From: Thermoguttaceae bacterium
Lineage (GTDB): Bacteria > Planctomycetota > Planctomycetia > Pirellulales > Thermoguttaceae
Assembly (NCBI GenBank): GCA_017937485.1
Contig: JAGBDN010000106.1
Span: 1 to 64,000, forward strand
Direction of reading: 5' to 3'
Length of the DNA stretch: 64,000 nucleotides
Position 1 is the stretch's first letter; each line of letters opens with the position of its first letter. Of this stretch, positions 1-64,000 are shown in pieces. The translations under genes and the position numbers were made by a program. A model generated the notes under the pieces. It was not told where the DNA came from. It searched no databases and saw only the letters and a program-made list of their open reading frames with translations.

Positions 1-8
1 GCCATCGG

Positions 9-470
9 TTACGCCTCCGACGTTTCCGGAACGGCGATTGCGGCCGCGTTCTCGTCGAGCGGCGAAACGCTTTCGCTCGACGCCGCGTCGTTTGGAAGTT
101 CGCCCGGCGCTTCGGCGTTCGCGTCGGTCGCAACTTCTTCGTTTGACCCGCTTTCCGGCGACGACATTTCGTCGAGCGTTTCCGGTTCGGCGACCTCCGG
201 AAGCGGGTCGGGCGCGACTTTCGAAAGGGACGCGTCGACGTCGAGACGAAGCGTTTCGTCGTTCGCAAGTTCGACCGCCGGAAAACGCGTCAAATAAGAA
301 CTTGTATTCGTCGCGCCGACGACTTCGAGCGTCGCGGTCAAGGCGTTGCGTCCGGTTTCGATCTGCGCTTCGGTCGGGTCGCCTTCGACGATAGCGGCGT
401 AAAGAACGGCGGTCGCGCCGCTCGGAACTTTCGCGACGGCAACGGGTTTCGTTTCGAGAATAGTTTCCAT
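9..470 (-). CDS. Phage protein of unknown function with acidic C-terminal half
   Basis: A 153-aa protein, last of the leftward late genes visible. The N-terminal ~80 residues look folded (beta-rich, with an FPAVELANDETLRLDV segment). The rest is a low-complexity tail rich in Glu, Pro, Ala and Ser. It lies directly downstream of the trypsin/thioredoxin gene with a 25-base gap, so it is probably co-transcribed with the tail module. No signal peptide, membrane segment or recognisable domain is seen. It could be a distal tail or virion accessory protein, but that is only positional inference. Confidence 0.7.
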   Translation of the reverse strand: METILETKPVAVAKVPSGATAVLYAAIVEGDPTEAQIETGRNALTATLEVVGATNTSSYLTRFPAVELANDETLRLDVDASLSKVAPDPLPEVAEPETLDEMSSPESGSNEEVATDANAEAPGELPNDAASSESVSPLDENAAAIAVPETSEA

Positions 471-495
471 CAGGGCCTTTCCTTTTCTTTCACGT

Positions 496-2937
496 TTATT
501 TTTCGTTTATTTTTTCTTTGGGATTATTGCCCGACGTCTCGGGCGTTCCTTCGTCGCGGACGAGCCGGTACTTTGGCGCGTTCCCCCAGCATTTCGCGAG
601 CAAGCGGACGAGCCAATACCAAGCGCCCGCCGCGAACGCGCCCCAAACGCCGACCGCCGCCAACGCCGCTCCGGCGCGACGCTTCAAGCCGTCGACCGCC
701 GTTTCCAGTTTCGCCGTCGCCTCTTGCTCGACGCTGCCGATCAACGCGGTCGCCGACATAGCGACCGCCAGCGAAAGCTCGTCGATCTCCGTTCGCGCCG
801 CCTCCTCGACCTCCGCCGCCAACGCCGCCGCCTTCGCTCGCGCCGCCGTTTCCAACTCTCCGGCAACCGCGTCGATTCGCTCCCGCGCCGCTTTTTCCAG
901 CTCCGCCGCCAACGCTTCGACCTTCTCCCGCGCCGCCCGCTCGACCGCGCCGCCGATCAGCCCCGCCGTCGAATCGGTCGAACCGTCGGGCTTCCCGTCC
1001 CCGTCGTTTTCCGCTCCGACGTCCGGAACCGCGTCGCGAAACGGCGGCGTCCAACCGCGTTCGTACCGCTTCAACAGGTCGTCGACCGTCTTCGGCGGCG
1101 CCGCGTCGGTCTCAAACGCCGCGACCGGTTCCGCCGCGTCGCCCAACGTTTCCGCGCTCGCCTTCTCCGCTTCCGCGCTCGGTTCGCCGACTTCGTTCAG
1201 CGTCGACGTTTCCGACGTTTCAAGCGCTTCGCCGAACTCAAACGCAAGCGTCGGCAAGTCGTTCGTTTTCGACGCTTGCGGCGTTTCTTCCAAACGAACC
1301 GCCTTTGACGCGTCAATCGGCGGTTCGTCGGAATCGGTCGCCAACGTCGGCGACTCGGCGGCTTCCGCAACCTGCGTTTTCTCGGCGTTTTCGGTCGTTT
1401 GAGCGGTCGCTTCGTTCGGCAATTCAAACCGGCAAGCGACCAACGGCGTCGGAACCGGAATCGCCGTCGGTTCGAGGTCGCGACGCTCGCCGATTTTCGG
1501 TCGCGGCGCCGGTCGCGGTCGCGATTTGAAACGTTTGAAATTACTCGCGATACGTTCCCGACAGTCGGCTCCAACCCAAGCGTCGAGCGTCGCGACATAT
1601 TGTCCCGCCGCGTCGATTTCGACGAACGCAAACGCCGGAACGACGTTAAACCGATACGCCCGCCAAGCGCGCCCGCCTTCGGACGTTTCGACGTCTAACG
1701 CCTTGACCGGCCAACCTTTGCGCGCGAACTCTTCGACGACCGGCGTCGAACGCCGACACGCGCCGCAGTCTTTCGCGCTAAAATAGAGCAAAAGCGGCCG
1801 CGTCGGCTCGAACGCCAAGGGCGCGGCGTCGGAATCGCCGACCCAAACCGCCGGTTCGTATCGCGGCGACGCGGCATCGTCGGTTACGTCGCCGTCCGCC
1901 GAAGTAGAGCGAACCGGGAAGCAACCAACGGGAGCGGAGAAACCGAGTTCGAGCGGCAGCTCGGGCCCGGAGCGCCCGGCGGCGCCGCGGAGAGGAATAA
2001 TTCCCTCCGGAACCGGCGCGGAGAAGTCGACGACGCGGCCCGACGCCGCTTCGTACAGGAATTTCACCGGAATCGCGAGCCCGTGCGCGGCGTCGAAGTC
2101 GAAGTTTTGCGCGGTTTCCGCCGAACGATACGTCAGCGTCGCGCGGCATTCGAACCAACCTTCGGGACTGCGTTGGACGATTCCGGAACCGCTTTGACCT
2201 TGGAGCGGCGCCGGTTTGAACGTTTGGAGCCGCCCGAATTCGCCAATCGTTCGCCCGACCCAGGCTTGCGGCTCGCGCGCGCCGGGGCAACCGCAAGCGT
2301 AAATCGGTCGCGTCGGGTCGATTTGCGCTCGTTCGGACGGCGCGAGCGGAACGAGCGGCGGGACGTAACCGTCCAAATCGTCGCGTTTTACGGTCAAAAA
2401 CGCTTCGTCGTATTGCTTGCGCGAGTCGTAAAACTTCCGGTCGGGCCGCGCGTCGACCGAAACCGGCGCGCCGTCGCCGAAGTACTGAACAACGAACGAC
2501 TTGCAACCGTCGACGACGTGCGCGTTCGTCTTGACGACGTAATCGTTTTCGAGTTCGCCGACGGTTAGTCCGGAGCCGATTTGTGTCGCGTTTCCGCCGC
2601 TCGTCCCGACGACGCGACAGCTCGACCGATGCAAATCTTCCATATTCCAAGCGGCGGCCGCGACGGCGCGGCTCCCGTCCCGCGCTACCGCGCGAACTTG
2701 GTTTCGACGCTCCCGTCGGTCGCTCCCCGACTCGCTCAACTTCGCAACCGTCGACGCTTCCGGCGTTTGCGCCGGTTCCGACTCCGACGCGACGCTCCAA
2801 GACGTCGCAAGCTCCGCCAACGCGAACGCAACGACAAGAAGTCGCGCCGCAATTTGAGACGCTTTCGCCGACTTAGCCGCCGCGCGCTTCCAACTCGCCC
2901 GCGCCCGCTTGTAACGCTTCCGAATTTTCTTCTCCAT
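496..2937 (-). CDS. Trypsin-like protease fused to thioredoxin-like domain, membrane-anchored
   Basis: An 813-aa multidomain protein. A basic N-terminus precedes a hydrophobic segment (about 33-52). A chymotrypsin-fold protease follows, with the triad visible as H140 (TNAHVVDG), D177 (YDEAF) and S249 (GQSGSG). Residues about 380-470 form a thioredoxin-like domain with a C391-G-A-C394 centre and a VVP loop typical of the cis-proline site. Then come ~280 residues of Glu/Ala-rich repeats of coiled-coil type and a hydrophobic segment near 755-780 (AAVGVWGAFAAGAWYWLV). The gene sits at the distal end of the tail operon, so it may be virion-associated or act at the envelope. Two copies of the prophage's ~80-bp repeat lie inside it, one near the N-terminus and one between the protease and thioredoxin domains. 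I know no standard phage gene with this architecture. Confidence 0.85.
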   Translation of the reverse strand: MEKKIRKRYKRARASWKRAAAKSAKASQIAARLLVVAFALAELATSWSVASESEPAQTPEASTVAKLSESGSDRRERRNQVRAVARDGSRAVAAAAWNMEDLHRSSCRVVGTSGGNATQIGSGLTVGELENDYVVKTNAHVVDGCKSFVVQYFGDGAPVSVDARPDRKFYDSRKQYDEAFLTVKRDDLDGYVPPLVPLAPSERAQIDPTRPIYACGCPGAREPQAWVGRTIGEFGRLQTFKPAPLQGQSGSGIVQRSPEGWFECRATLTYRSAETAQNFDFDAAHGLAIPVKFLYEAASGRVVDFSAPVPEGIIPLRGAAGRSGPELPLELGFSAPVGCFPVRSTSADGDVTDDAASPRYEPAVWVGDSDAAPLAFEPTRPLLLYFSAKDCGACRRSTPVVEEFARKGWPVKALDVETSEGGRAWRAYRFNVVPAFAFVEIDAAGQYVATLDAWVGADCRERIASNFKRFKSRPRPAPRPKIGERRDLEPTAIPVPTPLVACRFELPNEATAQTTENAEKTQVAEAAESPTLATDSDEPPIDASKAVRLEETPQASKTNDLPTLAFEFGEALETSETSTLNEVGEPSAEAEKASAETLGDAAEPVAAFETDAAPPKTVDDLLKRYERGWTPPFRDAVPDVGAENDGDGKPDGSTDSTAGLIGGAVERAAREKVEALAAELEKAARERIDAVAGELETAARAKAAALAAEVEEAARTEIDELSLAVAMSATALIGSVEQEATAKLETAVDGLKRRAGAALAAVGVWGAFAAGAWYWLVRLLAKCWGNAPKYRLVRDEGTPETSGNNPKEKINEK
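1900..1982 (-). repeat. Dispersed ~80-bp repeat, copy b (in protease/thioredoxin gene)
   Basis: Read on the minus strand this shares long blocks with the copies at 35477 and 31245: GGGCCCGAGCTGCCGCTC, then CGAACTCGGTTTC, then CTCCCGTTGGT. It is sense to its host gene and encodes roughly residues 318-346, a linker between the protease and thioredoxin domains. The frame stays open. Confidence 0.8.
2667..2744 (+). repeat. Dispersed ~80-bp repeat, copy a (in protease/thioredoxin gene)
   Basis: The plus strand reads CGCGGCTCCCGTCCCGCGC, then TACCGCGCGAACTTGGTTTC, ending CGACTCGCTCAACTTCG, the same order of blocks as the other copies. It is antisense to the gene that contains it and encodes part of the basic segment at about residues 65-91. 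This second insertion in one gene has the opposite orientation to copy b. Confidence 0.75.
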
Positions 2938-2979
2938 TTCTCCCCCTTTTTATTGCTTCTTCCCCCAATTAACCCGTCG

Positions 2980-3912
2980 TTAAATCTCCAAATCGAAATA
3001 CGTCGCGGTCGTAAACTCCGACGCGGCGACCGTTTGCGTCGTCGTGAAAAGCGGTTCGAAACGATGAAATTTCATCGTTTCCGTCGACTCTTCCCACGGC
3101 GCGCGCTCGAGCGTCTCGGCGTAAACGGCGCGATAACGCGTTATCCGGTAATCGTTCCCGCGTTTCAGAAAAAACGTTCCGTAAAGCGGGCACGGCGCCC
3201 CCGCGTTATGCGTCGGGCCGTGGTCGTCGATCGAACGTAAAACGGCGCGCTCGCCGGTCGTCAGGTTCTCGACGACGACAAGCGGTCGCGAATCGATATT
3301 ATACCAGTTTGCCGCCGTCGCGCCGTCGCCGGTATCCTCTTCGTCGACGTAGTAATGCCGGTCGTATATGTTCGGAGCGCCGTAATCGCCGCGAAGGTTG
3401 AATGCGACAAACTCCGTCGGGTAATATTCCGACGGTTCCGCAATATACAGGTCGCGCTTGTAATAGGTCGAACCGCCGGCGGTCGCCGTTCGATATTGGC
3501 GAATCGCCCACCAAACGGCGGCGCGCCACCGCTCGGCGTTCGCTTCGTCGGCGGCTTTCCACGTTTCTATCGCGGAAGACAACTCTTCCGCCGAAACGAG
3601 CGGGGCTCCCGCTTCGCCCGTTGAAAGCGTTAGCGTCGAAAAATCAAAAGCTCGCGGTTTCGCGACCGTCGCGACGCAATAAACGCACGCCTCAAAAAAC
3701 GGGTTCCCGCCTTCTGCGACTTTCGCGGCGTTATACGAACGGAAAAGCTCGACTATTTCCCGGCTAACGCTCTGGTGCGCAATACTCGAAATTCCCGACG
3801 ACGTTAGGGTCGCGTAACGATACCGAAACGTCGTTCCCGACCGCCAAACCCAATCGGGCGCGCTCCAAGCGCCGTTTCGACGGTCGAAATGGTTCGGACG
3901 AACAATATTCAT
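2980..3912 (-). CDS. Phage tail-region protein, unknown
   Basis: A 310-aa protein. The start is the ATG at 3912, which overlaps the stop of the preceding gene as ATGA; the open frame extends further upstream but only as a shadow of the neighbour. It is rich in Tyr, Thr and charged residues, with motifs such as SYNAAKVAEGG and NLTTGERAVLRSIDDHGP, and has no signal peptide or transmembrane segment. Its position three genes after the tape measure suggests a distal tail, baseplate or host-recognition component. No family was recognised. Confidence 0.8.
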   Translation of the reverse strand: MNIVRPNHFDRRNGAWSAPDWVWRSGTTFRYRYATLTSSGISSIAHQSVSREIVELFRSYNAAKVAEGGNPFFEACVYCVATVAKPRAFDFSTLTLSTGEAGAPLVSAEELSSAIETWKAADEANAERWRAAVWWAIRQYRTATAGGSTYYKRDLYIAEPSEYYPTEFVAFNLRGDYGAPNIYDRHYYVDEEDTGDGATAANWYNIDSRPLVVVENLTTGERAVLRSIDDHGPTHNAGAPCPLYGTFFLKRGNDYRITRYRAVYAETLERAPWEESTETMKFHRFEPLFTTTQTVAASEFTTATYFDLEI

Positions 3913-4463
3913 AACGGCGACGCGTTCAAAATAACGTGAAATTTTAGCGTTTCGGAATAATCGTAAACAACGAATTGTCCGACCAAAAGCGTTGTCCCGG
4001 CGAGCGTTCCGTATCCGATCGGGTCGTAAGCGTCGACGAGCGCGTCCGTTTCGGAGTCGCGAACAATGTAATAATGCGGCTCCGCGCCCAACGCTTCGAT
4101 CGTTCCGACGCCGAGTCGACTTCCCTCGCCCGCCGGAGCCGTCAAAAGCTCCCAACGTCCGCGCCAAACGACGAACGCGGTCGCGTCGGCGGTCGGCGGC
4201 GCTTGCGTCGCGTATCGAAAGACGGCGAGCGTCGCGTCGGACTCGGAACCGTCGAGACGAACGAAACGCGCGTCGGCGCGCCATACCCCGCTCGACGTTT
4301 CCGTCCATTCCGACGTTATCTTGACCGGTCGCGCGTCGTTGACTCGCGACGCAGGTTCCGCGCGACGCGACGCGTCGAGCGTTTGCCGACAAACGTTGCG
4401 CGACGTCGAACCGGCGGCGACAATCCGTCGCGCGGCGTCTTGCGTAAGGACGATCTTTTGCAT
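3909..4463 (-). CDS. Phage tail-region protein, unknown
   Basis: A 184-aa protein starting with MQKIVLTQDAARRIV. The start at 4463 overlaps by one base the stop of the upstream gene (TAATG), and its own stop overlaps the next start (ATGA), the tight coupling of a single structural operon. The sequence is beta-rich, with many Thr, Val and Tyr (for example LLVGQFVVYDYSETLKFHV). A virion role is inferred from context only. Confidence 0.8.
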   Translation of the reverse strand: MQKIVLTQDAARRIVAAGSTSRNVCRQTLDASRRAEPASRVNDARPVKITSEWTETSSGVWRADARFVRLDGSESDATLAVFRYATQAPPTADATAFVVWRGRWELLTAPAGEGSRLGVGTIEALGAEPHYYIVRDSETDALVDAYDPIGYGTLAGTTLLVGQFVVYDYSETLKFHVILNASPL

Positions 4464-5452
4464 TATCTCACCGGAGGCAATAGGAGCGGGGAAAAATCGA
4501 CGGGACGGTAAACGCTTCCTGTTAAATAGGTTGGAATCTGACGGCCCGACGCGTCGAACGGCGATATGTTCGTCCCGTCGGGCGTCAAAAACATCGGTTC
4601 GTCGACAGTCGCCAAGTCTTGCGCGCAAGCGTTCAAGCCGTTTTGGTACGAGCCGTAAACGATTTTGCCGTTCGCGTCCGTCCAACTCCAAATACGACGC
4701 AAGCCGCCGTTTACGACGTCCGCGACGCGCGTTCCGACGTTCAAAAAGTCGCGGTTCCACGTTTGCGGGTCGCACAAAAACCGAACGTTAATCGTGTAAT
4801 AACGCCATAATACGCTTCCGTCGGTCGCGCGATCTTCTTTGAGCGTCGCGTCGATTTGCTCGATTTTCAGCGTTCGCGCCGCGTAAAAATCGCCCGCGAC
4901 CGTTATCGGGAAAGCGTTGATCGCGTCGCGAAACGTCGTCAGCGCGGACGCGTTAATCGACCGGACGTTGTACGAAAAGGAAACGTCGGTCAAGCCGCGC
5001 GTCGCCGTCGCCTGCAACGGAACGCCCGCCGTGTTGACGAACGGCGCCGGAACGTTCGACGTCGCGGGATAATAATACGCCGGAGTCGTTTCTTCGGTCG
5101 CCGTCGACGCTTTCCAGTTCTCGACGCGATAAAGCCAAGGCGGCGTTTCGTCCGTCGTTTCGTTCCCGTTTTGGTCGGTCTGTTGTTCGCGTTGAAGCGG
5201 CCCGGCGCGATATTCGACTTCGACGACGATTTCGCCGCGCGGCGTCGGGCCCGCGATAATTTTCGCCGACGCGCTTTCCAATACGAACGCCGGGCGGCGC
5301 AACACGACGCGCCCTTTGCGCGGAATAAACGTCTGAAAAAGGAGGAAATCGTCGTTATTCAGCCGATACGTTTCGACGTAAACGACGCTCGCGCCGTTGG
5401 AAACGTCGACGTTTTCGAAACGCCGCCCTTCGTATTCGCATCGAATCGCCAA
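4463..5452 (-). CDS. Phage tail protein downstream of tape measure
   Basis: A 329-aa protein directly after the tape measure gene, with a 3-base gap. In siphoviruses this position usually encodes a distal tail (Dit-like) protein. The beta-rich composition, the start MAIRCEYEGRRFENVDV, an internal ITVAGDFYAARTLKIEQID segment and the length would suit a Dit-like role, but I see no diagnostic motif. The function is positional inference. Confidence 0.75.
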   Translation of the reverse strand: MAIRCEYEGRRFENVDVSNGASVVYVETYRLNNDDFLLFQTFIPRKGRVVLRRPAFVLESASAKIIAGPTPRGEIVVEVEYRAGPLQREQQTDQNGNETTDETPPWLYRVENWKASTATEETTPAYYYPATSNVPAPFVNTAGVPLQATATRGLTDVSFSYNVRSINASALTTFRDAINAFPITVAGDFYAARTLKIEQIDATLKEDRATDGSVLWRYYTINVRFLCDPQTWNRDFLNVGTRVADVVNGGLRRIWSWTDANGKIVYGSYQNGLNACAQDLATVDEPMFLTPDGTNISPFDASGRQIPTYLTGSVYRPVDFSPLLLPPVR

Positions 5453-5455
5453 ATT

Positions 5456-8400
5456 TTACCCCTCCACGACCAACGTCGCTTGGCCGTCGCCCCCGCTCTT
5501 TTGTCCGATCGACGCCAACATCGCGCCGATGCGACGCAAAAGCGCGTTCCCTTCGCGTTGCTCGCGAAGCGCCTTCTCTTGATATGCGTTGCGGAAACGG
5601 TTTTCGATTTGGAACGCTTCGGCGCTCCCGCGCGTCAACGCGCTTTGCGGCCCGAACGCTTCGTTTTCCTTCTTCGCCGCGTCGAGCGCTTTTTGCGCGC
5701 GGTCTTTTTCCAGCGAATCGAGCGACTCGCGCGCCGCGTTCGCGTCCCGAACGGCGCTTAAACGCTCGTCGTCGTTTTTCGCGTTTTGAAACGCGGCGAC
5801 CGCGTCGCCGAATTGCGCTCGATAAACGTTCGCGCGTTCGAAGTCGGTCGTCGCCGCCGACAAACTCAACTCGCGCGCAAGTTCTGTCTTGCTCTTCGCG
5901 ACTTCTTTTTCCTTTTCGAGCGCCTCTTTCGTCTTATTGCGCGCCTCTTCTTCCGCGTCGGTCGCTTGATTTCGGAGCGCTAAAATCTCTTGGTTTCGTT
6001 CGAAAACCGTCCGTTCGTCGTCGGTCGCTTTCGCCGAAGCCTGAAGCGTCGCGATTCGTTCGCGACAGAGCGCGGCGATTTTCGTTCCGTCGTCTTTCGC
6101 GGCGCGGAGCGCTTGGTTAAAGTCCGACGCCGACTGTTCTTTCGCAATATCGGCGAGCGTTTCCGACGCGGCTTTTCCGGCGTCGGCGACGCTCGAAGCG
6201 AACGCGTCGAACGCTTCTTTCCGTTCGCCGGTCAACGTCGACGCTTCCAAAATCGCCGCCTCGGTTAATAATTCGTTCGACGCCGCGAGGTTCGCGTTTC
6301 GAATCGAGCCCGCTTCCCAACGTTTCTCGTTAACGGTCGCCTCCGTTTGCGCGGAGGCTTGGCGAGTTTGATCGACGATTCCTTGGTACTTTTGAACGAC
6401 GGCGAGCCGCCCGGCTTCCGTTTGCGCGGCTTTGAGTTCCGTTTGAAAGTTCGTTTGGAGCGCCGCGAAATTTTGTTCGAACGTATGTTCGCCGACCAAT
6501 TGCGCCGCGTCGATTCGGGCGAGTTGCAACTCTTGAACGGCTTGCGCGCGCTTCGCAAGGTCGACCGTCTTCCCGGCGCGAAGGTCGGCGTCGAAACCGG
6601 CGACGTCGCTTTGCGCTTTTGTTACTCGCTCTTGCGCGGCGTCGCTCTTTTCGCGAAATTCGCGTTCGGAATCGCTCAAGCGCGCCAACTCGATTTTCCC
6701 CGCCGTCGACTTGGCGGTTTCGAACGCTTTGTTCCGAGCGTCGTTTTGCGTCCGACGGTCGGCTTCCGCTTTTTTCGCCGCTTCGGTCGCTTGCGCGGTC
6801 GCGCGACGTTGCTCCGCGAGGTCTTTTTCGGCCCGATAATTCTTTTGTGCTTCCGTTTGCGGGAAACGATCGCGAACCCATTTCGCGCCGCGTTCGCCGA
6901 AAAACGCTTTCGCGATCGCTTCGACGAGGAGCCCCGTCAAGCGTCGCGCGATTTGAACGGCGCCTTTGATCGCGCCGACGAGGAGTTCGCCGATCCATTT
7001 CGCCGCGACGGGGATTCCGGTCGTCGCGACCCATTTTAGCGCGTTCCCGGTCGCCGTCGCGATTTTCGGAAACCATTCGTTCAACGCTTTTTCAAGGAGC
7101 GCGGGCCCGCTTTTGAGCGCTTGCAACGCCCCGACGACCAGCCCGATCGGCCCGGCGAATCGCGTCAGCCCCTTCAAAACAAGCCCGACGCGTCCGCCGA
7201 CCGGAATCAAATTCGCTAACGCTTTCCCGACGGAATCGAGCGCTTTCAACGGGCCCGAAGCGACGTTCGTCGCCGTCGAGAGCGCCCGCGCTCCAACGCT
7301 CGGACGCGTTCGCATTCCCGCCGCGATCTCCGCGCCGCCGCTCGAAAGACGCGAACGCCAACCGCCGGAATAAAGTTCGGTCGCGAACGCCGCTTTTTCG
7401 ACGCCGCTCGGCCGCGACGGCGCCGCCCAACTTCGCGACGAAGACGCGTTTTTCGCCGCCGTCGAAGCGGAAACCGCCGCCGCTTCCCGACTCGCCGCCG
7501 CCGCGTTCGCGTTCCGCGCCGCCGTCTCTTGCGCCGTCGCCGCCGTCGCGGTTCGAGCCGCCGACGCGTTCGCGGTTTCCGCCGTCGTTTGCGCGGTCGT
7601 CGCGACTTCCGCGAGTCGCGAAATATTGAGGTACGTCTTGACGGCGCCCGCGACTCCGGCCAACGCGACGCCGAGCGGAACCGCCGTCGCGCCGAGAAGG
7701 CCGAAAACGGCGACGTTTTTTCGCGTCGAGTCGTCGAGCTTTAAAAGCGATTCGGCGAGCCCGCGCAATTTGACGACCGCCGCCGTCGCCGGTTCGATCA
7801 AAGCGTCGCCGAACGCCGCTTTTAAGTCGCTAAACTTGGCTTGGAGGGTTCCAAGTTGCGACGCGAAATTGTCTCCTTCGCGAACCGTTTGCCCGGTAAT
7901 GTCGGCGAATTGTTTGCGGAGAAGCGAAAGCGTCGCCTCCATTTTCGCCTCTTTTTCCGAAGCGAAAACGACGCCTTGTCGAGAAAGCGCGAGACGCTCC
8001 GCCGCGACGTCGGCCTCGTAAAACGCGATTCCGAGCGTTTTCAACCTTTCGCGTTCGCCGATCAACGCGGAAATCAACGCTTGCGATGTTTGCTCGACCC
8101 CGCCTTGCGCGTTCGTAAACGTCGCCAAGTCGCTCGCCATTCGGGCGAGTTCGCCCGACATTTCGAGCGCGCGACCGTCGGCGACTCCGGAGTTCTTCAG
8201 AATCGACGCGGACGTCGAAAGCGAGTTTAACGCGATCAATTCCGATTGGCCGTAAACGCTTTTCAGCTCGTCGACGTATTTTTGCGCGTCGTCGGTCAGT
8301 CCTTTAAAAACGGCGCGAAACTTCCCGCGCGCCTCTTGAACGTTCGACGCTTCCTTAACGAGCGAACTTGCGAAATCGAACGCTTTCCGCTGCGCGAAGA

Positions 8401-8536
8401 GCGCGGCGACCGCCGCCCCGACCGACGCCGCCGACTGTTTCAACGCGCCGAGTCGGTTCTCGAACTTCCCGATTTGCGCGAGCGCGTCCGCCGTTTTGAC
8501 TTGCAGCGCGACGCTAGCGATTACGTCGGAACTCAT
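5456..8536 (-). CDS. Tail tape measure protein
   Basis: A 1026-aa protein, the largest in the phage, almost entirely alpha-helical and Ala/Gln/Lys-rich. Hydrophobic stretches near residues 275-295 (GLLGATAVPLGVALAGVAG) and 460-560 are typical of tape measure proteins, which fix tail length and enter the host membrane during DNA ejection. The N-terminal 250 residues resemble the tape-measure domain (ASNVQEARGKFRAVFKGL, then FADITGQTVREGDNF). It lies immediately downstream of the frameshifting chaperone gene with an ATGA overlap, the textbook order. A degenerate copy of the dispersed repeat may lie at about 7374-7437. Confidence 0.92.
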   Translation of the reverse strand: MSSDVIASVALQVKTADALAQIGKFENRLGALKQSAASVGAAVAALFAQRKAFDFASSLVKEASNVQEARGKFRAVFKGLTDDAQKYVDELKSVYGQSELIALNSLSTSASILKNSGVADGRALEMSGELARMASDLATFTNAQGGVEQTSQALISALIGERERLKTLGIAFYEADVAAERLALSRQGVVFASEKEAKMEATLSLLRKQFADITGQTVREGDNFASQLGTLQAKFSDLKAAFGDALIEPATAAVVKLRGLAESLLKLDDSTRKNVAVFGLLGATAVPLGVALAGVAGAVKTYLNISRLAEVATTAQTTAETANASAARTATAATAQETAARNANAAAASREAAAVSASTAAKNASSSRSWAAPSRPSGVEKAAFATELYSGGWRSRLSSGGAEIAAGMRTRPSVGARALSTATNVASGPLKALDSVGKALANLIPVGGRVGLVLKGLTRFAGPIGLVVGALQALKSGPALLEKALNEWFPKIATATGNALKWVATTGIPVAAKWIGELLVGAIKGAVQIARRLTGLLVEAIAKAFFGERGAKWVRDRFPQTEAQKNYRAEKDLAEQRRATAQATEAAKKAEADRRTQNDARNKAFETAKSTAGKIELARLSDSEREFREKSDAAQERVTKAQSDVAGFDADLRAGKTVDLAKRAQAVQELQLARIDAAQLVGEHTFEQNFAALQTNFQTELKAAQTEAGRLAVVQKYQGIVDQTRQASAQTEATVNEKRWEAGSIRNANLAASNELLTEAAILEASTLTGERKEAFDAFASSVADAGKAASETLADIAKEQSASDFNQALRAAKDDGTKIAALCRERIATLQASAKATDDERTVFERNQEILALRNQATDAEEEARNKTKEALEKEKEVAKSKTELARELSLSAATTDFERANVYRAQFGDAVAAFQNAKNDDERLSAVRDANAARESLDSLEKDRAQKALDAAKKENEAFGPQSALTRGSAEAFQIENRFRNAYQEKALREQREGNALLRRIGAMLASIGQKSGGDGQATLVVEG
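7374..7437 (+). repeat. Possible degenerate copy of the dispersed ~80-bp repeat
   Basis: The plus strand contains CTCGGCCGCGACGGCGCCGC followed by CCAACTTCGCGAC, which matches the 3' third of the repeat (GGTCGCGACGGTTCCGC, CCAACTTCG). The upstream part is only weakly alike, so this may be chance or a decayed copy inside the tape measure gene. Confidence 0.35.
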
Positions 8537-8910
8537 TTCTTACCCGTCTCTTTCGCCAAACGTTTCATTTCGTCGAACCATTGGGCCGCGTCCCGCTCCG
8601 CCGCGCTCGCGTCGAACGCCGTTTCGTCCGCGTCCCGCGAAGGAAGCCCGAACTCCTTCGCCGCGCCCCAAACCTCTTGAGCGAAGTCGCGCAACGTCAA
8701 GCCTTCGATTCCCAGCTTAAGATATTGAGCGTAAAGGATTCCCGCCAACAAAAACTCGAGCCGCGTCGGCGGGAAGCGCCCTTCGTTCTCCAACTCTTCG
8801 AACGCGCGTTCCCGCCAAGCGTCGCGACGGCTTAGCTTCGCGGTTCGCGGGTCGAGTCCGAATCGTTCGCAATACCGCCGACCGTACAGGGTCGCGGCGT
8901 CGCGTCGGAG
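8533..8910 (-). CDS. Tail assembly chaperone, frameshift extension (gpT-like)
   Basis: This is the -1 frame segment that follows the slippery site. It adds 125 residues (beginning LRRDAATLYG, ending MKRLAKETGKK) to the first 114 residues of the upstream frame, for a 239-aa fusion. No good independent start is present. The segment stops in an ATGA overlap with the tape measure start. In lambda-like phages such a gpGT fusion binds the tape measure protein during tail assembly. The hydrophobic stretch RLEFLLAGILYAQYLKLGIEG could be a binding helix. Confidence 0.8.
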   Translation of the reverse strand, partial: LRRDAATLYGRRYCERFGLDPRTAKLSRRDAWRERAFEELENEGRFPPTRLEFLLAGILYAQYLKLGIEGLTLRDFAQEVWGAAKEFGLPSRDADETAFDASAAERDAAQWFDEMKRLAKETGKK

Positions 8911-9251
8911 TTTTTTCGCTCGTCCTCGACCGCGTCGTCCTCTTCTTTCTTGTGACTGACAAACGCTTTCAAGATATGCGCGCAAACGGCGTCCGCCGCG
9001 TCGAAGTCGTTGCGAATAAACTTGTACGCGTATTGCGGCCCGATCGGCTTCTCCGTTTTCCCGTCGAGAAGGCACGTCGCGAGAACGAACTTATACGCCT
9101 CTTCGGCGGATTTCGGCAAGTCGGCGAAGCGGGCGCGGTCGATTCCGTCCGGTTCGCGGTACTTGTACGTCTCCCCTTCGTATTCGAAAATGAAAACGGG
9201 TTCGGTTTCTTTTTCTTTCGCTTTTTGGTCGACAACGTCGAGCGTAAACAT
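8832..9251 (-). CDS. Tail assembly chaperone (gpG-like)
   Basis: A 139-aa protein in the unshifted frame. It begins MFTLDVVDQKAKEKE and contains FIFEYEGETYKYREPDGIDRA, a pattern common in siphoviral tail chaperones that sit between tail tube and tape measure. The gene lies directly before the tape measure and overlaps a second frame at a canonical A-AAA-AAC heptamer. Two products are therefore expected: this short form and a 239-aa fusion. The unshifted tail after residue 114 (SDATPRPCTVGG) looks unstructured. Confidence 0.85.
   Translation of the reverse strand: MFTLDVVDQKAKEKETEPVFIFEYEGETYKYREPDGIDRARFADLPKSAEEAYKFVLATCLLDGKTEKPIGPQYAYKFIRNDFDAADAVCAHILKAFVSHKKEEDDAVEDERKNSDATPRPCTVGGIANDSDSTREPRS
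8875..8916 (-). promoter_or_regulatory. Programmed -1 ribosomal frameshift site with downstream hairpin
   Basis: On the minus strand the frame-0 codons CGA AAA AAC give the slippery heptamer A-AAA-AAC (8916 to 8910). Twelve bases later CCGCGACC (8897-8890) can pair with GGTCG and CGG (8883-8875), leaving one bulged G and a six-base loop. Slippage of both tRNAs by one base joins codon 113/114 to the -1 frame, which is open to 8533. Confidence 0.85.
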
Positions 9252-9307
9252 CGTGTTCCCTTATCCTTTCGTTAATTGCGGTTGAGCGGCGATTCCGGCG
9301 CGGCGCG

Positions 9308-9766
9308 TCAAGTCGTCGCGGTCGATTCCGAGACGTCCCAAGGTTTGTCGCCGCCCCCCTCCGGCTGGAACTTCACCGTCGCGGTCAAGACGCCGTTGTT
9401 ATCCGTTTCGTTCAACGAAACGCCGAGAACTTCGCAATTCGGAACGACCAACGTTTCGACGACGTTTCCCTTGCGGTGAACGAATTTCAAGTCGTTCGAC
9501 GTTCCGCTCGTCGCCGCGTTCGTCAGTTGTTGGAAGACAAACTTAAACGACGAAACGACCGTCAATTCGATCGGTTCCATCCCCTCGATCGTTCCGCAAA
9601 CCGTCTTGCCGATCTTCATTTTGTCCGTTTGATAAGTCCAAGTCTTGCGGTCTTTGAAGGACGGCAACTTTTTCGCGGTGCAAGCGAAATTGATTTCGCC
9701 CCAAAAACAGTCGACGAGGTTCAAATTCTCGACGAGCGTTTCGCGCGTCAATTCGGATTCCGACAT
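9308..9766 (-). CDS. Major tail (tube) protein, probable
   Basis: A 152-aa protein starting MSESELTRETLVENLNLVDCFWGEINFACTA-type sequence. It lies two genes before the tape measure and directly before the chaperone, the usual slot for the tail tube subunit. It is beta-rich, with a central VSSFKFVFQQLTNAA segment and a C-terminal VLTATVKFQPEGGG strand, as in tube-forming folds. Length and position suit the role. No sequence family was recognised outright, so the call is mainly by synteny. Confidence 0.7.
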   Translation of the reverse strand: MSESELTRETLVENLNLVDCFWGEINFACTAKKLPSFKDRKTWTYQTDKMKIGKTVCGTIEGMEPIELTVVSSFKFVFQQLTNAATSGTSNDLKFVHRKGNVVETLVVPNCEVLGVSLNETDNNGVLTATVKFQPEGGGDKPWDVSESTATT

Positions 9767-9805
9767 TGTTAACCCTTTCTATCGTTTGCGTTAAACGAAC
9801 GACGT

Positions 9806-10237
9806 TCAAACTTCGCGGGCGTCGGCGAACGCGTCGAAATGAACGCGAACGTTCTTCTTGTAAAAACCGTCGATTAAAAACGCCGGAGTCGTTTCGACGT
9901 TGCGGACGACGACGCGAAGCCGCTTGTCGCCGAAGACGCCGAGTCGCGCGATTTGCGGCGAAAAGAGAGCCCGAATAAAACCGACGTTCCTTTCGAGCCG
10001 CGCCGTTCCGGCCCCGGGCGCGACCGCGACCGTATAAACGGCGACGCCGCTTCGCCGAACGGTCTTCTCCGTAAACGGCGCCGACGACGTTTCGACGACG
10101 CGCGCCTCGAACCAAAGCGTTTTCCCCGCCGGGTCGAACGGACGGTTTTCGAGCGCGATATTTTCCGGCGTCGCGTTCGGCCCGGCGTTCAATATCCGCG
10201 TTTCGAAAAACGTCGTTATCTCTTGCCAAACCGTCAT
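9806..10237 (-). CDS. Tail terminator-like / minor tail protein
   Basis: A 143-aa protein beginning MTVWQEITTFFETRILNAGP. In siphoviruses the gene between the gp10-like tail completion protein and the tube protein is usually the tail terminator. The FETRI start, the central VYTVAVAPGAGTARLE strand and the length fit that family (gpU/DUF4128-like). The assignment is by size, predicted fold and order, not by a diagnostic motif. It abuts the upstream gene without a gap. Confidence 0.6.
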   Translation of the reverse strand: MTVWQEITTFFETRILNAGPNATPENIALENRPFDPAGKTLWFEARVVETSSAPFTEKTVRRSGVAVYTVAVAPGAGTARLERNVGFIRALFSPQIARLGVFGDKRLRVVVRNVETTPAFLIDGFYKKNVRVHFDAFADAREV

Positions 10238-10633
10238 TTACAAAATGCCTCGTTCCAACAGTCCGCGAATATCTTCGGCGGTAACGCGAACCATTCCCTC
10301 CGGTCTTTGACGCGAAAAGCCGTACTCGAGCGGCTCGACGTAAGGCGTCGAGTTCGAAATAAAAACGTCGTTCCCCAACTCCGCCGACTTAATCCGCGCC
10401 GAACAAGCGGAAATCGTTTTGCCGCCGCTTTTGTCGAGCGAATTCGGGTCGAACGTCCGGTCGAGTCCGCCGAACGCGACGCGCCAATTCCCGCGACAAC
10501 AGCCGGAATCGACCGGCGTTCGGACGACGATCCGCTTAACCGCCTCCGTTCCGGCGCGGCGAAGGCGTTTCGTCCCTTCTTTTTTCGCGATTTCGACAAA
10601 CTTGTCGAGCGCGGCGGCGAACTCGTCTTTCAT
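10238..10633 (-). CDS. HK97 gp10-like tail completion protein
   Basis: A 131-aa protein with the family pattern: an N-terminal helix (FAAALDKFVEIAKKEGTKRLRR), then RTPVDSGCCRGNWRV, then a C-terminal NSTPYVEPLEYGFSRQRPEG. In HK97_gp10/neck proteins this is the T-P-V-D-T-G-x-L-R-x-S element and the Y-A-x-x-v-E-f-G motif. It acts at the head-tail joint or tail completion. It lies between a connector gene and the tail terminator-like gene. Confidence 0.82.
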   Translation of the reverse strand: MKDEFAAALDKFVEIAKKEGTKRLRRAGTEAVKRIVVRTPVDSGCCRGNWRVAFGGLDRTFDPNSLDKSGGKTISACSARIKSAELGNDVFISNSTPYVEPLEYGFSRQRPEGMVRVTAEDIRGLLERGIL

Positions 10634-10642
10634 CGCGGCCCC

Positions 10643-11062
10643 TTAAATTCGCGTCGCCGAAACGACGACGTCGACCAAAACGTTTTGCGAAAACTTTTCC
10701 TCGACCGCAACGATTCGATAAGTCGCGCCGTTGAAAACGATTTTATCGCGCCCGACGCGCGGCGTTTCCGGAAGCGCGTTCCCGGGAATCGTCCCGAAAA
10801 GCTCGCGTCCGGCGACGTTCGCGGCGGCGTTCGTTCCTTCGTCGGGGACGTTCGACGCGAACGTTTCCCGACGAGAATCGCCCGGGGTAAACGGAACGTC
10901 GAGCGTCGTTTCCGGATGCGTCGTCTCTTCGTCCGTCTCCGGGTCGTAAGTTTGCTCCGAAGGGTCGACGCCAAAAATCAACGTCGCCGTTCCCCCGAGC
11001 GCGGCGGCGAGCTTACCGGAAACGAGCGCGAGCGCGGCGCCCAACGCTTGTTTTTTCGCCAA
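10643..11062 (-). CDS. Head-tail connector/adaptor protein, probable
   Basis: A 139-aa protein. I chose the TTG at 11062 because a good ribosome site (AGAAGGAGA) lies just upstream; an in-frame TTG at 11083 would place that site inside the gene. The N-terminus is a small helical segment (AKKQALGAALALVSGKLAAAL). The C-terminal part reads RVGRDKIVFNGATYRIVAVEE, like head-closure and joining proteins that carry a short beta-barrel. The neighbours are a DnaT/gp6-like connector and the gp10-like protein. Function is inferred from order. Confidence 0.65.
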   Translation of the reverse strand: MAKKQALGAALALVSGKLAAALGGTATLIFGVDPSEQTYDPETDEETTHPETTLDVPFTPGDSRRETFASNVPDEGTNAAANVAGRELFGTIPGNALPETPRVGRDKIVFNGATYRIVAVEEKFSQNVLVDVVVSATRI

Positions 11063-11084
11063 TTCCGTTCTCCTTCTTTTCAAA

Positions 11085-11157
11085 CGACGGCCCCCGGATT
11101 CGAACCGGGCGACGGGGACTCGTCCCCCGCCGTTTTCCCCCTTAAACGACCGCCGTT
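11085..11157 (-). tRNA. tRNA-like cloverleaf (identity uncertain, possibly degenerate)
   Basis: On the minus strand a 73-nt segment folds as a class I cloverleaf. The D arm is CGTTT/AAACG with loop AAGGGGGA, the anticodon arm CGGGG/CCCCG with loop GACGAGT, the variable region 3 nt, and the T arm CCCGG/CCGGG with the canonical TTCGAAT loop. The acceptor (AACGGCG/GGCCGTC) has mismatches at both ends. By position the anticodon would be CGA (reads UCG, Ser), but base 33 is A, not U, and tRNA-Ser normally has a long variable arm. It lies in the gap between two head-tail genes, on their strand. It may be a tRNA relic or a tRNA mimic. Confidence 0.45.
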
Positions 11158-11163
11158 AACGCG

Positions 11164-11586
11164 TCAATATCCGAGCGACGCGGCGCGAATCGACCCGCCG
11201 CGCTCCTCGTCGACGACGACCGTTCCGAGCGTTCCCAACAGCCGAACGGCGACCGGCGCCAAGAGCGGCGCGACGAACGCGCGGTCGAACGTCGAGCCCG
11301 ACGCGCTTTGAACGCCGAGCGTCAACAGCTCCGGGTATTCGGTCGGGTCGACCTTCAACAGGTAAAGCGCTTCTTCGAAGAGCGCGAACTTAACTTGCGA
11401 AGCGAAGGTTTTCGCGCCGTCGGAACCGACGGTAAACGCTCCGTCGCGCCATTCGACGCAAGCGGTCAACAACGCGTCCGCTTGCGTTAGCGCCTGTTCC
11501 TTTTCGGCGTCGGTCGCGGCGTTCCAAGCGTCGCTTCGCAACCGGTTCGCGAAATACGCGAACGCCTCTTCGAGAGTCGCGATCAT
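11164..11586 (-). CDS. Head-tail connector (DnaT-like/gp6-like)
   Basis: A 140-aa protein with a helical N-terminus (MIATLEEAFAYFANRL, then AWNAATDAEKEQALTQADALL). This matches the pattern of phage 'DnaT-like' connectors, which start with a site-for-residue motif followed by W-x-x-A-x-x-x-x-K-x-x-A-L. Such proteins form the ring below the portal. Position is right: downstream of the capsid and before tail completion genes. Confidence 0.75.
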   Translation of the reverse strand: MIATLEEAFAYFANRLRSDAWNAATDAEKEQALTQADALLTACVEWRDGAFTVGSDGAKTFASQVKFALFEEALYLLKVDPTEYPELLTLGVQSASGSTFDRAFVAPLLAPVAVRLLGTLGTVVVDEERGGSIRAASLGY

Positions 11587-11598
11587 CGTCGCCGCCCG

Positions 11599-11871
11599 TT
11601 ATCGCGCGTTTTGCGCTTCCGCCGAAGCGACGCAAACGCCCGCGATCTTCTCTTTAAAGTACTTGAACACGTCGACGTTCGTTACGTCGATCTTCTGAAA
11701 CTCGCCGTTAACGAGCTTGCGGAACCCGAAAATCGTTTCGCCGTCGAACCCGACGCCTTCGATCTTCGCGCCCTCGACCTTCGCGGCGTCGGCGTTCTCG
11801 ACGGCGGCCAAGACGTCGTATCCGTCGCGCAACGCTTCGAGAATCAAATTCGTTTTTTCCAGCTTCGTCAT
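11599..11871 (-). CDS. Small phage protein, unknown
   Basis: A 90-aa protein (MTKLEKTNLILEALRDGYDVL) in the late operon between the capsid region and connector genes. It is mixed alpha/beta with no membrane segment. The C-terminus reads VDVFKYFKEKIAGVCVASAEAQNAR. Nothing identifies a family; a virion or head-assembly role is possible from position. Confidence 0.65.
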   Translation of the reverse strand: MTKLEKTNLILEALRDGYDVLAAVENADAAKVEGAKIEGVGFDGETIFGFRKLVNGEFQKIDVTNVDVFKYFKEKIAGVCVASAEAQNAR

Positions 11872-11875
11872 CTTC

Positions 11876-12163
11876 CTAATCTCCCTTTCTTTTCGGGGTC
11901 GGCGTCTTGCGTCGCGGCGCCGCCTCCGCCTCTTTCGTTTCGGCCCGTTCCTCCGGCGCCTCCGCCTCCGGTTCGTTCGCTTCGTCGCGGTTCGCCGTCG
12001 AACGCGCCGCGCCGCCGAATTTGGCGACGACGTTCGCCTCCGCTTCCGCGTCGCTTTCGCGTTTCCTATCGTACCGATAAACGCCGCTTTCGCCGTCCGA
12101 ACGCCGCCAATAAAGGCGAACGCTCGACCCTCGCGCGACGCGGCGCGTCAACTCGATTTTCAT
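11876..12163 (-). CDS. Small phage protein with charged low-complexity tail
   Basis: A 95-aa protein. The first ~40 residues look structured (MKIELTRRVARGSSVRLYWRR, then GVYRYDRKRE). The remainder is a Glu/Ala-rich then Lys/Arg/Pro-rich tail (RRKTPTPKRKGD). It sits directly after the capsid gene, where some phages encode a head decoration or a connector-accessory protein. No family was recognised. Confidence 0.6.
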   Translation of the reverse strand: MKIELTRRVARGSSVRLYWRRSDGESGVYRYDRKRESDAEAEANVVAKFGGAARSTANRDEANEPEAEAPEERAETKEAEAAPRRKTPTPKRKGD

Positions 12164-12177
12164 CTTTGCGCCCTCCG

Positions 12178-13344
12178 TTAGCTCAAGGACGCCGCCGAAT
12201 CTTTAAGATTCGTAATCCGCGCCAACCGCGCCGCCGCGTTCTTAAATTCGAGCGTGAACTCGTTCAAAATCGTCAGTTCGACGCCGTCGTAACGCGGCGT
12301 CGTCGTGTCCTTTTGAATCCCCCAACGCCCGGCCAACGGCGCGAGCCCGAAGCCGTCCGTGTCGACGACCCAAACGTCGGAATCGGGGATATTGTAGTCG
12401 ACGACGATGCGCATCTGTTCGCCGGTCAAGTCGCAAATAATCGAATCGACCGTCCCGCCGCGCTCGCGGTCGCCCGGCGAGAGCGTAATTTGCGACGCCA
12501 TCAAGCTCGCCAAGACGCGTTTTTGACCCGGCCCGCAAATAATCGCGTTCGGACGCGCCCCCGCGTTCAAAATTTCCTCCGCCGCGTCGTTGATCAGGCG
12601 ATAAGAAAGCGGCGACGCCGTTCCGCCCGGCGACGCGTCGACTTCCGCCGCGCCGTCCGAAAGTCCGAAGTCGTAAAGCCCGCCCGCGCGTCCGCATTCG
12701 TCGTCGACGTCGCGTTCGGCCCGCGTTCCGAAAACGGCGATCTTGTCGAGTTCGCGCGCGACGTCGATCAACGCTCGTTTCGACTGCGCGATCACCGTGT
12801 TTTCGAGCCCGTGCGTTTGAATCGCCAAAAGGGAGCCGGACAACTTCACTTTCCCGCGAACGATTTGCGTGAAGTTGTGATTTTTCCCCGATTTTCCCCC
12901 CTTTTGCGGCCCGTCTTCCGAACCTTCGGCGATCGGATGGTAAAGAAACTGCAACGTTCCCCCCTCGGTCGGGAGCGTCGACGCGGCGAGCCCGCTTCCG
13001 TTGGCGGCGACGAAGGTCGTCGTTACCGTCTTCGCCGACTCGTCGACCGCGACGACTTTCAAGGTCGCCGTCTTTCCTTTGATCGCGACGTAATCCCCCT
13101 TTTCAAACGCTTTCGCGCCCTTCGCCTCTTCGAACGTAAAGACGCCCTCCGCCGTCGCCGACAGGTACGCGACTTCTTTCGGCTTCAACGAATCTTCCAG
13201 CCATTCGTGCCGAAGCGCCTTCGCCGGAGCCTTCGTCGGAAAGAGATTGATGAAACCCGGCTGCTTAACGATCAGCGTCGACAGCGTGTCGCCCAGGTCG
13301 ATTTTCGCCAACTCGTTCCAAAACGCGGTGTAATCGACGTTCAT
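12178..13344 (-). CDS. Major capsid protein, SU10/DUF5309-like
   Basis: A 388-aa protein that fits the SU10 major head protein family (HK97 fold). The diagnostic middle region is NHNFTQIVRGKVKLSGSL, followed by a helix (ENTVIAQSKRALIDVARELD) and IAVFGTRAE. A later segment, ICGPGQKRVLASLMA, and the C-terminal VWVVDTDGFGLAPLAG and YDGVELTILNEFTLEF strands match the family's end. An inserted acid/Thr-rich domain (about 75-125) may be a surface-exposed insertion. The gene follows the scaffold with a 15-base gap, and a GGGGG-type ribosome site precedes the start. Confidence 0.85.
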   Translation of the reverse strand: MNVDYTAFWNELAKIDLGDTLSTLIVKQPGFINLFPTKAPAKALRHEWLEDSLKPKEVAYLSATAEGVFTFEEAKGAKAFEKGDYVAIKGKTATLKVVAVDESAKTVTTTFVAANGSGLAASTLPTEGGTLQFLYHPIAEGSEDGPQKGGKSGKNHNFTQIVRGKVKLSGSLLAIQTHGLENTVIAQSKRALIDVARELDKIAVFGTRAERDVDDECGRAGGLYDFGLSDGAAEVDASPGGTASPLSYRLINDAAEEILNAGARPNAIICGPGQKRVLASLMASQITLSPGDRERGGTVDSIICDLTGEQMRIVVDYNIPDSDVWVVDTDGFGLAPLAGRWGIQKDTTTPRYDGVELTILNEFTLEFKNAAARLARITNLKDSAASLS

Positions 13345-13359
13345 TTTTCCCCCTTAAAT

Positions 13360-14070
13360 CTATCGAGCCGAGAACCCGAAGCGCGCCCTAAGCATTCCTT
13401 CGACGTCCCCCGCCTCTTTCGCTTTTCGGTAATCCTCTTCGGCCTTTTCGGCGGCGCTTCTCGGCGCGCTCGTTCCGCCGGTCGAGCCGCCCCCTTGCGA
13501 CGTCGGGAGCCAGTGCGGCGACGCTTTCAGTTCCGCCGCCAAGACGGTCGCGACGTCGTCCCCTTGCGCGTCGCGAATCGAGCCGTCGAGCTTGTCGACC
13601 GAAAAAAGCCCGGCCAACCGCTCGACGTCGCGCGTCGCTTCCGGACGAATCCCGAGCGTCGACGCCGCGTCGCGCAACGCGGCGCGAATCTTCGCCGTCT
13701 CTTCGGCGCGTTCGTATCCGGCGATCCGTTCGCGCAACGTCGGCAAGTCGCGAACCTGCTTTTCGAGTTCGGCCTTTTGCCGCGCGAACTCTTCCAACTT
13801 GGCTTGCGTCTCCTCCGGCTTCGTCGCGAGAACGCTTTCGAGCCGCGCCGACGTTTCCTCGAACTTCGACTTGAACTCGTCCCGCTCCCCTTCGGCGCGT
13901 CGCGCTCGTTCGCGATATTTTTTCGACTCGAAAGCGTTCGTCCCCGCTTCCTTGAACGCTTTGCGCAACTCGCCGCCGACGACGAACTTCCCGTCGCGCT
14001 CCTCGATCGCCCCCTTCAACGCTTCGACCGCGTCTTCGATCGAGTCGAACTCGTCTTCGTAAACGCCCAT
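13360..14070 (-). CDS. Head scaffolding protein
   Basis: A 236-aa protein. A short N-terminal domain (MGVYEDEFDSIEDAVEALKGAI) is followed by ~80 residues of heptad-rich coiled coil (KYRERARRAEGERDEFKSKF, then KLEEFARQKAELEKQVRDL). The C-terminal domain ends with a Gly/Ser linker and a small helix (EAGDVEGMLRARFGF). This layout and its place directly before the capsid are typical of GP20/DUF4355-like scaffolds that guide procapsid assembly. It has its own promoter just upstream. Confidence 0.8.
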   Translation of the reverse strand: MGVYEDEFDSIEDAVEALKGAIEERDGKFVVGGELRKAFKEAGTNAFESKKYRERARRAEGERDEFKSKFEETSARLESVLATKPEETQAKLEEFARQKAELEKQVRDLPTLRERIAGYERAEETAKIRAALRDAASTLGIRPEATRDVERLAGLFSVDKLDGSIRDAQGDDVATVLAAELKASPHWLPTSQGGGSTGGTSAPRSAAEKAEEDYRKAKEAGDVEGMLRARFGFSAR

Positions 14071-14144
14071 TTTCTCCCCCTTGTTTCGATTTTTCCGTCG
14101 CGTTCGTTCCGAACTTTTCTTGCCGACGTCCCGCCGACGATTTT

Positions 14145-14173
14145 ATTTTAAGCGTTTGTGCAAAAATTGTCAA
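14145..14173 (-). promoter_or_regulatory. Sigma-70-type promoter for scaffold/capsid/tail genes
   Basis: The minus strand reads TTGACA (14173-14168), 17 bases, then TAAAAT (14150-14145), a near-perfect consensus about 75 bases before the scaffold start. The surrounding DNA is very AT-rich. It restarts late transcription after the terminator at 15375-15400. Confidence 0.8.
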
Positions 14174-14430
14174 TAAACACAAAGGAAAATTTTAAGAAAA
14201 AAATGAAATAAAATCGACTTTTTTCACCAAAATAAACTAGAAACAACGTTTACCACTTTTTTACAAGTGCAAAAACTGAACGCTACTAAGCGGCGTTATT
14301 CCAAGAAACCGGCTTTTCCAACCGACGCCCGACGCGTCTTTGAAAAACGTTCGACCAAGAAAGGGGCGTTCGTCGGACTAACGACGCCGCGAAGTCCAAA
14401 AAACGAGTCGAAACGCGAGCCGACGACCAA

Positions 14431-14464
14431 GAAAACGACGCCTTCCCTTGACGGCGTCGTTTTC
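14431..14464. terminator. Hairpin terminator, 12-bp perfect stem
   Basis: GAAAACGACGCC (14431-14442) pairs with GGCGTCGTTTTC (14453-14464) across a 10-base loop. The T and A runs inside the stem ends would allow termination on either strand. It separates the plus-strand moron from the scaffold promoter and overlaps the moron promoter. Confidence 0.65.
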
Positions 14465-14475
14465 TCGCGTAAAAT
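14448..14475 (+). promoter_or_regulatory. Promoter of the moron genes
   Basis: TTGACG (14448-14453), 16-base spacer, TAAAAT (14470-14475), followed by a strong ribosome site AAAGGAGG before the ATG at 14505. It gives the plus-strand pair its own transcription within the leftward late region. Confidence 0.65.
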
Positions 14476-14504
14476 AAAATTAAAGGGAAAGGAGGTTCCC
14501 CGAG

Positions 14505-14747
14505 ATGCGCGTTGCAAATAAAAAAATTAAATCGTTTTTGGGAACGCTTTATAGCGGTTTTACTTCCCTTGCGGCGACGTTTGCCGCGTTGTCTTTGTTC
14601 CCGTCGATGAACGACTGCTTGAACGAATTAACGAAAACTAAACCGACGATTTCCGAACAAACGAACGGCGCGTTGCGCGTTTATTGGGCGACGGTTGGCG
14701 GTTATTTGAATAAGTCTCTCCAAAATGAAACGGAAAAAAAACTCTAA
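14505..14747 (+). CDS. Moron protein, unknown
   Basis: An 80-aa protein on the strand opposite to the surrounding late genes, with a strong ribosome site and its own promoter. One moderately hydrophobic stretch (TLYSGFTSLAATFAALSLFP) might insert in the membrane. The gene overlaps the next by 23 bases, so the two are probably made together. Position, strand and lower GC mark it as a moron, expressed from the prophage and carried for lysogenic benefit. No family was recognised. Confidence 0.7.
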   Translation: MRVANKKIKSFLGTLYSGFTSLAATFAALSLFPSMNDCLNELTKTKPTISEQTNGALRVYWATVGGYLNKSLQNETEKKL

Positions 14748-15324
14748 TCTTCCGCAAAAATCGCGCCCCGACGCGAAACAAGCGGAACCTCCGGTTCCGT
14801 CTAACGCCGAATATTCCGTTTCGCCGTCTCCGAACGGCGCCGAAGACTTAACGATCGACGGCTCGGTAGCTTTTGGGCTTCGTTATACGTCCCAAAAAAC
14901 GACGCTATTCGAAACTTATCCCGGGCCGTCGCCGGAATCTATAAAAGCTTTTGAAGAGGCGTCCCCCGGTTTAGGCGAACGCATTTTCGCGATGTCGGAA
15001 AGAGAACAAGCGGCGACGATTGAAGAGCGAAAACAAACCGCCGCTCTTCAAGAGAAAATTATCGACCGCGAGTTTGAACTACGGTCTCGCGGTCAAAATC
15101 GAGCGTTGGTTGCGTTCGTTTGCTTGTGTATCCTGATAGGTTGGTTGGCAAAGTTAAAAACCTTAGGAATAAGTTCGATTGTTACGGGAATTGTCGGTTT
15201 TATCGTCGCTTGGTCGATTTTTAGCGGCGGCAAAAAGAACAATCTTTTCGAAACGCTTAAAAACCAAGAAAAAAACGTCGTTCAAGCTAGCGAAAACGAA
15301 ATTTCCAAACGCGACGCCGCCTAA
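14725..15324 (+). CDS. DUF2335-like predicted membrane protein (moron)
   Basis: A 199-aa protein. A polar N-terminal half carries the family signature (PGPSPESIKAFEEASPGLG followed by ERIFAMSEREQAATIEERK). Two adjacent transmembrane helices follow at about 130-148 and 152-168 (ALVAFVCLCILIGWLA and ISSIVTGIVGFIVAWSIF), then a charged tail. DUF2335 proteins are small inner-membrane proteins often found in prophages and plasmids, with no settled function. It is co-transcribed with the 80-aa gene. Confidence 0.8.
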   Translation: MKRKKNSNLPQKSRPDAKQAEPPVPSNAEYSVSPSPNGAEDLTIDGSVAFGLRYTSQKTTLFETYPGPSPESIKAFEEASPGLGERIFAMSEREQAATIEERKQTAALQEKIIDREFELRSRGQNRALVAFVCLCILIGWLAKLKTLGISSIVTGIVGFIVAWSIFSGGKKNNLFETLKNQEKNVVQASENEISKRDAA

Positions 15325-15374
15325 CCGCTTTAAACGAAACGTCCGCCGCGAACCAACGGCCAAGAAATAAAAAA

Positions 15375-15400
15375 GCCGCTCCAACGCCAATTGGAGCGGC
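15375..15400 (-). terminator. Rho-independent terminator ending the first late transcript
   Basis: On the minus strand GCCGCTCCAA and TTGGAGCGGC form a 10-bp stem with a 6-base loop, followed by TTTTTTATTT. It closes the terminase-to-15460 block. The capsid and tail genes downstream then rely on the promoter at 14145-14173. Confidence 0.85.
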
Positions 15401-15459
15401 AAACGAAGCCTGACGGCTACACACTGCTTAAGTTTCAAGCGGGCAAAACGGAAAGCGCC

Positions 15460-15672
15460 TTATTTTACCGGCTCCCACTCGCCGGTTTGGTCTTTCCCGT
15501 CGACGGCGATAATTCGCGCGACCGCTCCGTCTCGGAACGGCGGTAAGCCGTTTTCTTTGTATTCGTAATCGTAAACGACGTCGGCGATTTTGTCGCTCGC
15601 CTCCGCTTCGTTTTCCGCGTCGACTTCAAATTCCGCCCAATCTTCCCAACGAACTTCAAAACGGTATTTCAT
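15460..15672 (-). CDS. Small acidic protein, unknown
   Basis: A 70-aa acidic protein (MKYRFEVRWEDWAEFEVDAE) near the end of the terminase operon, just before the terminator. It resembles small phage proteins with a beta-strand start and a helix of Glu/Ala (NEAEASDKIADVVYDYEY). It could belong to the accessory or immunity genes that follow the MuF gene; nothing identifies it further. Confidence 0.6.
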   Translation of the reverse strand: MKYRFEVRWEDWAEFEVDAENEAEASDKIADVVYDYEYKENGLPPFRDGAVARIIAVDGKDQTGEWEPVK

Positions 15673-15708
15673 CGCAATTCTCTCTAATACGGCGATCGTT
15701 GCGCCTTT

Positions 15709-15996
15709 CTAAGATAATTCGAGAATGACCACTTCCGGCCAAGCCTCTTTAAGCGGAACGCCGCCGATCGTCGCGTTTTCTTCAAATTGGCGCCGCGTCG
15801 CGCAAGTGAAATCGTGTTCCGGGTCTTCGCGACTAATCACGCACCAACCGAAAGCGGAAACGTTGGAAATATAATAACCTTTCCCGCGAAAACGAACGCC
15901 AAATTCAAAGCCGTCCATCGCTTCTAGGAAGTCTTCGTAAGTCGCTTCCCAACAATCTTTTTCCTCGTTCCAATATACGGGATAATTATAATCCAT
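15709..15996 (-). CDS. Small acidic protein, candidate immunity protein
   Basis: A 95-aa acidic protein rich in Tyr, Trp and Glu (MDYNYPVYWNEEKDCWEATY, then GFEFGVRFRGKGYYISNVS). It is the second gene after the toxin-bearing MuF gene and has lower GC than the head genes. Small acidic proteins right downstream of polymorphic toxins are usually cognate antitoxins. The immunity role is inference from position and charge only. Confidence 0.6.
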   Translation of the reverse strand: MDYNYPVYWNEEKDCWEATYEDFLEAMDGFEFGVRFRGKGYYISNVSAFGWCVISREDPEHDFTCATRRQFEENATIGGVPLKEAWPEVVILELS

Positions 15997-16039
15997 CGTT
16001 CCGCTTCCTTTTCGTCGCGGGAACGTCCGCCGTTTTGCG

Positions 16040-16387
16040 TTACGCGTGCCAACCGATTTTCCACTTGCCGATCACGTCGGCTAACGGGTACGGGCCAAAC
16101 TTCGCGTCGCGGCCAAATTCGTCCAAATCGTCGGCGACGTATTCGTAAGTTTCGCCGGTTTCGACGTTTTTCGCGTCGATCGCGTACCCGTTGCACGGGC
16201 AAAGAAACGCGTTGATTCCGTTATACGACGCGGAAAATTCAATACCAAACGAAAATAGCGTCTGCACGTCGCGAACGGTTTTGATTTCTCGACTCCAATC
16301 GTCCGAAGAGTCGTACCGTTCCCAAAACGCGCTAGCTTCGCTTTCGGGCAAATTGCGCGCTCTCCAAGCGCGCCGGTCGCTAATCAT
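16040..16387 (-). CDS. Candidate immunity protein for the MuF toxin domain
   Basis: A 115-aa acidic protein whose start lies 3 bases after the MuF stop, the closest downstream partner. It contains ERYDSSDDWSREIKTVRDVQ and a later TGETYEYVADDLDEFG segment, and has no membrane helix. A cytoplasmic protein of this size directly coupled to a toxin-domain gene fits an immunity partner. No known immunity family was recognised. Confidence 0.6.
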   Translation of the reverse strand: MISDRRAWRARNLPESEASAFWERYDSSDDWSREIKTVRDVQTLFSFGIEFSASYNGINAFLCPCNGYAIDAKNVETGETYEYVADDLDEFGRDAKFGPYPLADVIGKWKIGWHA

Positions 16388-16390
16388 TGA

Positions 16391-18238
16391 TTAACCTTTC
16401 TTTACCGGAAGATTTTCGGAACGGTCGAAATCTCCGTCCGTTTTTTTAATCCACGCATGCAAGTGCGGGAAAATATGAGAGTTATTCACGTCTTCCCCGC
16501 TGTGCGCCGCGTCGTAATCTTGTTCGACGACGCCGTTCGCGTCGTACCAGCGTCGTTGTTTCAGTTCGCCGTTTTCGTACCGGTCGACCGTGCAAGGGCC
16601 GACAATTCCTTTATCGGAGGGGAATTTTTTCACCTCGGTCGGCAAGTTTCTAGCCTCTATTATAAAGTGATTTTCGCGTTTTTCAAGCGGCAAAATTTCG
16701 CGGCCTTCTTTGGCTAAAATCGCCCGCGCTTCCGCTTCGTTGCGCCGCATATTTTCGAAAATCAACGCTTCCCGAATTTCTTTGAGTTCTTCCGCGTCAA
16801 AATCGCCGCTTTTCTCCGCCCGGCGTTGCGCCTTGTCGAGAGCGGCGCGGTACCTTTTCCCGTTCGACGGTTTTTCGTCGTCGGGCCAAAAATCGCCGGA
16901 GTTTTTCACCGACTCGACAAACCCCGCGACCGTTGCCGCCGGGTTCAACTCTTCCAACCTCGCGCGATAGCTCGACGCGGGTTTCCCGAGGTCTTCGAAT
17001 TTCAGTCGGCCCGACTTCCAAAGTTCGAACCGTTTCGCGCCGAGCCACGAACGTTGAAACGCTTCCGGCTGCGTTTCGAAATACACCTTAAACGTCGTCG
17101 ACGCGGGGACTTGTCGATAGGCGTTTTCCCCGCCGTTCGCCTTTTCCCAGTCGCGTTGCGCTTGGTAGTAGTATTTTTTGCGCGTCGACGGCGACAAGTC
17201 GTCCCAGCGTTTTTTCAACCCCTTTTCCCGCGCCGTTTTATTGTACGACTCTTCGGCGAGCTTGTTGAAATCGGCGTTCGCGGCGGCGCGCGTCAAGGCG
17301 CGAACGACGACGTTTCCGTTTTCGTCGAGCAAGTCCTCGCTTTCGTCGATAATTTCGCCCGTTTCCGGGTCGCGCAACTCGATATACGGGATAAGCGTCG
17401 ACCGACAGTTCGGGTGAAGCGGCGGACGCGCGGCCTTCTCCATCTCGTCGCCGCGCCAAATTTTCCCGTCGAGCGACGCGCAAACGAAGGACGTGCGCCC
17501 GTCGAGCGTCGCCAAAAATTGAATCCCGTCGAGAACGTCGTCGTTTTCGCAAAGCGTCGCGAATCGCGCTTCGTTCGAAACGCCGTTAATTACCGTCCGC
17601 GCGACCGTTTCCGCCGACCGGCGCGACGTTTGCAAAATCCCGTCGGCGTATCCGTTCGCCTTCGTTCCGCGAATCTTGCGCGTCAGTTCGTAAACCGAAA
17701 GCGATTCGACCGCGCCCGTTTGCACTTCGTCGACAATACGTCGCAAGTCATTTTCCCGCCAACGTTCGAACCATTGCGCGATCGACGCGCCTTGAATCGG
17801 CGACCAATTCAAAATCGCGTCGATTTGCTTCGCGGACAACGGTTTCAAACGTCGTCGGCGCTCTTCGACTTCGGCGGCGCGACGCTTCGAACGTTCCGCG
17901 TCGAGCCGTTCCGCCGCGTTCAGGAGCGGGTAAATTTCCGCAAGCGTCGCGTCCGACGCGATTTCGGCGACGGAGCGTCCCGTTTCGACGGCGAGCGTTT
18001 CCGCCTCCGCAAACGAAGTCGCCCGCGCCTTTTCGAGCGCGACGACCAATTTTTGAATCGCGCGGATTCGCGACTTGACGTCGCCGGTCGCCGTCTTGTA
18101 CTCGCGCCGCAACATCGCGAGCGTCTCGTCGTCCGCCGCGTCGAGCAATTCGCGAAGTCGCGTCGCCAAGTCGTTCGCGACGCCTTGAAGCCGCGTTTGA
18201 TACCCCAACAATTTTTCGAGCGAAGTTTTTTTTGCCAC
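16391..18238 (-). CDS. MuF-type head morphogenesis protein with C-terminal toxin-like domain
   Basis: A 615-aa protein. The N-terminal ~310 residues are a phage Mu F/SPP1 gp7-like minor head protein: helical start, SRRSAETVARTVINGVSNEA, LATLDGRTSFVCASLDGKIW, and the PPLHPNCRSTL motif. The middle is a helical linker. The last ~90 residues (RRWYDANGVVEQDYDAAH, then PHLHAWIKK) form a separate, lower-GC domain with conserved-looking Asp/His residues, like the toxin tips of MuF polymorphic toxins known from temperate phages. The protein would be packaged in the head and delivered with DNA or after lysis. Small acidic genes follow at 16040 and 15709. Confidence 0.82.
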   Translation of the reverse strand: MAKKTSLEKLLGYQTRLQGVANDLATRLRELLDAADDETLAMLRREYKTATGDVKSRIRAIQKLVVALEKARATSFAEAETLAVETGRSVAEIASDATLAEIYPLLNAAERLDAERSKRRAAEVEERRRRLKPLSAKQIDAILNWSPIQGASIAQWFERWRENDLRRIVDEVQTGAVESLSVYELTRKIRGTKANGYADGILQTSRRSAETVARTVINGVSNEARFATLCENDDVLDGIQFLATLDGRTSFVCASLDGKIWRGDEMEKAARPPLHPNCRSTLIPYIELRDPETGEIIDESEDLLDENGNVVVRALTRAAANADFNKLAEESYNKTAREKGLKKRWDDLSPSTRKKYYYQAQRDWEKANGGENAYRQVPASTTFKVYFETQPEAFQRSWLGAKRFELWKSGRLKFEDLGKPASSYRARLEELNPAATVAGFVESVKNSGDFWPDDEKPSNGKRYRAALDKAQRRAEKSGDFDAEELKEIREALIFENMRRNEAEARAILAKEGREILPLEKRENHFIIEARNLPTEVKKFPSDKGIVGPCTVDRYENGELKQRRWYDANGVVEQDYDAAHSGEDVNNSHIFPHLHAWIKKTDGDFDRSENLPVKKG

Positions 18239-18262
18239 CGTCTTGCAATCGTCCTAAATAAC

Positions 18263-18291
18263 GTTATAATACAACTAACAAGATTGCGCAA
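18263..18291 (-). promoter_or_regulatory. Possible promoter upstream of the MuF gene
   Basis: The minus strand has TTGCGC (18291-18286), 17 bases, then TATAAC (18268-18263), about 25 bases before the MuF start. The same -35 (TTGCGC/TTGCGA) occurs in host promoters further right. It could give the toxin and immunity genes lysogen expression. Confidence 0.5.
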
Positions 18292-18312
18292 AACTTGTTT
18301 CTCGCTCTTTGC

Positions 18313-18354
18313 GCCCGCCGTTCGCGCCAACGTTCGGCGGGCTTCTTTTTTTTC
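18313..18354 (+). terminator. Hairpin with T-run on the plus strand
   Basis: GCCCGCCG (18313-18320) pairs with CGGCGGGC (18335-18342), followed by TTCTTTTTTTTT. It is oriented to stop plus-strand (antisense) transcription in the gap before the MuF gene. On the minus strand it forms a hairpin in the intergenic RNA without a T-run. Confidence 0.6.
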
Positions 18355-18404
18355 TTGCCGACCGTTCGAACGACCGGCGTTTTCTCGTTTAAGACGCCGC
18401 GTCG

Positions 18405-18659
18405 TCAGAACCAAAAGCGCGCGCAAAATCCGGCGATTTCGAGCGCGCCGACGAAAAGCGCGAAAATCGCGAAATCGCGCCGGAGGTCGTCCTTCGTTCG
18501 CCGCGCGTCGGCGACGTCGCGAAGCGTCGCGTAAAGTTCGCCGCGCCAAAAGTCGCGGGCTTGCCGCGCTTCGTCGAGAAGCCGGAGCTTTTGGTCGAGC
18601 GCTCGTTCGAGCGCGCGTTTTTCGTCGTCGGTCGAGCGTTCGTTTTGAGTCGTTTCCAT
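18405..18659 (-). CDS. Small coiled-coil protein with C-terminal membrane segment
   Basis: An 84-aa protein (METTQNERSTDDEKRALERA). A charged helix of heptad type runs to about residue 65. The last ~18 residues are hydrophobic (IFALFVGALEIAGFCARFWF). A ribosome site AAAGGAGAG precedes the ATG at 18659; the longer open frames here are overlaps with the portal. It sits between portal and MuF, where no structural gene is usually expected. It could be an anchor, a regulator or a superinfection-exclusion protein; the role is unknown. Confidence 0.7.
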   Translation of the reverse strand: METTQNERSTDDEKRALERALDQKLRLLDEARQARDFWRGELYATLRDVADARRTKDDLRRDFAIFALFVGALEIAGFCARFWF

Positions 18660-18703
18660 CGCGTTCTTTTCTCTCCTTTCCGATGAAATTTCAATAGGTT
18701 GCC

Positions 18704-20206
18704 TCAAAGCGCGTCGGCTTCGCCGAGAAGTTGTTCTTCGTTGTCCTCGAACGGGTCGAGAACGCCGCCGCTCGCGACGCCGACGAGCCGGTAAAGTTGC
18801 CGACGCGACAAAAGGGGCGTTCCGGTCGCGCCGTTCTCCCGCATCAGCGACACGATCGCCGGAAGCTGGAAGTCGTCGGCCAAGTACGACGCGTTCGCTT
18901 CGTATTTGACGTTCGCCGCGATCTCGTCGCGACTCCAACCGAGCCAAGCGGCGGCGAAACAAAGTTGTTCTTCGAGCGCCCGCGCGCCGGTTTTGTCGAT
19001 CGTCGCGATCGTCGCCGTCCCGGAGTCGGCCCGAAGCGACAACGCTTTCGCCGACGCGTTCGCGCCGCCGCCGTCGAAAAGATCGCGAATCGACGAAAAA
19101 CGCAACGACGTTTTAATCTCCTCTTTCGCTTGACGAATTTCCGCGAGCCCGGCCCCGGTCGTTTCGAGAAGCGCCGCGTCCGCGCCGTCTCCGGACGCGC
19201 CGTTAAGAAAGATCGCGTCGCCGAGATAAAGCGGGGCCCCCGTCGACGCGACGTTCTTCACGACGAGCGTCGGCGACGCGAAATTCCAAAGAGCCGTTTT
19301 GTAAATCGAGTCGATTTGATAGTTTGCGACGGCGATTCGCGCGACGTCCCAATAAGGCGGCGCTTGTCGCGCTTCGACGCCGAGTCGGTCGACGTTCGCG
19401 ACGGTAAACGGAACGAAGTCGAGCGTTCGCCCCTTGAACGACGGATAAACGAGCCGGTCGCAAAGGGCCGCGTTCGGGTTTTCGAGGTCGAACGCGTTCC
19501 ATTTCGCCGACGCGTCGCCGTCGAACAGCGCTTGATAATAGACGCCGCGCCCGTCGAGCGCGCAAAGCCGGTAACGCTCGACCCAGTCGCGCGACTTCGT
19601 GCGCGGATTGAAGCGCGGCGCGCTCTCGTCGCAAAGAATCCAGCGCAACCGCGACGTTCCGAACCGTTCGCGCGTCTCTTCGCCGTCGAGAATCGACGCC
19701 GCCGGATACTCCGAAACGACGAAACGCGGGTTCAGCCCCTCGGCGTCGGTCGCGACGTCGAGCAAGAGCCCGTACCGCCCGAAAAGCGTTTGCCCGAAGT
19801 TGACGCGTTGCTTTAAGCCCGAAAAGCCGTCGTTTTGCGACGTTCCGAAATAATAAAGGTCGCGCAAAACGTCCGGCGCCGCGTTCAAGTCGCCGTCGGC
19901 GCGAAACTGGACGGTCGGCGCCTTCGTCTGCATCACGCCGACGACGTCGTCGATAATCGACCGGAAAAAATTGTCGTAAACGCCGTAAGCCAACCGCGTT
20001 CGGTACTTCGTTCGCCGCTCCGGTTCGCCCGCGAACTTCTCTTCTTCGCTCGCTTCCCGCTCCGTCGGCGGGAGGTAAAAAAAGGCGCGCGAACCGAAAA
20101 AGCCCAAATCGCCCTTCGCGTCTTTGATCGCGTCCGCGCCCGCGTAAGCGTCGGCGACGAACCGCCGCGCGGCTTCGAAACGTCGTTCGCTAAACGTTCT
20201 TCCCAT
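18704..20206 (-). CDS. Portal protein (DUF4055-like)
   Basis: A 500-aa protein with the portal pattern. The N-terminal helix-rich part (YDNFFRSIIDDVVGVMQTKAP) is followed by a conserved central stem region (IDSIYKTALWNFASPTLVV). The later SAKALSLRADSGTATIATIDKTGA segment is characteristic of DUF4055-family portals. It forms the dodecameric ring through which DNA is packaged. It lies directly downstream of the large terminase with a 9-base gap. Confidence 0.85.
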   Translation of the reverse strand: MGRTFSERRFEAARRFVADAYAGADAIKDAKGDLGFFGSRAFFYLPPTEREASEEEKFAGEPERRTKYRTRLAYGVYDNFFRSIIDDVVGVMQTKAPTVQFRADGDLNAAPDVLRDLYYFGTSQNDGFSGLKQRVNFGQTLFGRYGLLLDVATDAEGLNPRFVVSEYPAASILDGEETRERFGTSRLRWILCDESAPRFNPRTKSRDWVERYRLCALDGRGVYYQALFDGDASAKWNAFDLENPNAALCDRLVYPSFKGRTLDFVPFTVANVDRLGVEARQAPPYWDVARIAVANYQIDSIYKTALWNFASPTLVVKNVASTGAPLYLGDAIFLNGASGDGADAALLETTGAGLAEIRQAKEEIKTSLRFSSIRDLFDGGGANASAKALSLRADSGTATIATIDKTGARALEEQLCFAAAWLGWSRDEIAANVKYEANASYLADDFQLPAIVSLMRENGATGTPLLSRRQLYRLVGVASGGVLDPFEDNEEQLLGEADAL

Positions 20207-20215
20207 CTTGCCCCC

Positions 20216-21517
20216 TTAAAAAAATCGAAATTCGCCGCGCGTCGCCGACGCGGCCGCGCCCGCCAAATCGGTCAGCGCCCAAACGAGCGCGTCGAGCCGG
20301 TCGGGCGAACCTTCGGTCGCGTCGCCGACGTAACTCGTCATCTGCTCTTCCAGTTCCGGAAACGTCCCGACGTGCGCGACGAGTCCGCGTTCGTAAAGCG
20401 CCGCGACCGGTTCCGCTCGAAGCAACTTCCCGCGCGTCGCTCGAACGCTCTTCGTCGGCAAGTTCGGGTCGACGTTGCGAAGCGTCGCGACGACGAGGTC
20501 GCCCCCTTGGTTCGTCTCGGCGACGACGCGATCGGCGCGCCAACGTTCGAACGCCGCGACGACCGCCCGCGCCCAACGCTCCGGCGACGCTTTAACGGTC
20601 GCGTCGTCGAGAACGTAAAAGCGCCGCTCCCCCGCTTCGCGTCGCGACGCGGCGACGACGATTCCCGTTTCGTCCGAGTTCGCCGCCGAAGTAACCGCCG
20701 GGTCGACCCCGACGACGACGCGTTCGAACTCCCCGCCCGCGCGAACTTCGTCGAGCGTTCGACGAAACGGGTCGATCAACGACGGCTTCCAAAGCGCGTT
20801 TTCGTTCTCGTCGGCCCATTCGCCGAGGAGGAACCGCCGCCGCGCCTTCCCGGAAAGGCTCGACTCCATATCGGCCAAATATTGCGCCGACAGGTTCCGC
20901 GCGTTGTCGCGCGGGTTCATCTGAAACGCGACGTAATTTTCCGGGTTCGTCAACGGCGCGTTCGTGATCGGATGTTTCTTTTCGACGAAGAGCTTGTAAG
21001 TCCAATGCGCTTTCGTCGGCGGGTTGCAGTCGAAAAACGCGATATTCCGCGCAAGGAGCGGCGTCTTTTCGGCCAAGCGCGTCAAGGCGACTTCGACCGA
21101 ATCGAAGGAAATTTCGGAACACTCGTTAAAATAAACGACCGAAAATTCCTTCCCGAGGACTTTTTCGACGCGTTCCTTGTTGTCGAGTCCGAGCGTCCAA
21201 ATTTCGGCGCCGTTGTGCGGAAATGAAACGTAAAAGTCGGTTCGGTCGACCTTAACGGGAACGTCGGGGAAGCAGAGTTTCAACACCTTGGGGAGCGTGT
21301 CGGCGAAAACGGCGGTCTTGACCGCGTTGAAGTTGCGCCGAAAAATCGCGCTCCGACCGCCCGCGACCGCCGCGATCGTTAAGATTTCCCGAACAATTTC
21401 GAACGTCTTGCCGGAGCGCGAGCCGCCGAACGCCATCACGCGCGACGCGCCGCTCGACGCGATTTTCGCAAACTTTCGTTGCGCTTCGGTCGGTTCGAAC
21501 TTCGCCGCGTCGCTCAT
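20216..21517 (-). CDS. terL: Terminase large subunit
   Basis: A 433-aa packaging motor. The ATPase domain has Walker A GGSRSGKT (about 31-38), Walker B VVYFNECSE and a coupling motif FDCNPP. The nuclease domain has VVGVDPAVT, VVAETNQGG and the terminal DRLDALVWALTDL, which carry the acidic residues of the RNase H-like site. It cuts and pumps DNA into the procapsid with TerS and the portal. It follows terS after a 164-base gap that contains two hairpins. Confidence 0.95.
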   Translation of the reverse strand: MSDAAKFEPTEAQRKFAKIASSGASRVMAFGGSRSGKTFEIVREILTIAAVAGGRSAIFRRNFNAVKTAVFADTLPKVLKLCFPDVPVKVDRTDFYVSFPHNGAEIWTLGLDNKERVEKVLGKEFSVVYFNECSEISFDSVEVALTRLAEKTPLLARNIAFFDCNPPTKAHWTYKLFVEKKHPITNAPLTNPENYVAFQMNPRDNARNLSAQYLADMESSLSGKARRRFLLGEWADENENALWKPSLIDPFRRTLDEVRAGGEFERVVVGVDPAVTSAANSDETGIVVAASRREAGERRFYVLDDATVKASPERWARAVVAAFERWRADRVVAETNQGGDLVVATLRNVDPNLPTKSVRATRGKLLRAEPVAALYERGLVAHVGTFPELEEQMTSYVGDATEGSPDRLDALVWALTDLAGAAASATRGEFRFF

Positions 21518-21566
21518 AACCCGTTATTCTCCAATAGTTAACAAAACCGCAAACCGCCGACGTTCA

Positions 21567-21593
21567 ACGCCTCATAGGCGTGCGACCGGTCGC
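21567..21593. other. Two adjacent hairpins between terS and terL
   Basis: ACGCCT-CAT-AGGCGT (21567-21581) is followed at once by the perfect 12-bp palindrome GCGACCGGTCGC (21582-21593). They lie in the 164-base gap between the terminase genes, a place where cos or pac sites or translational control elements can occur. No function can be assigned from sequence alone. Confidence 0.45.
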
Positions 21594-21681
21594 GACAAAC
21601 TCAATTCCCCTCCGTTCCTCCGCTCTCTAACATCTTACTCCGCCGACGCTTAGGCGCGGGGAATTTCGTTCGACCGTCCTT

Positions 21682-22359
21682 TTATCCTTCGATTCCCTTC
21701 CCGTTCCCCTTCGCGCCGCCTGGAAGCGTTCCGGCGGCAAAAAAAGCGACGTCGGTCTCCTGCACGACGATCGTCGGCGGCCCCGCGACCGCGACGTTCG
21801 TCGTCTTCGTCCAGCCGCGACTCGCGCCCTTCGTCTCCAAAACGAAGAAAATCGCCGGAAGCGAACCGCTTTGGAGTTTTTCGACAAGCTTCTCCTCGGC
21901 GAGGTCGACGATTTCGCCGACGACGTCGACCGCCGCGATCGCGTCGCGGAACGCCGGAACCGATTCGAGCCAACGATAATAAGACGACCGGTCGACCCGC
22001 GCCTCCCGACAAGCCTTCGCGACGTTCCCGAACCGCGACTTGTACGCCTCGACGAGCCGCGCTTGCTTCTCGCTAAGCTCCAAACCAAGCGACGCCGCCC
22101 CGCTTTCGACGATTTCCGTCGTTTCCGTCGCGCGGCGACCGCTCCGCTCCGGGCCCGCGCTTCCGCTCGAGTTCGGCTTCTTCGCTTTCGTCGGTCGCTC
22201 CTCGACTCGCTCAACTTCGACGTTCGTTTTCTTCGTCGCCTTCTTTGCCGCCGCCTTCTTAACGACCGCCTTTTTCGTCGCGCTCTTCGTCGCCGCCTTC
22301 TTCGCGACCGTCTTTTTGACGTTTTTTCCCTTTTTGTCTTCTTCGCTTGCGTCGGCCAT
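21682..22359 (-). CDS. terS: Terminase small subunit with histone-like basic N-terminus
   Basis: A 225-aa protein. The first ~50 residues are a Lys/Ala repeat (KKTVAKKAATKSATKKAVVK) like the tails of histone H1-type bacterial proteins. A segment encoded by a dispersed repeat copy follows. Then comes a helix-turn-helix domain (LSEKQARLVEAYKSRFGNVA, then ACREARVDRSSYYRWLE) typical of TerS, and an oligomerisation helix (EIVDLAEEKLVEKLQSGSLP). It recognises the packaging site and stimulates TerL. The basic extension may add non-specific DNA binding. Confidence 0.82.
   Translation of the reverse strand: MADASEEDKKGKNVKKTVAKKAATKSATKKAVVKKAAAKKATKKTNVEVERVEERPTKAKKPNSSGSAGPERSGRRATETTEIVESGAASLGLELSEKQARLVEAYKSRFGNVAKACREARVDRSSYYRWLESVPAFRDAIAAVDVVGEIVDLAEEKLVEKLQSGSLPAIFFVLETKGASRGWTKTTNVAVAGPPTIVVQETDVAFFAAGTLPGGAKGNGKGIEG
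22131..22219 (+). repeat. Dispersed ~80-bp repeat, copy c (in terS)
   Basis: The plus strand reads CTCCGGGCCCGCGCTTCCGC, then TCGAGTTCGGCTTC, then TCGGTCGCTCC and CGACTCGCTCAACTTCG, the common block order. It is antisense to terS and encodes the segment with KKPNSSGSAGPERSGRR between the Lys-rich tail and the HTH domain. Confidence 0.8.
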
Positions 22360-22373
22360 CGTTTTTCCCCTTC

Positions 22374-22397
22374 GACGCGTCGTTATCTTGACGCGTC
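22374..22397. promoter_or_regulatory. Paired GACGCGTC palindromes upstream of terS
   Basis: The 8-bp palindrome GACGCGTC occurs at 22374-22381 and 22390-22397, 16 bp centre to centre, within 40 bases of the terS start. The spacing suits a dimeric DNA-binding protein on the same helix face give or take. A late-gene operator or packaging site is possible; this is inference. Confidence 0.4.
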
Positions 22398-22539
22398 GCT
22401 CAAGAAGTCGCGCGAGATTTCAAAAATCAAGGGGTAAAATCCCAAAAAAGCGAAAAAAATCCCTTCGCGCCCCCTTATTCGGCTCCGGCGAGGGGCAAAA
22501 ACGTCCGCTTCGGCCCCTTCGACCGACCGGGGAAGTTGG

Positions 22540-23150
22540 AGAGCCGCGCCGAAGAACTGAAAAAAGAATCAATTATCAAGGATAACGAAAAGAATCAAAA
22601 AACGATACAATCAAAGAAAATCATACGCGCAACAAAAAAACAAAAATTATCTTGTTTTTGATTAAAAAACGAATAAGTTAGACTTACCTTTCCAAATAAT
22701 TCAACGCGACGCAAAAAAAATCAACGGACTTTCTGCATAATTCAGCCGACGCCAATCTCCCAAATCTTTTAGCGACAATAATTTAAGAAATTCTTCAAAT
22801 AATTCAAATAATTCACTATGGCTTTTATAAAAATAGTCTCTTAAAAGCGAAGACGTCGACAAGTAGAAAACCTATTTTAGAAATAGGCACAAAAAACAAG
22901 ATATAAAAATCCCTATCGCGTATGAATTATTTGAACTATTCTTTTTTTACATAAATAACAAACATATATATTATATATAACAAAACCTCTACTACATACA
23001 GGACAAAATAGGCTGAATAGGCAAAATAAGCATTCAAAAAATAATTCAACGGCGCGCGATGAATTATTGTGAATTATTATAATTATTAGCCTCGAACTAA
23101 CTTTCTCCTTCTCCCTTCTCCGCGCTCTACCGAACCTTTGGGCGCGGCAT
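22540..23150. repeat. AT-rich non-coding region with iterated AATAATTCA motifs
   Basis: There is no credible gene from 22360 to 23297. Within it, AT-rich DNA carries at least eight copies of AATAATTCA or its complement: 22695, 22736 (one mismatch), 22798 and 22807 (tandem), 22923, 23040, 23060 and 23070, with further near matches at 22777 and 22932. This differs sharply from the GC-rich surroundings. Iterated short motifs in AT-rich DNA are typical of replication origins or partition and regulatory sites. A phage origin is a reasonable guess, but no replication initiator binding can be shown. Confidence 0.55.
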
Positions 23151-23163
23151 CGCGTTACGATAA

Positions 23164-23196
23164 TAAAAAAACGTCGCCAATTCTTATTGACGACGT
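23164..23196 (-). terminator. Terminator downstream of the restriction-like gene
   Basis: On the minus strand ACGTCG pairs with CGACGT, extended by TTG/CAA after single mismatches, followed by seven T. It would end the leftward transcript of the 23298-24392 gene before the AT-rich region. Confidence 0.65.
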
Positions 23197-23297
23197 AAAA
23201 TCAACTTCCGAGCTTTGACAACTTCGGCGACCAAGCGCCCTTGGAATTAGACTATCGCGGCTCGTTTTGGGAGCCTGCAAATCGAACCGCGTTTGTC

Positions 23298-24392
23298 TCA
23301 AAGATATAATTGGACGGTTTCCGTAAGTTCCTTTTCGAATCGATAAATATCGTCGATCGATTTGATCGGAAAGCGCGTTTCATTCTTGTCTTTATCGAAA
23401 AGTCCGATGAACTTCTTTTTGCGCTCTTCGCCGCCGCTTTCGAGATACAAACGGCAAATCGGTTTCCGATTATTGTCGTCGAACAATATCGCGAAATAAG
23501 AAATAGAATCGCGATGTTTGACACGCGTCGGCGCGACGACGTTGCGCAATAACGAACGCACCAAGAAAAACGCCTCCAATTCCTCGACGGTGGTAACGAT
23601 TCGGTCTTTGACGGCAAGTTTTTCTTGCTCGGGCGTCGAGTTTTCTTCAGACGCGGCTTCCGGAGTTTGGGCGTCGTCGTTCGACTCGTCGGCGTTCAGC
23701 GCGCGGGTAAACGCCGACGCAATACGGTCGTTGACGATTTGAGAGACGGCGTTTTTAACGATCGGCGCGAACTGTTCGATCGTTTTAGGGGTCGCATTAA
23801 TTTCGAGAGCCGACAAAACGACGCGAACAAAGTCGGCGCTCGGGTCGGCAAATTCCCGCGTCAACGCCGATTTAACGCGAGCCGAATCTTTTTGAGCGCG
23901 GGCCCACTTCACGACTTCCGGCGCGTTGAGCGCTCCCTTGGCAAACCGACTTATCGCTTCGATTCCGCGTTCCGGCGCGTCGATACGATAAGTAAAAAAC
24001 GGGCTCGAATCCAAGATGTTGGGGTTGTCGAGGTCGCCGTAGAAACGGTATTCGACGCCGTTGGTGAGACAGCCGAATTGGGCTTTTGAAACGGCGAAAT
24101 AGCGGAAAAGCTGTCCGTTGTGCTTGTCGAGATTTTGCCCCCAATGCTTGCATTCGACAAGCAGAAGCGGCGCGCCGTCTTGGCAAATTGCGAAATCGAC
24201 TTTTTCCCCTTTTTTGATACCAAAATCGCAAGTGTACTCCGGCGCTACCTCGCGCGGATTGAAGACGTCGTAACCGAGCGCGTTCAAAAAGGGCAAAACG
24301 AGCGCGTTTTTAGTCGCTTCTTCCGTTGGCGCCGCCTCCTTCACCGAGTCGACGCGTTCGCTTAACCGTTTCAGGGACTCGAGCAGTTCCAT
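23298..24392 (-). CDS. Restriction-endonuclease-like protein (type I HsdR N-terminal-like domain)
   Basis: A 364-aa protein. The N-terminal ~150 residues match the PD-(D/E)xK domain of type I restriction R subunits and related stand-alone proteins: ATKNALVLPFLNALGYDVFN, then DFAICQDGAPLLLVECKHWG, giving Asp...Glu-x-Lys. The middle is helical and the C-terminal ~90 residues form a small beta domain (RDSISYFAILFDDNNRKPIC). No helicase motor is present, so it is not a full HsdR. These proteins are frequent prophage accessory genes, possibly in defence against other phages. A ribosome site AGGAGCTC precedes the ATG. Confidence 0.78.
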   Translation of the reverse strand: MELLESLKRLSERVDSVKEAAPTEEATKNALVLPFLNALGYDVFNPREVAPEYTCDFGIKKGEKVDFAICQDGAPLLLVECKHWGQNLDKHNGQLFRYFAVSKAQFGCLTNGVEYRFYGDLDNPNILDSSPFFTYRIDAPERGIEAISRFAKGALNAPEVVKWARAQKDSARVKSALTREFADPSADFVRVVLSALEINATPKTIEQFAPIVKNAVSQIVNDRIASAFTRALNADESNDDAQTPEAASEENSTPEQEKLAVKDRIVTTVEELEAFFLVRSLLRNVVAPTRVKHRDSISYFAILFDDNNRKPICRLYLESGGEERKKKFIGLFDKDKNETRFPIKSIDDIYRFEKELTETVQLYL

Positions 24393-24473
24393 TTTAGAGC
24401 TCCTTGTATGTTAAAATAGAGAAAAAAGAATAAATACAGTATATCTAAAGAGCGACAAAGAAGCAACAAGAAA

Positions 24474-24508
24474 ATAAAAAAAACGCCGCAAATTTAGCGA
24501 CGTTTTTA
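24474..24508 (-). terminator. Terminator after the TIR-like gene
   Basis: On the minus strand AAAACGTCGC and GCGGCGTTTT form a stem with one mismatch and a 7-base AT loop, followed by a run of T. It directly follows the stop at 24532. Confidence 0.7.
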
Positions 24509-24531
24509 GGCTCCATTCACGAAGGTATAAT

Positions 24532-25500
24532 TTATTCGTTATTTTTGTTACTAGGTTCGATTCGTACTAAATCCGCAACGTTTCCTAATGGACTGTTAAG
24601 AACAGAGGCCCATTTTTCCATTGCGGATTTATGTGCAAAACAAATTTTATGAAGCGTAGAAGCTACTTGATCTTGGCATAATTGAATACGTTCCCTGTAT
24701 CGTAAGGCCGCTTCGGGTACTAAGCTCTGCGCTAACGCCCTACGCATTTCTTGTTCGTTTCTAAGGGCAATAACGGCGTCGCTAGTTGCGAAATTTTGCA
24801 TTGCTGTCGCAACCGCCGAAGTCTGTACTTGCGCCTGCAAATGTTTTACGTCAAAAGCGAATTGATCTTGCCCAGGTTTTTCGTTACACAAAGATTTCTT
24901 ATTATCCGTTTCACAGGTAATACATTCAGGCGCCAAATCATCGTTGGAAATATCGATTATTAAGTCTTCGTTCGCGACGCTCTCATTGGAAGCGGCTTCC
25001 GCTGTAAACGTCGAATTATTCGCTACCTCCGTATAAGAGCAAAAAATATCGTAAACAGTGTTACTGTATTGAATGTCGCCGTTTTCGCATCCAATTAAAA
25101 GTTTTTCTAGTTCTTCTACAAATGTTGAAAATTCGTAGAACTTAATTGAATACGACACGATATTGAACGAACGTATATCGGACGGCGCCTCTTCTGGTTT
25201 ACCTTGGGTTATCATAATAACCTTTTTTCCCCAAGCCATTGCGAGCCCCAATTCAAACATTACGTTTGGATTGTTTTCGGAGATTTCCGCAATTACATAC
25301 TTAGCGCGTAATATTCCGTCAAGAATATTTTTAAGAAATTCTCTTTGATGGCCTTCCGTATCGGAACGCAAAAAATAAAAGCTATCGCTTAACTTTTTTT
25401 CTAATGCGTTGTAAACCTCCCGATAATCGTCTGAAAACTTCATCGCCCAAAAAACAGCTGGTTTTTGGGATGTATTGTCCTCTTGCTTTTCTTTGGTCAT
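24532..25500 (-). CDS. TIR-like / nucleoside deoxyribosyltransferase-like fold protein
   Basis: A 322-aa protein of low GC. The N-terminal ~130 residues have the Rossmann-like pattern of this clan: a first strand (AVFWAMKFSDDYREVY), then AKYVIAEISENNPNVMFELG, then LAMAWGKKVIMITQ. The NxNVMFELGxA motif carries the conserved Glu. Members are NAD- or nucleotide-cleaving effectors or sensors, often in anti-phage systems. The C-terminal ~190 residues are acidic, then helical (EAALRYRERIQLCQDQVAST) and unassigned. It lies downstream of the repressor, so it is probably expressed in the lysogen. Confidence 0.7.
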   Translation of the reverse strand: MTKEKQEDNTSQKPAVFWAMKFSDDYREVYNALEKKLSDSFYFLRSDTEGHQREFLKNILDGILRAKYVIAEISENNPNVMFELGLAMAWGKKVIMITQGKPEEAPSDIRSFNIVSYSIKFYEFSTFVEELEKLLIGCENGDIQYSNTVYDIFCSYTEVANNSTFTAEAASNESVANEDLIIDISNDDLAPECITCETDNKKSLCNEKPGQDQFAFDVKHLQAQVQTSAVATAMQNFATSDAVIALRNEQEMRRALAQSLVPEAALRYRERIQLCQDQVASTLHKICFAHKSAMEKWASVLNSPLGNVADLVRIEPSNKNNE

Positions 25501-25615
25501 TATTTTGGTCTTTCAAAGTCATCGTCAAATTTTGGGCTTTGCCGACAACCGATAAGTCAAGGTTACAGTTCTCGACGCGCAATCTCTTGGGCCAGCTCGC
25601 GCGTCGTGTAGTCGC

Positions 25616-25969
25616 TCAAGTTTTTTTTCGTCCTTTCGTTTGTTCAAGTAGGTTTTCAGCGAACGCGAGCAAATCGTCTTGTAACGATTGAGGAAGTTGA
25701 GTGAATTGTTGAGTCAGCCAACGCGTAGCAATCGTTCGCTCGTCATAAGGCTCGTCTTGCGAGGTCAAAAACATTTCGCCAACGCCAGTACGCAACCATT
25801 GTTCATTGACATTGTAGGCGAGACAAAATTGCGCGATGAACGACGCGCTCAATTCTCGCTCGCCCTTGAGGAGATGCGAAACGTATCCGCGAGTAAAATT
25901 AAGATCGCGCGCCAACTGAGCTTGACTGATATTCAGGTCGTCGAGGACTTTTTTAACGCGAATTAACAT
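25616..25969 (-). CDS. CI-like repressor, helix-turn-helix
   Basis: A 117-aa protein starting MLIRVKKVLDDLNISQAQLA. I chose the ATG at 25969 because an AGGAG site lies 10 bases upstream; the longer open frame would run over the operator. The HTH_3 domain covers about 1-60 (ISQAQLARDLNFTRGYVSHL, then LKGERELSASFIAQF), and the NEQWLRTGVGEMF motif follows, typical of phage repressors. The C-terminal helix (LPQSLQDDLLAFAENLLEQT) may dimerise. There is no LexA-like protease domain, so induction would need another signal. It sits next to the mirror-image operators. Confidence 0.85.
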   Translation of the reverse strand: MLIRVKKVLDDLNISQAQLARDLNFTRGYVSHLLKGERELSASFIAQFCLAYNVNEQWLRTGVGEMFLTSQDEPYDERTIATRWLTQQFTQLPQSLQDDLLAFAENLLEQTKGRKKT

Positions 25970-25997
25970 ATATCTAAGCTCCTGTGTCTCTAATGAA

Positions 25998-26025
25998 ATT
26001 TTAGCGAGCTGTCGCCACTTGTCAA
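25998..26025 (-). promoter_or_regulatory. Repressor promoter (leftward)
   Basis: TTGACA (26025-26020), 16 bases, TAAAAT (26003-25998) on the minus strand. The -35 box lies inside the left operator half, so bound repressor would block or tune its own synthesis. Confidence 0.8.
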
Positions 26026-26079
26026 CACATTGAGGGAAAATATTGATAAATTTTCTTTTTCTTGTTGACAAGTGGCGAC
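26011..26079. promoter_or_regulatory. Immunity operator: perfect 17-bp inverted repeat
   Basis: GTCGCCACTTGTCAACA (26011-26027) and its exact reverse complement TGTTGACAAGTGGCGAC (26063-26079) flank 35 AT-rich bases. Each arm contains the TTGACA of one divergent promoter, so a single repressor can control both directions. This is the genetic switch of the prophage. Confidence 0.85.
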
Positions 26080-26092
26080 TACCGTGTATTAT
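26065..26092 (+). promoter_or_regulatory. Early rightward promoter (PR-like)
   Basis: TTGACA (26065-26070), 16 bases, TATTAT (26087-26092). The -35 lies in the right operator. It drives the structured leader and the early genes up to the replication module. Confidence 0.8.
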
Positions 26093-26105
26093 TGTATACA
26101 TAAGA

Positions 26106-26215
26106 CAACACGGCGGCGAGTCGACAAAATTTCGGCGCTGTTTTTTTTGGTCTTGGCAGACGCCGAACCGTTTCCGCGGTTGGGCCCGCGAAAACTTGGG
26201 TTCGCCGCCGTGTTG
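26106..26215 (+). ncRNA. Structured early leader RNA
   Basis: CAACACGGCGGCGA (26106-26119) and TCGCCGCCGTGTTG (26202-26215) form a perfect 14-bp stem beginning about 7 bases after the predicted start of the early transcript. Inside are TTCGGCG/CGCCGAA (26131-26137 with 26161-26167) around a U8 run, and AACCG/CGGTT (26166-26181). The result is a multibranched fold just before the 37-aa gene. It may act as an antitermination or attenuation signal or a stable small RNA. Confidence 0.6.
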
Positions 26216-26236
26216 CGATTATAAGGAGAAATTTGA

Positions 26237-26350
26237 ATGCAGAAAGAGCGATTACTCGAAATTATTGAGCTGTTGCCGGACGATTTGTTGACTCGTCTGT
26301 TTGATTATGGACGTGGAATGCTCGCCGGTCTAAACGCGGAAAATAAATAA
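26237..26350 (+). CDS. 37-aa early leader protein
   Basis: A short gene with a good ribosome site (AAGGAGA) and ATG at 26237. It encodes MQKERLLEIIELLPDDLLTR, then LFDYGRGMLAGLNAENK. It is predicted to be a single amphipathic helix pair, with no DNA-binding motif visible. It is the first gene after the early promoter, where Cro- or antirepressor-type regulators usually lie, but it is too short to assign. Confidence 0.65.
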   Translation: MQKERLLEIIELLPDDLLTRLFDYGRGMLAGLNAENK

Positions 26351-26367
26351 ATTCCAGGACAATCAAA

Positions 26368-26634
26368 ATGACCGCTTCTATACTACGCGACGCCGAAATC
26401 TCCGCGTTAATCGACCGACTCGCGACGTCGTTTGCGCGCCGGTTCCAGTCGAACGCCTACGACGTCGACGACCTCCGAAGCGTCGCGTGGCTCGCCGTCT
26501 ATCGGCTCCGCTCCGAGCGCGAAACGGAACCGTCGCTTTCGTTGTTGCGTTCGGCGATTTGGCGCGATTTCCTCGACCTCGCTCGTCGCGAAGGCCGCCG
26601 ACGAACCGTCCCGCTCCGCGACGACGAAATTTAA
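26368..26634 (+). CDS. Sigma-70 region 2-like small protein
   Basis: An 88-aa protein. Residues about 10-80 follow sigma region 2: a helix (ISALIDRLATSFARRFQSNA), then YDVDDLRSVAWLAVYRLRSE with the D-D-L-x-S/Q-x-x-W pattern of region 2.2, then a helix (WRDFLDLARREGRRRTVPLR). Region 4 is absent, so it is not a full ECF sigma factor. It may bind core polymerase as a regulator, or be a fragment. The basic C-terminus could contact DNA. Confidence 0.65.
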   Translation: MTASILRDAEISALIDRLATSFARRFQSNAYDVDDLRSVAWLAVYRLRSERETEPSLSLLRSAIWRDFLDLARREGRRRTVPLRDDEI

Positions 26635-26643
26635 CCGCCTTCC

Positions 26644-26746
26644 GGAACGACCGGTCGACGAAAAATCGAGCCCGCGTTTACGTTGCTTTCGCGACGCTCG
26701 CTTTGCCCCGACGTTGGCGGACGGACGGGCTCGGGCCGGTCGTTCC
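26644..26746 (+). other. Nested inverted repeats (structured intergenic element)
   Basis: GGAACGACCGG (26644-26654) pairs with CCGGTCGTTCC (26736-26746), and just inside CGAGCCCG (26667-26674) pairs with CGGGCTCG (26726-26733). The ~100-base element fills the gap between the sigma-like gene and the next start. It resembles the early leader in size and layout. A regulatory RNA or a miniature element is possible. Confidence 0.55.
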
Positions 26747-26785
26747 CCTTTCCGCTTACCCCAACAACCGCAAGGAGAAACAATA

Positions 26786-27166
26786 ATGAAACGCCAAAAC
26801 CAAAGCCCAAACGCAACCGATTCGAACCGTCCCGACGCCCCCAAACTCGCGCTCGACTCCGCCGAGTACCGCGCCGCGCTGAACGTCGCCGCCGAGCTGC
26901 TTCGACACGTCGACGGTCTCAACGTCGGCGGGAGCGAAGAAGAGTATAAAGCCGCCGACGCTTGCTTTTACGTCGCTTGCCAAGCGGTCGGCGCGCAGTT
27001 CAACAAGCCGCTTTACCTCGAAACGGTCGTCCTTCCGGAATACGCCGCCGCGCACGTCGCGCCGGGTCTCTTCGACGCGGGAATCGCAGTCGAGTTCGAC
27101 GCTCGCGAGATCGTCGGATATCCGTTTAAATCCCCGCTCGTCTCGCCGACGGAGGAACGACAATGA
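26786..27166 (+). CDS. Early phage protein, unknown
   Basis: A 126-aa protein starting at the ATG at 26786 after CAAGGAGAAA. It begins MKRQNQSPNATDSNRPDAPK, then has a helical core (SAEYRAALNVAAELLRHVDG, AADACFYVACQAVGAQF). It overlaps the next gene as ATGA. It is acidic with no membrane segment. No family was recognised. Confidence 0.7.
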   Translation: MKRQNQSPNATDSNRPDAPKLALDSAEYRAALNVAAELLRHVDGLNVGGSEEEYKAADACFYVACQAVGAQFNKPLYLETVVLPEYAAAHVAPGLFDAGIAVEFDAREIVGYPFKSPLVSPTEERQ

Positions 27167-27663
27167 CCGCCGAAAAAGAACGCCGCGACGGCGCGGAGTC
27201 CCGTTCGTTTGAAATTTGCCCGTCCGTCTCGATTTCGATTCCGGTCGAGTCGCCGTCGCTCGCGAAATTTATGCGCCGAGAGCGCCGCCGATTCTTCCGC
27301 AATTTCGCTTGGACTTGGGCCCCGCTCGGTTGCGAAATCTTCCTTTTTAAGCGAAGGTTGCGACGCTCCGGCGCCAAGATCGGGCGACCGATCGCCCCCG
27401 ACGTTCGACAGTGCGTCGCCGTTTCGCCGGGTTGTTTTAGCGGCGTTCGCGTCGTGTTGAAAGGCGTTTACGTCGTCGGCGCCGAAGTCGCGTTCTTCGA
27501 CCGAATTTACTTCGTTCCCCAACGCAAAGCGTCGCGAATCGCGGGTAAGATGTTGAAACAAAAGAGCTACTTGGGCTTCGGCGAACCAAAAGAATTCCGG
27601 CGTTGCGAGTCCGCTTGGAGCGTCGATTTCGACCCCGCGAACGGAAGTTTGACGCTTTACTGA
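27163..27663 (+). CDS. Early phage protein, unknown
   Basis: A 166-aa basic protein translationally coupled to the preceding gene. It has an Arg-rich segment (KFMRRERRRFFRNFAWTWA) and a beta-rich C-terminal half (VVLKGVYVVGAEVAFFDRIY). The four Cys do not form a clear metal site. A nucleic-acid contact role is possible from charge alone. Confidence 0.65.
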   Translation: MTAEKERRDGAESRSFEICPSVSISIPVESPSLAKFMRRERRRFFRNFAWTWAPLGCEIFLFKRRLRRSGAKIGRPIAPDVRQCVAVSPGCFSGVRVVLKGVYVVGAEVAFFDRIYFVPQRKASRIAGKMLKQKSYLGFGEPKEFRRCESAWSVDFDPANGSLTLY

Positions 27664-27971
27664 ACCGACTCCCGGCGTCGGAAGCGGCGTCGGGCGTTTT
27701 GAGGGCGGCGCCCCTCGTTAATCAACCGGCCCGCCTTGCGATTCGGCGTTAAACCTCCGGCCGTCGGCGCGAATCGACGTTAAACTTCCCGCCGCTAAGC
27801 AAAGCGTTAAAACCGTTTGTCGCAACGTAATAAGCCGAGGCCAACCGATACCCGGAGACAACCGCAAACCGACCGCGTCGCGCAAGACGCAAGCCGCGAC
27901 GGTTTAACCGCCGTCGCGGTTTCTGCGAGCGACCGACGGCGCCGCCTAAAACAACGAAAGGAACGCAAACG
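27664..27971. other. 308-bp gap with hairpin and repeated GTTAAA motifs
   Basis: No credible gene here. CCGCGACGG (27894-27902) pairs with CCGTCGCGG (27911-27919) around an 8-base loop, with a weak T-run after it, so it may be an attenuator. CGTTAAA recurs at about 27747, 27778 and 27806, each near a GC-rich block. The next gene has its own ribosome site. Confidence 0.45.
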
Positions 27972-28397
27972 ATGGAACAACAAGCGAAAACGATGGAAGA
28001 AGCGAAGCCCGAAGTTCTTCAAGAACTCAAACGTCTTGAACACAAACTCGGCGAACTATGCGAAAGCGTTAATTGTATGGACGTCGAAATCGACGACGCA
28101 ATAGAGCGTTTCGAATCCGTCAAGGATCGCGTCGACCGGCTTTTGACGGATAAAGCGGAGTTGGCGAAAGAGCTTAAGCGCTCGTATTCCCTCCGCAACG
28201 AACTTCGCGACGGCGCCGAAAACGACGCGCTTAAACTTCGGCGGGAGCTAAAAGACGAGCGACTCGCCGTCAAGCGACTTCAAAACGCGCTCGACGCGGC
28301 GCTTAACGACGTCGCGATTTGGAAACGCGCGGCGTTTGGGTTCGGCTTGGCGGCGGTTGCCGCGCTCTGCCTCGCGATCGTCGCCGCAACGTTTTAA
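27972..28397 (+). CDS. Coiled-coil protein with C-terminal membrane helix
   Basis: A 141-aa protein. Residues about 10-115 are a long charged helix with heptads (ELKRLEHKLGELCESVNCMD, then DDAIERFESVKDRVDRLL). The last ~20 residues form one transmembrane helix (AAFGFGLAAVAALCLAIVAA). Orientation would leave the coiled coil in the cytoplasm. It belongs to a set of three early membrane/coiled-coil proteins with 28940 and 29230. The function is unknown. Confidence 0.75.
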   Translation: MEQQAKTMEEAKPEVLQELKRLEHKLGELCESVNCMDVEIDDAIERFESVKDRVDRLLTDKAELAKELKRSYSLRNELRDGAENDALKLRRELKDERLAVKRLQNALDAALNDVAIWKRAAFGFGLAAVAALCLAIVAATF

Positions 28398-28424
28398 CAC
28401 GTTCAAAAACAAGAGGTAAACGCA

Positions 28425-28742
28425 ATGGGAAAAAAATCGCGTTACGGGCCGAGGACGCCCCTTTTCGACGCCGTTTTCGGCGTAAGCGTCGACGACCTTC
28501 GCGAACGCGTGAAAGCGCCGATTAGCGACGCCGTCGCGCAAGAAGCGGTTCAAACCATCAACCGCTACTTCGCGCCGCGCGGCGTAAAACACGCGCTCAA
28601 CGCGTTTCGCGACGAATTTCATTCCATATGGAACCGTTACCCCCCAAACGACAAGTACTTGCAATCGCAAGTCGCCGCCGACTTCCTCGCTCGACTCTTC
28701 GTCAAGCAAATCGAGCGCAACGACTTCAAATTGCGCTGGTAG
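28425..28742 (+). CDS. Early phage protein, unknown
   Basis: A 105-aa soluble, helical protein (MGKKSRYGPRTPLFDAVFGV, then QEAVQTINRYFAPRGVKHAL). A ribosome site (AAGAGG) precedes the start. It carries the low-complexity charge distribution seen in phage early proteins. No known domain. Confidence 0.65.
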   Translation: MGKKSRYGPRTPLFDAVFGVSVDDLRERVKAPISDAVAQEAVQTINRYFAPRGVKHALNAFRDEFHSIWNRYPPNDKYLQSQVAADFLARLFVKQIERNDFKLRW

Positions 28743-28778
28743 AGCCGACTTACCCAAGATAAGAAAAAAACGGAAAAA

Positions 28779-28943
28779 ATGCCTCCCAACGTAAACGATT
28801 ATCGCGAACTGATTCGACGCCTCGACGCGTTCGACGCGCGAATCGCCGCCGAACTCGAAACGCTCCGACGCGACGCGGCCCGGCCCGAACGGTCGCGGCA
28901 AAAGGAAACGAAAACGGAAACGAAAGGAAAGAAAGAACAATGA
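28779..28943 (+). CDS. 54-aa charged protein, unknown
   Basis: A short gene ending in an ATGA overlap with the next start. It encodes MPPNVNDYRELIRRLDAFDA, a helix, and a Lys/Glu-rich tail (KETKTETKGKKEQ). The ribosome site is weak. The overlap and codon usage make it credible; the function is unknown. Confidence 0.5.
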   Translation: MPPNVNDYRELIRRLDAFDARIAAELETLRRDAARPERSRQKETKTETKGKKEQ

Positions 28944-29212
28944 GAACAACGGTTTTAACGTCGCAAGCGTTTATCGGCGGGCTAATAATCGGCGTCGTTT
29001 TCGGCGACTTGCTGGGGTTAGGAAGCGCGAACATCAAATCGAGAACGATTGAAACGCTCAAGGCGACCGTCGCGACGCAACGCCGAACGATTGAAACGCA
29101 AAACGCGATTATCGCGACGCAAGAAGAGACGATCGCGCTCTTTGGAGATTTCGGCCTCGACAAAATGTCGCCGAACGCGCCGCTCCTCGCTCCCAATATC
29201 TACGACAATTAA
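28940..29212 (+). CDS. Small membrane protein with coiled coil
   Basis: A 90-aa protein with one N-terminal transmembrane helix (AFIGGLIIGVVFGDLLGLG) and then heptad repeats (RTIETLKATVATQRRTIETQ) that show three near-identical RTIET/TQ units, and a Pro-rich end. The N-terminal anchor could also act as a signal-anchor placing the rest in the periplasm. It overlaps the upstream 54-aa gene. Confidence 0.65.
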   Translation: MRTTVLTSQAFIGGLIIGVVFGDLLGLGSANIKSRTIETLKATVATQRRTIETQNAIIATQEETIALFGDFGLDKMSPNAPLLAPNIYDN

Positions 29213-29229
29213 AAAGGAAAGAAAGAACG

Positions 29230-29466
29230 ATGAACGACATTTTACCTTTGGCGGCGGCTTTTTTCGTCGGCGGGCTCTTCGGCGCGGTCGTTGCGTCGGC
29301 GCGGCGTCGCCGATTCGTTTTCGCGTTGCGCGAACGAGTCGAAGCGTCCGAACGAGCGAGCGCTAGGTTCGCCGTCGAACTCTTCAAGCTCGAAAACGCG
29401 CTTAACGCCGCCGAAGCGAAAATTCTCAAACTCGCCAACGCGACGAACGCAACGGAGGCGCGTTAA
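29230..29466 (+). CDS. Small membrane protein with coiled coil
   Basis: A 78-aa protein with the same plan as its neighbour: an N-terminal helix (LPLAAAFFVGGLFGAVVASA) followed by Arg and a charged helix (ELFKLENALNAAEAKILKLA). The stop TAA abuts the ATG of the next gene. The pair could form a hetero-oligomer. The function is unknown. Confidence 0.65.
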   Translation: MNDILPLAAAFFVGGLFGAVVASARRRRFVFALRERVEASERASARFAVELFKLENALNAAEAKILKLANATNATEAR

Positions 29467-29823
29467 ATGATTTTGATCGCGACGTTTAGAAAAGACGACA
29501 AGCCGAACGGCGAGTTTTACCGTCTCCTTTGGGAGCCGCGAACCGGCGTCGTTTGGACGCGTCGAAGTTTCGGCGAGCCGCGAACTTGGCCGACGCTTTA
29601 CTTCGCGAAGCGCCGTTTCGCCGTCGACGTAATGGTCGCCGACGTTTGGGGCGGTCGCTATCCGAAAACCTTTCGAGCGATTCCGCGCCGCCCGCCGAAC
29701 TCGGCTTCCCCTCCCGACCGCGACCGCGCGGCTCCGGGCCCGCGCTACCGCGCGAGGCGGGTTTCGGCTCCCGATGGTCGCGACGGTTCCGCCCAACTTC
29801 CAAACAAGGAGAAAACGCGATGA
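29467..29823 (+). CDS. Early phage protein with repeat-derived C-terminus
   Basis: A 118-aa protein. Residues 1-75 look folded (MILIATFRKDDKPNGEFYRL, then TWPTLYFAKRRFAVDVMVAD). The last ~40 residues are encoded entirely by a dispersed repeat copy and read DRDRAAPGPRYRARRVSAPD, then GRDGSAQL. The repeat therefore supplies a new C-terminus. The stop overlaps the next start (ATGA). Confidence 0.65.
   Translation: MILIATFRKDDKPNGEFYRLLWEPRTGVVWTRRSFGEPRTWPTLYFAKRRFAVDVMVADVWGGRYPKTFRAIPRRPPNSASPPDRDRAAPGPRYRARRVSAPDGRDGSAQLPNKEKTR
29695..29800 (+). repeat. Dispersed ~80-bp repeat, copy d, with partial duplication
   Basis: The core copy (29716-29800) reads CGCGCGGCTCCGGGCCCGCG, CTACCGCGCGAGGCGGGTTTC, then GGTCGCGACGGTTCCGC and CCAACTTC. 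Just before it GAACTCGGCTTCCCCTCCC looks like the middle part of a second copy. It is sense to the gene that contains it and forms its C-terminus. Confidence 0.8.
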
Positions 29824-30083
29824 AGTTTGAAGAAGTTTTGCCCGGTTTGCGCGCCGGGCGCCGCGTTCGAATGCGCAAGCGCGCGCCGGACGACCCGCGA
29901 GCGTTCGAATATTTTCGGCTTCCCGAAAGTTGGGAGTCGGAACTGGAACTCGTCGCCGAACGGAAAAGCCCGGACGCGGGATTTTCGCAATTTATTCGCC
30001 GTTTCCCGTTGAAACGTTTCGAGTTAGAACGCGACGACTGGGAGTTCGTCGACGACGAACAAGAACAACAAGGAGAAAACTAA
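29820..30083 (+). CDS. Tad2/DUF2829-like small protein
   Basis: An 87-aa protein starting MKFEEVLPGLRAGRRVRMRK and ending with RDDWEFVDDEQ. This start (F-x-E-A-L-x-x-L-x-x-G-k-x-V-x-R) and the D-D-W-E-x-V end are the bounds of the DUF2829/Tad2 fold, whose studied members bind cyclic ADP-ribose-type signals and block Thoeris defence. The middle has an FRLPESWESELELV element. The call rests on the two end motifs; ligand residues cannot be checked here. Confidence 0.6.
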   Translation: MKFEEVLPGLRAGRRVRMRKRAPDDPRAFEYFRLPESWESELELVAERKSPDAGFSQFIRRFPLKRFELERDDWEFVDDEQEQQGEN

Positions 30084-30084
30084 A

Positions 30085-30369
30085 ATGGCTTCAACGTCAA
30101 CCCCGTCGTTCAAAACGGTCTCGTTCGACGTCGCGCTTCGACATATGAAAAACGGCGGGTTCGCGCTCGCTCGACTCTATCAAAACGACGCGCTTAGTCT
30201 TTGTTACTTCGACGATAAGCGCAAAACTATCCAACGGCTCGCGTTTTGGAAGTCGACGAAATACGCGGAGGAAATTTTCGCGCCTTACGCGAACGTCGTC
30301 GGCGCGGATTGGCTTTTGCTTCGTCCCGACGCGTTCGCCGCCGACGGCGAAGAACAACATCGACAATAA
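30085..30369 (+). CDS. Second Tad2/DUF2829-like small protein
   Basis: A 94-aa protein one base after the previous stop, with the same outline: VSFDVALRHMKNGGFALARL at the start and NVVGADWLLLRP at the end. It is divergent from its neighbour, and the middle (KRKTIQRLAFWKSTKYAEEI) differs. The two may be paralogues that bind different ligands or form a heteromer. Confidence is lower than for the first copy. Confidence 0.5.
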   Translation: MASTSTPSFKTVSFDVALRHMKNGGFALARLYQNDALSLCYFDDKRKTIQRLAFWKSTKYAEEIFAPYANVVGADWLLLRPDAFAADGEEQHRQ

Positions 30370-30381
30370 GGAGAAAACACG

Positions 30382-31551
30382 ATGGCTTTCACACGAGCGA
30401 CCAAGGCGCGCGTCGCGCCGAAAATTGCGATCGCCGGGGTTTCGGGCTCCGGCAAAACCTACTCCGCGCTTCGGTTTGCGCGCGGTCTCGTCGGCCCGAA
30501 CGCTCGCGTCGCGCTGATCGACACCGAAAACGGCTCGGCGTCGCTTTACGCCGACAAATTCGAGTTCGACGTTTGCGACGTCGCGCCGCGAACGTTCGAC
30601 GGCGGTCGCAAGGCGTTTTGGCACGCGGACTTTCGCGACGCGATCAACGACGCGATTAACGGCGGTTACGACGCGCTTATTATCGACAGCGCGTCGCATA
30701 TTTGGGAAGGCGTCCTCGACTACAAGGGCGAACTCGACAAAGGGGGCGGCAACTCTTACACGAACTGGAACAAGGCGGGCGCGCAATACAAGACGATTAT
30801 CGACCTCGTTTTGCAAGCGCCGATTCCGGTCGTCTGTTGTTTCCGTTCGAAAATCGCCTACGTCCTCGAAGCGGACGAAAACGGCAAGCAAATCCCGCGC
30901 AAACGCGGCCTCGCGCCGATCGCTCGCGACGGGGTCGAGTACGAGTTCACGACCGTTTTCGACGTCGATTTCGCGCACAACGCGACCGCGTCGAAAGACC
31001 GAACCGAACTTTTCGTCGACTCCGAACGGATAACCGAAGCGACCGGGGAACGCTTCCGAAATTGGCTCGACGGTCGCGCCCCGACGCGCCCAACTTCGAC
31101 GGACGGCGCGCTCGACGAGGAGGCGGCGCAAGACGCCGCGATCGACCGGCTCGCCGCCCTCGACGAAGAAGAAGCGGAAACGGAAGAAGAAGTCGACGAA
31201 GCGGCGACGTTCGACCCCGCGCGTTTCGCCGACGAAGCGCGCGCCGAAGTTGGGCGAACAAGTCGAGCGACCATCGGGAGCGGCGAAGCCGAGTTCGAGC
31301 GGAAGCTCGAGCCCGGAGCGCCCGGCGGCGTCGACGACCGCCCTTCCAACGGGCTCGAAGCGCTCGACGAAATTTGGCCGGAAGACGTTCGCAAACGCGC
31401 CGTCGCTTGCGGTCGCGACGTCGAAAAGGTCGAGGCGACCGCGCGGCGCAAGTTCGGAGCCGGGCTCGACGACTTGGCGGAAAACGATTTGCGCTACATT
31501 TTCGAAAATCTGCGCCCGAAAGACGCGTTAGCGAAGGCGATCGGACGTTAA
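30382..31551 (+). CDS. Sak4-like RecA-fold ATPase (recombination)
   Basis: A 389-aa protein. The N-terminal ~230 residues are a phage Sak4/AAA_24 ATPase: Walker A GVSGSGKT (19-26), the helix after it, ALIDTENGSASLYADKF, Walker B DALIIDSASHIWEG, and VVCCFRSKIAYV. Such proteins anneal single-stranded DNA together with a phage SSB. The remaining ~160 residues are an acidic, low-complexity extension containing a dispersed repeat copy (residues ~288-316), with a final DLAENDLRYIFENLRP helix. The cognate DUF669/SSB-like gene follows. Confidence 0.85.
   Translation: MAFTRATKARVAPKIAIAGVSGSGKTYSALRFARGLVGPNARVALIDTENGSASLYADKFEFDVCDVAPRTFDGGRKAFWHADFRDAINDAINGGYDALIIDSASHIWEGVLDYKGELDKGGGNSYTNWNKAGAQYKTIIDLVLQAPIPVVCCFRSKIAYVLEADENGKQIPRKRGLAPIARDGVEYEFTTVFDVDFAHNATASKDRTELFVDSERITEATGERFRNWLDGRAPTRPTSTDGALDEEAAQDAAIDRLAALDEEEAETEEEVDEAATFDPARFADEARAEVGRTSRATIGSGEAEFERKLEPGAPGGVDDRPSNGLEALDEIWPEDVRKRAVACGRDVEKVEATARRKFGAGLDDLAENDLRYIFENLRPKDALAKAIGR
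31245..31328 (-). repeat. Dispersed ~80-bp repeat, copy e (in Sak4-like gene)
   Basis: On the minus strand it reads CGCTCCGGGCTCGAGCTTCC, GCTCGAACTCGGCTTC, GCTCCCGATGGTCGCTCGAC and then CGCCCAACTTCGG. It is antisense to the gene and supplies a segment of the C-terminal extension containing GEAEFERKLEPGAPGG. The frame is open through it. Confidence 0.8.
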
Positions 31552-31623
31552 CCTTCCCCGTCTTCACGCTCCATTACCCAACCTGCTTAAAACGTTTAAT
31601 CGCAAATAGAAAGAGAAACAGAA

Positions 31624-32259
31624 ATGGCTATCGCTCTGCAAATGGACGAAACGAAAATCGACACGTCGAAAGAACTCGCGAGCGCGGGAACAATTCCCGG
31701 CGGCTGGTACAAAGTCGCGTTGACCGGCGAGACGGAAGAGAAAAAGACGGCGAAAGGAACGGCGGTCGGCGCGTTCTTCAAGTTCCAAATTTTGGACGGC
31801 GCTTACAAGGGGCGCGAAATCCAACTTTGGTTCGCGACCCGCGCGCTCGTCGCGTCGGAGAATTGGCAAGTCGAGAACACGAACGCGATTTGTCTCCGCG
31901 TCGCGCGGGCGACCGGCTTGACCGGGCGGCTCGTCGCGACGTCGCAACTTTACGGGCGCCCGTTTTACGTCGAGCTGACCGTTACGAAGTCGGAGAAAAA
32001 ACAAGTGAACGACGAGACCGGCGGAACGGAAACGAAAACCTATTGGAACAACAACTTCCCGAAGGGCGCGCCCGACGATTTTATCCTCTCGGTGAACGAG
32101 TATCGCCTCCGCTTCGGCGGCGCCGCCCAACCTCGCGAAGAGGAAGCCGCGCAAGACGCCGCCGGAACCCCGACGCGTCGCATTATCAAAAAGAAAGCGT
32201 CCGCCGCGCCCGCCCCCGCTCCGCCGTTCGACGCCGACGCGGAAGAAGACGAATTTTAA
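31624..32259 (+). CDS. DUF669-like single-strand DNA-binding protein
   Basis: A 211-aa protein. The beta-rich N-terminal domain (GTIPGGWYKVALTGETEEKK, FFKFQILDGAYKGREIQLWF) fits DUF669, found beside recombinases and thought to be an SSB. The C-terminus is a Pro/Ala linker ending in a highly acidic tip (FDADAEEDEF), as in SSB proteins that recruit partners. It lies between the Sak4-like ATPase and RusA. The ribosome site is AGAGAAACAG. Confidence 0.8.
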   Translation: MAIALQMDETKIDTSKELASAGTIPGGWYKVALTGETEEKKTAKGTAVGAFFKFQILDGAYKGREIQLWFATRALVASENWQVENTNAICLRVARATGLTGRLVATSQLYGRPFYVELTVTKSEKKQVNDETGGTETKTYWNNNFPKGAPDDFILSVNEYRLRFGGAAQPREEEAAQDAAGTPTRRIIKKKASAAPAPAPPFDADAEEDEF

Positions 32260-32273
32260 GCCGCCGCCGTCGC

Positions 32274-32315
32274 CTCGAACGCGCCCGCCGAAAACCGCAA
32301 GCGGACGCGTTCGAG
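32274..32315 (+). other. Intergenic hairpin, 10-bp stem
   Basis: CTCGAACGCG (32274-32283) pairs with CGCGTTCGAG (32306-32315) around a 22-base loop. It lies in the gap between the SSB-like and RusA genes, with no T-run. It may tune expression or stability of the early mRNA. Confidence 0.45.
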
Positions 32316-32345
32316 CGGCCAAACCCCCGAAAATAACGCGAGAAA

Positions 32346-32789
32346 ATGGAACGATTAACAAACTATTCAAACGGCGAGCGATTGACGCTCGAACTTCCCG
32401 GGCTCCCGACGTCGGCGAACGCGATTTGGCGCTCTTGCGTCGCGGCGCGCGGGCGCAAAGTTTACTCTTATCGGAGCGAAGAATATCGCGCTTGGCTCCG
32501 GCGCGTCGAAGCGGAAATTTTGGCGCGCGGCGTTCGGATTCCCGACGATTGGCCGTTCGTCGGCGTCGAGTTAATTTTAACGCCGCCGAACCGTCGCGAC
32601 GTCGACGTCGACAACCGGTTCAAGGCGCTTTTCGACGCGTTGACGGCGGCTCGATTTTGGCGCGACGATTCCCTCGTCGCCGACGTTCGCGCGTCGTTGA
32701 CGGAACCGGTTAAAGGAGGGCGAACGCTCGTTTATTTCGAACGCCGCGAAACGAAATATCAAAAATACCCAGCCTTAGAGACGAATTAA
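32346..32789 (+). CDS. rusA: RusA-like Holliday junction resolvase
   Basis: A 147-aa protein with the RusA pattern. An N-terminal LPGLPTSANAIWRS segment is followed by the key motif PPNRRDVDVDNRFKALFDAL and then FWRDDSLVADVRASL. The Asp residues of D-V-D-N and D-D-S are the metal-binding positions of the family. It resolves recombination branches during replication and packaging. The length and the place within the recombination module agree. Confidence 0.85.
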   Translation: MERLTNYSNGERLTLELPGLPTSANAIWRSCVAARGRKVYSYRSEEYRAWLRRVEAEILARGVRIPDDWPFVGVELILTPPNRRDVDVDNRFKALFDALTAARFWRDDSLVADVRASLTEPVKGGRTLVYFERRETKYQKYPALETN

Positions 32790-32796
32790 CGCGACG

Positions 32797-34854
32797 ATGA
32801 AACTGCGATATTACCAAAGCGACGCGATTAACGCCGTCGTCGAGCATATCGAGACGAAGACGACGAACCCTTGCGTCGTCGTCCCGACCGGCGGCGGCAA
32901 AACGCCGATTATCGCGAACCTCTGCAAACTTTTCGTCGAAAGCGGTTATCGCGTCTTGGTTTGCGCGCACCGGAAAGAGCTGTTGGAGCAGACCGCCGAG
33001 AAGTTGCGCGTTTGGGCGCCGAACGTCGGCGTCGGCGTCGTTTCGGCGGGGCTCGGGCGCCAAGAGTACGGGGCCGACGTTACGGTCGCCGGGATTCAGT
33101 CCGTTTACCGACGCGTCAACGAGCTGACGGCGGCGGGAAAAATCGACTTCCTGCTCGTCGACGAAGCGCACCTAATCCCCGCGCAAGACGAGAAAGAAGG
33201 CGGGATGTATCGAACGCTGATCGACGATTTGAAGCGCGTCGAACCGGCGCTCGCGACGATCGGCTTGACCGCGACGCCGTACCGCTTGACCTCCGGCGAC
33301 GTTTGCGGCCCGAAGAACATTTTGAACGAAATTTGTTACGAAGTCGGCGTCGCGGAGCTGATCGGCGGCGGGTTCCTTTCGAATCTCGTTTCGAAAGAGC
33401 CGCCGCAAAACGTCGATTTCGACGCGCTCAAAATCGAACGCGGCGAGTTCAAGACGGCGGACGTCGAAGAAAAATGCGGCTCCGACCAAGAGATCGCGAA
33501 CGCCGTTCGGAACCTCGTCGCGTACACGAAAAACCGCGCGTCGGTTCTCGTCTTCTGTTTTTCGGTCGCGCACGCGCAAAAGGTCGCCGCCGAACTCGAA
33601 CGTCGAACCGGCGTTAAAAACGTCGCGGTCGTCGTCGGAGAGACGGACAAAAACGAGCGCCGCGCGATTCTCGAACGCTTTCAAGGAAAACGTTCGCAAA
33701 CGACGCTTTTCGGCGACGAACTCCCGCCGCTGAAATACTTGGTAAACGTCGACGTCTTGACGACCGGCTTCGACGCGCCGAACGTCGATTGCGTCGCGCT
33801 CCTGCGTCCGACCGCGTCGCCGGGGCTCTATTATCAGATGGTCGGGCGCGGTTTGCGGCTTTGTCCCGGGAAAGAAAATTGCCTTATTCTCGACTTCGGC
33901 GGGAATATGCGCCGCTTCGGCCCGATCGACGCGTTGAAAGCGCCCAAACCGACGCGGCGCGGACAAGTCGACAAGGAGCCGAAAGCGACGACTTGCCCGC
34001 GTTGCTTCGACGTTTTCCCGCTCGGGCTCGACGTTTGCCCGAACTGTCGTTACCGCGTCGCGCCTCCCGACGACGCGTTCGACTGCCCGAATTGCGGCGC
34101 GGAACAAAGCGGCTCGCCTCGGTTCTGCTCCGCTTGCGGGTTCGAGTTCCCGCTCGCTAGCCGTTGCGACGAGGACGCCGATTTCGACGCCGCGATTTTG
34201 ACGAGCGAAGGGCCCGGAAGCGGCGATTTCGGCGGTTTCGGCGGCGGAGGTTCGAGCGCGTCGCGTCCGGAGTTTCGCGAAAAAGTCGAGCGCGTCGACT
34301 ATATTTACCACCCGAAACGCGGAAGCAAGCCGAGCGTAATGGTCGTTTATCGCGTCGAAAGCGGCGCGAAGATTTCCGAGTTCCTTTGCTTTTCGCATTC
34401 GGGTTTCGCGCGGCGCAAGGCGGCGGAATGGTGGGCGCGCCGGAGCCCGATTCGCCCGATTCCCGTCTCGACGGAACAAGCGCTCGACGTCGTCCGAACG
34501 GTCGGAGTCGCGCGCCCGGTCGCGGTTCGCTATCGTCCCGCCGCGAAGAAAGCGGGCGAAAAGACTTGGCCCGAATTGGTCGCCGTCGAAACGGAATCGC
34601 CCCCGACCGCGACCGCTTGGCCGCGAACCGACAACCCGCTCGGCTTGACTTGCCCGACTTGCGCCGCGACGCCGCGCGAAAAACAGTCGTTCCGTTACCT
34701 TCGCGGCGCGACGACGACCCGAATCGTTTGCGCCCGTTGCGGCGCGCCCGTCGCGACGAGTTCGAACGAAAGTTTCGACTATTACGACGCTTCCGACTTC
34801 CAAAACGCCCAAATCCTTTTAGCGAAAGACGACGATGACTTCGCCGATTTTTAA
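32797..34854 (+). CDS. Superfamily 2 DEAD/DEAH helicase with C-terminal zinc ribbons
   Basis: A 685-aa helicase. Motif I is PTGGGKT (30-36), motif II VDEAH, motif III GLTATPYRL, and the second RecA domain has VLVFCFSVAHAQKV and QMVGRGLRL (motif VI). After it, three CxxC pairs (CPRCFDVFPLGLDVCPNC, FDCPNCGAEQSG, FCSACGFEF) form rubredoxin-type zinc ribbons. A further ribbon lies near the end (CPTCAATPREK...CARCGAP). It probably drives phage DNA replication or recombination. It overlaps the next gene by 20 bases. Confidence 0.9.
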   Translation: MKLRYYQSDAINAVVEHIETKTTNPCVVVPTGGGKTPIIANLCKLFVESGYRVLVCAHRKELLEQTAEKLRVWAPNVGVGVVSAGLGRQEYGADVTVAGIQSVYRRVNELTAAGKIDFLLVDEAHLIPAQDEKEGGMYRTLIDDLKRVEPALATIGLTATPYRLTSGDVCGPKNILNEICYEVGVAELIGGGFLSNLVSKEPPQNVDFDALKIERGEFKTADVEEKCGSDQEIANAVRNLVAYTKNRASVLVFCFSVAHAQKVAAELERRTGVKNVAVVVGETDKNERRAILERFQGKRSQTTLFGDELPPLKYLVNVDVLTTGFDAPNVDCVALLRPTASPGLYYQMVGRGLRLCPGKENCLILDFGGNMRRFGPIDALKAPKPTRRGQVDKEPKATTCPRCFDVFPLGLDVCPNCRYRVAPPDDAFDCPNCGAEQSGSPRFCSACGFEFPLASRCDEDADFDAAILTSEGPGSGDFGGFGGGGSSASRPEFREKVERVDYIYHPKRGSKPSVMVVYRVESGAKISEFLCFSHSGFARRKAAEWWARRSPIRPIPVSTEQALDVVRTVGVARPVAVRYRPAAKKAGEKTWPELVAVETESPPTATAWPRTDNPLGLTCPTCAATPREKQSFRYLRGATTTRIVCARCGAPVATSSNESFDYYDASDFQNAQILLAKDDDDFADF

Positions 34855-37402
34855 CGCCGCCGACGAAATTCCCGCGCTCCGCGCGCTCGGCTTGAACGTC
34901 CTCCCGGCCCGGCTCGCCGAAAAACGCCCGATCGGCTTTTGGAAGCGGTATTGCGACCAATTCGCGACCGGAACGTTCGGGTTCGACGAAGCAGACGCGC
35001 TTTGCGTCGTCTGCGGCGCGACGTCGGGGAACCTCGAAATTATCGACTTCGATTTCGGCGCGGTCGCGTTCGACGACTTTTGCGCGCTCGCGGCGGAAAA
35101 CGGACTGTTCGACGTCGTCCGCTCCTGCCTTCAAGAGCGAACGCAAAGCGGCGGCAAACACTTAATTTACCGAGTCGACGGCCCGGTCGACGGGAACCGC
35201 AAGTTGGCGCGTCGCGACTTCGGCGCTTCCGTCGCCGTCGGGCCCGACGTTCGCGAAATAACGGTCGGCGGAAAGAAAATAGCGCGCGGCAAAGACGGGC
35301 GTTTCGTCGGAACGACGATCGAAACGCGCGGCGCGGGCGGAATCTGCCTCGTCTCGCCGTCGCCGGGTTACTCGCTCGAACGCGGCGCTTGGGACGCGCT
35401 CCCCGTCTTGACGCGCGAAGAGCGGGACGCGCTTTTCGAAGTCGCCAAAGCGCTCGACGGCGACAACGACCGCGCCGACCGCGACCGCGCGGTTCCGGGC
35501 CCGCGCTACCGCTCGAACTCGGTTTCGGCTCCCGTTGGTCGCGACGGTTCCGCCCAACTTCGCTTAGGTTCGCGCGAAAACGTCGGCGGCGCTTCGACCG
35601 CGCGTTCCGCCGCTTATTCCTCTTACTCCGGTCGCGACGTCGCCGACGAACTCCGCGAACGCGGCGTCGTCCGCGAAAGCCTCTTGGCCGACGGTTGGAC
35701 GCTCGTCGGAAGCGACGCGCGCAAGGAATATTGGCGGCGGCCCGGCAAGCGCGACGGCGTTTCCGCGTCCCTCGACCTTGAAACGGAAATGTTTTATTGT
35801 TGGTCGACGAACGCGCCGCCGTTCGAAGCGGAACGAACGTACACGCCGCTCCAGTTCGTCGCCGCGCGGGACTTCGACGACGACCTAAGCGCCGCGTCGA
35901 AGAACTGGAAAGAACGGTTCGACGAAGAGACGGCCCGAACGGCGGAGCCCGCGACGCTCGCCTTCGCGCTCGGGAACTCGCCGAGCGTTGAAACGTCCGA
36001 CGACGCGCCGTCGAAAACGCCGTCCCAATTCCCCGCCCCGGTTCCGAACGGGGCGACTCCCAACGCGTCGGAGCGTCGCGACGCCGACCGCGAAACGCCC
36101 GACGAAGTTCCCTTTCCGCCCGAGTTGTTCGAGTGCGGCGGGCTTCTCGAAGAAGTCCAGCGCTTCACGAACGCGAACTCGATTCGCGTCCAACCGGAAT
36201 TGGCGTTCGCGGGCGCGCTCGCGCTCGTCTCCTTCCTGATCGGGCGCAAGCTGACGTCCGACCGAGGCGCGACGACGCCGAACCTTTACGTCGTCGGACT
36301 CGGCGGCGCGTCGAGCGGCAAGAACGCGGCGCGGGAAACGAACGCGAAACTCTTGTCGGCGGTCGACTTAGGCGGTTGCGTCGTCGAGCGGTTCGAGTCG
36401 GCGCAAGCGCTCCAAAATATGATTTGCGCGCAAAAGAAAATTTTGCTCCAACAAGACGAGTTCGGGCAAGAGTTGCAAACGACGACGTTGAACGCGGGCC
36501 CGAACCGCTTCCTCATCGTTTCGGAGATGCTGAAACTTTTTTCGAACGCAAAATCGCCGTATTACTCGCCGCGCGTCGTCGCCGCCGACTTCGACTCGAA
36601 GAAAAAAGGCGAAGCGAAAAGCGCCGCGTATCCGTTCCTTACCGTTTACGGAACGACGAACTATCGCGACTTCGGCGACGCGATCACCGGCGCGCTGTTG
36701 CGGAACGGTTTCGTCGCGCGAACGCTTTTCGTCGCCGGGCGCAAATATTCGCCGAAACGCGTTTTGTCGTTCGACGACTCGCGCAAGTCGTATTTCGCGG
36801 AACCGTCGGCGCTTTTGCTCGAACGCGTCGGCGCTTGGAGCGCGTTTCGCGACTGCAAACAGTTCGAGACGCCGACCCTCTTCGACGTTCCTTACGAACG
36901 CGACGCGTTCGACCGCTTGAACGAGTACGAAACGGCGGAAGTCGAACCGGCGATGCGGGAGACGGCGGAAAACGATTCGGGCGGCTTATGCGAATTTTTA
37001 GGGCGCGTCGCGGAGAAGGCGCGGAAGTACGCGTTGATTTTCGCGGCGTCGCGCTTCGGCCCGAACGAGTCGACGTTGCGCGTCGACCTCGCTTGCGCGG
37101 AGGGCGCGGTCGCGCTTTCGCGTTACGAAACGGCGCTTTTCCGGCGTCTTCTCGGCGAGGAGATCGTCGAGAGCGAGGAGCAAAAGAACGTCGTCGAGGC
37201 GAAACGCTGGATTTCGGGACTGAACGAAGGTTATTTTTGGCGCGCCGATTTCGTTCGCCGCTTCCAACGACTTGGCAAACGCGCTCGCGACGAAGTTTTG
37301 CAAACGCTTTTAGAATCGGAATTTATCGTCGAAGACAGAATCAAAAAAGAGAACTCGCAAAAAGCGTCGACGCTTTATCGCTTGGCGTCGCAAGGAGAAT
37401 AA
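34835..37402 (+). CDS. Primase-polymerase with DUF3987 helicase-like domain
   Basis: An 855-aa replication protein. The N-terminal PrimPol/AEP domain has the catalytic IIDFDFG (D71, D73) and SGGKHLIYRV (H109). A linker with the dispersed repeat copy f follows at about 215-243. The C-terminal half from about residue 430 is a DUF3987 domain: an FPPELFECGGLLEEVQRF start, a Walker A-like GGASSGKNA near 490 and LQQDEFGQEL as Walker B. It would start and unwind phage replication. Such fusions are common in phages and plasmids. Confidence 0.85.
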   Translation: MTSPIFNAADEIPALRALGLNVLPARLAEKRPIGFWKRYCDQFATGTFGFDEADALCVVCGATSGNLEIIDFDFGAVAFDDFCALAAENGLFDVVRSCLQERTQSGGKHLIYRVDGPVDGNRKLARRDFGASVAVGPDVREITVGGKKIARGKDGRFVGTTIETRGAGGICLVSPSPGYSLERGAWDALPVLTREERDALFEVAKALDGDNDRADRDRAVPGPRYRSNSVSAPVGRDGSAQLRLGSRENVGGASTARSAAYSSYSGRDVADELRERGVVRESLLADGWTLVGSDARKEYWRRPGKRDGVSASLDLETEMFYCWSTNAPPFEAERTYTPLQFVAARDFDDDLSAASKNWKERFDEETARTAEPATLAFALGNSPSVETSDDAPSKTPSQFPAPVPNGATPNASERRDADRETPDEVPFPPELFECGGLLEEVQRFTNANSIRVQPELAFAGALALVSFLIGRKLTSDRGATTPNLYVVGLGGASSGKNAARETNAKLLSAVDLGGCVVERFESAQALQNMICAQKKILLQQDEFGQELQTTTLNAGPNRFLIVSEMLKLFSNAKSPYYSPRVVAADFDSKKKGEAKSAAYPFLTVYGTTNYRDFGDAITGALLRNGFVARTLFVAGRKYSPKRVLSFDDSRKSYFAEPSALLLERVGAWSAFRDCKQFETPTLFDVPYERDAFDRLNEYETAEVEPAMRETAENDSGGLCEFLGRVAEKARKYALIFAASRFGPNESTLRVDLACAEGAVALSRYETALFRRLLGEEIVESEEQKNVVEAKRWISGLNEGYFWRADFVRRFQRLGKRARDEVLQTLLESEFIVEDRIKKENSQKASTLYRLASQGE
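35477..35562 (+). repeat. Dispersed ~80-bp repeat, copy f (in primase gene)
   Basis: It reads GACCGCGACCGCGCGGTTCC, GGGCCCGCGCTACCGCTC, GAACTCGGTTTCGGCTCCC, GTTGGTCGCGACGGTTCCGC and CCAACTTCG. It is sense to the gene, encodes DRDRAVPGPRYRSNS then VSAPVGRDGSAQL, and lies in the interdomain linker. It matches copy d almost throughout in both DNA and reading frame. Confidence 0.82.
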
Positions 37403-37409
37403 AGAAACG

Positions 37410-37673
37410 ATGAACGGCTTGAAAATCCCGTCGAAACGGCGGAGCGAAACGGACTTGAACGCGACGCGTCGAGCCGCCGAAAAGAAGGCGCGCCGCGACG
37501 ACGTTCGCGAGTTGGAAATAATGAATATGGAGCAAGTCGCGCTCTTCCTCGGCGTTTCGAAGGAAACGGTTCGCAAGATGGTCGCGGAAGAGGGCTTGCC
37601 GCATCGCCGCGTCGGGGAACGTTGGCTTTTCGGACGCCGCGCGATCGTCGCTTGGGTGAACGGCGAAAAATAA
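37410..37673 (+). CDS. Excisionase-family HTH protein
   Basis: An 87-aa protein with a basic N-terminus and an HTH_17/MerR-like helix-turn-helix (MEQVALFLGVSKETVRKMVA, then EEGLPHRRVGERWLFGRRAI). This is the standard excisionase or DNA-binding fold that directs the integrase. It lies just upstream of the integrase on the same strand. It may also repress the integrase promoter. Confidence 0.85.
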   Translation: MNGLKIPSKRRSETDLNATRRAAEKKARRDDVRELEIMNMEQVALFLGVSKETVRKMVAEEGLPHRRVGERWLFGRRAIVAWVNGEK

Positions 37674-37682
37674 AAGAACCTC

Positions 37683-37711
37683 TTGACGTCGTCGCGGCGC
37701 GGCGATAAGAT
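37683..37711 (+). promoter_or_regulatory. Integrase promoter
   Basis: TTGACG (37683-37688), 17 bases, TAAGAT (37706-37711), 57 bases before the integrase start. It lets the integrase be made independently of the early operon, as in lysogeny. Confidence 0.7.
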
Positions 37712-37767
37712 ACCGGCGCAACCGTTTCCGCAAACGCGCCGAAGAAAAAAGAAAGAAAGGATACTAT

Positions 37768-39003
37768 ATGGCCAGTTTGCAGGAACGAAAACGACGCGGC
37801 GAAAGCGCGTTCGTTATCCAATTTTATTTGAACGGCAAGCGGAAGAGTCTCTTTTTGGGGGCGAAATATTCGCGGTCGTTCGCGGAGGAAATTTGCCGCG
37901 TCGTCGAAAAGGTCGTCGTCGCGTTGACGACCGGTTCGAACGTCGACCGGCGAACTTACGCTTGGCTCGAGTCGATGGAAGTCGACTTGCGCGAGCGTTT
38001 CGAGAGCGCGGGTCTGCTCGAACCGGAAATCCGCTTGACGCTCGGCGAGTTGTTCGACGCGTATTTCCGGGCGGAAGATTCGGCGATGCGACCGATCACC
38101 TTCCGGAACAAAACGCGCTCGGCGGCGATTTTCTTCGAGCTTTTCGAGCGTTCGCGCGACGTTTCGACGTTTGCGAAATCGGACGCGTTGCGTCTGATCG
38201 CGGCGCTCGACCGCAAATACGCGGAGGCGACGCGCGCCGGAGTCGTTCGGGACGTTTCGCGGGTTTTCTCGTGGGCGGTCGAGACGGAACTTCTGGACGT
38301 GTCGCCGTTTAAGGGCGTGAAGCGCGGTTCGTTCAAGAACAAGAGTCGAGAGACGTTCGTCGACCGCGCGACGTATTCGCGACTTTTGGAAGCGTCGAGC
38401 GACCAAGAGACGCGAACGCTGATCGCGTTGTACCGAATCGGCGGATTGCGCAAGTCGGAGGCGCTTTGCGTCGAGTGGCGCGACGTCGATTTCGCGACCG
38501 GGCGGATGCTCGTTCACTCGCCGAAGACGGCGGGTTGCGGTCGCCCTTCGCGGATTATCCCGCTTTTCCCGGAGTTGCGGGCGGAGTTGGAAGCGCTTTG
38601 GGACTTGGTTCCGGAGGGCGAAAGTCGGTACGTGATCGCGCGGAACCGAAACCCGAACACGCTCCGCAAGCGAATCGAACGGGTCGTATTTTACGCGGGC
38701 CTTCCCCTTTGGGAACGCCTGATTCAAAATATGCGATCGAGTCGAGCGAACGAAATTTTTCGCGAGTTCGGCCAAATCGCGGAACGGGAGTGGATCGGTC
38801 ATTCGACGGCGACGGCGCAAGACCATTACCTCCACATTCTGGAAGCGGAATACGACCGCGCCGCCGGAACGCTCCCGACTCGCGAAAAACCGAACGCGCG
38901 ACCGACGACGCTCGACGAAAAAACAAACGCGCGACCGACGGCAACCACTTTGGGAAATTTCAAAAGAGGTTGCGAAACCGGTTGCGCGACAGAAGAAAAA
39001 TAA
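37768..39003 (+). CDS. int: Tyrosine recombinase (phage integrase)
   Basis: A 411-aa integrase. An N-terminal arm-binding domain (1-80) and a SAM-like core-binding domain (90-180) are followed by the catalytic domain with R228 (GGLRKSE), R323/R326 (NMRSSRANE) in the box II region, H345 (WIGHSTATA) and the nucleophile Y354 (QDHYLHI). The second box has R-x-x-R without the usual H-x-x-R His, a variant seen in some planctomycete integrases. The Thr/Lys/Asn-rich C-terminal tail has a short KPNARPTT/KTNARPTA repeat. It is located beside tRNA-Arg, its likely target. Confidence 0.92.
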   Translation: MASLQERKRRGESAFVIQFYLNGKRKSLFLGAKYSRSFAEEICRVVEKVVVALTTGSNVDRRTYAWLESMEVDLRERFESAGLLEPEIRLTLGELFDAYFRAEDSAMRPITFRNKTRSAAIFFELFERSRDVSTFAKSDALRLIAALDRKYAEATRAGVVRDVSRVFSWAVETELLDVSPFKGVKRGSFKNKSRETFVDRATYSRLLEASSDQETRTLIALYRIGGLRKSEALCVEWRDVDFATGRMLVHSPKTAGCGRPSRIIPLFPELRAELEALWDLVPEGESRYVIARNRNPNTLRKRIERVVFYAGLPLWERLIQNMRSSRANEIFREFGQIAEREWIGHSTATAQDHYLHILEAEYDRAAGTLPTREKPNARPTTLDEKTNARPTATTLGNFKRGCETGCATEEK

Positions 39004-39133
39004 GGGAAAATAGCGGCGTTCCGCGCGTTCCCTAGCGTCCGGAAAAAGAACGCCAATTTCGCTTAACCCCGTAAAACAAGGGTTTAATCAATAAAAAAAG
39101 GTTTTCCCAGCAACGCTAGGAAAACCTCAAAAA
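39004..39133. other. Integrase-proximal attachment region (attR-like)
   Basis: This 130-bp stretch separates the integrase stop from the 3' end of tRNA-Arg. In tRNA-targeting phages the crossover lies within the tRNA 3' half and the arm-type integrase sites lie here. TTAACCCC/GGGTTTAA (39063-39087) and a terminator hairpin occupy it. The matching left copy of the core must lie outside the window, so the exact core cannot be given. Confidence 0.5.
39092..39126 (-). terminator. Terminator downstream of tRNA-Arg
   Basis: On the minus strand GGTTTTCC and GGAAAACC form an 8-bp stem with an 11-base loop, followed by TTTTTTTATT. It ends the tRNA transcript a few bases after the tRNA 3' end. It lies on the phage side of the junction, so the phage seems to have brought a replacement terminator. 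Confidence 0.8.
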
Positions 39134-39207
39134 CACGCCTGAAGGGATTCGAACCCCCAACCCTCGGTTCCGAAGACCGATGCGCTATCCAATTGCGCCA
39201 CAGGCGC
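39134..39207 (-). tRNA. tRNA-Arg (anticodon UCG)
   Basis: A 74-nt cloverleaf: acceptor GCGCCTG/CAGGCGT (one G-U), D arm with GCGCAATTGGATAGCGC, anticodon arm TCGGT/ACCGA with loop CTTCGGA (anticodon TCG), and T arm with GGTTCGAATCC. The 3' CCA is not encoded. The prophage starts at its 3' end, so the tRNA remains complete after integration. Confidence 0.93.
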
Positions 39208-39336
39208 TCGAACAAAAACGCCGTCGCAAAAAACGCTCCGCGCTCTCATATCGAATATTAAATTTATTATATAATAAAAGCGACGAAACGCAAGGGGGAA
39301 TTTTTCAAAATCTCTAAAATTCTGCCGAACGCCGCC

Positions 39337-40437
39337 CTACTCCGCCGATCGTCCGTTCTCGTAGGCGTCGCGGCGCTTCGTCCATCCTCGAAAATGCTCG
39401 ACGTATTTGTCTTTATAATCCGGAACGTAACGCTCCAACAACCGCTTCATCGGCGTCTCTTTTTGACGCCGCGCCGCTTCCTCCGATGAAATCCCCGCCT
39501 GCGCTTCCGGTCGAAGAGAACTTAAATAAAGCGCCAACACGCGTTGCGTATCCGACGAATAGTGCATCAAAAAATGCGTCCAAGCCCAAGACTCGCGATA
39601 TTCGCGAATCCCCATCTGGTCGACCCGCGTCAAATTTTCAAGGCGACGCAAAGACGGCGGCGACGCCAAAAACGACTTTGCGTCGCTTTCAACCTTTTCT
39701 AAAAACGGATTGCGAAACCCGCGCTCGCCCGGCGGCGTCTCAAAATACTTCGCCAATCCTTCGTCGATCCAAATCGGAACGTTTCTAAGCGCGGCGTTTA
39801 GGTAGGCGTGAACCATCTCGTGCCGCACGTTCAACATCATTTTTTCGTCGCGCCGAACCATCAAAACGCCCGGTTTGCCCGGTTCCTTAACGTAAAGCGC
39901 CGGTCGATCGGTCGGAGCCCCGGGAAAATACTCGCAAATAAAGGCGATATAAGAAGTTTTGTCGCGAAACAGGCAAAGCGAAATCTTTTCCCTCGACTCG
40001 GGAACGAGAAGATGGCCGACCAAATCGTTTTGCAAACGCACGATTTCCGTTTGCAATCCCGCCGTTTCTTCCAGCGGAAAATTCGACTCGCAAACCACTC
40101 TTCCCAAAGCGACGGAATACGGGAGAAACTTTGAAAACGAAGGACTTAAATCAATAGCAAAAGTCGGCTGCGCCGGTATTGACTCCGCGTCGTTTACTTC
40201 GAAATCGTAAGCCGCGTCTTTCGCTTCGTCGCTCGGCGGCGCGTCTTTTTTAATCGCGTCGAAGAGCGACGGCAACGAAATCTTAAAATCGAACGCTAAG
40301 ACGTTGGAAACCGTTCCCGTCAAGCAACTGGCCCAAAGCGCCGCGACGCAACACAACCGCGACGCGCCGCCGCGTTTTCTCCCGTTCTTGCCGCGCTCTC
40401 TCGCGCTTTCGTCGCTTTTTCCGAGTATCGTTTTCAT
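39337..40437 (-). CDS. DUF1570-family secreted metallopeptidase-like protein
   Basis: A 366-aa protein starting MKTILGKSDESARERGKNGR, at the ATG at 40437 rather than the longer in-frame option. A basic start is followed by a signal-like hydrophobic stretch (CCVAALWASCLTGTVSNVLA). The C-terminal half has the zinc motif HEMVHAYL and, after ~16 residues, IDEGLAKYFE, the third-ligand Glu pattern of gluzincins. DUF1570 is typical of planctomycetes. A promoter (TTGCGC-N17-TATAAT) lies upstream. Substrate unknown. Confidence 0.82.
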   Translation of the reverse strand: MKTILGKSDESARERGKNGRKRGGASRLCCVAALWASCLTGTVSNVLAFDFKISLPSLFDAIKKDAPPSDEAKDAAYDFEVNDAESIPAQPTFAIDLSPSFSKFLPYSVALGRVVCESNFPLEETAGLQTEIVRLQNDLVGHLLVPESREKISLCLFRDKTSYIAFICEYFPGAPTDRPALYVKEPGKPGVLMVRRDEKMMLNVRHEMVHAYLNAALRNVPIWIDEGLAKYFETPPGERGFRNPFLEKVESDAKSFLASPPSLRRLENLTRVDQMGIREYRESWAWTHFLMHYSSDTQRVLALYLSSLRPEAQAGISSEEAARRQKETPMKRLLERYVPDYKDKYVEHFRGWTKRRDAYENGRSAE

Positions 40438-40515
40438 CGTTTGGCAACAAATGTAAATCGCTTTATATGTCAACTTAACGCCGACTTCCCCCTCCGATTC
40501 GCGTCGGCTTTCGTT

Positions 40516-40544
40516 ATTATATCGAAAAAAGCCGTCAAGCGCAA
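40516..40544 (-). promoter_or_regulatory. Promoter of the DUF1570 gene
   Basis: TTGCGC (40544-40539), 17 bases, TATAAT (40521-40516) on the minus strand, about 80 bases before the start. The same TTGCGn -35 recurs in other host promoters of this window. Confidence 0.7.
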
Positions 40545-40612
40545 CCCCGTTTCACGGCGCCGGTCGCTCGACGCGGTTCCAAGCGCCGCAAGGGTTGCGC
40601 TTTTCCAGGCGT

Positions 40613-42571
40613 CTATTTCGCGATCTTCTTAAAGATCGCGTTCCAGCCTCCGTCGCGCGTCATTTTCAACGTCGCTAAATCGCCTTTTTTAAACGTTTTC
40701 GACGTTATCGAAATCGCGTTGGCGTCCGAATCGGTTTCCGGCGCGTCGGCGTAAATCGTCGCTTCGTACTCGACGCCGTCTTCAAGGAAGTCGAGTCGAA
40801 CGTCGACGGAGCGAGCCTTCTCGTTTGTAAGCGCCGACAAATAAAAGACTTCGCCGCTCCGACGAGACATAACGACAAAGTCGCCGATTTCGCCGTCTAG
40901 CGCCGTCGTATCGTCCCAAACGGTCGGGAGTTCGCGCAAAAATTCGAGCCCCGGTTTCCCGGCGTAAACGCTCGGCAAGTCGCAAAGTGTGCGCAGCGGC
41001 GAGTCGTAAATCATGCAGAGAGCCAATTCGCGAGCGCGCGTTCCGACCGTATGACACGTTGAACCGTCCGGCAACGCGTCGACCTTCTTAAACGTTTCCG
41101 GATGTTCGTTCAAAAAGCCGCCGGGCGTAAAGTCGGCGGGGCCGAGCATGCAACGCGTAAACGGCAGCGTCGCAAGGTGTTCCGACGTCAGCGCCGACCA
41201 GCGATTGTACTCGTTTCCGCGAACGCCCTCGCGGGTGATTTGGTTCGGGAAGGTTCGCGTCATCCCGGTCGGTTTGTACATCCCGTGATAGTTGACAAGA
41301 AGTCGATTTTCGGCCGCGATTCGGCAAGTTTCAGTCAACCATTGGACGGTTTCTTGCGAATGCGAGTCCATAAAGTCGATTTTCAAGCCCGCGACGCCCC
41401 ACTTGGCGCAACGCTCTAAAGTCCTGCGAACGCCCGCTTTCTTTAACGGGTCGACGTGATACCAAAGGAAAAGTCGCACGCCCTTCGACTTGCCGTATTC
41501 GACGCAAGCCGGAATATCGACGCCGTCGCGGAAAACTTGCGTCAAATCGTCGCTCCACTCGCCCGGTTTCCGTTCCCAACCGGCGTCGAGCGTGAAGTAT
41601 TCCCACCCCATCGACGCCGCGAAGTCGATGAATTCTCGAATCTTAGCGTTCGAAATTTCGCGTCCGTTTTTCGGCGCCCACCAGTCCCAAGAGCTGTTCC
41701 CCGGCTCGACCCAAGACGCGTCGAAACTACACGGAGTCGCAACATTTTCGACGATTCCGGAGTTGTTGATCAAATCGACCGGTTTCTTCCCAAGCAAAAC
41801 AACGCGCCAAGGCGACTTAGCTTCCGGACGGCAAACGACGGCGCCGCGTTCGTCGTCGCGCGGCGTCAACCGAAGTTTAATCGTCGTCGGGTTTTGCGTC
41901 GACGACGCGAACTGCGCTCCGGCCCAGTCGAGCAAATCGGCTTCGGTCAGCGCCGCGACAAAGCCTTCCCCTTTAACGATTAACGGCATACCGACGAACG
42001 AATCCGGCTTGACGTCCGAGAGTTTTTTGCGGAGGAAAAACTCTTCTTGCGACGTGTTATACTTCGGATAGTAAGTCGCCCAACAATCGAGGTTTGCGCC
42101 GAACGCAAATTCGGTTTCGTCGACGTCGAGCGTCAGTTCGTCGAGCCCGTCCTGCTTCGGAACGACGTAACGGAGCGCGACGCCGTCGTCGTAAGCGCGC
42201 AAGACGATATTCCACTTGCGTTTAGGTTCGGCGACTTCTTGCAGCTCAAACGTCGTTTCGACGCAGCGGTCGACGTAAACGGAACGCTTCCCGACGACGC
42301 AAGTCCAAGTTTCGTCGACGTTTCGGCTCGACTCGCCGACAAGTCGCGACGCCCCGAAACCAATCCCCAACCGCGATTCGCCGACGACCTTCGCGCCGTC
42401 GAACGTCAACGCGTAACTCGCATAATCGTCGACCGTTACGTCAACCTTAACCACCTTGCTCGGCGACTCGACCGTCCGCGACTCCGCCGCGAAAAGCCCC
42501 GACGCCGCCGTCGCCGTTCCAAGCGCGACGCAAAACGCGACCAACGCTTTATTTAACTTTAATGTTTTCAT
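40613..42571 (-). CDS. GH97 glycoside hydrolase, retaining (alpha-galactosidase-like)
   Basis: A 652-aa protein; the ATG at 42571 has an AAAGG site and gives a clear signal peptide (ALVAFCVALGTATAASGLFA, cut near 29). The N-terminal beta-sandwich (30-275) leads to the catalytic barrel with SSWDWWAPKNGREISNAKI and the nucleophile region GLKIDFMDS (Asp near 399). The barrel nucleophile Asp places it in the retaining GH97 group, which includes alpha-galactosidases, rather than SusB-type inverting enzymes. The C-terminal beta domain reads FVVMSRRSGEVFYLSALTNE. It would act in the periplasm or at the surface on alpha-linked sugars. Confidence 0.88.
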   Translation of the reverse strand: MKTLKLNKALVAFCVALGTATAASGLFAAESRTVESPSKVVKVDVTVDDYASYALTFDGAKVVGESRLGIGFGASRLVGESSRNVDETWTCVVGKRSVYVDRCVETTFELQEVAEPKRKWNIVLRAYDDGVALRYVVPKQDGLDELTLDVDETEFAFGANLDCWATYYPKYNTSQEEFFLRKKLSDVKPDSFVGMPLIVKGEGFVAALTEADLLDWAGAQFASSTQNPTTIKLRLTPRDDERGAVVCRPEAKSPWRVVLLGKKPVDLINNSGIVENVATPCSFDASWVEPGNSSWDWWAPKNGREISNAKIREFIDFAASMGWEYFTLDAGWERKPGEWSDDLTQVFRDGVDIPACVEYGKSKGVRLFLWYHVDPLKKAGVRRTLERCAKWGVAGLKIDFMDSHSQETVQWLTETCRIAAENRLLVNYHGMYKPTGMTRTFPNQITREGVRGNEYNRWSALTSEHLATLPFTRCMLGPADFTPGGFLNEHPETFKKVDALPDGSTCHTVGTRARELALCMIYDSPLRTLCDLPSVYAGKPGLEFLRELPTVWDDTTALDGEIGDFVVMSRRSGEVFYLSALTNEKARSVDVRLDFLEDGVEYEATIYADAPETDSDANAISITSKTFKKGDLATLKMTRDGGWNAIFKKIAK

Positions 42572-42618
42572 CACATTAACCTTTCTTTTATCAATATCTC
42601 GCGTTTCCTTTATTCCCA

Positions 42619-43053
42619 TTAATCCCAATGGAAAGATAGAGAAGTCTGCTTCATTTTTCCATCGCATTGCGGACAAAATAAAAATTCAAATTCGGGCCCG
42701 TAACTAGGTCGCTCGTACAACTTCGACAACTTTTCCAAATCGCCCAACGGTTTAAGTTCCAAACCGCCGCATCGAGAGCATACCGCGTCTTTCGGAAGTA
42801 TTTTTGCCACAAACTCGGTAAAAGCCGCGCTAATTTCTTCCGAAGTCGAAAATTCACCGGCGGCAATACGCCTTTTATGCAAGCTTAACTCTTTGTCCCA
42901 CTTGCCGCTCGCATCGCTAAAGGAAACGATTTCACGACACGTCGCGCATCTTACTTGACACACGTCGCGAAATCCGGAATCAACTCCTTCGTCGCCCAAA
43001 ACAGCGCGACTATGTCCGCATTTCTCGCAACAATACACACATGCTTCGCCCAT
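42619..43053 (-). CDS. Zinc-ribbon protein of unknown function
   Basis: A 144-aa cytoplasmic protein with three Cys pairs: CVYCCEKCGH at the start, VRCATC, and the last set CSRCGG...FCPQCDGK. This suits two or three zinc ribbons. No enzyme domain is visible. It lies between two secreted hydrolases on the same strand but has no clear link to them. Lower GC than the neighbours. Confidence 0.7.
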   Translation of the reverse strand: MGEACVYCCEKCGHSRAVLGDEGVDSGFRDVCQVRCATCREIVSFSDASGKWDKELSLHKRRIAAGEFSTSEEISAAFTEFVAKILPKDAVCSRCGGLELKPLGDLEKLSKLYERPSYGPEFEFLFCPQCDGKMKQTSLSFHWD

Positions 43054-43102
43054 TTTGTTATCTCTTTCTTTTGCGCACTTTAAACTTTTTCCTCATCTTA
43101 AC

Positions 43103-45166
43103 TCATTGCGCAGAGAATGTTTGGCGAATCGTCGCTTTCTCGACGTCGCCGTCGATAATCAACGCCAAGCGCGTCGGCTTTTTCGGAACGCTCGCGTCGT
43201 TTTCGCCGACAATTTTCGTCTCGAAGCGGAGCGGAAGCGCGTTCCCGGCGTCGTCCGTCGCGGCGACCGTCAGCGTCGCGGCGCCGATTTTAAACCGAAG
43301 CGTCGTCGAAGGTTGCGTCGCCTCTAAGGCTTCAATCTTCTCGAACGAAACGACCGCCGTTTCGAACGCGCCCTTTTCGCCCGGTTTGAAATCGACCAAA
43401 TCGCAAATCTCGACGCCGCCGGAAGTTGCGCCGTCGCCGCGTCGGTATTCGAAAACGCGCTTCGCCAAGGCGAGCGTTTTCACCGGATAAGCCGACGTCA
43501 AGTCGATTTCGTAACGGTCGACGGCGTCGCTAAACGCTTTAACGACCTTGCCTTGCGCGTCGCGTCCGTTTTTTTGCAGCGTTCCGGCGATTCGCGGAAC
43601 CGGGTGCCCGAAGGAGTTGAGGAGTTCCCCTTCGTAACGTCGACCGCTAAACGTCCGCGCCGTATAGGTTTCGCCGCCCGGGTCGCGAACGATAAACGCG
43701 CTCGTTCCCGGCTTCGCGCCCTTTTCGCCGAGAATCAGCGAGTACGACCCGACGTCGTTATGATTGTGCAACTCCGCGTTATGCCCGGCTTTAAGTCCAA
43801 GCGCGAAGTATTTTCCGGTCGCGTTCGGATTCGGACGACAAATCAAGACGCCGGCGTCCGGGAAATCGGTTCGAATCGGCAAAGCGTTGGCGGCGCTAAC
43901 GTTAGCGTCGTTTTTCTCGGCGGCGTTTTCGTCTTTTTTCGGGAAAAGAACGTCTTTATCGAAACCGAACGCCGTCGTTTGAAGCAAGTCGCCGAGCGCG
44001 AAGTTCGCGTCGAGCCCGCGTTTTTCCGCGTCGACGTAACCGTATCCTTTCAAACGACTTAAATACCCGACGTAAACCGGCGCCGGACGCGCGGTCAGCG
44101 AGCAGTCGGCGAAGGCGATAAATTGACCGTCGGCGATTTCAATCGTCGGCGCGTAATCGAGAATCGCCCTAATCTTCGGAAATCTAAAGAAATCGAGCTT
44201 GCCGCCGGTCGCATTACGAACCATCGCGCCAAGAAGCAAATAATTGCCGAAACCGTAATTCCAGTACCCCAGCCCTTCGGAACAGTAACCGTCGTTCGTA
44301 AAGCCTTTCATAAACTTGGTTTCCGAGAAGTAATCGGCGGCGGCGACAAAGAACGCGCGACGCTCTTTCGACTCGACGACGTTCAGCGCGGCGGCGACCG
44401 TCCCGGCGTGGCAGACGGCGCTCCAGTTATTCTCGGTACGAATCCACCACATCCGCTTATGCGACTTCACTAAAACCGAATCCTCGTAAGGCTTTAAGAT
44501 ACGTTTTTCGATCTCGCTAATCGTCGTCGCAACCGTTTCCGGCTTCAACTTGTCGCGGTGCAAATTGACGGCGATCGCGGCTTCGGCTCCAGCGAGCGTC
44601 GAGCCGAGGTCGCTGTAAATCGCTTTGCCGTCGTAAATTTCGGCGCCGTGGTCGTGCGCGGGCAGAACCCAGGAGCGGAGCGCGCAAAATTCGACGAGCG
44701 TCGCGTCGAGCGCCTCGAGGAAGCGGCCTTTATTTTCCAGCGCTTCGGCCAGCGCAAACGTTGTTATCCTTCGGGTTAAGCGTCCGTATTCGCGCTGATA
44801 ATTCGACCGATTCCCGTTGCGATAATACTCCTTATAAAGCTCCTCCGGAAGCGCGGGCGACTTTTGTTTCAACGCGCTTTCGGCGCTCTTAATCGTTTGT
44901 TTGCCGGAGTTTGTCGACGCCAACAAATCCCAACGTTCGCGGTCGCCGAGGTTTGCGATTCGCGTCGTCCCGTCTTCCAAGAGCGGCGCGACCGCCTCGG
45001 CTCGCTTAAAAATCGCGTCTTTTTCGGTTTCCGCGCCCCAAAGCGACGTCGCGTAAACCGCCGTCGACGCCAACGTAAACGCGACCGCCCAAGCCGTCCG
45101 CCGCGAAAAACTCCGAAAAGCGGCGCCGTCGCGACCGTTTTTGGCAAAAAATCGAGAAAAATTCAT
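43103..45166 (-). CDS. Heparinase II/III-like polysaccharide lyase
   Basis: A 687-aa secreted protein. A basic start and a signal sequence (AWAVAFTLASTAVYATSLWG) are followed by an (alpha/alpha) toroid (100-400) and a beta-sandwich domain. The family's key motif HNAELHNHNDVGSYSL lies in the latter half, as in heparinase II/III proteins of lyase families that cleave uronic-acid polysaccharides. The upstream helical part contains a YWNYGFGNYLLLG element. A promoter shared almost base-for-base with the 55991 gene lies upstream. The polysaccharide cannot be named. Confidence 0.82.
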   Translation of the reverse strand: MNFSRFFAKNGRDGAAFRSFSRRTAWAVAFTLASTAVYATSLWGAETEKDAIFKRAEAVAPLLEDGTTRIANLGDRERWDLLASTNSGKQTIKSAESALKQKSPALPEELYKEYYRNGNRSNYQREYGRLTRRITTFALAEALENKGRFLEALDATLVEFCALRSWVLPAHDHGAEIYDGKAIYSDLGSTLAGAEAAIAVNLHRDKLKPETVATTISEIEKRILKPYEDSVLVKSHKRMWWIRTENNWSAVCHAGTVAAALNVVESKERRAFFVAAADYFSETKFMKGFTNDGYCSEGLGYWNYGFGNYLLLGAMVRNATGGKLDFFRFPKIRAILDYAPTIEIADGQFIAFADCSLTARPAPVYVGYLSRLKGYGYVDAEKRGLDANFALGDLLQTTAFGFDKDVLFPKKDENAAEKNDANVSAANALPIRTDFPDAGVLICRPNPNATGKYFALGLKAGHNAELHNHNDVGSYSLILGEKGAKPGTSAFIVRDPGGETYTARTFSGRRYEGELLNSFGHPVPRIAGTLQKNGRDAQGKVVKAFSDAVDRYEIDLTSAYPVKTLALAKRVFEYRRGDGATSGGVEICDLVDFKPGEKGAFETAVVSFEKIEALEATQPSTTLRFKIGAATLTVAATDDAGNALPLRFETKIVGENDASVPKKPTRLALIIDGDVEKATIRQTFSAQ

Positions 45167-45249
45167 TGCGTCCCCCTTTTGGCGTCGCGCGGACGCCGTA
45201 TAATATCGAGCAAATGGACTCGCCGACGCTCCGACGCCGACGCGCCTCC

Positions 45250-45278
45250 ATTATACCAAATCGCGCCGCCGTTCGCAA
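45250..45278 (-). promoter_or_regulatory. Promoter of the heparinase-like gene
   Basis: TTGCGA (45278-45273), 17 bases, TATAAT (45255-45250) on the minus strand, ~85 bases before the gene. GGCGCGATTTGGTATAATGG is repeated exactly upstream of the gene at 55991-58549, which suggests co-regulation. Confidence 0.7.
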
Positions 45279-45395
45279 ACGTTTTCGCAAAAAAAATTTC
45301 GCGACGATCTTTTTTCGACGAAGCGTTTTTCGACGCGTCGCAACCTGTTTTATCGCAACACTAACGTTCGCCGGATTCGACGAAAGGAGCCCCCG

Positions 45396-46673
45396 ATGAC
45401 CCAAATCGGCACGAAATGCGTTCAAGCCGGTTATCGCCCGCAAAACGGCGAGCCGCGCCAAATTCCGATCATTCAAAGCACGACCTTCCGCTACGAATCG
45501 AGCGCCGCGATGGGCAAACTCTTCGATTTGGAGGCGTCCGGCTACTTCTATTCGCGCCTGCAAAACCCGACCGCCGACACGGTCGCGGCGAAGATTTGCG
45601 AGCTGGAAGGCGGTACGGCGGCGATGCTTACGTCGTCCGGACAAGCGGCGAACTTCTTCGCGGTCTTCAATATTTGCTCCGCCGGCGACCACGTCGTCGC
45701 GTCGTCGGCGATTTACGGCGGCACCTTCAACCTCTTCGCCGTTACGATGAAGCGGATGGGAATCGAATTCACGTTCGTGAAGCCGGACTGCTCCGACGAA
45801 GAACTCGAAGCGGCGTTCCGTCCGAACACGAAAGCGGTCTTCGGCGAAACGGTCGCGAACCCGGCGCTCGCCGTTCTCGACATTGAGCGCTTCGCGCAAG
45901 TCGCGCATTCGCACGGGGTTCCGCTCATTATCGACAACACGTTCCCGACGCCGGTCAACTGCCGACCGTTCGAATGGGGCGCCGATATCGTTACGCACTC
46001 GACGACGAAGTATATGGACGGGCACGGCTCGCAAGTCGGCGGCGCCATCGTCGATTCCGGCAAGTTCGACTGGACGGCGCAAAGCGAGAAATTCCCGGGA
46101 CTTACGACGCCGGACGCGAGCTATCACGGGATCGTTTACACCGAAAAATTCGGCCAAGGCGGCGCGTTCATTACGAAGTGCGTCGCTCAACTGATGCGCG
46201 ACTTCGGCGCGTCGCCCGCTCCGATGAACGCGTTTTTGCTGAACTTCGGGCTCGAGTCGCTTCACCTGCGCATGAAGCGGCACTGCGAAAACGCTCAAAA
46301 AGTCGCCGAGTTTCTCGAATCGCGACAAGAAGTCGCTTGGGTCAATTACGCCGGACTTAAAAGCAGCCCTTATTACGACTTAGCGCAAAAATATATGCCG
46401 AACGGAACTTGCGGCGTCGTGTCGTTTGGTCTCGTCGGCGGTCGCGACGCGGCGGAAGTTTTTATGTCGAAACTGCAAATCGCGCAGATCGCGACGCACG
46501 TCGCGGACGCTCGCACTTGCGTTCTTCACCCGGCGAACGCGACGCACCGTCAACTCTCGGAAGCGGAGCTGGAAGCGTGCGGCGTCGGCGCGGACTTGAT
46601 TCGCCTTTCCTGCGGTATCGAAGACGCGGACGACCTGATCGCCGACCTCGCGCAAGCGCTCGAAACCAAGTAA
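45396..46673 (+). CDS. metY: O-acetylhomoserine (thiol)-lyase, Cys/Met metabolism PLP enzyme
   Basis: A 425-aa PLP enzyme. The Lys that binds PLP is K205 in STTKYMDGHG, preceded by IIDNTFPTPVNCRPFEWGAD. The start has SRLQNPTADTVAAKICELEG and SSGQAANFFAVFN, the Cys/Met metabolism family pattern. The length of about 425 and the inserted region after the Lys fit O-acetylhomoserine sulfhydrylase (MetY), which makes homocysteine from sulfide, rather than MetB. An AAAGGAGC site precedes the start. A strong terminator follows. No SAM riboswitch is seen upstream. Confidence 0.88.
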   Translation: MTQIGTKCVQAGYRPQNGEPRQIPIIQSTTFRYESSAAMGKLFDLEASGYFYSRLQNPTADTVAAKICELEGGTAAMLTSSGQAANFFAVFNICSAGDHVVASSAIYGGTFNLFAVTMKRMGIEFTFVKPDCSDEELEAAFRPNTKAVFGETVANPALAVLDIERFAQVAHSHGVPLIIDNTFPTPVNCRPFEWGADIVTHSTTKYMDGHGSQVGGAIVDSGKFDWTAQSEKFPGLTTPDASYHGIVYTEKFGQGGAFITKCVAQLMRDFGASPAPMNAFLLNFGLESLHLRMKRHCENAQKVAEFLESRQEVAWVNYAGLKSSPYYDLAQKYMPNGTCGVVSFGLVGGRDAAEVFMSKLQIAQIATHVADARTCVLHPANATHRQLSEAELEACGVGADLIRLSCGIEDADDLIADLAQALETK

Positions 46674-46698
46674 TCGCTTAATTTAAGCAAGAAATATT

Positions 46699-46733
46699 AA
46701 ACGCCGTTTCGTCGTCGCGAAACGGCGTTTTTT
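46699..46733 (+). terminator. Terminator of metY
   Basis: AAACGCCGTTTCG pairs with CGAAACGGCGTTT across a 6-base loop, ending in TTTTTT. The stem is 13 bp. It may also serve acpS-side transcription from the opposite strand. Confidence 0.9.
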
Positions 46734-46764
46734 GTTGCGGCGCGGCGTCGATTAAGAGACCGGC

Positions 46765-47154
46765 TTAGTCGTTTGCGGACAACACGACGAACGCGATCGC
46801 CAACGTTTTACAATGCGTCAACGAAATTTTCGCGTCGACGACGCCCAATTCGTCGGCGACTTTTTTCGCGCCGCCGGTCAAAAAAAGTTGCGGCGCGCCG
46901 TCCGGACGGTTGACCACCTCGACGTCCGTCCAAGAAATCCCGGACGCCCAGCCGGTGCCCAACGCCTTTAACGTCGCCTCTTTAGCCGCCCAACGCGCCG
47001 CCAACGACTCGCCAAAATTGCGTTTTTTGCGCAAACAATACTCGCGTTCGCGTTCCGTAAAGACCCGATTCAGAAAGGTTTCCGGAAAGCGCTCGTAAAG
47101 TTTTACGACGCGGTCGATCTCCGCCGCGTCCGTTCCAATTCCCACAACTCGCAT
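46765..47154 (-). CDS. acpS: Holo-[acyl-carrier-protein] synthase
   Basis: A 129-aa protein with the AcpS signature: VGIGTDAAEIDRV (metal Asp) at the start, FTEREREYC, and ESLAARWAAKEATLKALGTG with the metal Glu. It transfers phosphopantetheine from CoA to acyl carrier protein. The start MRVVGIG at 47154 is preferred over an ATG 12 bases upstream. The gene is followed by metY's terminator and preceded by an TAGAATATG-type -10 region. Confidence 0.9.
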   Translation of the reverse strand: MRVVGIGTDAAEIDRVVKLYERFPETFLNRVFTEREREYCLRKKRNFGESLAARWAAKEATLKALGTGWASGISWTDVEVVNRPDGAPQLFLTGGAKKVADELGVVDAKISLTHCKTLAIAFVVLSAND

Positions 47155-47231
47155 CGATGGCTCCAAACTCGCGAAAGCGCGCTCCGCAAACTTCTTAACA
47201 TATTCTAGAACAACAGTTTAACGCCAACGCG

Positions 47232-48014
47232 TCAAACGCTCGGCAACAGCAGAAAACCGACGGCGAAAATTCCCGCGTCGATCAAACCGTGGCTCAACCA
47301 AGCGCCGTAAATCGAGTCGCTGCGACGATATATTTCCTGCCAAACAAGCCCGCCGATAAAAACGCCGACCGAGCAAATCCACGTCGCCGGTTGCGCAAAG
47401 CCAAAATAGACGCCCAACAACAACACGTGATGCAACATAAAACCCGCGTTGGCGATAAGCGACGCCGGGACGTAAGGCAATCGCTCCGCCAAACGGCCAA
47501 ACGTAAACCACCGCCAATAATACTCTTCCAAACCGGAGTGAACGATCGAATAAAATATCGTCAGCAAAATAAACGCGCTCGGCGTCGCCAACCCCAACGG
47601 TTGCAGGCGCCCCAATAGTTCTTCGCGCAAATTGTCGACAAGCGGCTTAAACGTTCCCGGCTCTTTTATTAAATACGCGCCGACAAAGAAGATAAGAAGC
47701 CCGACCGCGGCGCCGAAAATCGCGCCGGGCGCCAAACCGCGACGACTCGGACGGCGAACCAACCAACGCTTTTGCAAAACAAACGCAGCGATAAACGCGG
47801 GAAACGCAAATTGCAACGTTTTGCCCGCGACGAAAATATATTTCGAAACGTCCGGCATAAAACGTTCGCCGAAAATGAAATACGCCCAAGTTAAAACAGA
47901 CGGAAACAACAACGCGAACGCTAAAATCGCGGTATTGCGACGCCGCATCATACTCTTTTGTTCCCGTTCCTCGGCGCGTTTTTCTCGCTGTTTTTTAGAA
48001 CGAAATCCCAACAT
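47232..48014 (-). CDS. CPBP family intramembrane protease
   Basis: A 260-aa protein with about six membrane helices (FALLFPSVLTWAYFIFG and others). The CPBP motifs are EEYYWRWF (E-E-x3-R), FMLHHVLLLG and LSHGLIDAG. These put two Glu and two His around an intramembrane glutamic protease site. The start MLGFRSKKQREK at 48014 is taken because a basic N-terminus and ribosome site (AGGAAG) precede it. The substrate is unknown; these enzymes cleave prenylated or membrane proteins. Confidence 0.82.
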   Translation of the reverse strand: MLGFRSKKQREKRAEEREQKSMMRRRNTAILAFALLFPSVLTWAYFIFGERFMPDVSKYIFVAGKTLQFAFPAFIAAFVLQKRWLVRRPSRRGLAPGAIFGAAVGLLIFFVGAYLIKEPGTFKPLVDNLREELLGRLQPLGLATPSAFILLTIFYSIVHSGLEEYYWRWFTFGRLAERLPYVPASLIANAGFMLHHVLLLGVYFGFAQPATWICSVGVFIGGLVWQEIYRRSDSIYGAWLSHGLIDAGIFAVGFLLLPSV

Positions 48015-48120
48015 AAGCCTTCCTCGACAAAGTGTAAGACATTTCTTTTCAGGCGTTAAACCCGACGTTCGCGCAACGTCGCGGCGCGACGCGACGAACG
48101 TCGAGCTAAAATCAGAACGA

Positions 48121-49416
48121 TCAAAGACTTCGAAACGCGTCGGCGGCAATTTCGACAGTTCGATCGATCAATTCGTCCGAGTGCGCGACGGACGTAAACA
48201 TCGCTTCAAACTGACTGCACGGGAGGTAAACCCCGCCGTCTAAGAGTTTCCAGAAAAATTTCGCGAATTTTTGCGTATCGCAACGCGACGCGGACGGCCA
48301 GTCGACGACGGCGTCGTCTTCGTCGCCAAGGAAAAAGAGCGTCGCCATTCCGCCGCAACGCTGAACCGAAACCTTGACGCCGGCGGCGCTTGCGGCTTGC
48401 GACAAACCATCGGCAAGACGCGCGGTCGTTCGGTCGATCTTCGCGTAAAATTCGGAATCCTCGTCGAGCGCTTTTAAGGTCGCGATCCCGGCGGCGGTCG
48501 CAAGCGGGTTTCCGCTTAACGTCCCGGCTTGGAAGACTTTACCGCAAGGAATCACCGCGTTCATAAACTCCGCTTTCCCGCCGTAAGCGCCGACCGGAAG
48601 GCCGCCGCCGATCACTTTGCCAAGCGTCGTTAAGTCGGGATCGATTCCGTAAACCTCTTGCGCGCCGCCCTTTGCGACGCGGAAACCGCTCATCACCTCG
48701 TCGAAAATCAGGAGCGCGCCCGCTTTTTTCGTTTCGTCGCGAAGCGCTTGCAGGAACTCCGGTTTCCCCGGCACGCACCCCATATTTCCGGCGACCGGTT
48801 CGACGATGACGCCCGCGATTTCGGCGCCGCGCTCGGCGAACGTTCGCCGAACCGCCTCGACGTCGTTGTATTCGAGCAAAATCGTATCCGCCGCCGTTCC
48901 AGGAGTTACGCCCGGCGAGTTCGGGACGGCAAGCGTCGCCGCCGCGCTCCCGGCCGCGACGAGAAGACTGTCGACGTGCCCGTGATAACAGCCGATAAAT
49001 TTGACGATTTTGTCGCGCCCGGTATAGCCGCGGGCCAAGCGAATCGCGCTCATCGTCGCCTCGGTGCCGGAGTTGACAAGACGTACCTTTTCAATCGACG
49101 GAACCAATTTGACGACCAGCTCCGAGAGGTCGTTTTCCGCTTGCGTCGGCGCGCCAAAACTCGTTCCCTTAGCGATACTTAGCGACAACGCTTCGACGAC
49201 GCGCGGGTCGGCGTGCCCGAGAATCATCGGCCCCCACGACAGAACGTAGTCGATATAGCGGTTCCCGTCGACGTCGAAGAGGAACGGCCCCTCGGCTCGG
49301 TCGATCACGACGGGCGCGCCGCCGACGCCGCCGAACGCTCGCGCCGGACTGTTGACGCCTCCGGGAATCAACGTTAAGGCTTTTTCGAAAATTTGCCGAC
49401 TTTTTTCACGATTCAT
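48121..49416 (-). CDS. hemL: Glutamate-1-semialdehyde 2,1-aminomutase
   Basis: A 431-aa PLP enzyme with the full HemL pattern: PGGVNSPARAFGGVG, VNSGTEATMSAIRLARG, LIFDEVMSGFRVA, and K267 in TTLGKVIGGGLPVGAYGG. It makes 5-aminolevulinate in the C5 haem route. It is 431 residues, as expected. The upstream region contains the TTGTTTAAGAATATGTTA block shared with acpS. Confidence 0.95.
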   Translation of the reverse strand: MNREKSRQIFEKALTLIPGGVNSPARAFGGVGGAPVVIDRAEGPFLFDVDGNRYIDYVLSWGPMILGHADPRVVEALSLSIAKGTSFGAPTQAENDLSELVVKLVPSIEKVRLVNSGTEATMSAIRLARGYTGRDKIVKFIGCYHGHVDSLLVAAGSAAATLAVPNSPGVTPGTAADTILLEYNDVEAVRRTFAERGAEIAGVIVEPVAGNMGCVPGKPEFLQALRDETKKAGALLIFDEVMSGFRVAKGGAQEVYGIDPDLTTLGKVIGGGLPVGAYGGKAEFMNAVIPCGKVFQAGTLSGNPLATAAGIATLKALDEDSEFYAKIDRTTARLADGLSQAASAAGVKVSVQRCGGMATLFFLGDEDDAVVDWPSASRCDTQKFAKFFWKLLDGGVYLPCSQFEAMFTSVAHSDELIDRTVEIAADAFRSL

Positions 49417-49680
49417 TTCGACCGTCCTAACATATTCTTAAACAACGCTTTACATAACGCCGCTCATTAAAACCGCGCGCGATCTTTCGCCGCTTTGCGA
49501 CGCTTTTCTTAAGTATACACCAAGTCGCCAAAATCGCAAGGGGCGCCGCGATTTCACGTCAAAATCGGCAAAACATTCCGTTCGCCGCTTCCCAAAGCGC
49601 AAAAATCGGGTAAAATAAGACAAAATTCTCGAACGGAGCCGCGCGTTCCCTTGCCGATAATCGCGTTTTGGAGAAAGCCG

Positions 49681-50709
49681 ATGAAGAAAAAGCCCGTTTA
49701 CGGCCTCGACGCCGTTTCCACGACGCTCAGAAATCGCGTTCTTGAAGAACTTAAAAGCGAAGTTTCCGAGGGCGACGTCAAGTCGTTTTTTAGTCGCGAC
49801 GGACGTTTCGCGCTTTTGAGCGACGCCGCCGACACAAGCGATTTTTCCAACGAAGTTTACGTCGAATTTTCCGACTCGTCGCCGCTTCGTTCGCCGCTCG
49901 AAATTTACGTTGGACGCCGCCGCGTCGTCGCCGGAACTTGGCGAACGGACGTTTGGGCCGACGAGAAAAAGCTCGACGCAACCTCCTCTTGGCAAACGCT
50001 TTGCGAAGAAATCGACGGCGACGGCGCGTTCGTCGAACGTCTTTTGCCGTTAACCGGCGGACGTTCGCTTTCTCGACGCCTTTTCGTCGCTTTCCAAGAA
50101 AAACTTTTCTTAAACGTCGACGTTTTATACGGTTCCGACGCCGAACGCTCCGCCGTCGAACGCGGTTCCGATAAGAGCGCGCCGCTTTTGAAAATACGCT
50201 CGCTTTTTCCGCTCGATTCGACCGAAACGTTAGCGACGCAAACCAATGCGACAAAAGAAATTACATTATCCGAAACAACGCTCGACGCGCCGCCGTTCGC
50301 CCGCTTTTTCCCCCTTTCCGCAACCGAACGCCCCGTCGACGCGACCTCCGGAACGTTCGCCGTTAAAACGAGTTACGGCGGCGTCTTAGAAACGTCGGCG
50401 CAACGTCGCGGCGGCTCTCTTTGCGTCGCGACGCTCCTTGATTGGAACGCAAACCGCGCGGTAAGGCCGGTTAACTTAGGAATCGCGACGGTCGGCGAAA
50501 ACTTGCGAGCGGTCGACGACGGTCGCGCGGTCGGCCGGCAAATTCAGCTCGGTCGCGAACGCTACGTCTTGTACGTTTCGACGTCGCGTCGCCCGGCGAT
50601 TCGCTCGATCTTGAGTCGCAACCTCTTGTCGGACTTTATGTTCGGCAAATTTTTCGTCGGACGCGGCGTCGAACCGCTCGTCGACGTCGAGATTCCGGAG
50701 GATTTTTAG
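49681..50709 (+). CDS. Protein of unknown function
   Basis: A 342-aa protein beginning MKKKPVYGLDAVSTTLRNRV. I prefer the ATG at 49681 over one 30 bases upstream because GAGAAAGCC lies before it, though both are weak. It is soluble, beta-rich and acidic, with no signal peptide (SNEVYVEFSDSSPLRSPLEI, later LYVSTSRRPAIRSI and LLSDFMFGKFFVG). No family was recognised. A TAAAAT -10 (in CGGGTAAAATAAG) lies about 40 bases before the ATG at 49651. It is convergent with the porin gene. Confidence 0.7.
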   Translation: MKKKPVYGLDAVSTTLRNRVLEELKSEVSEGDVKSFFSRDGRFALLSDAADTSDFSNEVYVEFSDSSPLRSPLEIYVGRRRVVAGTWRTDVWADEKKLDATSSWQTLCEEIDGDGAFVERLLPLTGGRSLSRRLFVAFQEKLFLNVDVLYGSDAERSAVERGSDKSAPLLKIRSLFPLDSTETLATQTNATKEITLSETTLDAPPFARFFPLSATERPVDATSGTFAVKTSYGGVLETSAQRRGGSLCVATLLDWNANRAVRPVNLGIATVGENLRAVDDGRAVGRQIQLGRERYVLYVSTSRRPAIRSILSRNLLSDFMFGKFFVGRGVEPLVDVEIPEDF

Positions 50710-50717
50710 CGCGACGC

Positions 50718-52175
50718 TTAGAACGCGACCGTCGCGCGAAGTCCCGGCGCCCAAACGACTTCCGCTTCGCCGTCGCCGCCGACGCCGTCGATCCATTGCA
50801 GAGACGGAGTCGCGGAAAAATAGTCGTTCACTTGAAACGAGTAATAAAGTTCGAAGTGGTTTTCGTCGACCGCGCCTTCGTTAAGCGCCGCAAATTCGTC
50901 GCTTACGCAAGTAATCCCGTACCCGAAACCAAGAATATCGTCCGGGCGTTCCTCGCTGAACGAATGCAGTTCGAAACCGCCGGTTAGGGCGCGATCGAAC
51001 TCGCAACATTCGCCGTTTTGTTGCCCGTAACGCCCCCAAAGACCGACGTATTTCGAAATTTCTTGGTCGAACGAGAGGCCCCAACCGTCGTTCGTCAGGT
51101 CGTCCCGGGTTCCGTCGAGCGACTCGCGCGGCGTAAAATTCGCCGTAAAGTAGCCTCGATACGTCCCTTGGAGTTCGCCTATTTGAACGTGCCGGTCGAC
51201 TTCGGCGATCGCGACGCCGCGGCTGAACATCTCGACGCAATCTCGGTTTGACTCGCTGTAACCAACGCCAAGACGCCACTTATCGTTTGGCTCCCACCAA
51301 ACTTGACCGCCGAGCGCGTTCGCCGGACACTCGAACGTCAGGTTGTTGACGAAAGCGTCCGAAAGAAATTGGCAATATTCGTCGTTCGCATAAGCGTTCG
51401 TATCGAAGTCGCTCGTCAAATCGAGATAGCCGACGCGCGCTCGCCAACGGTCGCCGTCGCCGAACTTACGTTCGTACCAAAATTGGTTCAGATACGTGTT
51501 TCTCGTCGCCCCGCTCGCGGCGTTGAATCCGCAAAAGGCCGGAACGCGAGCGCCGAGCCCGTCGCCCATCCCGACTTTAAAGGTCGCCCGCATCGAATCG
51601 CGCTCCGTAAGTTCCGCGAACGCCTCGACTTCGACCATCAGCGAACCGTCGATTCCGGAATCGACGGCGTCGTAATCGGACTGCTGCCCAACGGCGGTAA
51701 TCGTCGCGCCGAGCTCCAATTTGTCGAGCAAAACGCGAAACGCCGACGCTTCCTCGACGTGCTTCACGTGCGTTTCGTGCGTCTCGGCGCCGTGAACGTG
51801 CAAGCTGTAACCGGAGGTCGCTTCGTCCGCCGCCACCGCCGCTCCCGCTTCGCTCGGCGTTTCCTCCGTCAAGACCGGCTCTTCGAAAACCGCCTCTTCC
51901 CCTTCGTAAGCGTCTGCTTCTTCAAGAATTACGACGTCTTCCGCCGAGTTTTCCCAATCGGTCGTCGGCGGCGCGCCCCAAGCAAAGGACGCCGCGCCCG
52001 TCGAGAAAATCAAGCCGCTCAGCATCGCGACGCGTTTCGAAAAATTCCGTCGCTTCTCAAACGTTCGCGCTCGCCGTTCAATCGCTTTTGCCATTTTAAA
52101 CGAATCGATAATTTTCGCGAAAGGAGCGCCGAACCGTTTTTTGACCGCAACTTCGCTTCCGTCGAGACGGCGCAT
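50718..52175 (-). CDS. OprB-like carbohydrate porin
   Basis: A 485-aa outer-membrane protein. A basic leader with a signal sequence (VAMLSGLIFSTGAASFAWGA) is followed by an acidic plug-like stretch and a beta-barrel with alternating Trp/Tyr/Phe strands (YLNQFWYERKFGDGDRWRAR, then QVWWEPNDKWRLGVGYSES). It ends in Phe, as outer-membrane proteins do. OprB porins pass sugars. The long N-terminus is uncertain; an in-frame ATG at 52094 may be the true start. Nearby polysaccharide enzymes fit a sugar uptake role. Confidence 0.82.
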   Translation of the reverse strand: MRRLDGSEVAVKKRFGAPFAKIIDSFKMAKAIERRARTFEKRRNFSKRVAMLSGLIFSTGAASFAWGAPPTTDWENSAEDVVILEEADAYEGEEAVFEEPVLTEETPSEAGAAVAADEATSGYSLHVHGAETHETHVKHVEEASAFRVLLDKLELGATITAVGQQSDYDAVDSGIDGSLMVEVEAFAELTERDSMRATFKVGMGDGLGARVPAFCGFNAASGATRNTYLNQFWYERKFGDGDRWRARVGYLDLTSDFDTNAYANDEYCQFLSDAFVNNLTFECPANALGGQVWWEPNDKWRLGVGYSESNRDCVEMFSRGVAIAEVDRHVQIGELQGTYRGYFTANFTPRESLDGTRDDLTNDGWGLSFDQEISKYVGLWGRYGQQNGECCEFDRALTGGFELHSFSEERPDDILGFGYGITCVSDEFAALNEGAVDENHFELYYSFQVNDYFSATPSLQWIDGVGGDGEAEVVWAPGLRATVAF

Positions 52176-52355
52176 CGCAACGAAAACGTTTCCATTTTTC
52201 AGGAAAAAAACGAAAGTTAGACTTAACTTCGGTTTTTGTTTGCCTTTTTCTTCAATATTTTTATGAAGTTTTTTCAGAATTTATCGATTTTACCGTTTTG
52301 CGCGTTTGAGAAGAAAAGACGTAAAAAACGAAATCTAGCGACTTCACGCCCCGGC

Positions 52356-52383
52356 TTGCGCTCCGTTAAAAAAGACGTATAAT
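52356..52383 (+). promoter_or_regulatory. Promoter of the TauE-like gene
   Basis: TTGCGC (52356-52361), 16 bases, TATAAT (52378-52383). It lies in the 291-bp divergent gap between porin and exporter genes, which is AT-rich near 52200-52300 and otherwise carries no gene. Confidence 0.65.
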
Positions 52384-52466
52384 GAATCGACGACTTTCGC
52401 GCTCCGTCGCAATCGAGCGCCCGTTCGGCGTCGGCGGTAAACGGCGCGTTTTAGAGGTTTAACAAG

Positions 52467-53273
52467 ATGCCGCTCGAATCTTTGTTGACGGCGACAACGG
52501 CGATCGTCGGGTTGTGCGCCGCGTTTTTAATCGGCGTTTCCAAAACCGGCGTTCCCGGCGTCGGGCTTTTCGCGTGTTTGCTGATGATTTCCGCGTTTTC
52601 CGGACGCGAAATGTTCGCCTCCGGAGCGGTCGTTCCGCTGCTAATTCTCGGCGACGTCGCGGCGGTTTGGTTTTACCGCAAAGACTGCGATTTCAAGCTG
52701 TTGCGCCGACTTTTTAGACCGGTCGGCGTCGGACTTCTCGGCGGCGCGACCGTGATGTGCTTTATGGACAACGCGCAATTCAAGCTGACGGTCGGGATTT
52801 TGGCGACGTCGATTTTGCTTTTCGAGTTCGTTCGCAAACGCCTCGGCTGGACGCAAATCTCGACGAGCGCGCCCTTTAGAGTCGGATGCGGAACGCTCGC
52901 CGGGTTGACGACGATGCTCGGGAACGCCGCGGGCGCGGTTTCGGCGGCTTATTTTGCGTCGCAAAACCTTGATAAACACCGTTTTATGGGAACGAACGCG
53001 GTTTTCTTCTTCGTCGTCAACGTCAGTAAAATCCCGCTTTTGCTCGCGGCGACGGCGGTCAAAACTAACCTCGGCTTCGAAGCGGCGGACGCGCAAATGA
53101 TGAACGCGACGACGTTTATGTTAACGCTCTTTTTCGCGCCCGGTCTTCTCGTCGGAGCGTTCGTCGGACGACGGCTCTACCGAGCGATTCCGGAGCGTTT
53201 TTTCGTTCCTTTCGTCTTGATTTTGAACATGTTAACGGCGCTTCAAATCTTAATTTCGGCGGCGCTTAGTTAA
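52467..53273 (+). CDS. TauE/SafE-family membrane permease (TSUP)
   Basis: A 268-aa protein of ~8 membrane helices. The TSUP pattern is seen as FLIGVSKTGVPGVGLFACLL in the N-terminal half and GTLAGLTTMLGNAAGAVSAA in the second half, the paired GxxxGxxxG inverted repeat. The family exports or imports small anions such as sulfite or sulfonates. A sulfite export role could fit the nearby sulfur amino acid metY gene, but that is weak inference. It is divergent from the porin gene. Confidence 0.85.
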   Translation: MPLESLLTATTAIVGLCAAFLIGVSKTGVPGVGLFACLLMISAFSGREMFASGAVVPLLILGDVAAVWFYRKDCDFKLLRRLFRPVGVGLLGGATVMCFMDNAQFKLTVGILATSILLFEFVRKRLGWTQISTSAPFRVGCGTLAGLTTMLGNAAGAVSAAYFASQNLDKHRFMGTNAVFFFVVNVSKIPLLLAATAVKTNLGFEAADAQMMNATTFMLTLFFAPGLLVGAFVGRRLYRAIPERFFVPFVLILNMLTALQILISAALS

Positions 53274-53385
53274 ACGCCTTTCCCATTTGGGCGACACAAT
53301 ATCAAACAACGTTTCGACGCCGTTGCGTCGCTTAACAACCAAAAAAAGCGTCCGACATAAACGCCGAACGCTTCGCTCGTTACGC

Positions 53386-53419
53386 GGCGACGGTTCGCTC
53401 AAAAAAACGAGCCGTCGCC
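53386..53419. terminator. Bidirectional terminator between convergent genes
   Basis: GGCGACGG pairs with CCGTCGCC, with an inner CTC/GAG, across an A-rich loop (AAAAAAAC). It sits between the convergent TauE-like and phosphoesterase genes. The A/T content of the loop rather than a T-run makes strength uncertain. Confidence 0.55.
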
Positions 53420-53436
53420 AACTTTGCGACTTAACG

Positions 53437-54597
53437 TCATTCGATGCTGAACTCGAACTCGCAATACTTTTCACGGTTCCAAGCGTTCGCTCGGGTCGAC
53501 GGCGAAATCGCGAAGAGCGGCGAGAACGTCCGCACTTTCACCGTCTTCATATCTTTCGAGAATTCAAGGAGTTGCAACCAACCGTCGCCGCCGTTTCCTT
53601 CCCAGCCGCCGCCCATCGCCTGCGTGTCGAACAGGAGTTGCGAAACCGTTTTGCCGGCGGCGTTTTTGTCGACGCGAAAACCGCAACACCCCTCCATATT
53701 GTCGGCGGTCGAGTGGTGCCCGCAGATCACAAGTCGAATATTGGACGACGGTTGCGCCAACTTTTGCCAAATCGTTTCGCCGGCGGCGCCGCCCGCTTTG
53801 CTAAGTCCGTACCCTTCTTTAACGTCGCGTTCAAGTCCCGCCGTATAAGGTCTTAAATACGAATGCGTCAACACGATCCCGAAATGATTCGCGTACTCCG
53901 GTCGAGCGAAGAGCGCTTTCGCCCATTCGAGCGTCTCCGGTCGCGGCGCAAACTCGAGCGAAACGACCAAAATCTTTTGCCCGCCGGTTCCTTCGAACTC
54001 ATACGCGGCGTTCTCTAACGTCTTCTTACCAAACGCGTTAGGAAAACATTCGACGACGACGTCTTTCCAAAGCGGGTTGCGCTCCATCGGGAAAAATTCG
54101 CCGAAAAGCGAGTCGCGCGTTTCGGACGAGCGGACGCCGTAATGCGTTCCTTCCGGGAAAATGTCCGGCCCGTAGTCGTGATTGCCGGTGCAGAGGACGT
54201 AAGGCACGACGCCGTCGAGGCGTTCGAAGGCGCGCGAACACGACGTCCACATCTGCCGCCCGGTTTGGTTCGCGAACTTGCCGTCCGCTTTTTGCAGGCC
54301 GTTCGACTCCACTAAGTCGCCGACGCAAAGGACTTGGCGAATCGCGAGCGCGTCTTTATTTTCGGCGATCCACGCGGTCATTAGCTCGAAAATCCCCTGA
54401 TTGCGACCGTACCGCGAGTACGCTTGCGGGTCGGGGATAACGACCATCGTCCAAGCGTCTTTTTCCTGCAAAGCGGGCGCGACGTAAGCCGCTTTTTGTT
54501 CGGCGTTTTGAGCGACGACAAACGAAGTCGACGCGGCGCCGACAAACGACGCCGACGCTAACGCGACAAAAAAGAAATTGCGCAACGATTTCAACAT
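53437..54597 (-). CDS. Secreted calcineurin-like metallophosphoesterase
   Basis: A 386-aa protein with a signal peptide (FFFVALASASFVGAASTSFV) and the metallophosphoesterase motifs: VIPDPQ (first Asp), VGDLVE, TGNHDYG, LTHSY and GHHS. It should bind two metals and act on phosphoesters in the periplasm. The start MLKSLRNFF at 54597 gives a clean signal; the longer frame adds an unrelated segment. Substrate unknown. Confidence 0.85.
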   Translation of the reverse strand: MLKSLRNFFFVALASASFVGAASTSFVVAQNAEQKAAYVAPALQEKDAWTMVVIPDPQAYSRYGRNQGIFELMTAWIAENKDALAIRQVLCVGDLVESNGLQKADGKFANQTGRQMWTSCSRAFERLDGVVPYVLCTGNHDYGPDIFPEGTHYGVRSSETRDSLFGEFFPMERNPLWKDVVVECFPNAFGKKTLENAAYEFEGTGGQKILVVSLEFAPRPETLEWAKALFARPEYANHFGIVLTHSYLRPYTAGLERDVKEGYGLSKAGGAAGETIWQKLAQPSSNIRLVICGHHSTADNMEGCCGFRVDKNAAGKTVSQLLFDTQAMGGGWEGNGGDGWLQLLEFSKDMKTVKVRTFSPLFAISPSTRANAWNREKYCEFEFSIE

Positions 54598-54896
54598 AAT
54601 CAAAACCTTTCGAAAAACCCAATCCAAAATTTCGCGACGCGAACGACCGTCGATCGAGCGCGTTTCACGATTCAAGAAAATGATACCCGATTTTTCCAAA
54701 AATTTCAAGCGGCAAGGGGCGAAAGTCGCGTTTTTTACCGATTTTATCAATAATATCGCCCTAAAAACGACCGCGTTCCGCCAACCGCGCTCGACAAAAT
54801 CCATTTTTCGGGTAGAATATTAAAGGTTCCGGTAAAATTTGAACGCCGGAGCGCCCGCCGCTTCCTTCCCTTCCTCGCTCCAACGAAAGGCGTTTT

Positions 54897-55841
54897 ATGT
54901 CTCGCTCTTCCGACGCCCCGCTTACTTCCGCCGATTTGTCCGACGCCCCCGTCGCCGACGCCAACGCTTTCCTGCAAAGCGCGTTAAACTTTGTCGTTAA
55001 TCTTGTTTCGCCGCAAAATCGCAAAGCGACGATTATCCTTTGTTACGCCGTTTTTGCGCTAACGCTTTGGAAATATCTCCCGTCGGCGCCGCGATTCGCC
55101 GATCCGGAAACGGGCCAATGCGTCCTGAACGCCCAAACGCTTCGCGACGATAATATCGGCGCTATTTTCAAAAAATCAAACGTCGATTCTCCGTCGGAAC
55201 TTTCGGCGGAATCGTTAGATTCGAAACCGATCAAACCGCTCGACGGAACGCTTAACGCCGAAACGACGCCCCTGCGTTTTCTTTGGGGCGCGCGCAAACA
55301 TTGGGTTGCGTTCTTCCTGATGGGCGTTTTTCCGATGTTGATCGTTAAGTTCGTATTTCGCGAAAAACTAAGCGATTACGGCGTCGGTTGGGGCGAGCGA
55401 ACGCGAACGATTCGCTCCTTTCTTATGTTGGCGCCGATTCTCTTCGCGGTCGGTTGGGCAAGCGGGTTAGGCGACGCCGGTCGCGCGTTTTATACCGTTT
55501 ATCCGTATAATCCGGCGGCGGGCGTCTCTTGGAACGCGCTTATTTTACACACAATTTCCTATTTTTGTCTCTATTATTTCGCTTGGGAATTTATGTTCCG
55601 CGGCTTTTTGCTCCGCGGACTCGCGCCGACGACCGGTTTTTCGACGGCGGTTTGGATACAAGTCGTTATTTCGACGGCGCTTCACTTCGGACATCCGGCG
55701 TCGGAAACGTTCGGCTGTATCGCGGGCGGGCTTCTTTGGGGCTTTCTCGCGCTCCGAACCCGTTCCATTTTCGCCGGTTGGGGCCAACACGCCCTCCTTG
55801 GAATCGCGCTCGATTGGAGCTTAATCCTCGCCGCTTGCTAA
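54897..55841 (+). CDS. CPBP family intramembrane protease
   Basis: A 314-aa protein. A Ser/Ala-rich start is followed by a helix, then an ~85-residue soluble loop, and about five further helices. The CPBP motifs are WEFMFRGFLLRGL (E-x3-R) and TALHFGHPASE (His pair). It resembles the other CPBP gene at 47232 in motif but not in length. An AGAAT -10 (GGGTAGAATATTAAAGG) lies upstream near 54811. A terminator follows. Confidence 0.82.
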   Translation: MSRSSDAPLTSADLSDAPVADANAFLQSALNFVVNLVSPQNRKATIILCYAVFALTLWKYLPSAPRFADPETGQCVLNAQTLRDDNIGAIFKKSNVDSPSELSAESLDSKPIKPLDGTLNAETTPLRFLWGARKHWVAFFLMGVFPMLIVKFVFREKLSDYGVGWGERTRTIRSFLMLAPILFAVGWASGLGDAGRAFYTVYPYNPAAGVSWNALILHTISYFCLYYFAWEFMFRGFLLRGLAPTTGFSTAVWIQVVISTALHFGHPASETFGCIAGGLLWGFLALRTRSIFAGWGQHALLGIALDWSLILAAC

Positions 55842-55885
55842 TCGCCGACGTCGCGTTTTTCCGAACGCCGTCTTTCCGCTAAAAG

Positions 55886-55925
55886 AAACGGTCGCGACGT
55901 TAACCCGTCGCGACCGTTTTTATTT
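55886..55925 (+). terminator. Terminator of the CPBP gene
   Basis: AAACGGTCGCGACG (55886-55899) pairs with CGTCGCGACCGTTT (55906-55919) across a 6-base loop, followed by TTTTATTT. It also serves the convergent gene at 55991, which ends 70 bases away. Confidence 0.88.
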
Positions 55926-55990
55926 CGCTCTCGAACCGGCAAAAGTCGCCGCTCTTTTCGCGATTAACGAAAAGCCGACGACGCAGGGAG

Positions 55991-58549
55991 TTAGCGTTCT
56001 CGTTTTAAGAACGTCCAATCGTCGACGACGCCTTCGAGCGACGGCGGGAGCGCGTTTTCTCGACGTTGAAAAACGCCGCGAAGCCGTCCGTCGGGCCGTC
56101 GCCAAATCGCGACGTCAACCGGGTCGTCCGCGATCTCCGCTTCCGGAACGTTCAACGCCAAGTCGCCAATTTTCAGCGACTTAAGTTCCGCCGCCGCGAC
56201 CGCTTCCAAGGTTCCGTTCGCGCCAAACCGAACCGCGAAAACGCCGTTCGCGTCGACCGAAATCGGCGTCGACTCTTTCCCGTCGGGGAGTCGAACGGTC
56301 GCGCCGTCCAACGCGATCGGGTCGCCCAACGCGTTTTCTTTCGCCGCAATCCAAACGTTCGTTCCGTCGATAAAACGCGACGTCGAAACAAGTTGCGGCC
56401 GACTCGACCGTTCCTCCGGAACCGAAAACGCCGTTTCGTCGAGTTTCCAAGGGGTTTGCGGCTCGACGTTCGCGACTTTCAACGCGGCGATAATTTCGGC
56501 GGCTAACGCGTCTTTTTCGGCGGCGGTCGCGTCCGCTTTGATTCTTTCAATTTTCGTTCGATAATTCTTTCCGGCGAGTTCCAAAAGCGCGGCGAAGTCG
56601 GCGGCGTCCGCGTCGTTTTCGCCCCAAAGAACCAACGCCGAATATCGCTGCGGGCCGTATTGCAAATAGCCGTCGTCGCTCAACTTCCAACGCTTTTCGC
56701 CGGTTTGCGTCGTCGACGACATTTCGTCGACGGGAATCAAGTCCGCCGGAAAGCCCGCCGTCGAGAAGCGGTCGCAAAGATCGACGCCGACTTTCCCGAA
56801 ACCGGGTCGCAACGGGTTCATCGCGCCGAACCGCCCGAAAACGACCGCGACCGGCGCGTCGAGCGGAGCGTCCGAAATCAAACTAAGCGTCCGAATTTTC
56901 GACCGAATCCGCGCGACGCCGCCGGTTTCAACAATCGGCATAAGTCGATTATCGGCGGGATGTTGCGGCGAGTTCTCGTCGCGCGGGTAAATGTTGTGAA
57001 TGTGAACGCGTCCGCCCGACGCCGCCGCCGTCCAATGTTCGAAAATATACGCCGGAACCTGCCGCGCGTAAAACATATTAATCCAATGCGAATCGGTCGC
57101 TTTCGCCAACGAATTGCGGCAACAGAACGGAACGTACTCGTCCGACTGCGCGAAATCGCGGGGCGCCTTCCACCACATAACGCCGTTTTTGCGCATTTCA
57201 AGCGTGTTCGGGAACGGAAACCAAGTGCAGTGAACGCCGACGAACGCGTCCGGGCCCCAAATTTCCTTCGTCGTTTGATAATTTTGAATCTCGTACTCCA
57301 AGACGCGTTCGGCGCAAAGGCGGTTGAAGCGGTCTACCGCCGCGATTCGCTCCGCTTCCCGGCCGGCTTGCGCTCGAAACGCCAAGAAAAGGTCGTCGAC
57401 GAGATCGACCGGAGCGCCGTTTTTCCCGAACGCCGCCGAGTAAGCGCGCCGCGTCGCTTCGGAGTACCAAAAATCGTCGAGCCGGTTCGCCCGGTCGAAC
57501 GACGGCGGAAAGCCCCATTCGTCCTTCGCGACGCCGAGCGCCGGAACGTCGCGGTACTGCTCGTAAAGCCGCTTTTCGAGCGCGAGCGTTTCGTCGGCGA
57601 AAATATCGGGACAAGAGTACCGGAACGCGACGGCGACGGTCAAAAAGTCGCCGCCGTTCACCGTATCTTCCGTTTTCTCCGACTTTACGCCGTCGAGCGC
57701 CGCCGTCTCCGCCGGAACGACGAAGCGGTTGCGGCTTGTCGCGTCGACAAAATCGACCCGATTCTTTTCAAGCGGCGCGTTCGTCGTCGGAACGTCGAAC
57801 GCCGCCGAAACGTCGACGACCGAACCCGGCTCGACCGCGCCGTCGGCGTTTTTGCGGTACCGCCAAGCCTTAACGAAGCGAGCGCCGCGAACGTAAAACG
57901 GCCGAGCGCCCGCGTAATGGTCGTTCAAATTCGGCGCCTCGAACGTCAATTCGCCGCGACCGTCCGCTTCGCCGAGCGTTCGCAAATCGAGTTCTTTGAA
58001 GTAAATACGCTCCTGCGACAATTCGGGTCGCGCCGCTTCGAAGTCGTACCGGGCGATCCGCAGGTCGACGTCGAGAATCGCGCCGACGCCCCGTTCCTTC
58101 GCGTATTCGACCGCTTTCCTGGTCGCGGCGACGGCGGCGGCGTTCCCGTCGAAGCGCGGCAAACTGCGGAGCGTTATCGTCAGCGCGTCGAAGGCGCCGG
58201 TCGGTTCGACGACGTCGAAAAGCGTTCGATAATCGTTGCCGTCGACGCTAAATCCCCAAAAGCAACCGAAATCGGGCGCGAGTCGCAAGCCGTCGAGCGT
58301 TTTCGGAAGCCGCCCGGGCGCCTCGGGATTCAACGGTTCGCAAGCGCGTCCGAGTTTGCCAATTTTAGCGGTTTCACCGTTTTCCCTATTTTTAACGTTT
58401 TTACCGGAATCGGCAAACTCGACCGCCGGCGCGTTTTCGGCGCTCCAAACGTCGCCCCCGTCCGCGCCCCAACCGCCGAACGCCGCCGACGCGACGACGG
58501 CGCCCGCCCAAACGCGCCGCGTTTTCCTTTTACTTCTCTTCGACGTCAT
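55991..58549 (-). CDS. Secreted glycosidase-like TIM-barrel protein, unknown family
   Basis: An 852-aa protein with a basic, hydrophobic start (AGAVVASAAFGGWGADGG) of signal type. It opens with a barrel-like region (DFGCFWGFSVDGNDYRTLFD, then AVEYAKERGVGAILDVDLRI), then a beta insert, a second barrel part with KDEWGFPPSFDRAN (a candidate acid Glu), ETGGVARIRSKIRTLS and VVFGRFGAMNPLRPGFGKVG, and ends in a beta domain. The plan suggests a large exported glycoside hydrolase; I could not name the family. The promoter shares GGCGCGATTTGGTATAATGG with the lyase gene. Confidence 0.7.
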   Translation of the reverse strand: MTSKRSKRKTRRVWAGAVVASAAFGGWGADGGDVWSAENAPAVEFADSGKNVKNRENGETAKIGKLGRACEPLNPEAPGRLPKTLDGLRLAPDFGCFWGFSVDGNDYRTLFDVVEPTGAFDALTITLRSLPRFDGNAAAVAATRKAVEYAKERGVGAILDVDLRIARYDFEAARPELSQERIYFKELDLRTLGEADGRGELTFEAPNLNDHYAGARPFYVRGARFVKAWRYRKNADGAVEPGSVVDVSAAFDVPTTNAPLEKNRVDFVDATSRNRFVVPAETAALDGVKSEKTEDTVNGGDFLTVAVAFRYSCPDIFADETLALEKRLYEQYRDVPALGVAKDEWGFPPSFDRANRLDDFWYSEATRRAYSAAFGKNGAPVDLVDDLFLAFRAQAGREAERIAAVDRFNRLCAERVLEYEIQNYQTTKEIWGPDAFVGVHCTWFPFPNTLEMRKNGVMWWKAPRDFAQSDEYVPFCCRNSLAKATDSHWINMFYARQVPAYIFEHWTAAASGGRVHIHNIYPRDENSPQHPADNRLMPIVETGGVARIRSKIRTLSLISDAPLDAPVAVVFGRFGAMNPLRPGFGKVGVDLCDRFSTAGFPADLIPVDEMSSTTQTGEKRWKLSDDGYLQYGPQRYSALVLWGENDADAADFAALLELAGKNYRTKIERIKADATAAEKDALAAEIIAALKVANVEPQTPWKLDETAFSVPEERSSRPQLVSTSRFIDGTNVWIAAKENALGDPIALDGATVRLPDGKESTPISVDANGVFAVRFGANGTLEAVAAAELKSLKIGDLALNVPEAEIADDPVDVAIWRRPDGRLRGVFQRRENALPPSLEGVVDDWTFLKRER

Positions 58550-59132
58550 CGTTTTTCTCCTTATTAATATTAATGGCAAAATCGCCGAAATCCGCCGCCG
58601 ACCGTCGCCCGCGACCGCCCCGACGCCGCCATTATACCAAATCGCGCCGCGTTTCGAAAGTCGCCGGTTGCCCAACGCGCCCATTTTTTGCCCAAACCCG
58701 TCGTTTTCTTTTGTCGACAGCCGTCGCCCGTCCTCGCAGTTTCGCCGTCTTACGCGTCCGTCGTTTCTTTCGCAATCTAACTTATCCGCTCAAAACGCCG
58801 AATTTCAATTTTCGCGCTCTCGAATCGTTTCAAGTTCCCGTCGGCGCAAAAAAATTTCTTAAAAAAACGCGACGTCGCCCCAAAAACGCCAAACTGACCT
58901 TTACACAAGCCGGAAAAATCGTCAAAATCGCTCTAACGATGAAACGCGTCGCGTTCCCATTGGGTCGCGTCCGCCCGTTCGCGCCTTATTTCGTCGACGT
59001 TCCTAACGTCGACGCCCGTTGAAATCGGGCTTTTCGCGTTTCTTAACAAAAAAAAATTCGGCCGCGCGCCGGTCGACGTTTTAAGTTGACCGCGCCGCCC
59101 TCGATTATCGCCGTTTCCAAGGAGAATTCAAA
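58550..59132. other. Intergenic region with divergent promoters and inverted repeats
   Basis: A 583-bp gap without a credible gene. It holds the leftward promoter at 58631-58659, a perfect inverted repeat CGTCGACGTT-CCT-AACGTCGACG at 58992-59014, and just after it a GCCCG/CGGGC hairpin with a TTTTCG tail. The last two lie ~120 bases upstream of the Skp/OmpH-like gene and could be an operator and an attenuator. Confidence 0.55.
58631..58659 (-). promoter_or_regulatory. Promoter of the 55991 glycosidase-like gene
   Basis: TTTCGA (58659-58654), 17 bases, TATAAT (58636-58631) on the minus strand. GGCGCGATTTGGTATAATGG around the -10 is identical to the heparinase-like gene's promoter at 45250-45278. 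Confidence 0.6.
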
Positions 59133-59900
59133 GTGAAAAACGTTCGCACCCTTACCCGCTCGCTTCTTTGCGCCTCGCTTTGCTTGGTTTGCGGTTTGGT
59201 CGAAGCTCAACAACCCGCCGCTCGCCAAGCCGCTCCGGCGTCCGCTTCGCGCGCCGCCGATCAACCTCGCCGCAACCTTATTGTCGCCGTCATCGATATG
59301 CGTTCCGTCCTCGAACGCCACCCGGGCGTCGCCGACAAAATGCCGGCGTTGGTCGAACGTCTGAAAGCCGAAGAACAAAAGCTGATGCAAGCGCGCCAAA
59401 ACGCCGACAAAGAAATCGCCGGCGTTCAAGCGGAATTTGAAGTCGGTTCGCAAGAATACACCGACCGCGTCAACGCCATTCGCAAAAAACTCGCCGACGC
59501 CGGTTTTGAAGCGCAAGGCGCGCAAGACGCGATCGTCGCGGAACGCACCAAAATTCTTTACCAAGCCTACGTCGACGTCCAAGACGCGATCAAAACCGTC
59601 GCGATTGCCAACGGCGTTTTGATCGTTCACTCGAAAATTAAATTCGAAGCCGCGGGCAAGATGCCGGAAGAAGTCGCCGCGCTCCAAGAAGCCGACTCCA
59701 ACCCGATCGTTTGGAACCGTCCGGAATGCGACATCACCGACGCGGTCATCAAACAGCTCGCCGCGAAAGTCGGCGAACCGACGACGAAAGCTCCGGCGCA
59801 AGGCGCTCTTTCGAACCTCGGTCAACAAGCGATGCAAACCGCCAACGGAGCCCCGGCCGCTCCTCGCGCCGTCGCGCCGAACGCCGCTCCGCGTCGTTAA
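59133..59900 (+). CDS. Skp/OmpH-like periplasmic chaperone
   Basis: A 255-aa protein with a signal peptide (SLLCASLCLVCGLVEAQQPA) and an OmpH/Skp domain: VAVIDMRSVLERHPGVADKM, then a long coiled coil (LKAEEQKLMQARQNADKEIA), then AERTKILYQAYVDVQDAIKT and IVHSKIKFEAA. It would hold unfolded outer-membrane proteins. The C-terminal Ala/Pro-rich tail is longer than in typical Skp. It lies upstream of lpxC, a common order for envelope biogenesis genes. Confidence 0.85.
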   Translation: MKNVRTLTRSLLCASLCLVCGLVEAQQPAARQAAPASASRAADQPRRNLIVAVIDMRSVLERHPGVADKMPALVERLKAEEQKLMQARQNADKEIAGVQAEFEVGSQEYTDRVNAIRKKLADAGFEAQGAQDAIVAERTKILYQAYVDVQDAIKTVAIANGVLIVHSKIKFEAAGKMPEEVAALQEADSNPIVWNRPECDITDAVIKQLAAKVGEPTTKAPAQGALSNLGQQAMQTANGAPAAPRAVAPNAAPRR

Positions 59901-60103
59901 TTTTTTCGCCTTGGCTCGTCGAAAAGCCGCCGGTTTCGATCGACGGCTTTTTTCGCGCCTGCAATCGTCGTTAAAAATCGTTTCGATCGGCGTCGTCATC
60001 CTAACTTAACGCCGTTCGAGTCGTTTTCCTCCCTTCCGCGTTTCCCTTTTTCCGCCCCCTCGCAAGAGCGCTCGATCGAGCGAACCGCCGCCGGAGCCTT
60101 CCC

Positions 60104-61057
60104 TTGAGCTTTTCCCTTCCCGAGATCGTCCGCGTCGAGTCGACCCGTCGCCAACGAACGTTGGCGCGCCGCGTCGACGTCGCCGGTTTCGGCTTTTGGA
60201 CAAGTCGCGACGTCGTCTTTTCCTTCCTTCCCGCCGACGACGATTCCGGCGTCCGCTTTTTCCGCGTCGACCTCCCGAACTCCGCGCCGATTCCGGCCCT
60301 CGTCGCCAACCGAATCAGGAAACCGCGCCAAACGAGCCTCGCCGTCGGCGACGCGCAAGTCGATATGATCGAACACGTTCTCGCGGCCCTTCGCGGCGCC
60401 GGAATCGACAACTGCGACGTTTTGGTCGACGCGCCCGAAGCGCCCGGCCTCGACGGCTCTTGCGCCGCGTTTCTCGAAGCGTTTCTCGAAGCGGGCGCCG
60501 TCGAGCAAACCCGCGAACGCGCTCGACTTAAAGTCGTTTTCCCCGGTCGTTTCGGCGACGATTCCGCGTATATCGACGTTCTTCCGAGCGCGCCGCAACT
60601 CGACGACTCGGAGGAAAAAGCGGATTCTAACGATTCGAGCGATTCCGCCGAAAAAAACGCGTATGATTTCGGGTCGCCCTGTTACGAATATCGATTGGTT
60701 TACGACGTTCCGCGTTCGATTCCGAATCAAATGGCGCGATTCGAGTTCACGCCCGAGACTTTTCGCCGCGAAATCGCTCCGGCGCGCACCTTTTTGACCG
60801 TCGAAGAAGCGACTTACCTCCGCGAACAAGGCATTTGCGGTCGAGTCGGCCCGCGCGACGTTCTCGTTTACGGCCCGGACGGCCCGATTGAAAACCGTCT
60901 CCGCTTTGAAAACGAGTGCGCTCGCCACAAAATCCTCGATATGTTCGGCGACTTTGCGCTTGCTCCGGTCGATTGGGACGGCGAATTTCGCGCCTGCAAA
61001 ACCGGGCACCAGCAAAACGCCGACGCGCTGTCAAAAGCGCTCGAAATCGTCCGGTAA
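60104..61057 (+). CDS. lpxC: UDP-3-O-acyl-N-acetylglucosamine deacetylase
   Basis: A 317-aa protein. Zinc and catalytic residues are visible: VDMIEHVLAALRG (H91), LDGSCAAF, ENECARHKILDMFGD (H275, D279), and the final GHQQNADALSKAL (H302). It makes the committed step of lipid A synthesis. The start is TTG at 60104 with GGAG upstream. A low-complexity Ser/Asp/Glu stretch at ~167-185 is an insertion relative to typical LpxC. Confidence 0.93.
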   Translation: MSFSLPEIVRVESTRRQRTLARRVDVAGFGFWTSRDVVFSFLPADDDSGVRFFRVDLPNSAPIPALVANRIRKPRQTSLAVGDAQVDMIEHVLAALRGAGIDNCDVLVDAPEAPGLDGSCAAFLEAFLEAGAVEQTRERARLKVVFPGRFGDDSAYIDVLPSAPQLDDSEEKADSNDSSDSAEKNAYDFGSPCYEYRLVYDVPRSIPNQMARFEFTPETFRREIAPARTFLTVEEATYLREQGICGRVGPRDVLVYGPDGPIENRLRFENECARHKILDMFGDFALAPVDWDGEFRACKTGHQQNADALSKALEIVR

Positions 61058-61167
61058 AATCCCCGCTTTTTCCCGCTTCGCAAGCGCCGAAAACGCGGTA
61101 AAAACGTAAAAATTTAAGAAAAATCGGCAAAATCCGCATTTTTCTTTCAAGCCGCGGAAGTTTCCTA

Positions 61168-61196
61168 GTTCCCAATATTGGAAACTCTGTTATAAT
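61168..61196 (+). promoter_or_regulatory. Palindrome and -10 upstream of the dehydrogenase
   Basis: GTTCCCAATATTGGAAAC (61168-61185) is a near-perfect palindrome next to TATAAT (61191-61196). No good -35 is present, so an activator or repressor may bind the palindrome. The gene starts 178 bases later. Confidence 0.55.
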
Positions 61197-61373
61197 AAAT
61201 TGAAACGGCGGCGCGCCTTTTTACAACGCGTCGCGACTCGGTGAAATCGCTCGCGCCGTCGGGCGTTTTCGCGCTACCAACGACGTTGTTTTTCGCGCCG
61301 ACTTGCGCCGTATTGGCGTCGAGTCGTTCGAAGCGCCAAAACCAAACGTCGCCGTCAACCAAAAGGCGAACCA

Positions 61374-62426
61374 ATGAAAAAATTGCGTTTAGGCGTCGTC
61401 GGGGCGGGTCGTCTCGGCGGTTTTCACGCGGACAAAGCCGCGGCCAACCCGGAAGTCGAACTGATCGGCGTCGCGGACGTTTCGGAAGCGAACCGTCGAC
61501 GCGTCGCGGAAAAGCTGAATATTAAAGACTTTGCGACGGTCGCCGACCTCCTTGCTCAAGTCGACGCGGTCGTCGTCGCGGCGCCGTCGATTTTGCACGC
61601 GGAAATTGGTCGCGAAGTTTTGAACGCCGGCAAGCACCTCCTGATGGAGAAACCGGCGACGACGTCCGGCAAATCCGCGCTCGAACTCGCGCGTCTCGCC
61701 GCGTCGCGCAATCTTGTTTTCCAAGTCGGGCACGTCGAGCAATACAACCCGGCTTGGCAGGCGGCGCAAACGTTTTTGACCGACGTCCGCGCCGGTCGCG
61801 AATCGGTTTTCGTCGACGCGACACGTTGCAGCGGCTACACGTTCCGCTCGACCGACGTCGGCGCCGTTTACGACTTGATGATTCACGACTTAGAACTTGT
61901 TTTGTCGCTGATTCCGTCGTCGGTCGAACGCGTTTCGGCGTTCGGTTACTCGCAGTTCGGAGGTTGCGAAGACGCCGCGTTCGCGACGCTTGAATTCGCC
62001 AACGGTTCCGTCGCTCGCCTTTCCGCTTCTCGCGTCGAACAGGCGCCGGTTCGCAAAACGACGCTTCGCACCGCGTCGCAAACGCTCGAAATCGACTTCG
62101 CGGCGCGTTCGGCGAAACGCTTAACTCCGAAAAAATCGATTCTTAGCGGCGAATACGCTCCGAGCCGCGTTACGTTCGGCGAAATGGCGTCGCGCGTTCC
62201 GACCTTTATGTCGGAGGAATACGAAACGGAAGAACTTGTTCGCGACCCGTTCGACGCCTTATCGCTTGAAATGCAAAACTTTGTTTCGTCGATTTTACGC
62301 GGAACGCCGTCGACCGTTCCGGGCGAACGCGCCGCGCAAGCCGTCGCCGTCGCCGACGCGATCATTCGCGACGTCGCCGCAAGAACCGCGACGCTTCGTC
62401 CCGCCGCGTTCAAAATCGCCGGTTAA
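61374..62426 (+). CDS. Gfo/Idh/MocA-family dehydrogenase (GnnA-like candidate)
   Basis: A 350-aa NAD(P)-dependent oxidoreductase. The Rossmann start is LRLGVVGAGRLGGFHADKAA, followed by GVADVSEANRRRVAEKLN, and the catalytic MEKPAT and QVGHVEQYNPAWQAA motifs. Next to lpxC, such an enzyme is a candidate for GnnA, which oxidises UDP-GlcNAc at C3 for 3-amino lipid A. That role depends on a GnnA partner elsewhere and is not proven. A terminator follows. Confidence 0.82.
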   Translation: MKKLRLGVVGAGRLGGFHADKAAANPEVELIGVADVSEANRRRVAEKLNIKDFATVADLLAQVDAVVVAAPSILHAEIGREVLNAGKHLLMEKPATTSGKSALELARLAASRNLVFQVGHVEQYNPAWQAAQTFLTDVRAGRESVFVDATRCSGYTFRSTDVGAVYDLMIHDLELVLSLIPSSVERVSAFGYSQFGGCEDAAFATLEFANGSVARLSASRVEQAPVRKTTLRTASQTLEIDFAARSAKRLTPKKSILSGEYAPSRVTFGEMASRVPTFMSEEYETEELVRDPFDALSLEMQNFVSSILRGTPSTVPGERAAQAVAVADAIIRDVAARTATLRPAAFKIAG

Positions 62427-62450
62427 CCTCTTATCGACGCGCAACCTGTT

Positions 62451-62493
62451 AAAAAACGCCGTTTAAGATCCTTTCGCTTAAACGGCGTTTTTT
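62451..62493 (+). terminator. Terminator after the dehydrogenase
   Basis: AAAAACGCCGTTTAAG pairs with CTTAAACGGCGTTTTT across a 9-base loop (ATCCTTTCG), followed by a T-run. It is a strong rho-independent hairpin and may act in both directions. Confidence 0.9.
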
Positions 62494-62581
62494 CATTCTC
62501 GGCGCGCTCGCCCTTTCGTTTGCAAACGACGAGCGCATTTCTCGCCGTCGCTTCGCCAAAATCGACGTCGCGTCGCCAAAA

Positions 62582-63919
62582 TTAACCGCGATACGGCTGC
62601 GTCCAAGCGGCGTCGGTCGGAAGCGGCGACTTATCGGCTCCCGTTCCCAAGTAAACCGGCTCGGCGCCGATTCGGGTAACGCGCGCTCGCACGTACAGGT
62701 CGTCCGATTTCAAGGTATACGAGCCTTCGATTCCGTCGAACGTCGCCAATTTTTCGCCGATTTTCTCCGAATATCCTTCGATTCGACGATTCATTTTCGG
62801 CCCGGCTTTCGCGTCGAAGTACTTCGGCGTCGGATCGTAATCTTTTTTCGTTCCGAAAAATTCGACGCGCCACTTTCCTTCTTTTTCCGGCTTCGCCTTG
62901 ACGGAAAGCGTTTTCCCGTCGAACGTTACGTCTTCCAATTCGAGCCCGGTCGAAATGTACGAGTCGCCCCGATTCATCGCGTCGAAAATCGCTTTCGGCG
63001 TCAGTTCCGTCGCGCGGACGCCGGTCCAACCGTAAAACGCGACAAATCCGGTGTTATAGACGCCGTGCGAGTCGTCGGTTCCGGTTCCGTAAAGGAAATC
63101 TTGGTCGTGCGACGCCCTGTAAGCGTTAACGACGTCCCAAAACGATTCCGGCGTCCAAGCGCCCGGAATGAACGGGTACGCGGTGCAGTTGTTGGTAAAC
63201 TCGAAGAACTTAACCTCCGGCCGCGCAATAAGATCGCTCGGCTGCTCGTTGTAATACTGCCAAAGCGGGTGGTTGACCATAAAAAGCCAAGGCTTGCCGG
63301 CCCCGTCGTACATTTCGCGCGCCTTGTCGTAGGACTTGGAAACGACGCCGCCAATCTTCTCGTCGTCAAGGTAAAACGTTTCCTCGACGTTAATTAAGTT
63401 GAGGTGCGCCCAAGGAGTCGTCATTTCGAACGCCGGCATTAAAAGGAAATTTTCCTTATCGCCAAACTGCTCGTTCAATTCCGGAAACGGTTTCAAACGA
63501 ACGAAAGTTCCTTCGGCGGTTTCCTTTACGTCGACGGAGTCTTCGCCGAAAAATTCGCGCGCTTTGCGAACCCGCTCTTCGGTCAAATTCGAACGAACGC
63601 CCGGCGTCGCCAGCCGCTTCCAACGCGACGTTTCCCCTTCGAACGGTTTCGCGTCTTTTCCGTCAAACTGGAACTCTTGTTTTTGCAAGACGTTATGTTC
63701 GGTGAACGCGAAGAAGTTGTATCCGCGTTTCTTATATTCGGCGAGCGCGACTTCAGGCAAATCTTGCCCGTCGCTCCACTGCGAGTGCGCGTGCAGGTTG
63801 CCCTTATACCAACGCGCGGTCGGTTCGGCGGCCTTAACGGCGTCGTTCAACAAATTCGGAAGAAACGGAGCGGCGAGGGCCCCGGCGGCGGTCGCGCGCA
63901 AAAAATCCCGGCGTTTCAT
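62582..63919 (-). CDS. Tat-exported PHP-domain protein
   Basis: A 445-aa protein with a twin-arginine leader (KRRDFLRATAAGALAAPFLP). The PHP metal motifs appear as NLHAHSQWSDGQDLPEVALA and FFAFTEHNVL, with a later WLFMVNHPLWQY and GTDDSH, so a trinuclear metal site is likely. The ATG at 63919 is preferred over a longer open frame because the RR motif lies at the very start. Probable phosphoesterase with unknown substrate, exported folded. Confidence 0.82.
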   Translation of the reverse strand: MKRRDFLRATAAGALAAPFLPNLLNDAVKAAEPTARWYKGNLHAHSQWSDGQDLPEVALAEYKKRGYNFFAFTEHNVLQKQEFQFDGKDAKPFEGETSRWKRLATPGVRSNLTEERVRKAREFFGEDSVDVKETAEGTFVRLKPFPELNEQFGDKENFLLMPAFEMTTPWAHLNLINVEETFYLDDEKIGGVVSKSYDKAREMYDGAGKPWLFMVNHPLWQYYNEQPSDLIARPEVKFFEFTNNCTAYPFIPGAWTPESFWDVVNAYRASHDQDFLYGTGTDDSHGVYNTGFVAFYGWTGVRATELTPKAIFDAMNRGDSYISTGLELEDVTFDGKTLSVKAKPEKEGKWRVEFFGTKKDYDPTPKYFDAKAGPKMNRRIEGYSEKIGEKLATFDGIEGSYTLKSDDLYVRARVTRIGAEPVYLGTGADKSPLPTDAAWTQPYRG

Positions 63920-64000
63920 TTCGATAACTCCTTTAACGACAACAAAAACATTAAACACGCCTTCGTTTCGACGTCGAAGGCCGCGTCGACTTTTCTTCCA

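Follow-up and report, generated by a model that had tools for sequence, protein, structure and literature searches.

The closest described counterparts of the protein analyzed here are the HtrA/Deg proteases (DegP, DegQ and the membrane-anchored DegS; MEROPS S1C), the protease MarP (Rv3671c) and the thioredoxin/PDI family. With the HtrA/Deg enzymes it shares the trypsin fold, the TN-HVV and GxSG motifs and a predicted periplasmic location, and with DegS a membrane tether as well. Unlike them, it shows no PDZ domain to Pfam, is predicted to be anchored at its C-terminus rather than its N-terminus, carries a thioredoxin domain and is encoded by a phage. MarP is likewise a membrane-anchored periplasmic protease of the trypsin type, and is linked to it by a weak profile match and by fold, but MarP differs in its N-terminal multi-pass membrane domain and lacks a thioredoxin. 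The CxxC centre, the conserved proline and the fold of thioredoxins and PDIs also recur, although here the domain follows a protease in the same chain and is predicted to be held at the membrane.

Next to nothing is known, to our knowledge, of the way phages leave bacteria that lack standard peptidoglycan enzymes. We describe a late-gene family of gut planctomycete phages that was previously without annotation. The starting point was a stretch of 64,000 nucleotides (the window), which forms the start of a Thermoguttaceae contig; the named relatives are from goat, buffalo and deer gut MAGs. A conserved phage enzyme that pairs proteolysis with disulfide chemistry points to a candidate envelope target and makes the question testable.

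Results

A minus-strand gene for a predicted exported, membrane-tethered protease-thioredoxin

The 813-codon reading frame at 496–2937 given in the preliminary description exists, and lies on the minus strand (Table 1). It starts with ATG, preceded by a GGGGGAG ribosome-binding site, and three internal stops rule out a plus-strand reading of the same interval. The trypsin-like triad (H140/D177/S249), the CGAC thioredoxin-like centre (C391/C394), the coiled coil and the hydrophobic C-terminal segment of that description were all recovered, whereas the export signal at the N-terminus and the inserted repeats are additions to it. A short cationic tail follows the C-terminal helix. Because the protein carries both an export signal and a C-terminal anchor, the two enzyme domains are expected in the periplasm, and the predicted topology is N-out, C-in. 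We regard its identity and topology, an exported, membrane-tethered protease-thioredoxin from a prophage late operon, as very probable.

Table 1. Features of the window, with nucleotide positions in the window and residue positions in the protease-thioredoxin.
Feature	Nucleotides	Residues	Strand	Evidence or remark
Protease-thioredoxin membrane protein gene	499..2937	813 aa	−	Stop codon 496–498
Export signal (predicted): long basic n-region and hydrophobic segment (aa 29–47)	2788..2937	1–50	−	Hydropathy, sequence
Dispersed-repeat copy, inverted; in-frame linker between signal and protease	2643..2744	∼65–98	−	blastn, 77% over 102 nt
Trypsin/HtrA-fold protease domain	2035..2646	98–301	−	Pfam, AlphaFold, Foldseek, V8 alignment
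Triad codons	2518–2520; 2407–2409; 2191–2193	H140; D177; S249	−	
Dispersed-repeat copy, direct; disordered linker between protease and thioredoxin	1885..1990		−	Alignment; linker pLDDT <50
Thioredoxin domain	1513..1839	367–475	−	Pfam, solved-structure profiles, AlphaFold
Thioredoxin-centre codons	1765–1767; 1756–1758; 1636–1638	C391; C394; P434	−	
Acidic/Pro-rich low-complexity tether	949..1512	476–663	−	Sequence; dN/dS 0.80 over most of it
Ala/Glu-rich helical (coiled-coil) stalk	673..948	∼664–755	−	Sequence; long helix in relative L045
C-terminal TM helix (predicted)	607..663	∼759–777	−	Hydropathy; found in all complete relatives
Next operon gene	9..470	153 aa	−	61% in syntenic G009:C228
Preceding tail-operon gene	2980..3912	310 aa	−	94% identical in G009:C228
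Tail tape measure protein	5456..8536		−	PHROG 1533, E 3e-8
Major head protein, same phage	12178..13344		−	PHROG 1328, E 6.5e-30
Portal and terminase large subunit genes	18704..21517		−	PHROGs
Integrase, near right end of prophage	37768..39003		+	PHROG 1, E 4e-26
Further dispersed-repeat copies	22145–22222; 29706–29781; 31242–31333; 35494–35562			

Fold and active sites of the two domains

Structure prediction and profile searches, two of the checks proposed with the preliminary description, both bore out the two domains. AlphaFold2, run on residues 86–483 with 19 relatives, formed two well-folded domains (pLDDT mostly 82–95) joined by a disordered linker (residues ∼302–375). Pfam Trypsin_2 matched residues 130–255 above its gathering cut-off (E 8.7e-8), and the best PDB matches of the protease model by Foldseek were DegP, DegQ, DegS, HtrA and MarP. 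When a protease-only profile was compared with solved structures, H140, D177 and S249 aligned with the TNKHVV, GDLAIV and GNSGS motifs of V8 protease, which supports the triad at the residue level. The two-barrel fold, with His, Asp and Ser in canonical motifs, places the domain among the S1 trypsin-fold peptidases (Trypsin_2/HtrA-like).

Three narrower assignments were rejected. In HtrA/Deg proteins proper the protease is followed by one or two PDZ domains; Pfam found no PDZ domain in 17 members, the thioredoxin domain occupying that place instead. The match to the MarP family model (NF033740) reached 19 bits against a cut-off of 250. A prohead or virion maturation protease would be cytoplasmic and co-assembled with the head, whereas an export signal and a TM helix are predicted here. 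Known prohead proteases belong to a different fold class.

For the thioredoxin domain, the Pfam match (residues 379–443, E 1.2e-4) fell just below the cut-off, phmmer against solved structures retrieved thioredoxin 2f51 (E 4e-7), and a profile built from 19 aligned relatives reached E ∼1e-11 against solved thioredoxins and PDIs. The fold, the CGAC centre and Pro434 together assign it to the thioredoxin superfamily. The dipeptide within CxxC varies among relatives (GA, AP, VA, PP, PA, NK).

Conservation and coupling of the domains among relatives

About 25 relatives were collected, distributed over several unrelated siphophage-type prophages of Thermoguttaceae (Planctomycetota). Asp177 and Ser249 are invariant, and the CxxC and proline are kept in every member that has a thioredoxin domain. 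His140 is kept in every relative covering the position except one, G016:C51 (L028 6532–8553), which has Cys at this place (TNACVV) and retains Asp, Ser and CxxC; judged by its sequence, that protease is possibly inactive. The signal region (residues 1–50) is 61–88% conserved, and hydropathy predicts an export signal and a C-terminal TM helix in the complete members. A divergent relative of 551 residues, L045, was modelled at full length as a signal helix, protease, thioredoxin, ∼110 disordered residues and a continuous helix of ∼100 residues (442–540) that contains the TM segment.

Among close relatives dN/dS was 0.04–0.19 in the protease, 0.08–0.20 in the thioredoxin and 0.22–0.80 in the low-complexity tether, a pattern that indicates purifying selection on both domains. 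Between the window and C17 copies, dS was lower at the signal and anchor (0.35–0.47) than in the protease and thioredoxin (1.0–1.4), suggesting that the end modules may have been exchanged between phages by recombination.

The two domains are not always fused. G006 encodes, in the same capsid gene cluster, a protease-TM protein without thioredoxin and a separate signal-thioredoxin protein, and in G058 a membrane thioredoxin, a small TM protein and a protease-TM protein lie in a row, with the thioredoxin two genes from the protease. The occurrence of the split pair in the same cluster argues that the two activities would work together. Phages are not the only carriers of the domain pair, since host chromosomes of the family carry Trx-Trypsin_2 proteins (e.g. 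G042:C1); these have the same two domains in one protein but in the reverse order, and no phage context was noticed around them.

In a phylum-wide sampling (E ≤ 1e-12) the fusion was found only in the window's own genome; searching the whole family brought in one more genus, g29. INPHARED yielded no relative (tblastn, two family members as queries), and neither did the 76 pattern matches of an IMG/VR scan with the family alignment. No PHROG names a protease-thioredoxin fusion, the matches being weak, to an unnamed family and, for some members, to 'thioredoxin domain'; literature searches turned up no relevant account of a trypsin-thioredoxin protein in phages or planctomycetes. The earlier remark that no phage gene of this design was known thus holds for the collections searched.

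A dispersed repeat lies in frame within the linkers

Both linkers that flank the protease contain copies of a dispersed GC-rich repeat of ∼70–90 nt (consensus GGCGCCGCCGGGCGCTCCGGGCCCGCGCTACCGCGCGAACTCGGTTTCCGCTCCCGTTGGTCGCT...CGCCCAACTT). At least 32 copies occur in the window's own genome, many apparently intergenic, and the repeat was found at many places in G000, G009 and G011. Several copies sit in frame within linkers of the phage family: the linkers of L043 hold two, and the G009 orthologue has an extra copy behind the thioredoxin that is absent from the window gene. The arrangement recalls the Rickettsia palindromic elements.

The gene belongs to the late operon of a siphophage-type prophage

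A siphophage-type prophage occupies the left part of the window; in it PHROGs identified TerL, portal, head morphogenesis, scaffold, major head and connector genes, and also tail terminator, chaperone, tape measure and neck genes, in agreement with the tail-operon setting first described. The prophage runs off the contig beyond the 153-codon gene; in G009:C228 a beta-helix protein comes after the homologue of that gene. Within the head module, two small genes lie on the opposite strand (14505–15324, plus), the second matching PHROG 3996 (membrane protein) and, weakly, a holin family; they are possibly a moron. A 364-codon prophage gene (23298–24392, minus) is probably the source of a Pfam match to HSDR_N (type I restriction subunit N-terminal).

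Relatives occur beside unrelated portals (PHROGs 145, 21 and 113) and heads (PHROGs 1328 and 1005), and these several unrelated contexts rule out a restriction of the family to one phage type. The position varies from after the tail genes (window and C17 types) to the connector/tail interval (C84, C31 and G108 types) and the TerL/portal interval (G001). A small membrane or amphipathic protein of 66–93 residues adjoins the protease in about eight contexts; no small TM gene adjoins the window's own copy.

Some of the contexts have further features. In G000:C31 (L074 8197–11107), L050 and L076, three consecutive envelope-type genes, encoding a secreted Cys-containing protein of 134–136 residues, the protease-Trx-TM protein and a 75-residue TM protein, are inserted between tail terminator-like and tail-completion-like genes. 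The 55-kb contig G001:C10 (L045/L066/L067) is probably a complete circular Thermoguttaceae phage, because its ends share an exact 99-bp overlap; it encodes ThyX, a secreted CAP-domain protein and collagen-like tail fibres. In G006:C3 (L052 5691–13718) and G012:C241 (L053), a compact cluster of scaffold, major head, connector, ParB-like, ATPase-GNAT and secreted thioredoxin genes is divergent from the protease-TM and beta-helix genes. No portal, terminase or tape measure was seen near this cluster, which is possibly a capsid-bearing satellite or a domesticated element.

Wherever the phage context is clear, the gene nearly always lies amid head and tail genes, and in several phages beta-helix genes adjoin it or lie near it. 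Both observations would suit a part of the virion that serves in virion protein maturation or works on the envelope at entry, as the preliminary description had proposed. We consider such a component highly unlikely: tailed virions are assembled in the cytoplasm, which fits poorly with the predicted export signal and C-terminal TM helix, and the gene keeps no constant place relative to the tail genes, the G001 copy lying between TerL and portal. Maturation of virion proteins is unsupported, since the domains are predicted to be periplasmic. Breaking of envelope disulfides is a possible part of that proposal; as for its timing, the anatomy suits an enzyme at work inside the cell late in infection more than a virion part used at entry.

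The gene is separated from its neighbours by 42 bp upstream and about 25 bp downstream, relatives in other phages overlap their neighbours at start and stop codons, and no promoter-like site was found near the start of the window gene. Given this packing within a late operon and the little promoter room, the gene is more likely to be expressed late than in the lysogen. The earlier suggestion of work in the lysogen membrane was apt as to the membrane and less so as to the lysogen. The same spacing bears on a lysogenic-conversion (moron-like) or host-supporting role in envelope quality control, easing stress or phage protein load: it leaves little promoter or terminator room for independent expression, and late operons are normally silent in lysogens. 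Such a role, which we judge unlikely, would account for the resemblance to the quality-control proteases DegP, DegQ and DegS, for the reverse-order proteins on host chromosomes, for a late-operon position that differs between phages as it does for morons, and for one G110 copy that is flanked by host-like genes.

Late expression would also come too late for most superinfection exclusion or receptor editing, in which a periplasmic protease would destroy the tail tip, tape measure or receptor of a rival phage. The membrane tether and periplasmic orientation are compatible with exclusion, genomes hold several divergent copies in different prophages, and the PADLOC LmuA model (PDLC03855) picks up 10 of 17 members (best E 2.3e-9). 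We read the LmuA and PDC-S45 matches as probably reflecting a generic trypsin-like domain rather than membership of a defence system; a Lamassu effector would pair the LmuA match with an LmuB partner. No defence partner was identified, and the persistence of the family in unrelated phages suggests that it serves a core need they have in common, so that exclusion appears very unlikely.

Wall genes of the host and lysis enzymes of the phages

In the 16 host-genus genomes (G000–G015), searches for PBP transpeptidase, SEDS and GT51 genes were negative throughout (0/16 each), whereas the same search was positive in 10 of 14 control genomes. The host genus keeps GT4 and one or two Mur ligase domains per genome. 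Missing wall genes need not mean a missing wall, because biochemical work has reportedly detected peptidoglycan in other planctomycetes, Rhodopirellula baltica among them (PMC5147048, citing Jeske 2015). Whether the planctomycete envelope is a proteinaceous wall or contains peptidoglycan has been debated since the 1980s (PMC5147048).

A Pfam search of 91 phage proteins, which represent part of the proteins of each phage (26 from the window, 24 from G001:C10 and 41 from other phages), recovered no lysozyme, amidase or peptidase endolysin. Similarly, no lysis enzyme appeared among the 25 PHROG families listed, of 42 in all, for the 24 G001:C10 proteins.

Discussion

Where a late operon tightly embeds the gene of an envelope-targeted enzyme, the product is most often a lysis protein. 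Our leading reading, put forward tentatively, is that the window protein is a candidate envelope-opening (lysis) enzyme for a host without canonical peptidoglycan machinery. Late in the lytic stage of the prophage, the protein would leave the cytoplasm and stay fixed in the inner membrane through its C-terminal helix, so as to hold a DegS/MarP-like protease and a thioredoxin in the periplasm on a flexible tether and a helical stalk. The protease would cut envelope proteins, the CxxC centre would reduce or reshuffle their disulfides, and the envelope of a host without standard peptidoglycan polymerases and transpeptidases would be weakened. The protein would thereby take the job done elsewhere by an endolysin and a spanin, with the small adjacent membrane protein probably a partner in many of these phages.

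The export and anchor signals, the late-operon place, the conserved active sites, the small membrane protein beside the gene in about eight contexts, the lack of a recognised lysis enzyme among the proteins scanned and the wall genes missing from the host genus speak for a role in lysis. On the other side, Pfam could have missed an endolysin of an unrecognised family, and lysis genes may be located past the contig end, which cuts the window prophage. The window type has no small TM neighbour, the G016:C51 copy has Cys instead of the catalytic His, and a periplasmic reductase needs an electron donor. It is because of the peptidoglycan of other planctomycetes, the incomplete prophage and the missing small TM neighbour that we hold the lysis reading tentatively. 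The more specific proposition, that tailed phages of planctomycetes without canonical peptidoglycan machinery lyse their hosts through a membrane-tethered protease-thioredoxin that dismantles a disulfide-bonded protein envelope, as a protein-based counterpart of the endolysin and spanin, is rather doubtful at present.

Among known phage lysis proteins, u-spanins combine an N-terminal lipobox with a C-terminal TM segment; the window protein has the predicted TM segment, and by inspection no lipobox Cys is present at its signal cleavage region, so it was not classed with them. With spanins and SAR endolysins in general it shares a late-operon gene, a probable envelope target and a predicted membrane anchor, and with spanins also a coiled-coil stalk. 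Unlike them, it has neither a murein-hydrolase domain nor a lipobox, and its catalytic domains are a protease and a thioredoxin.
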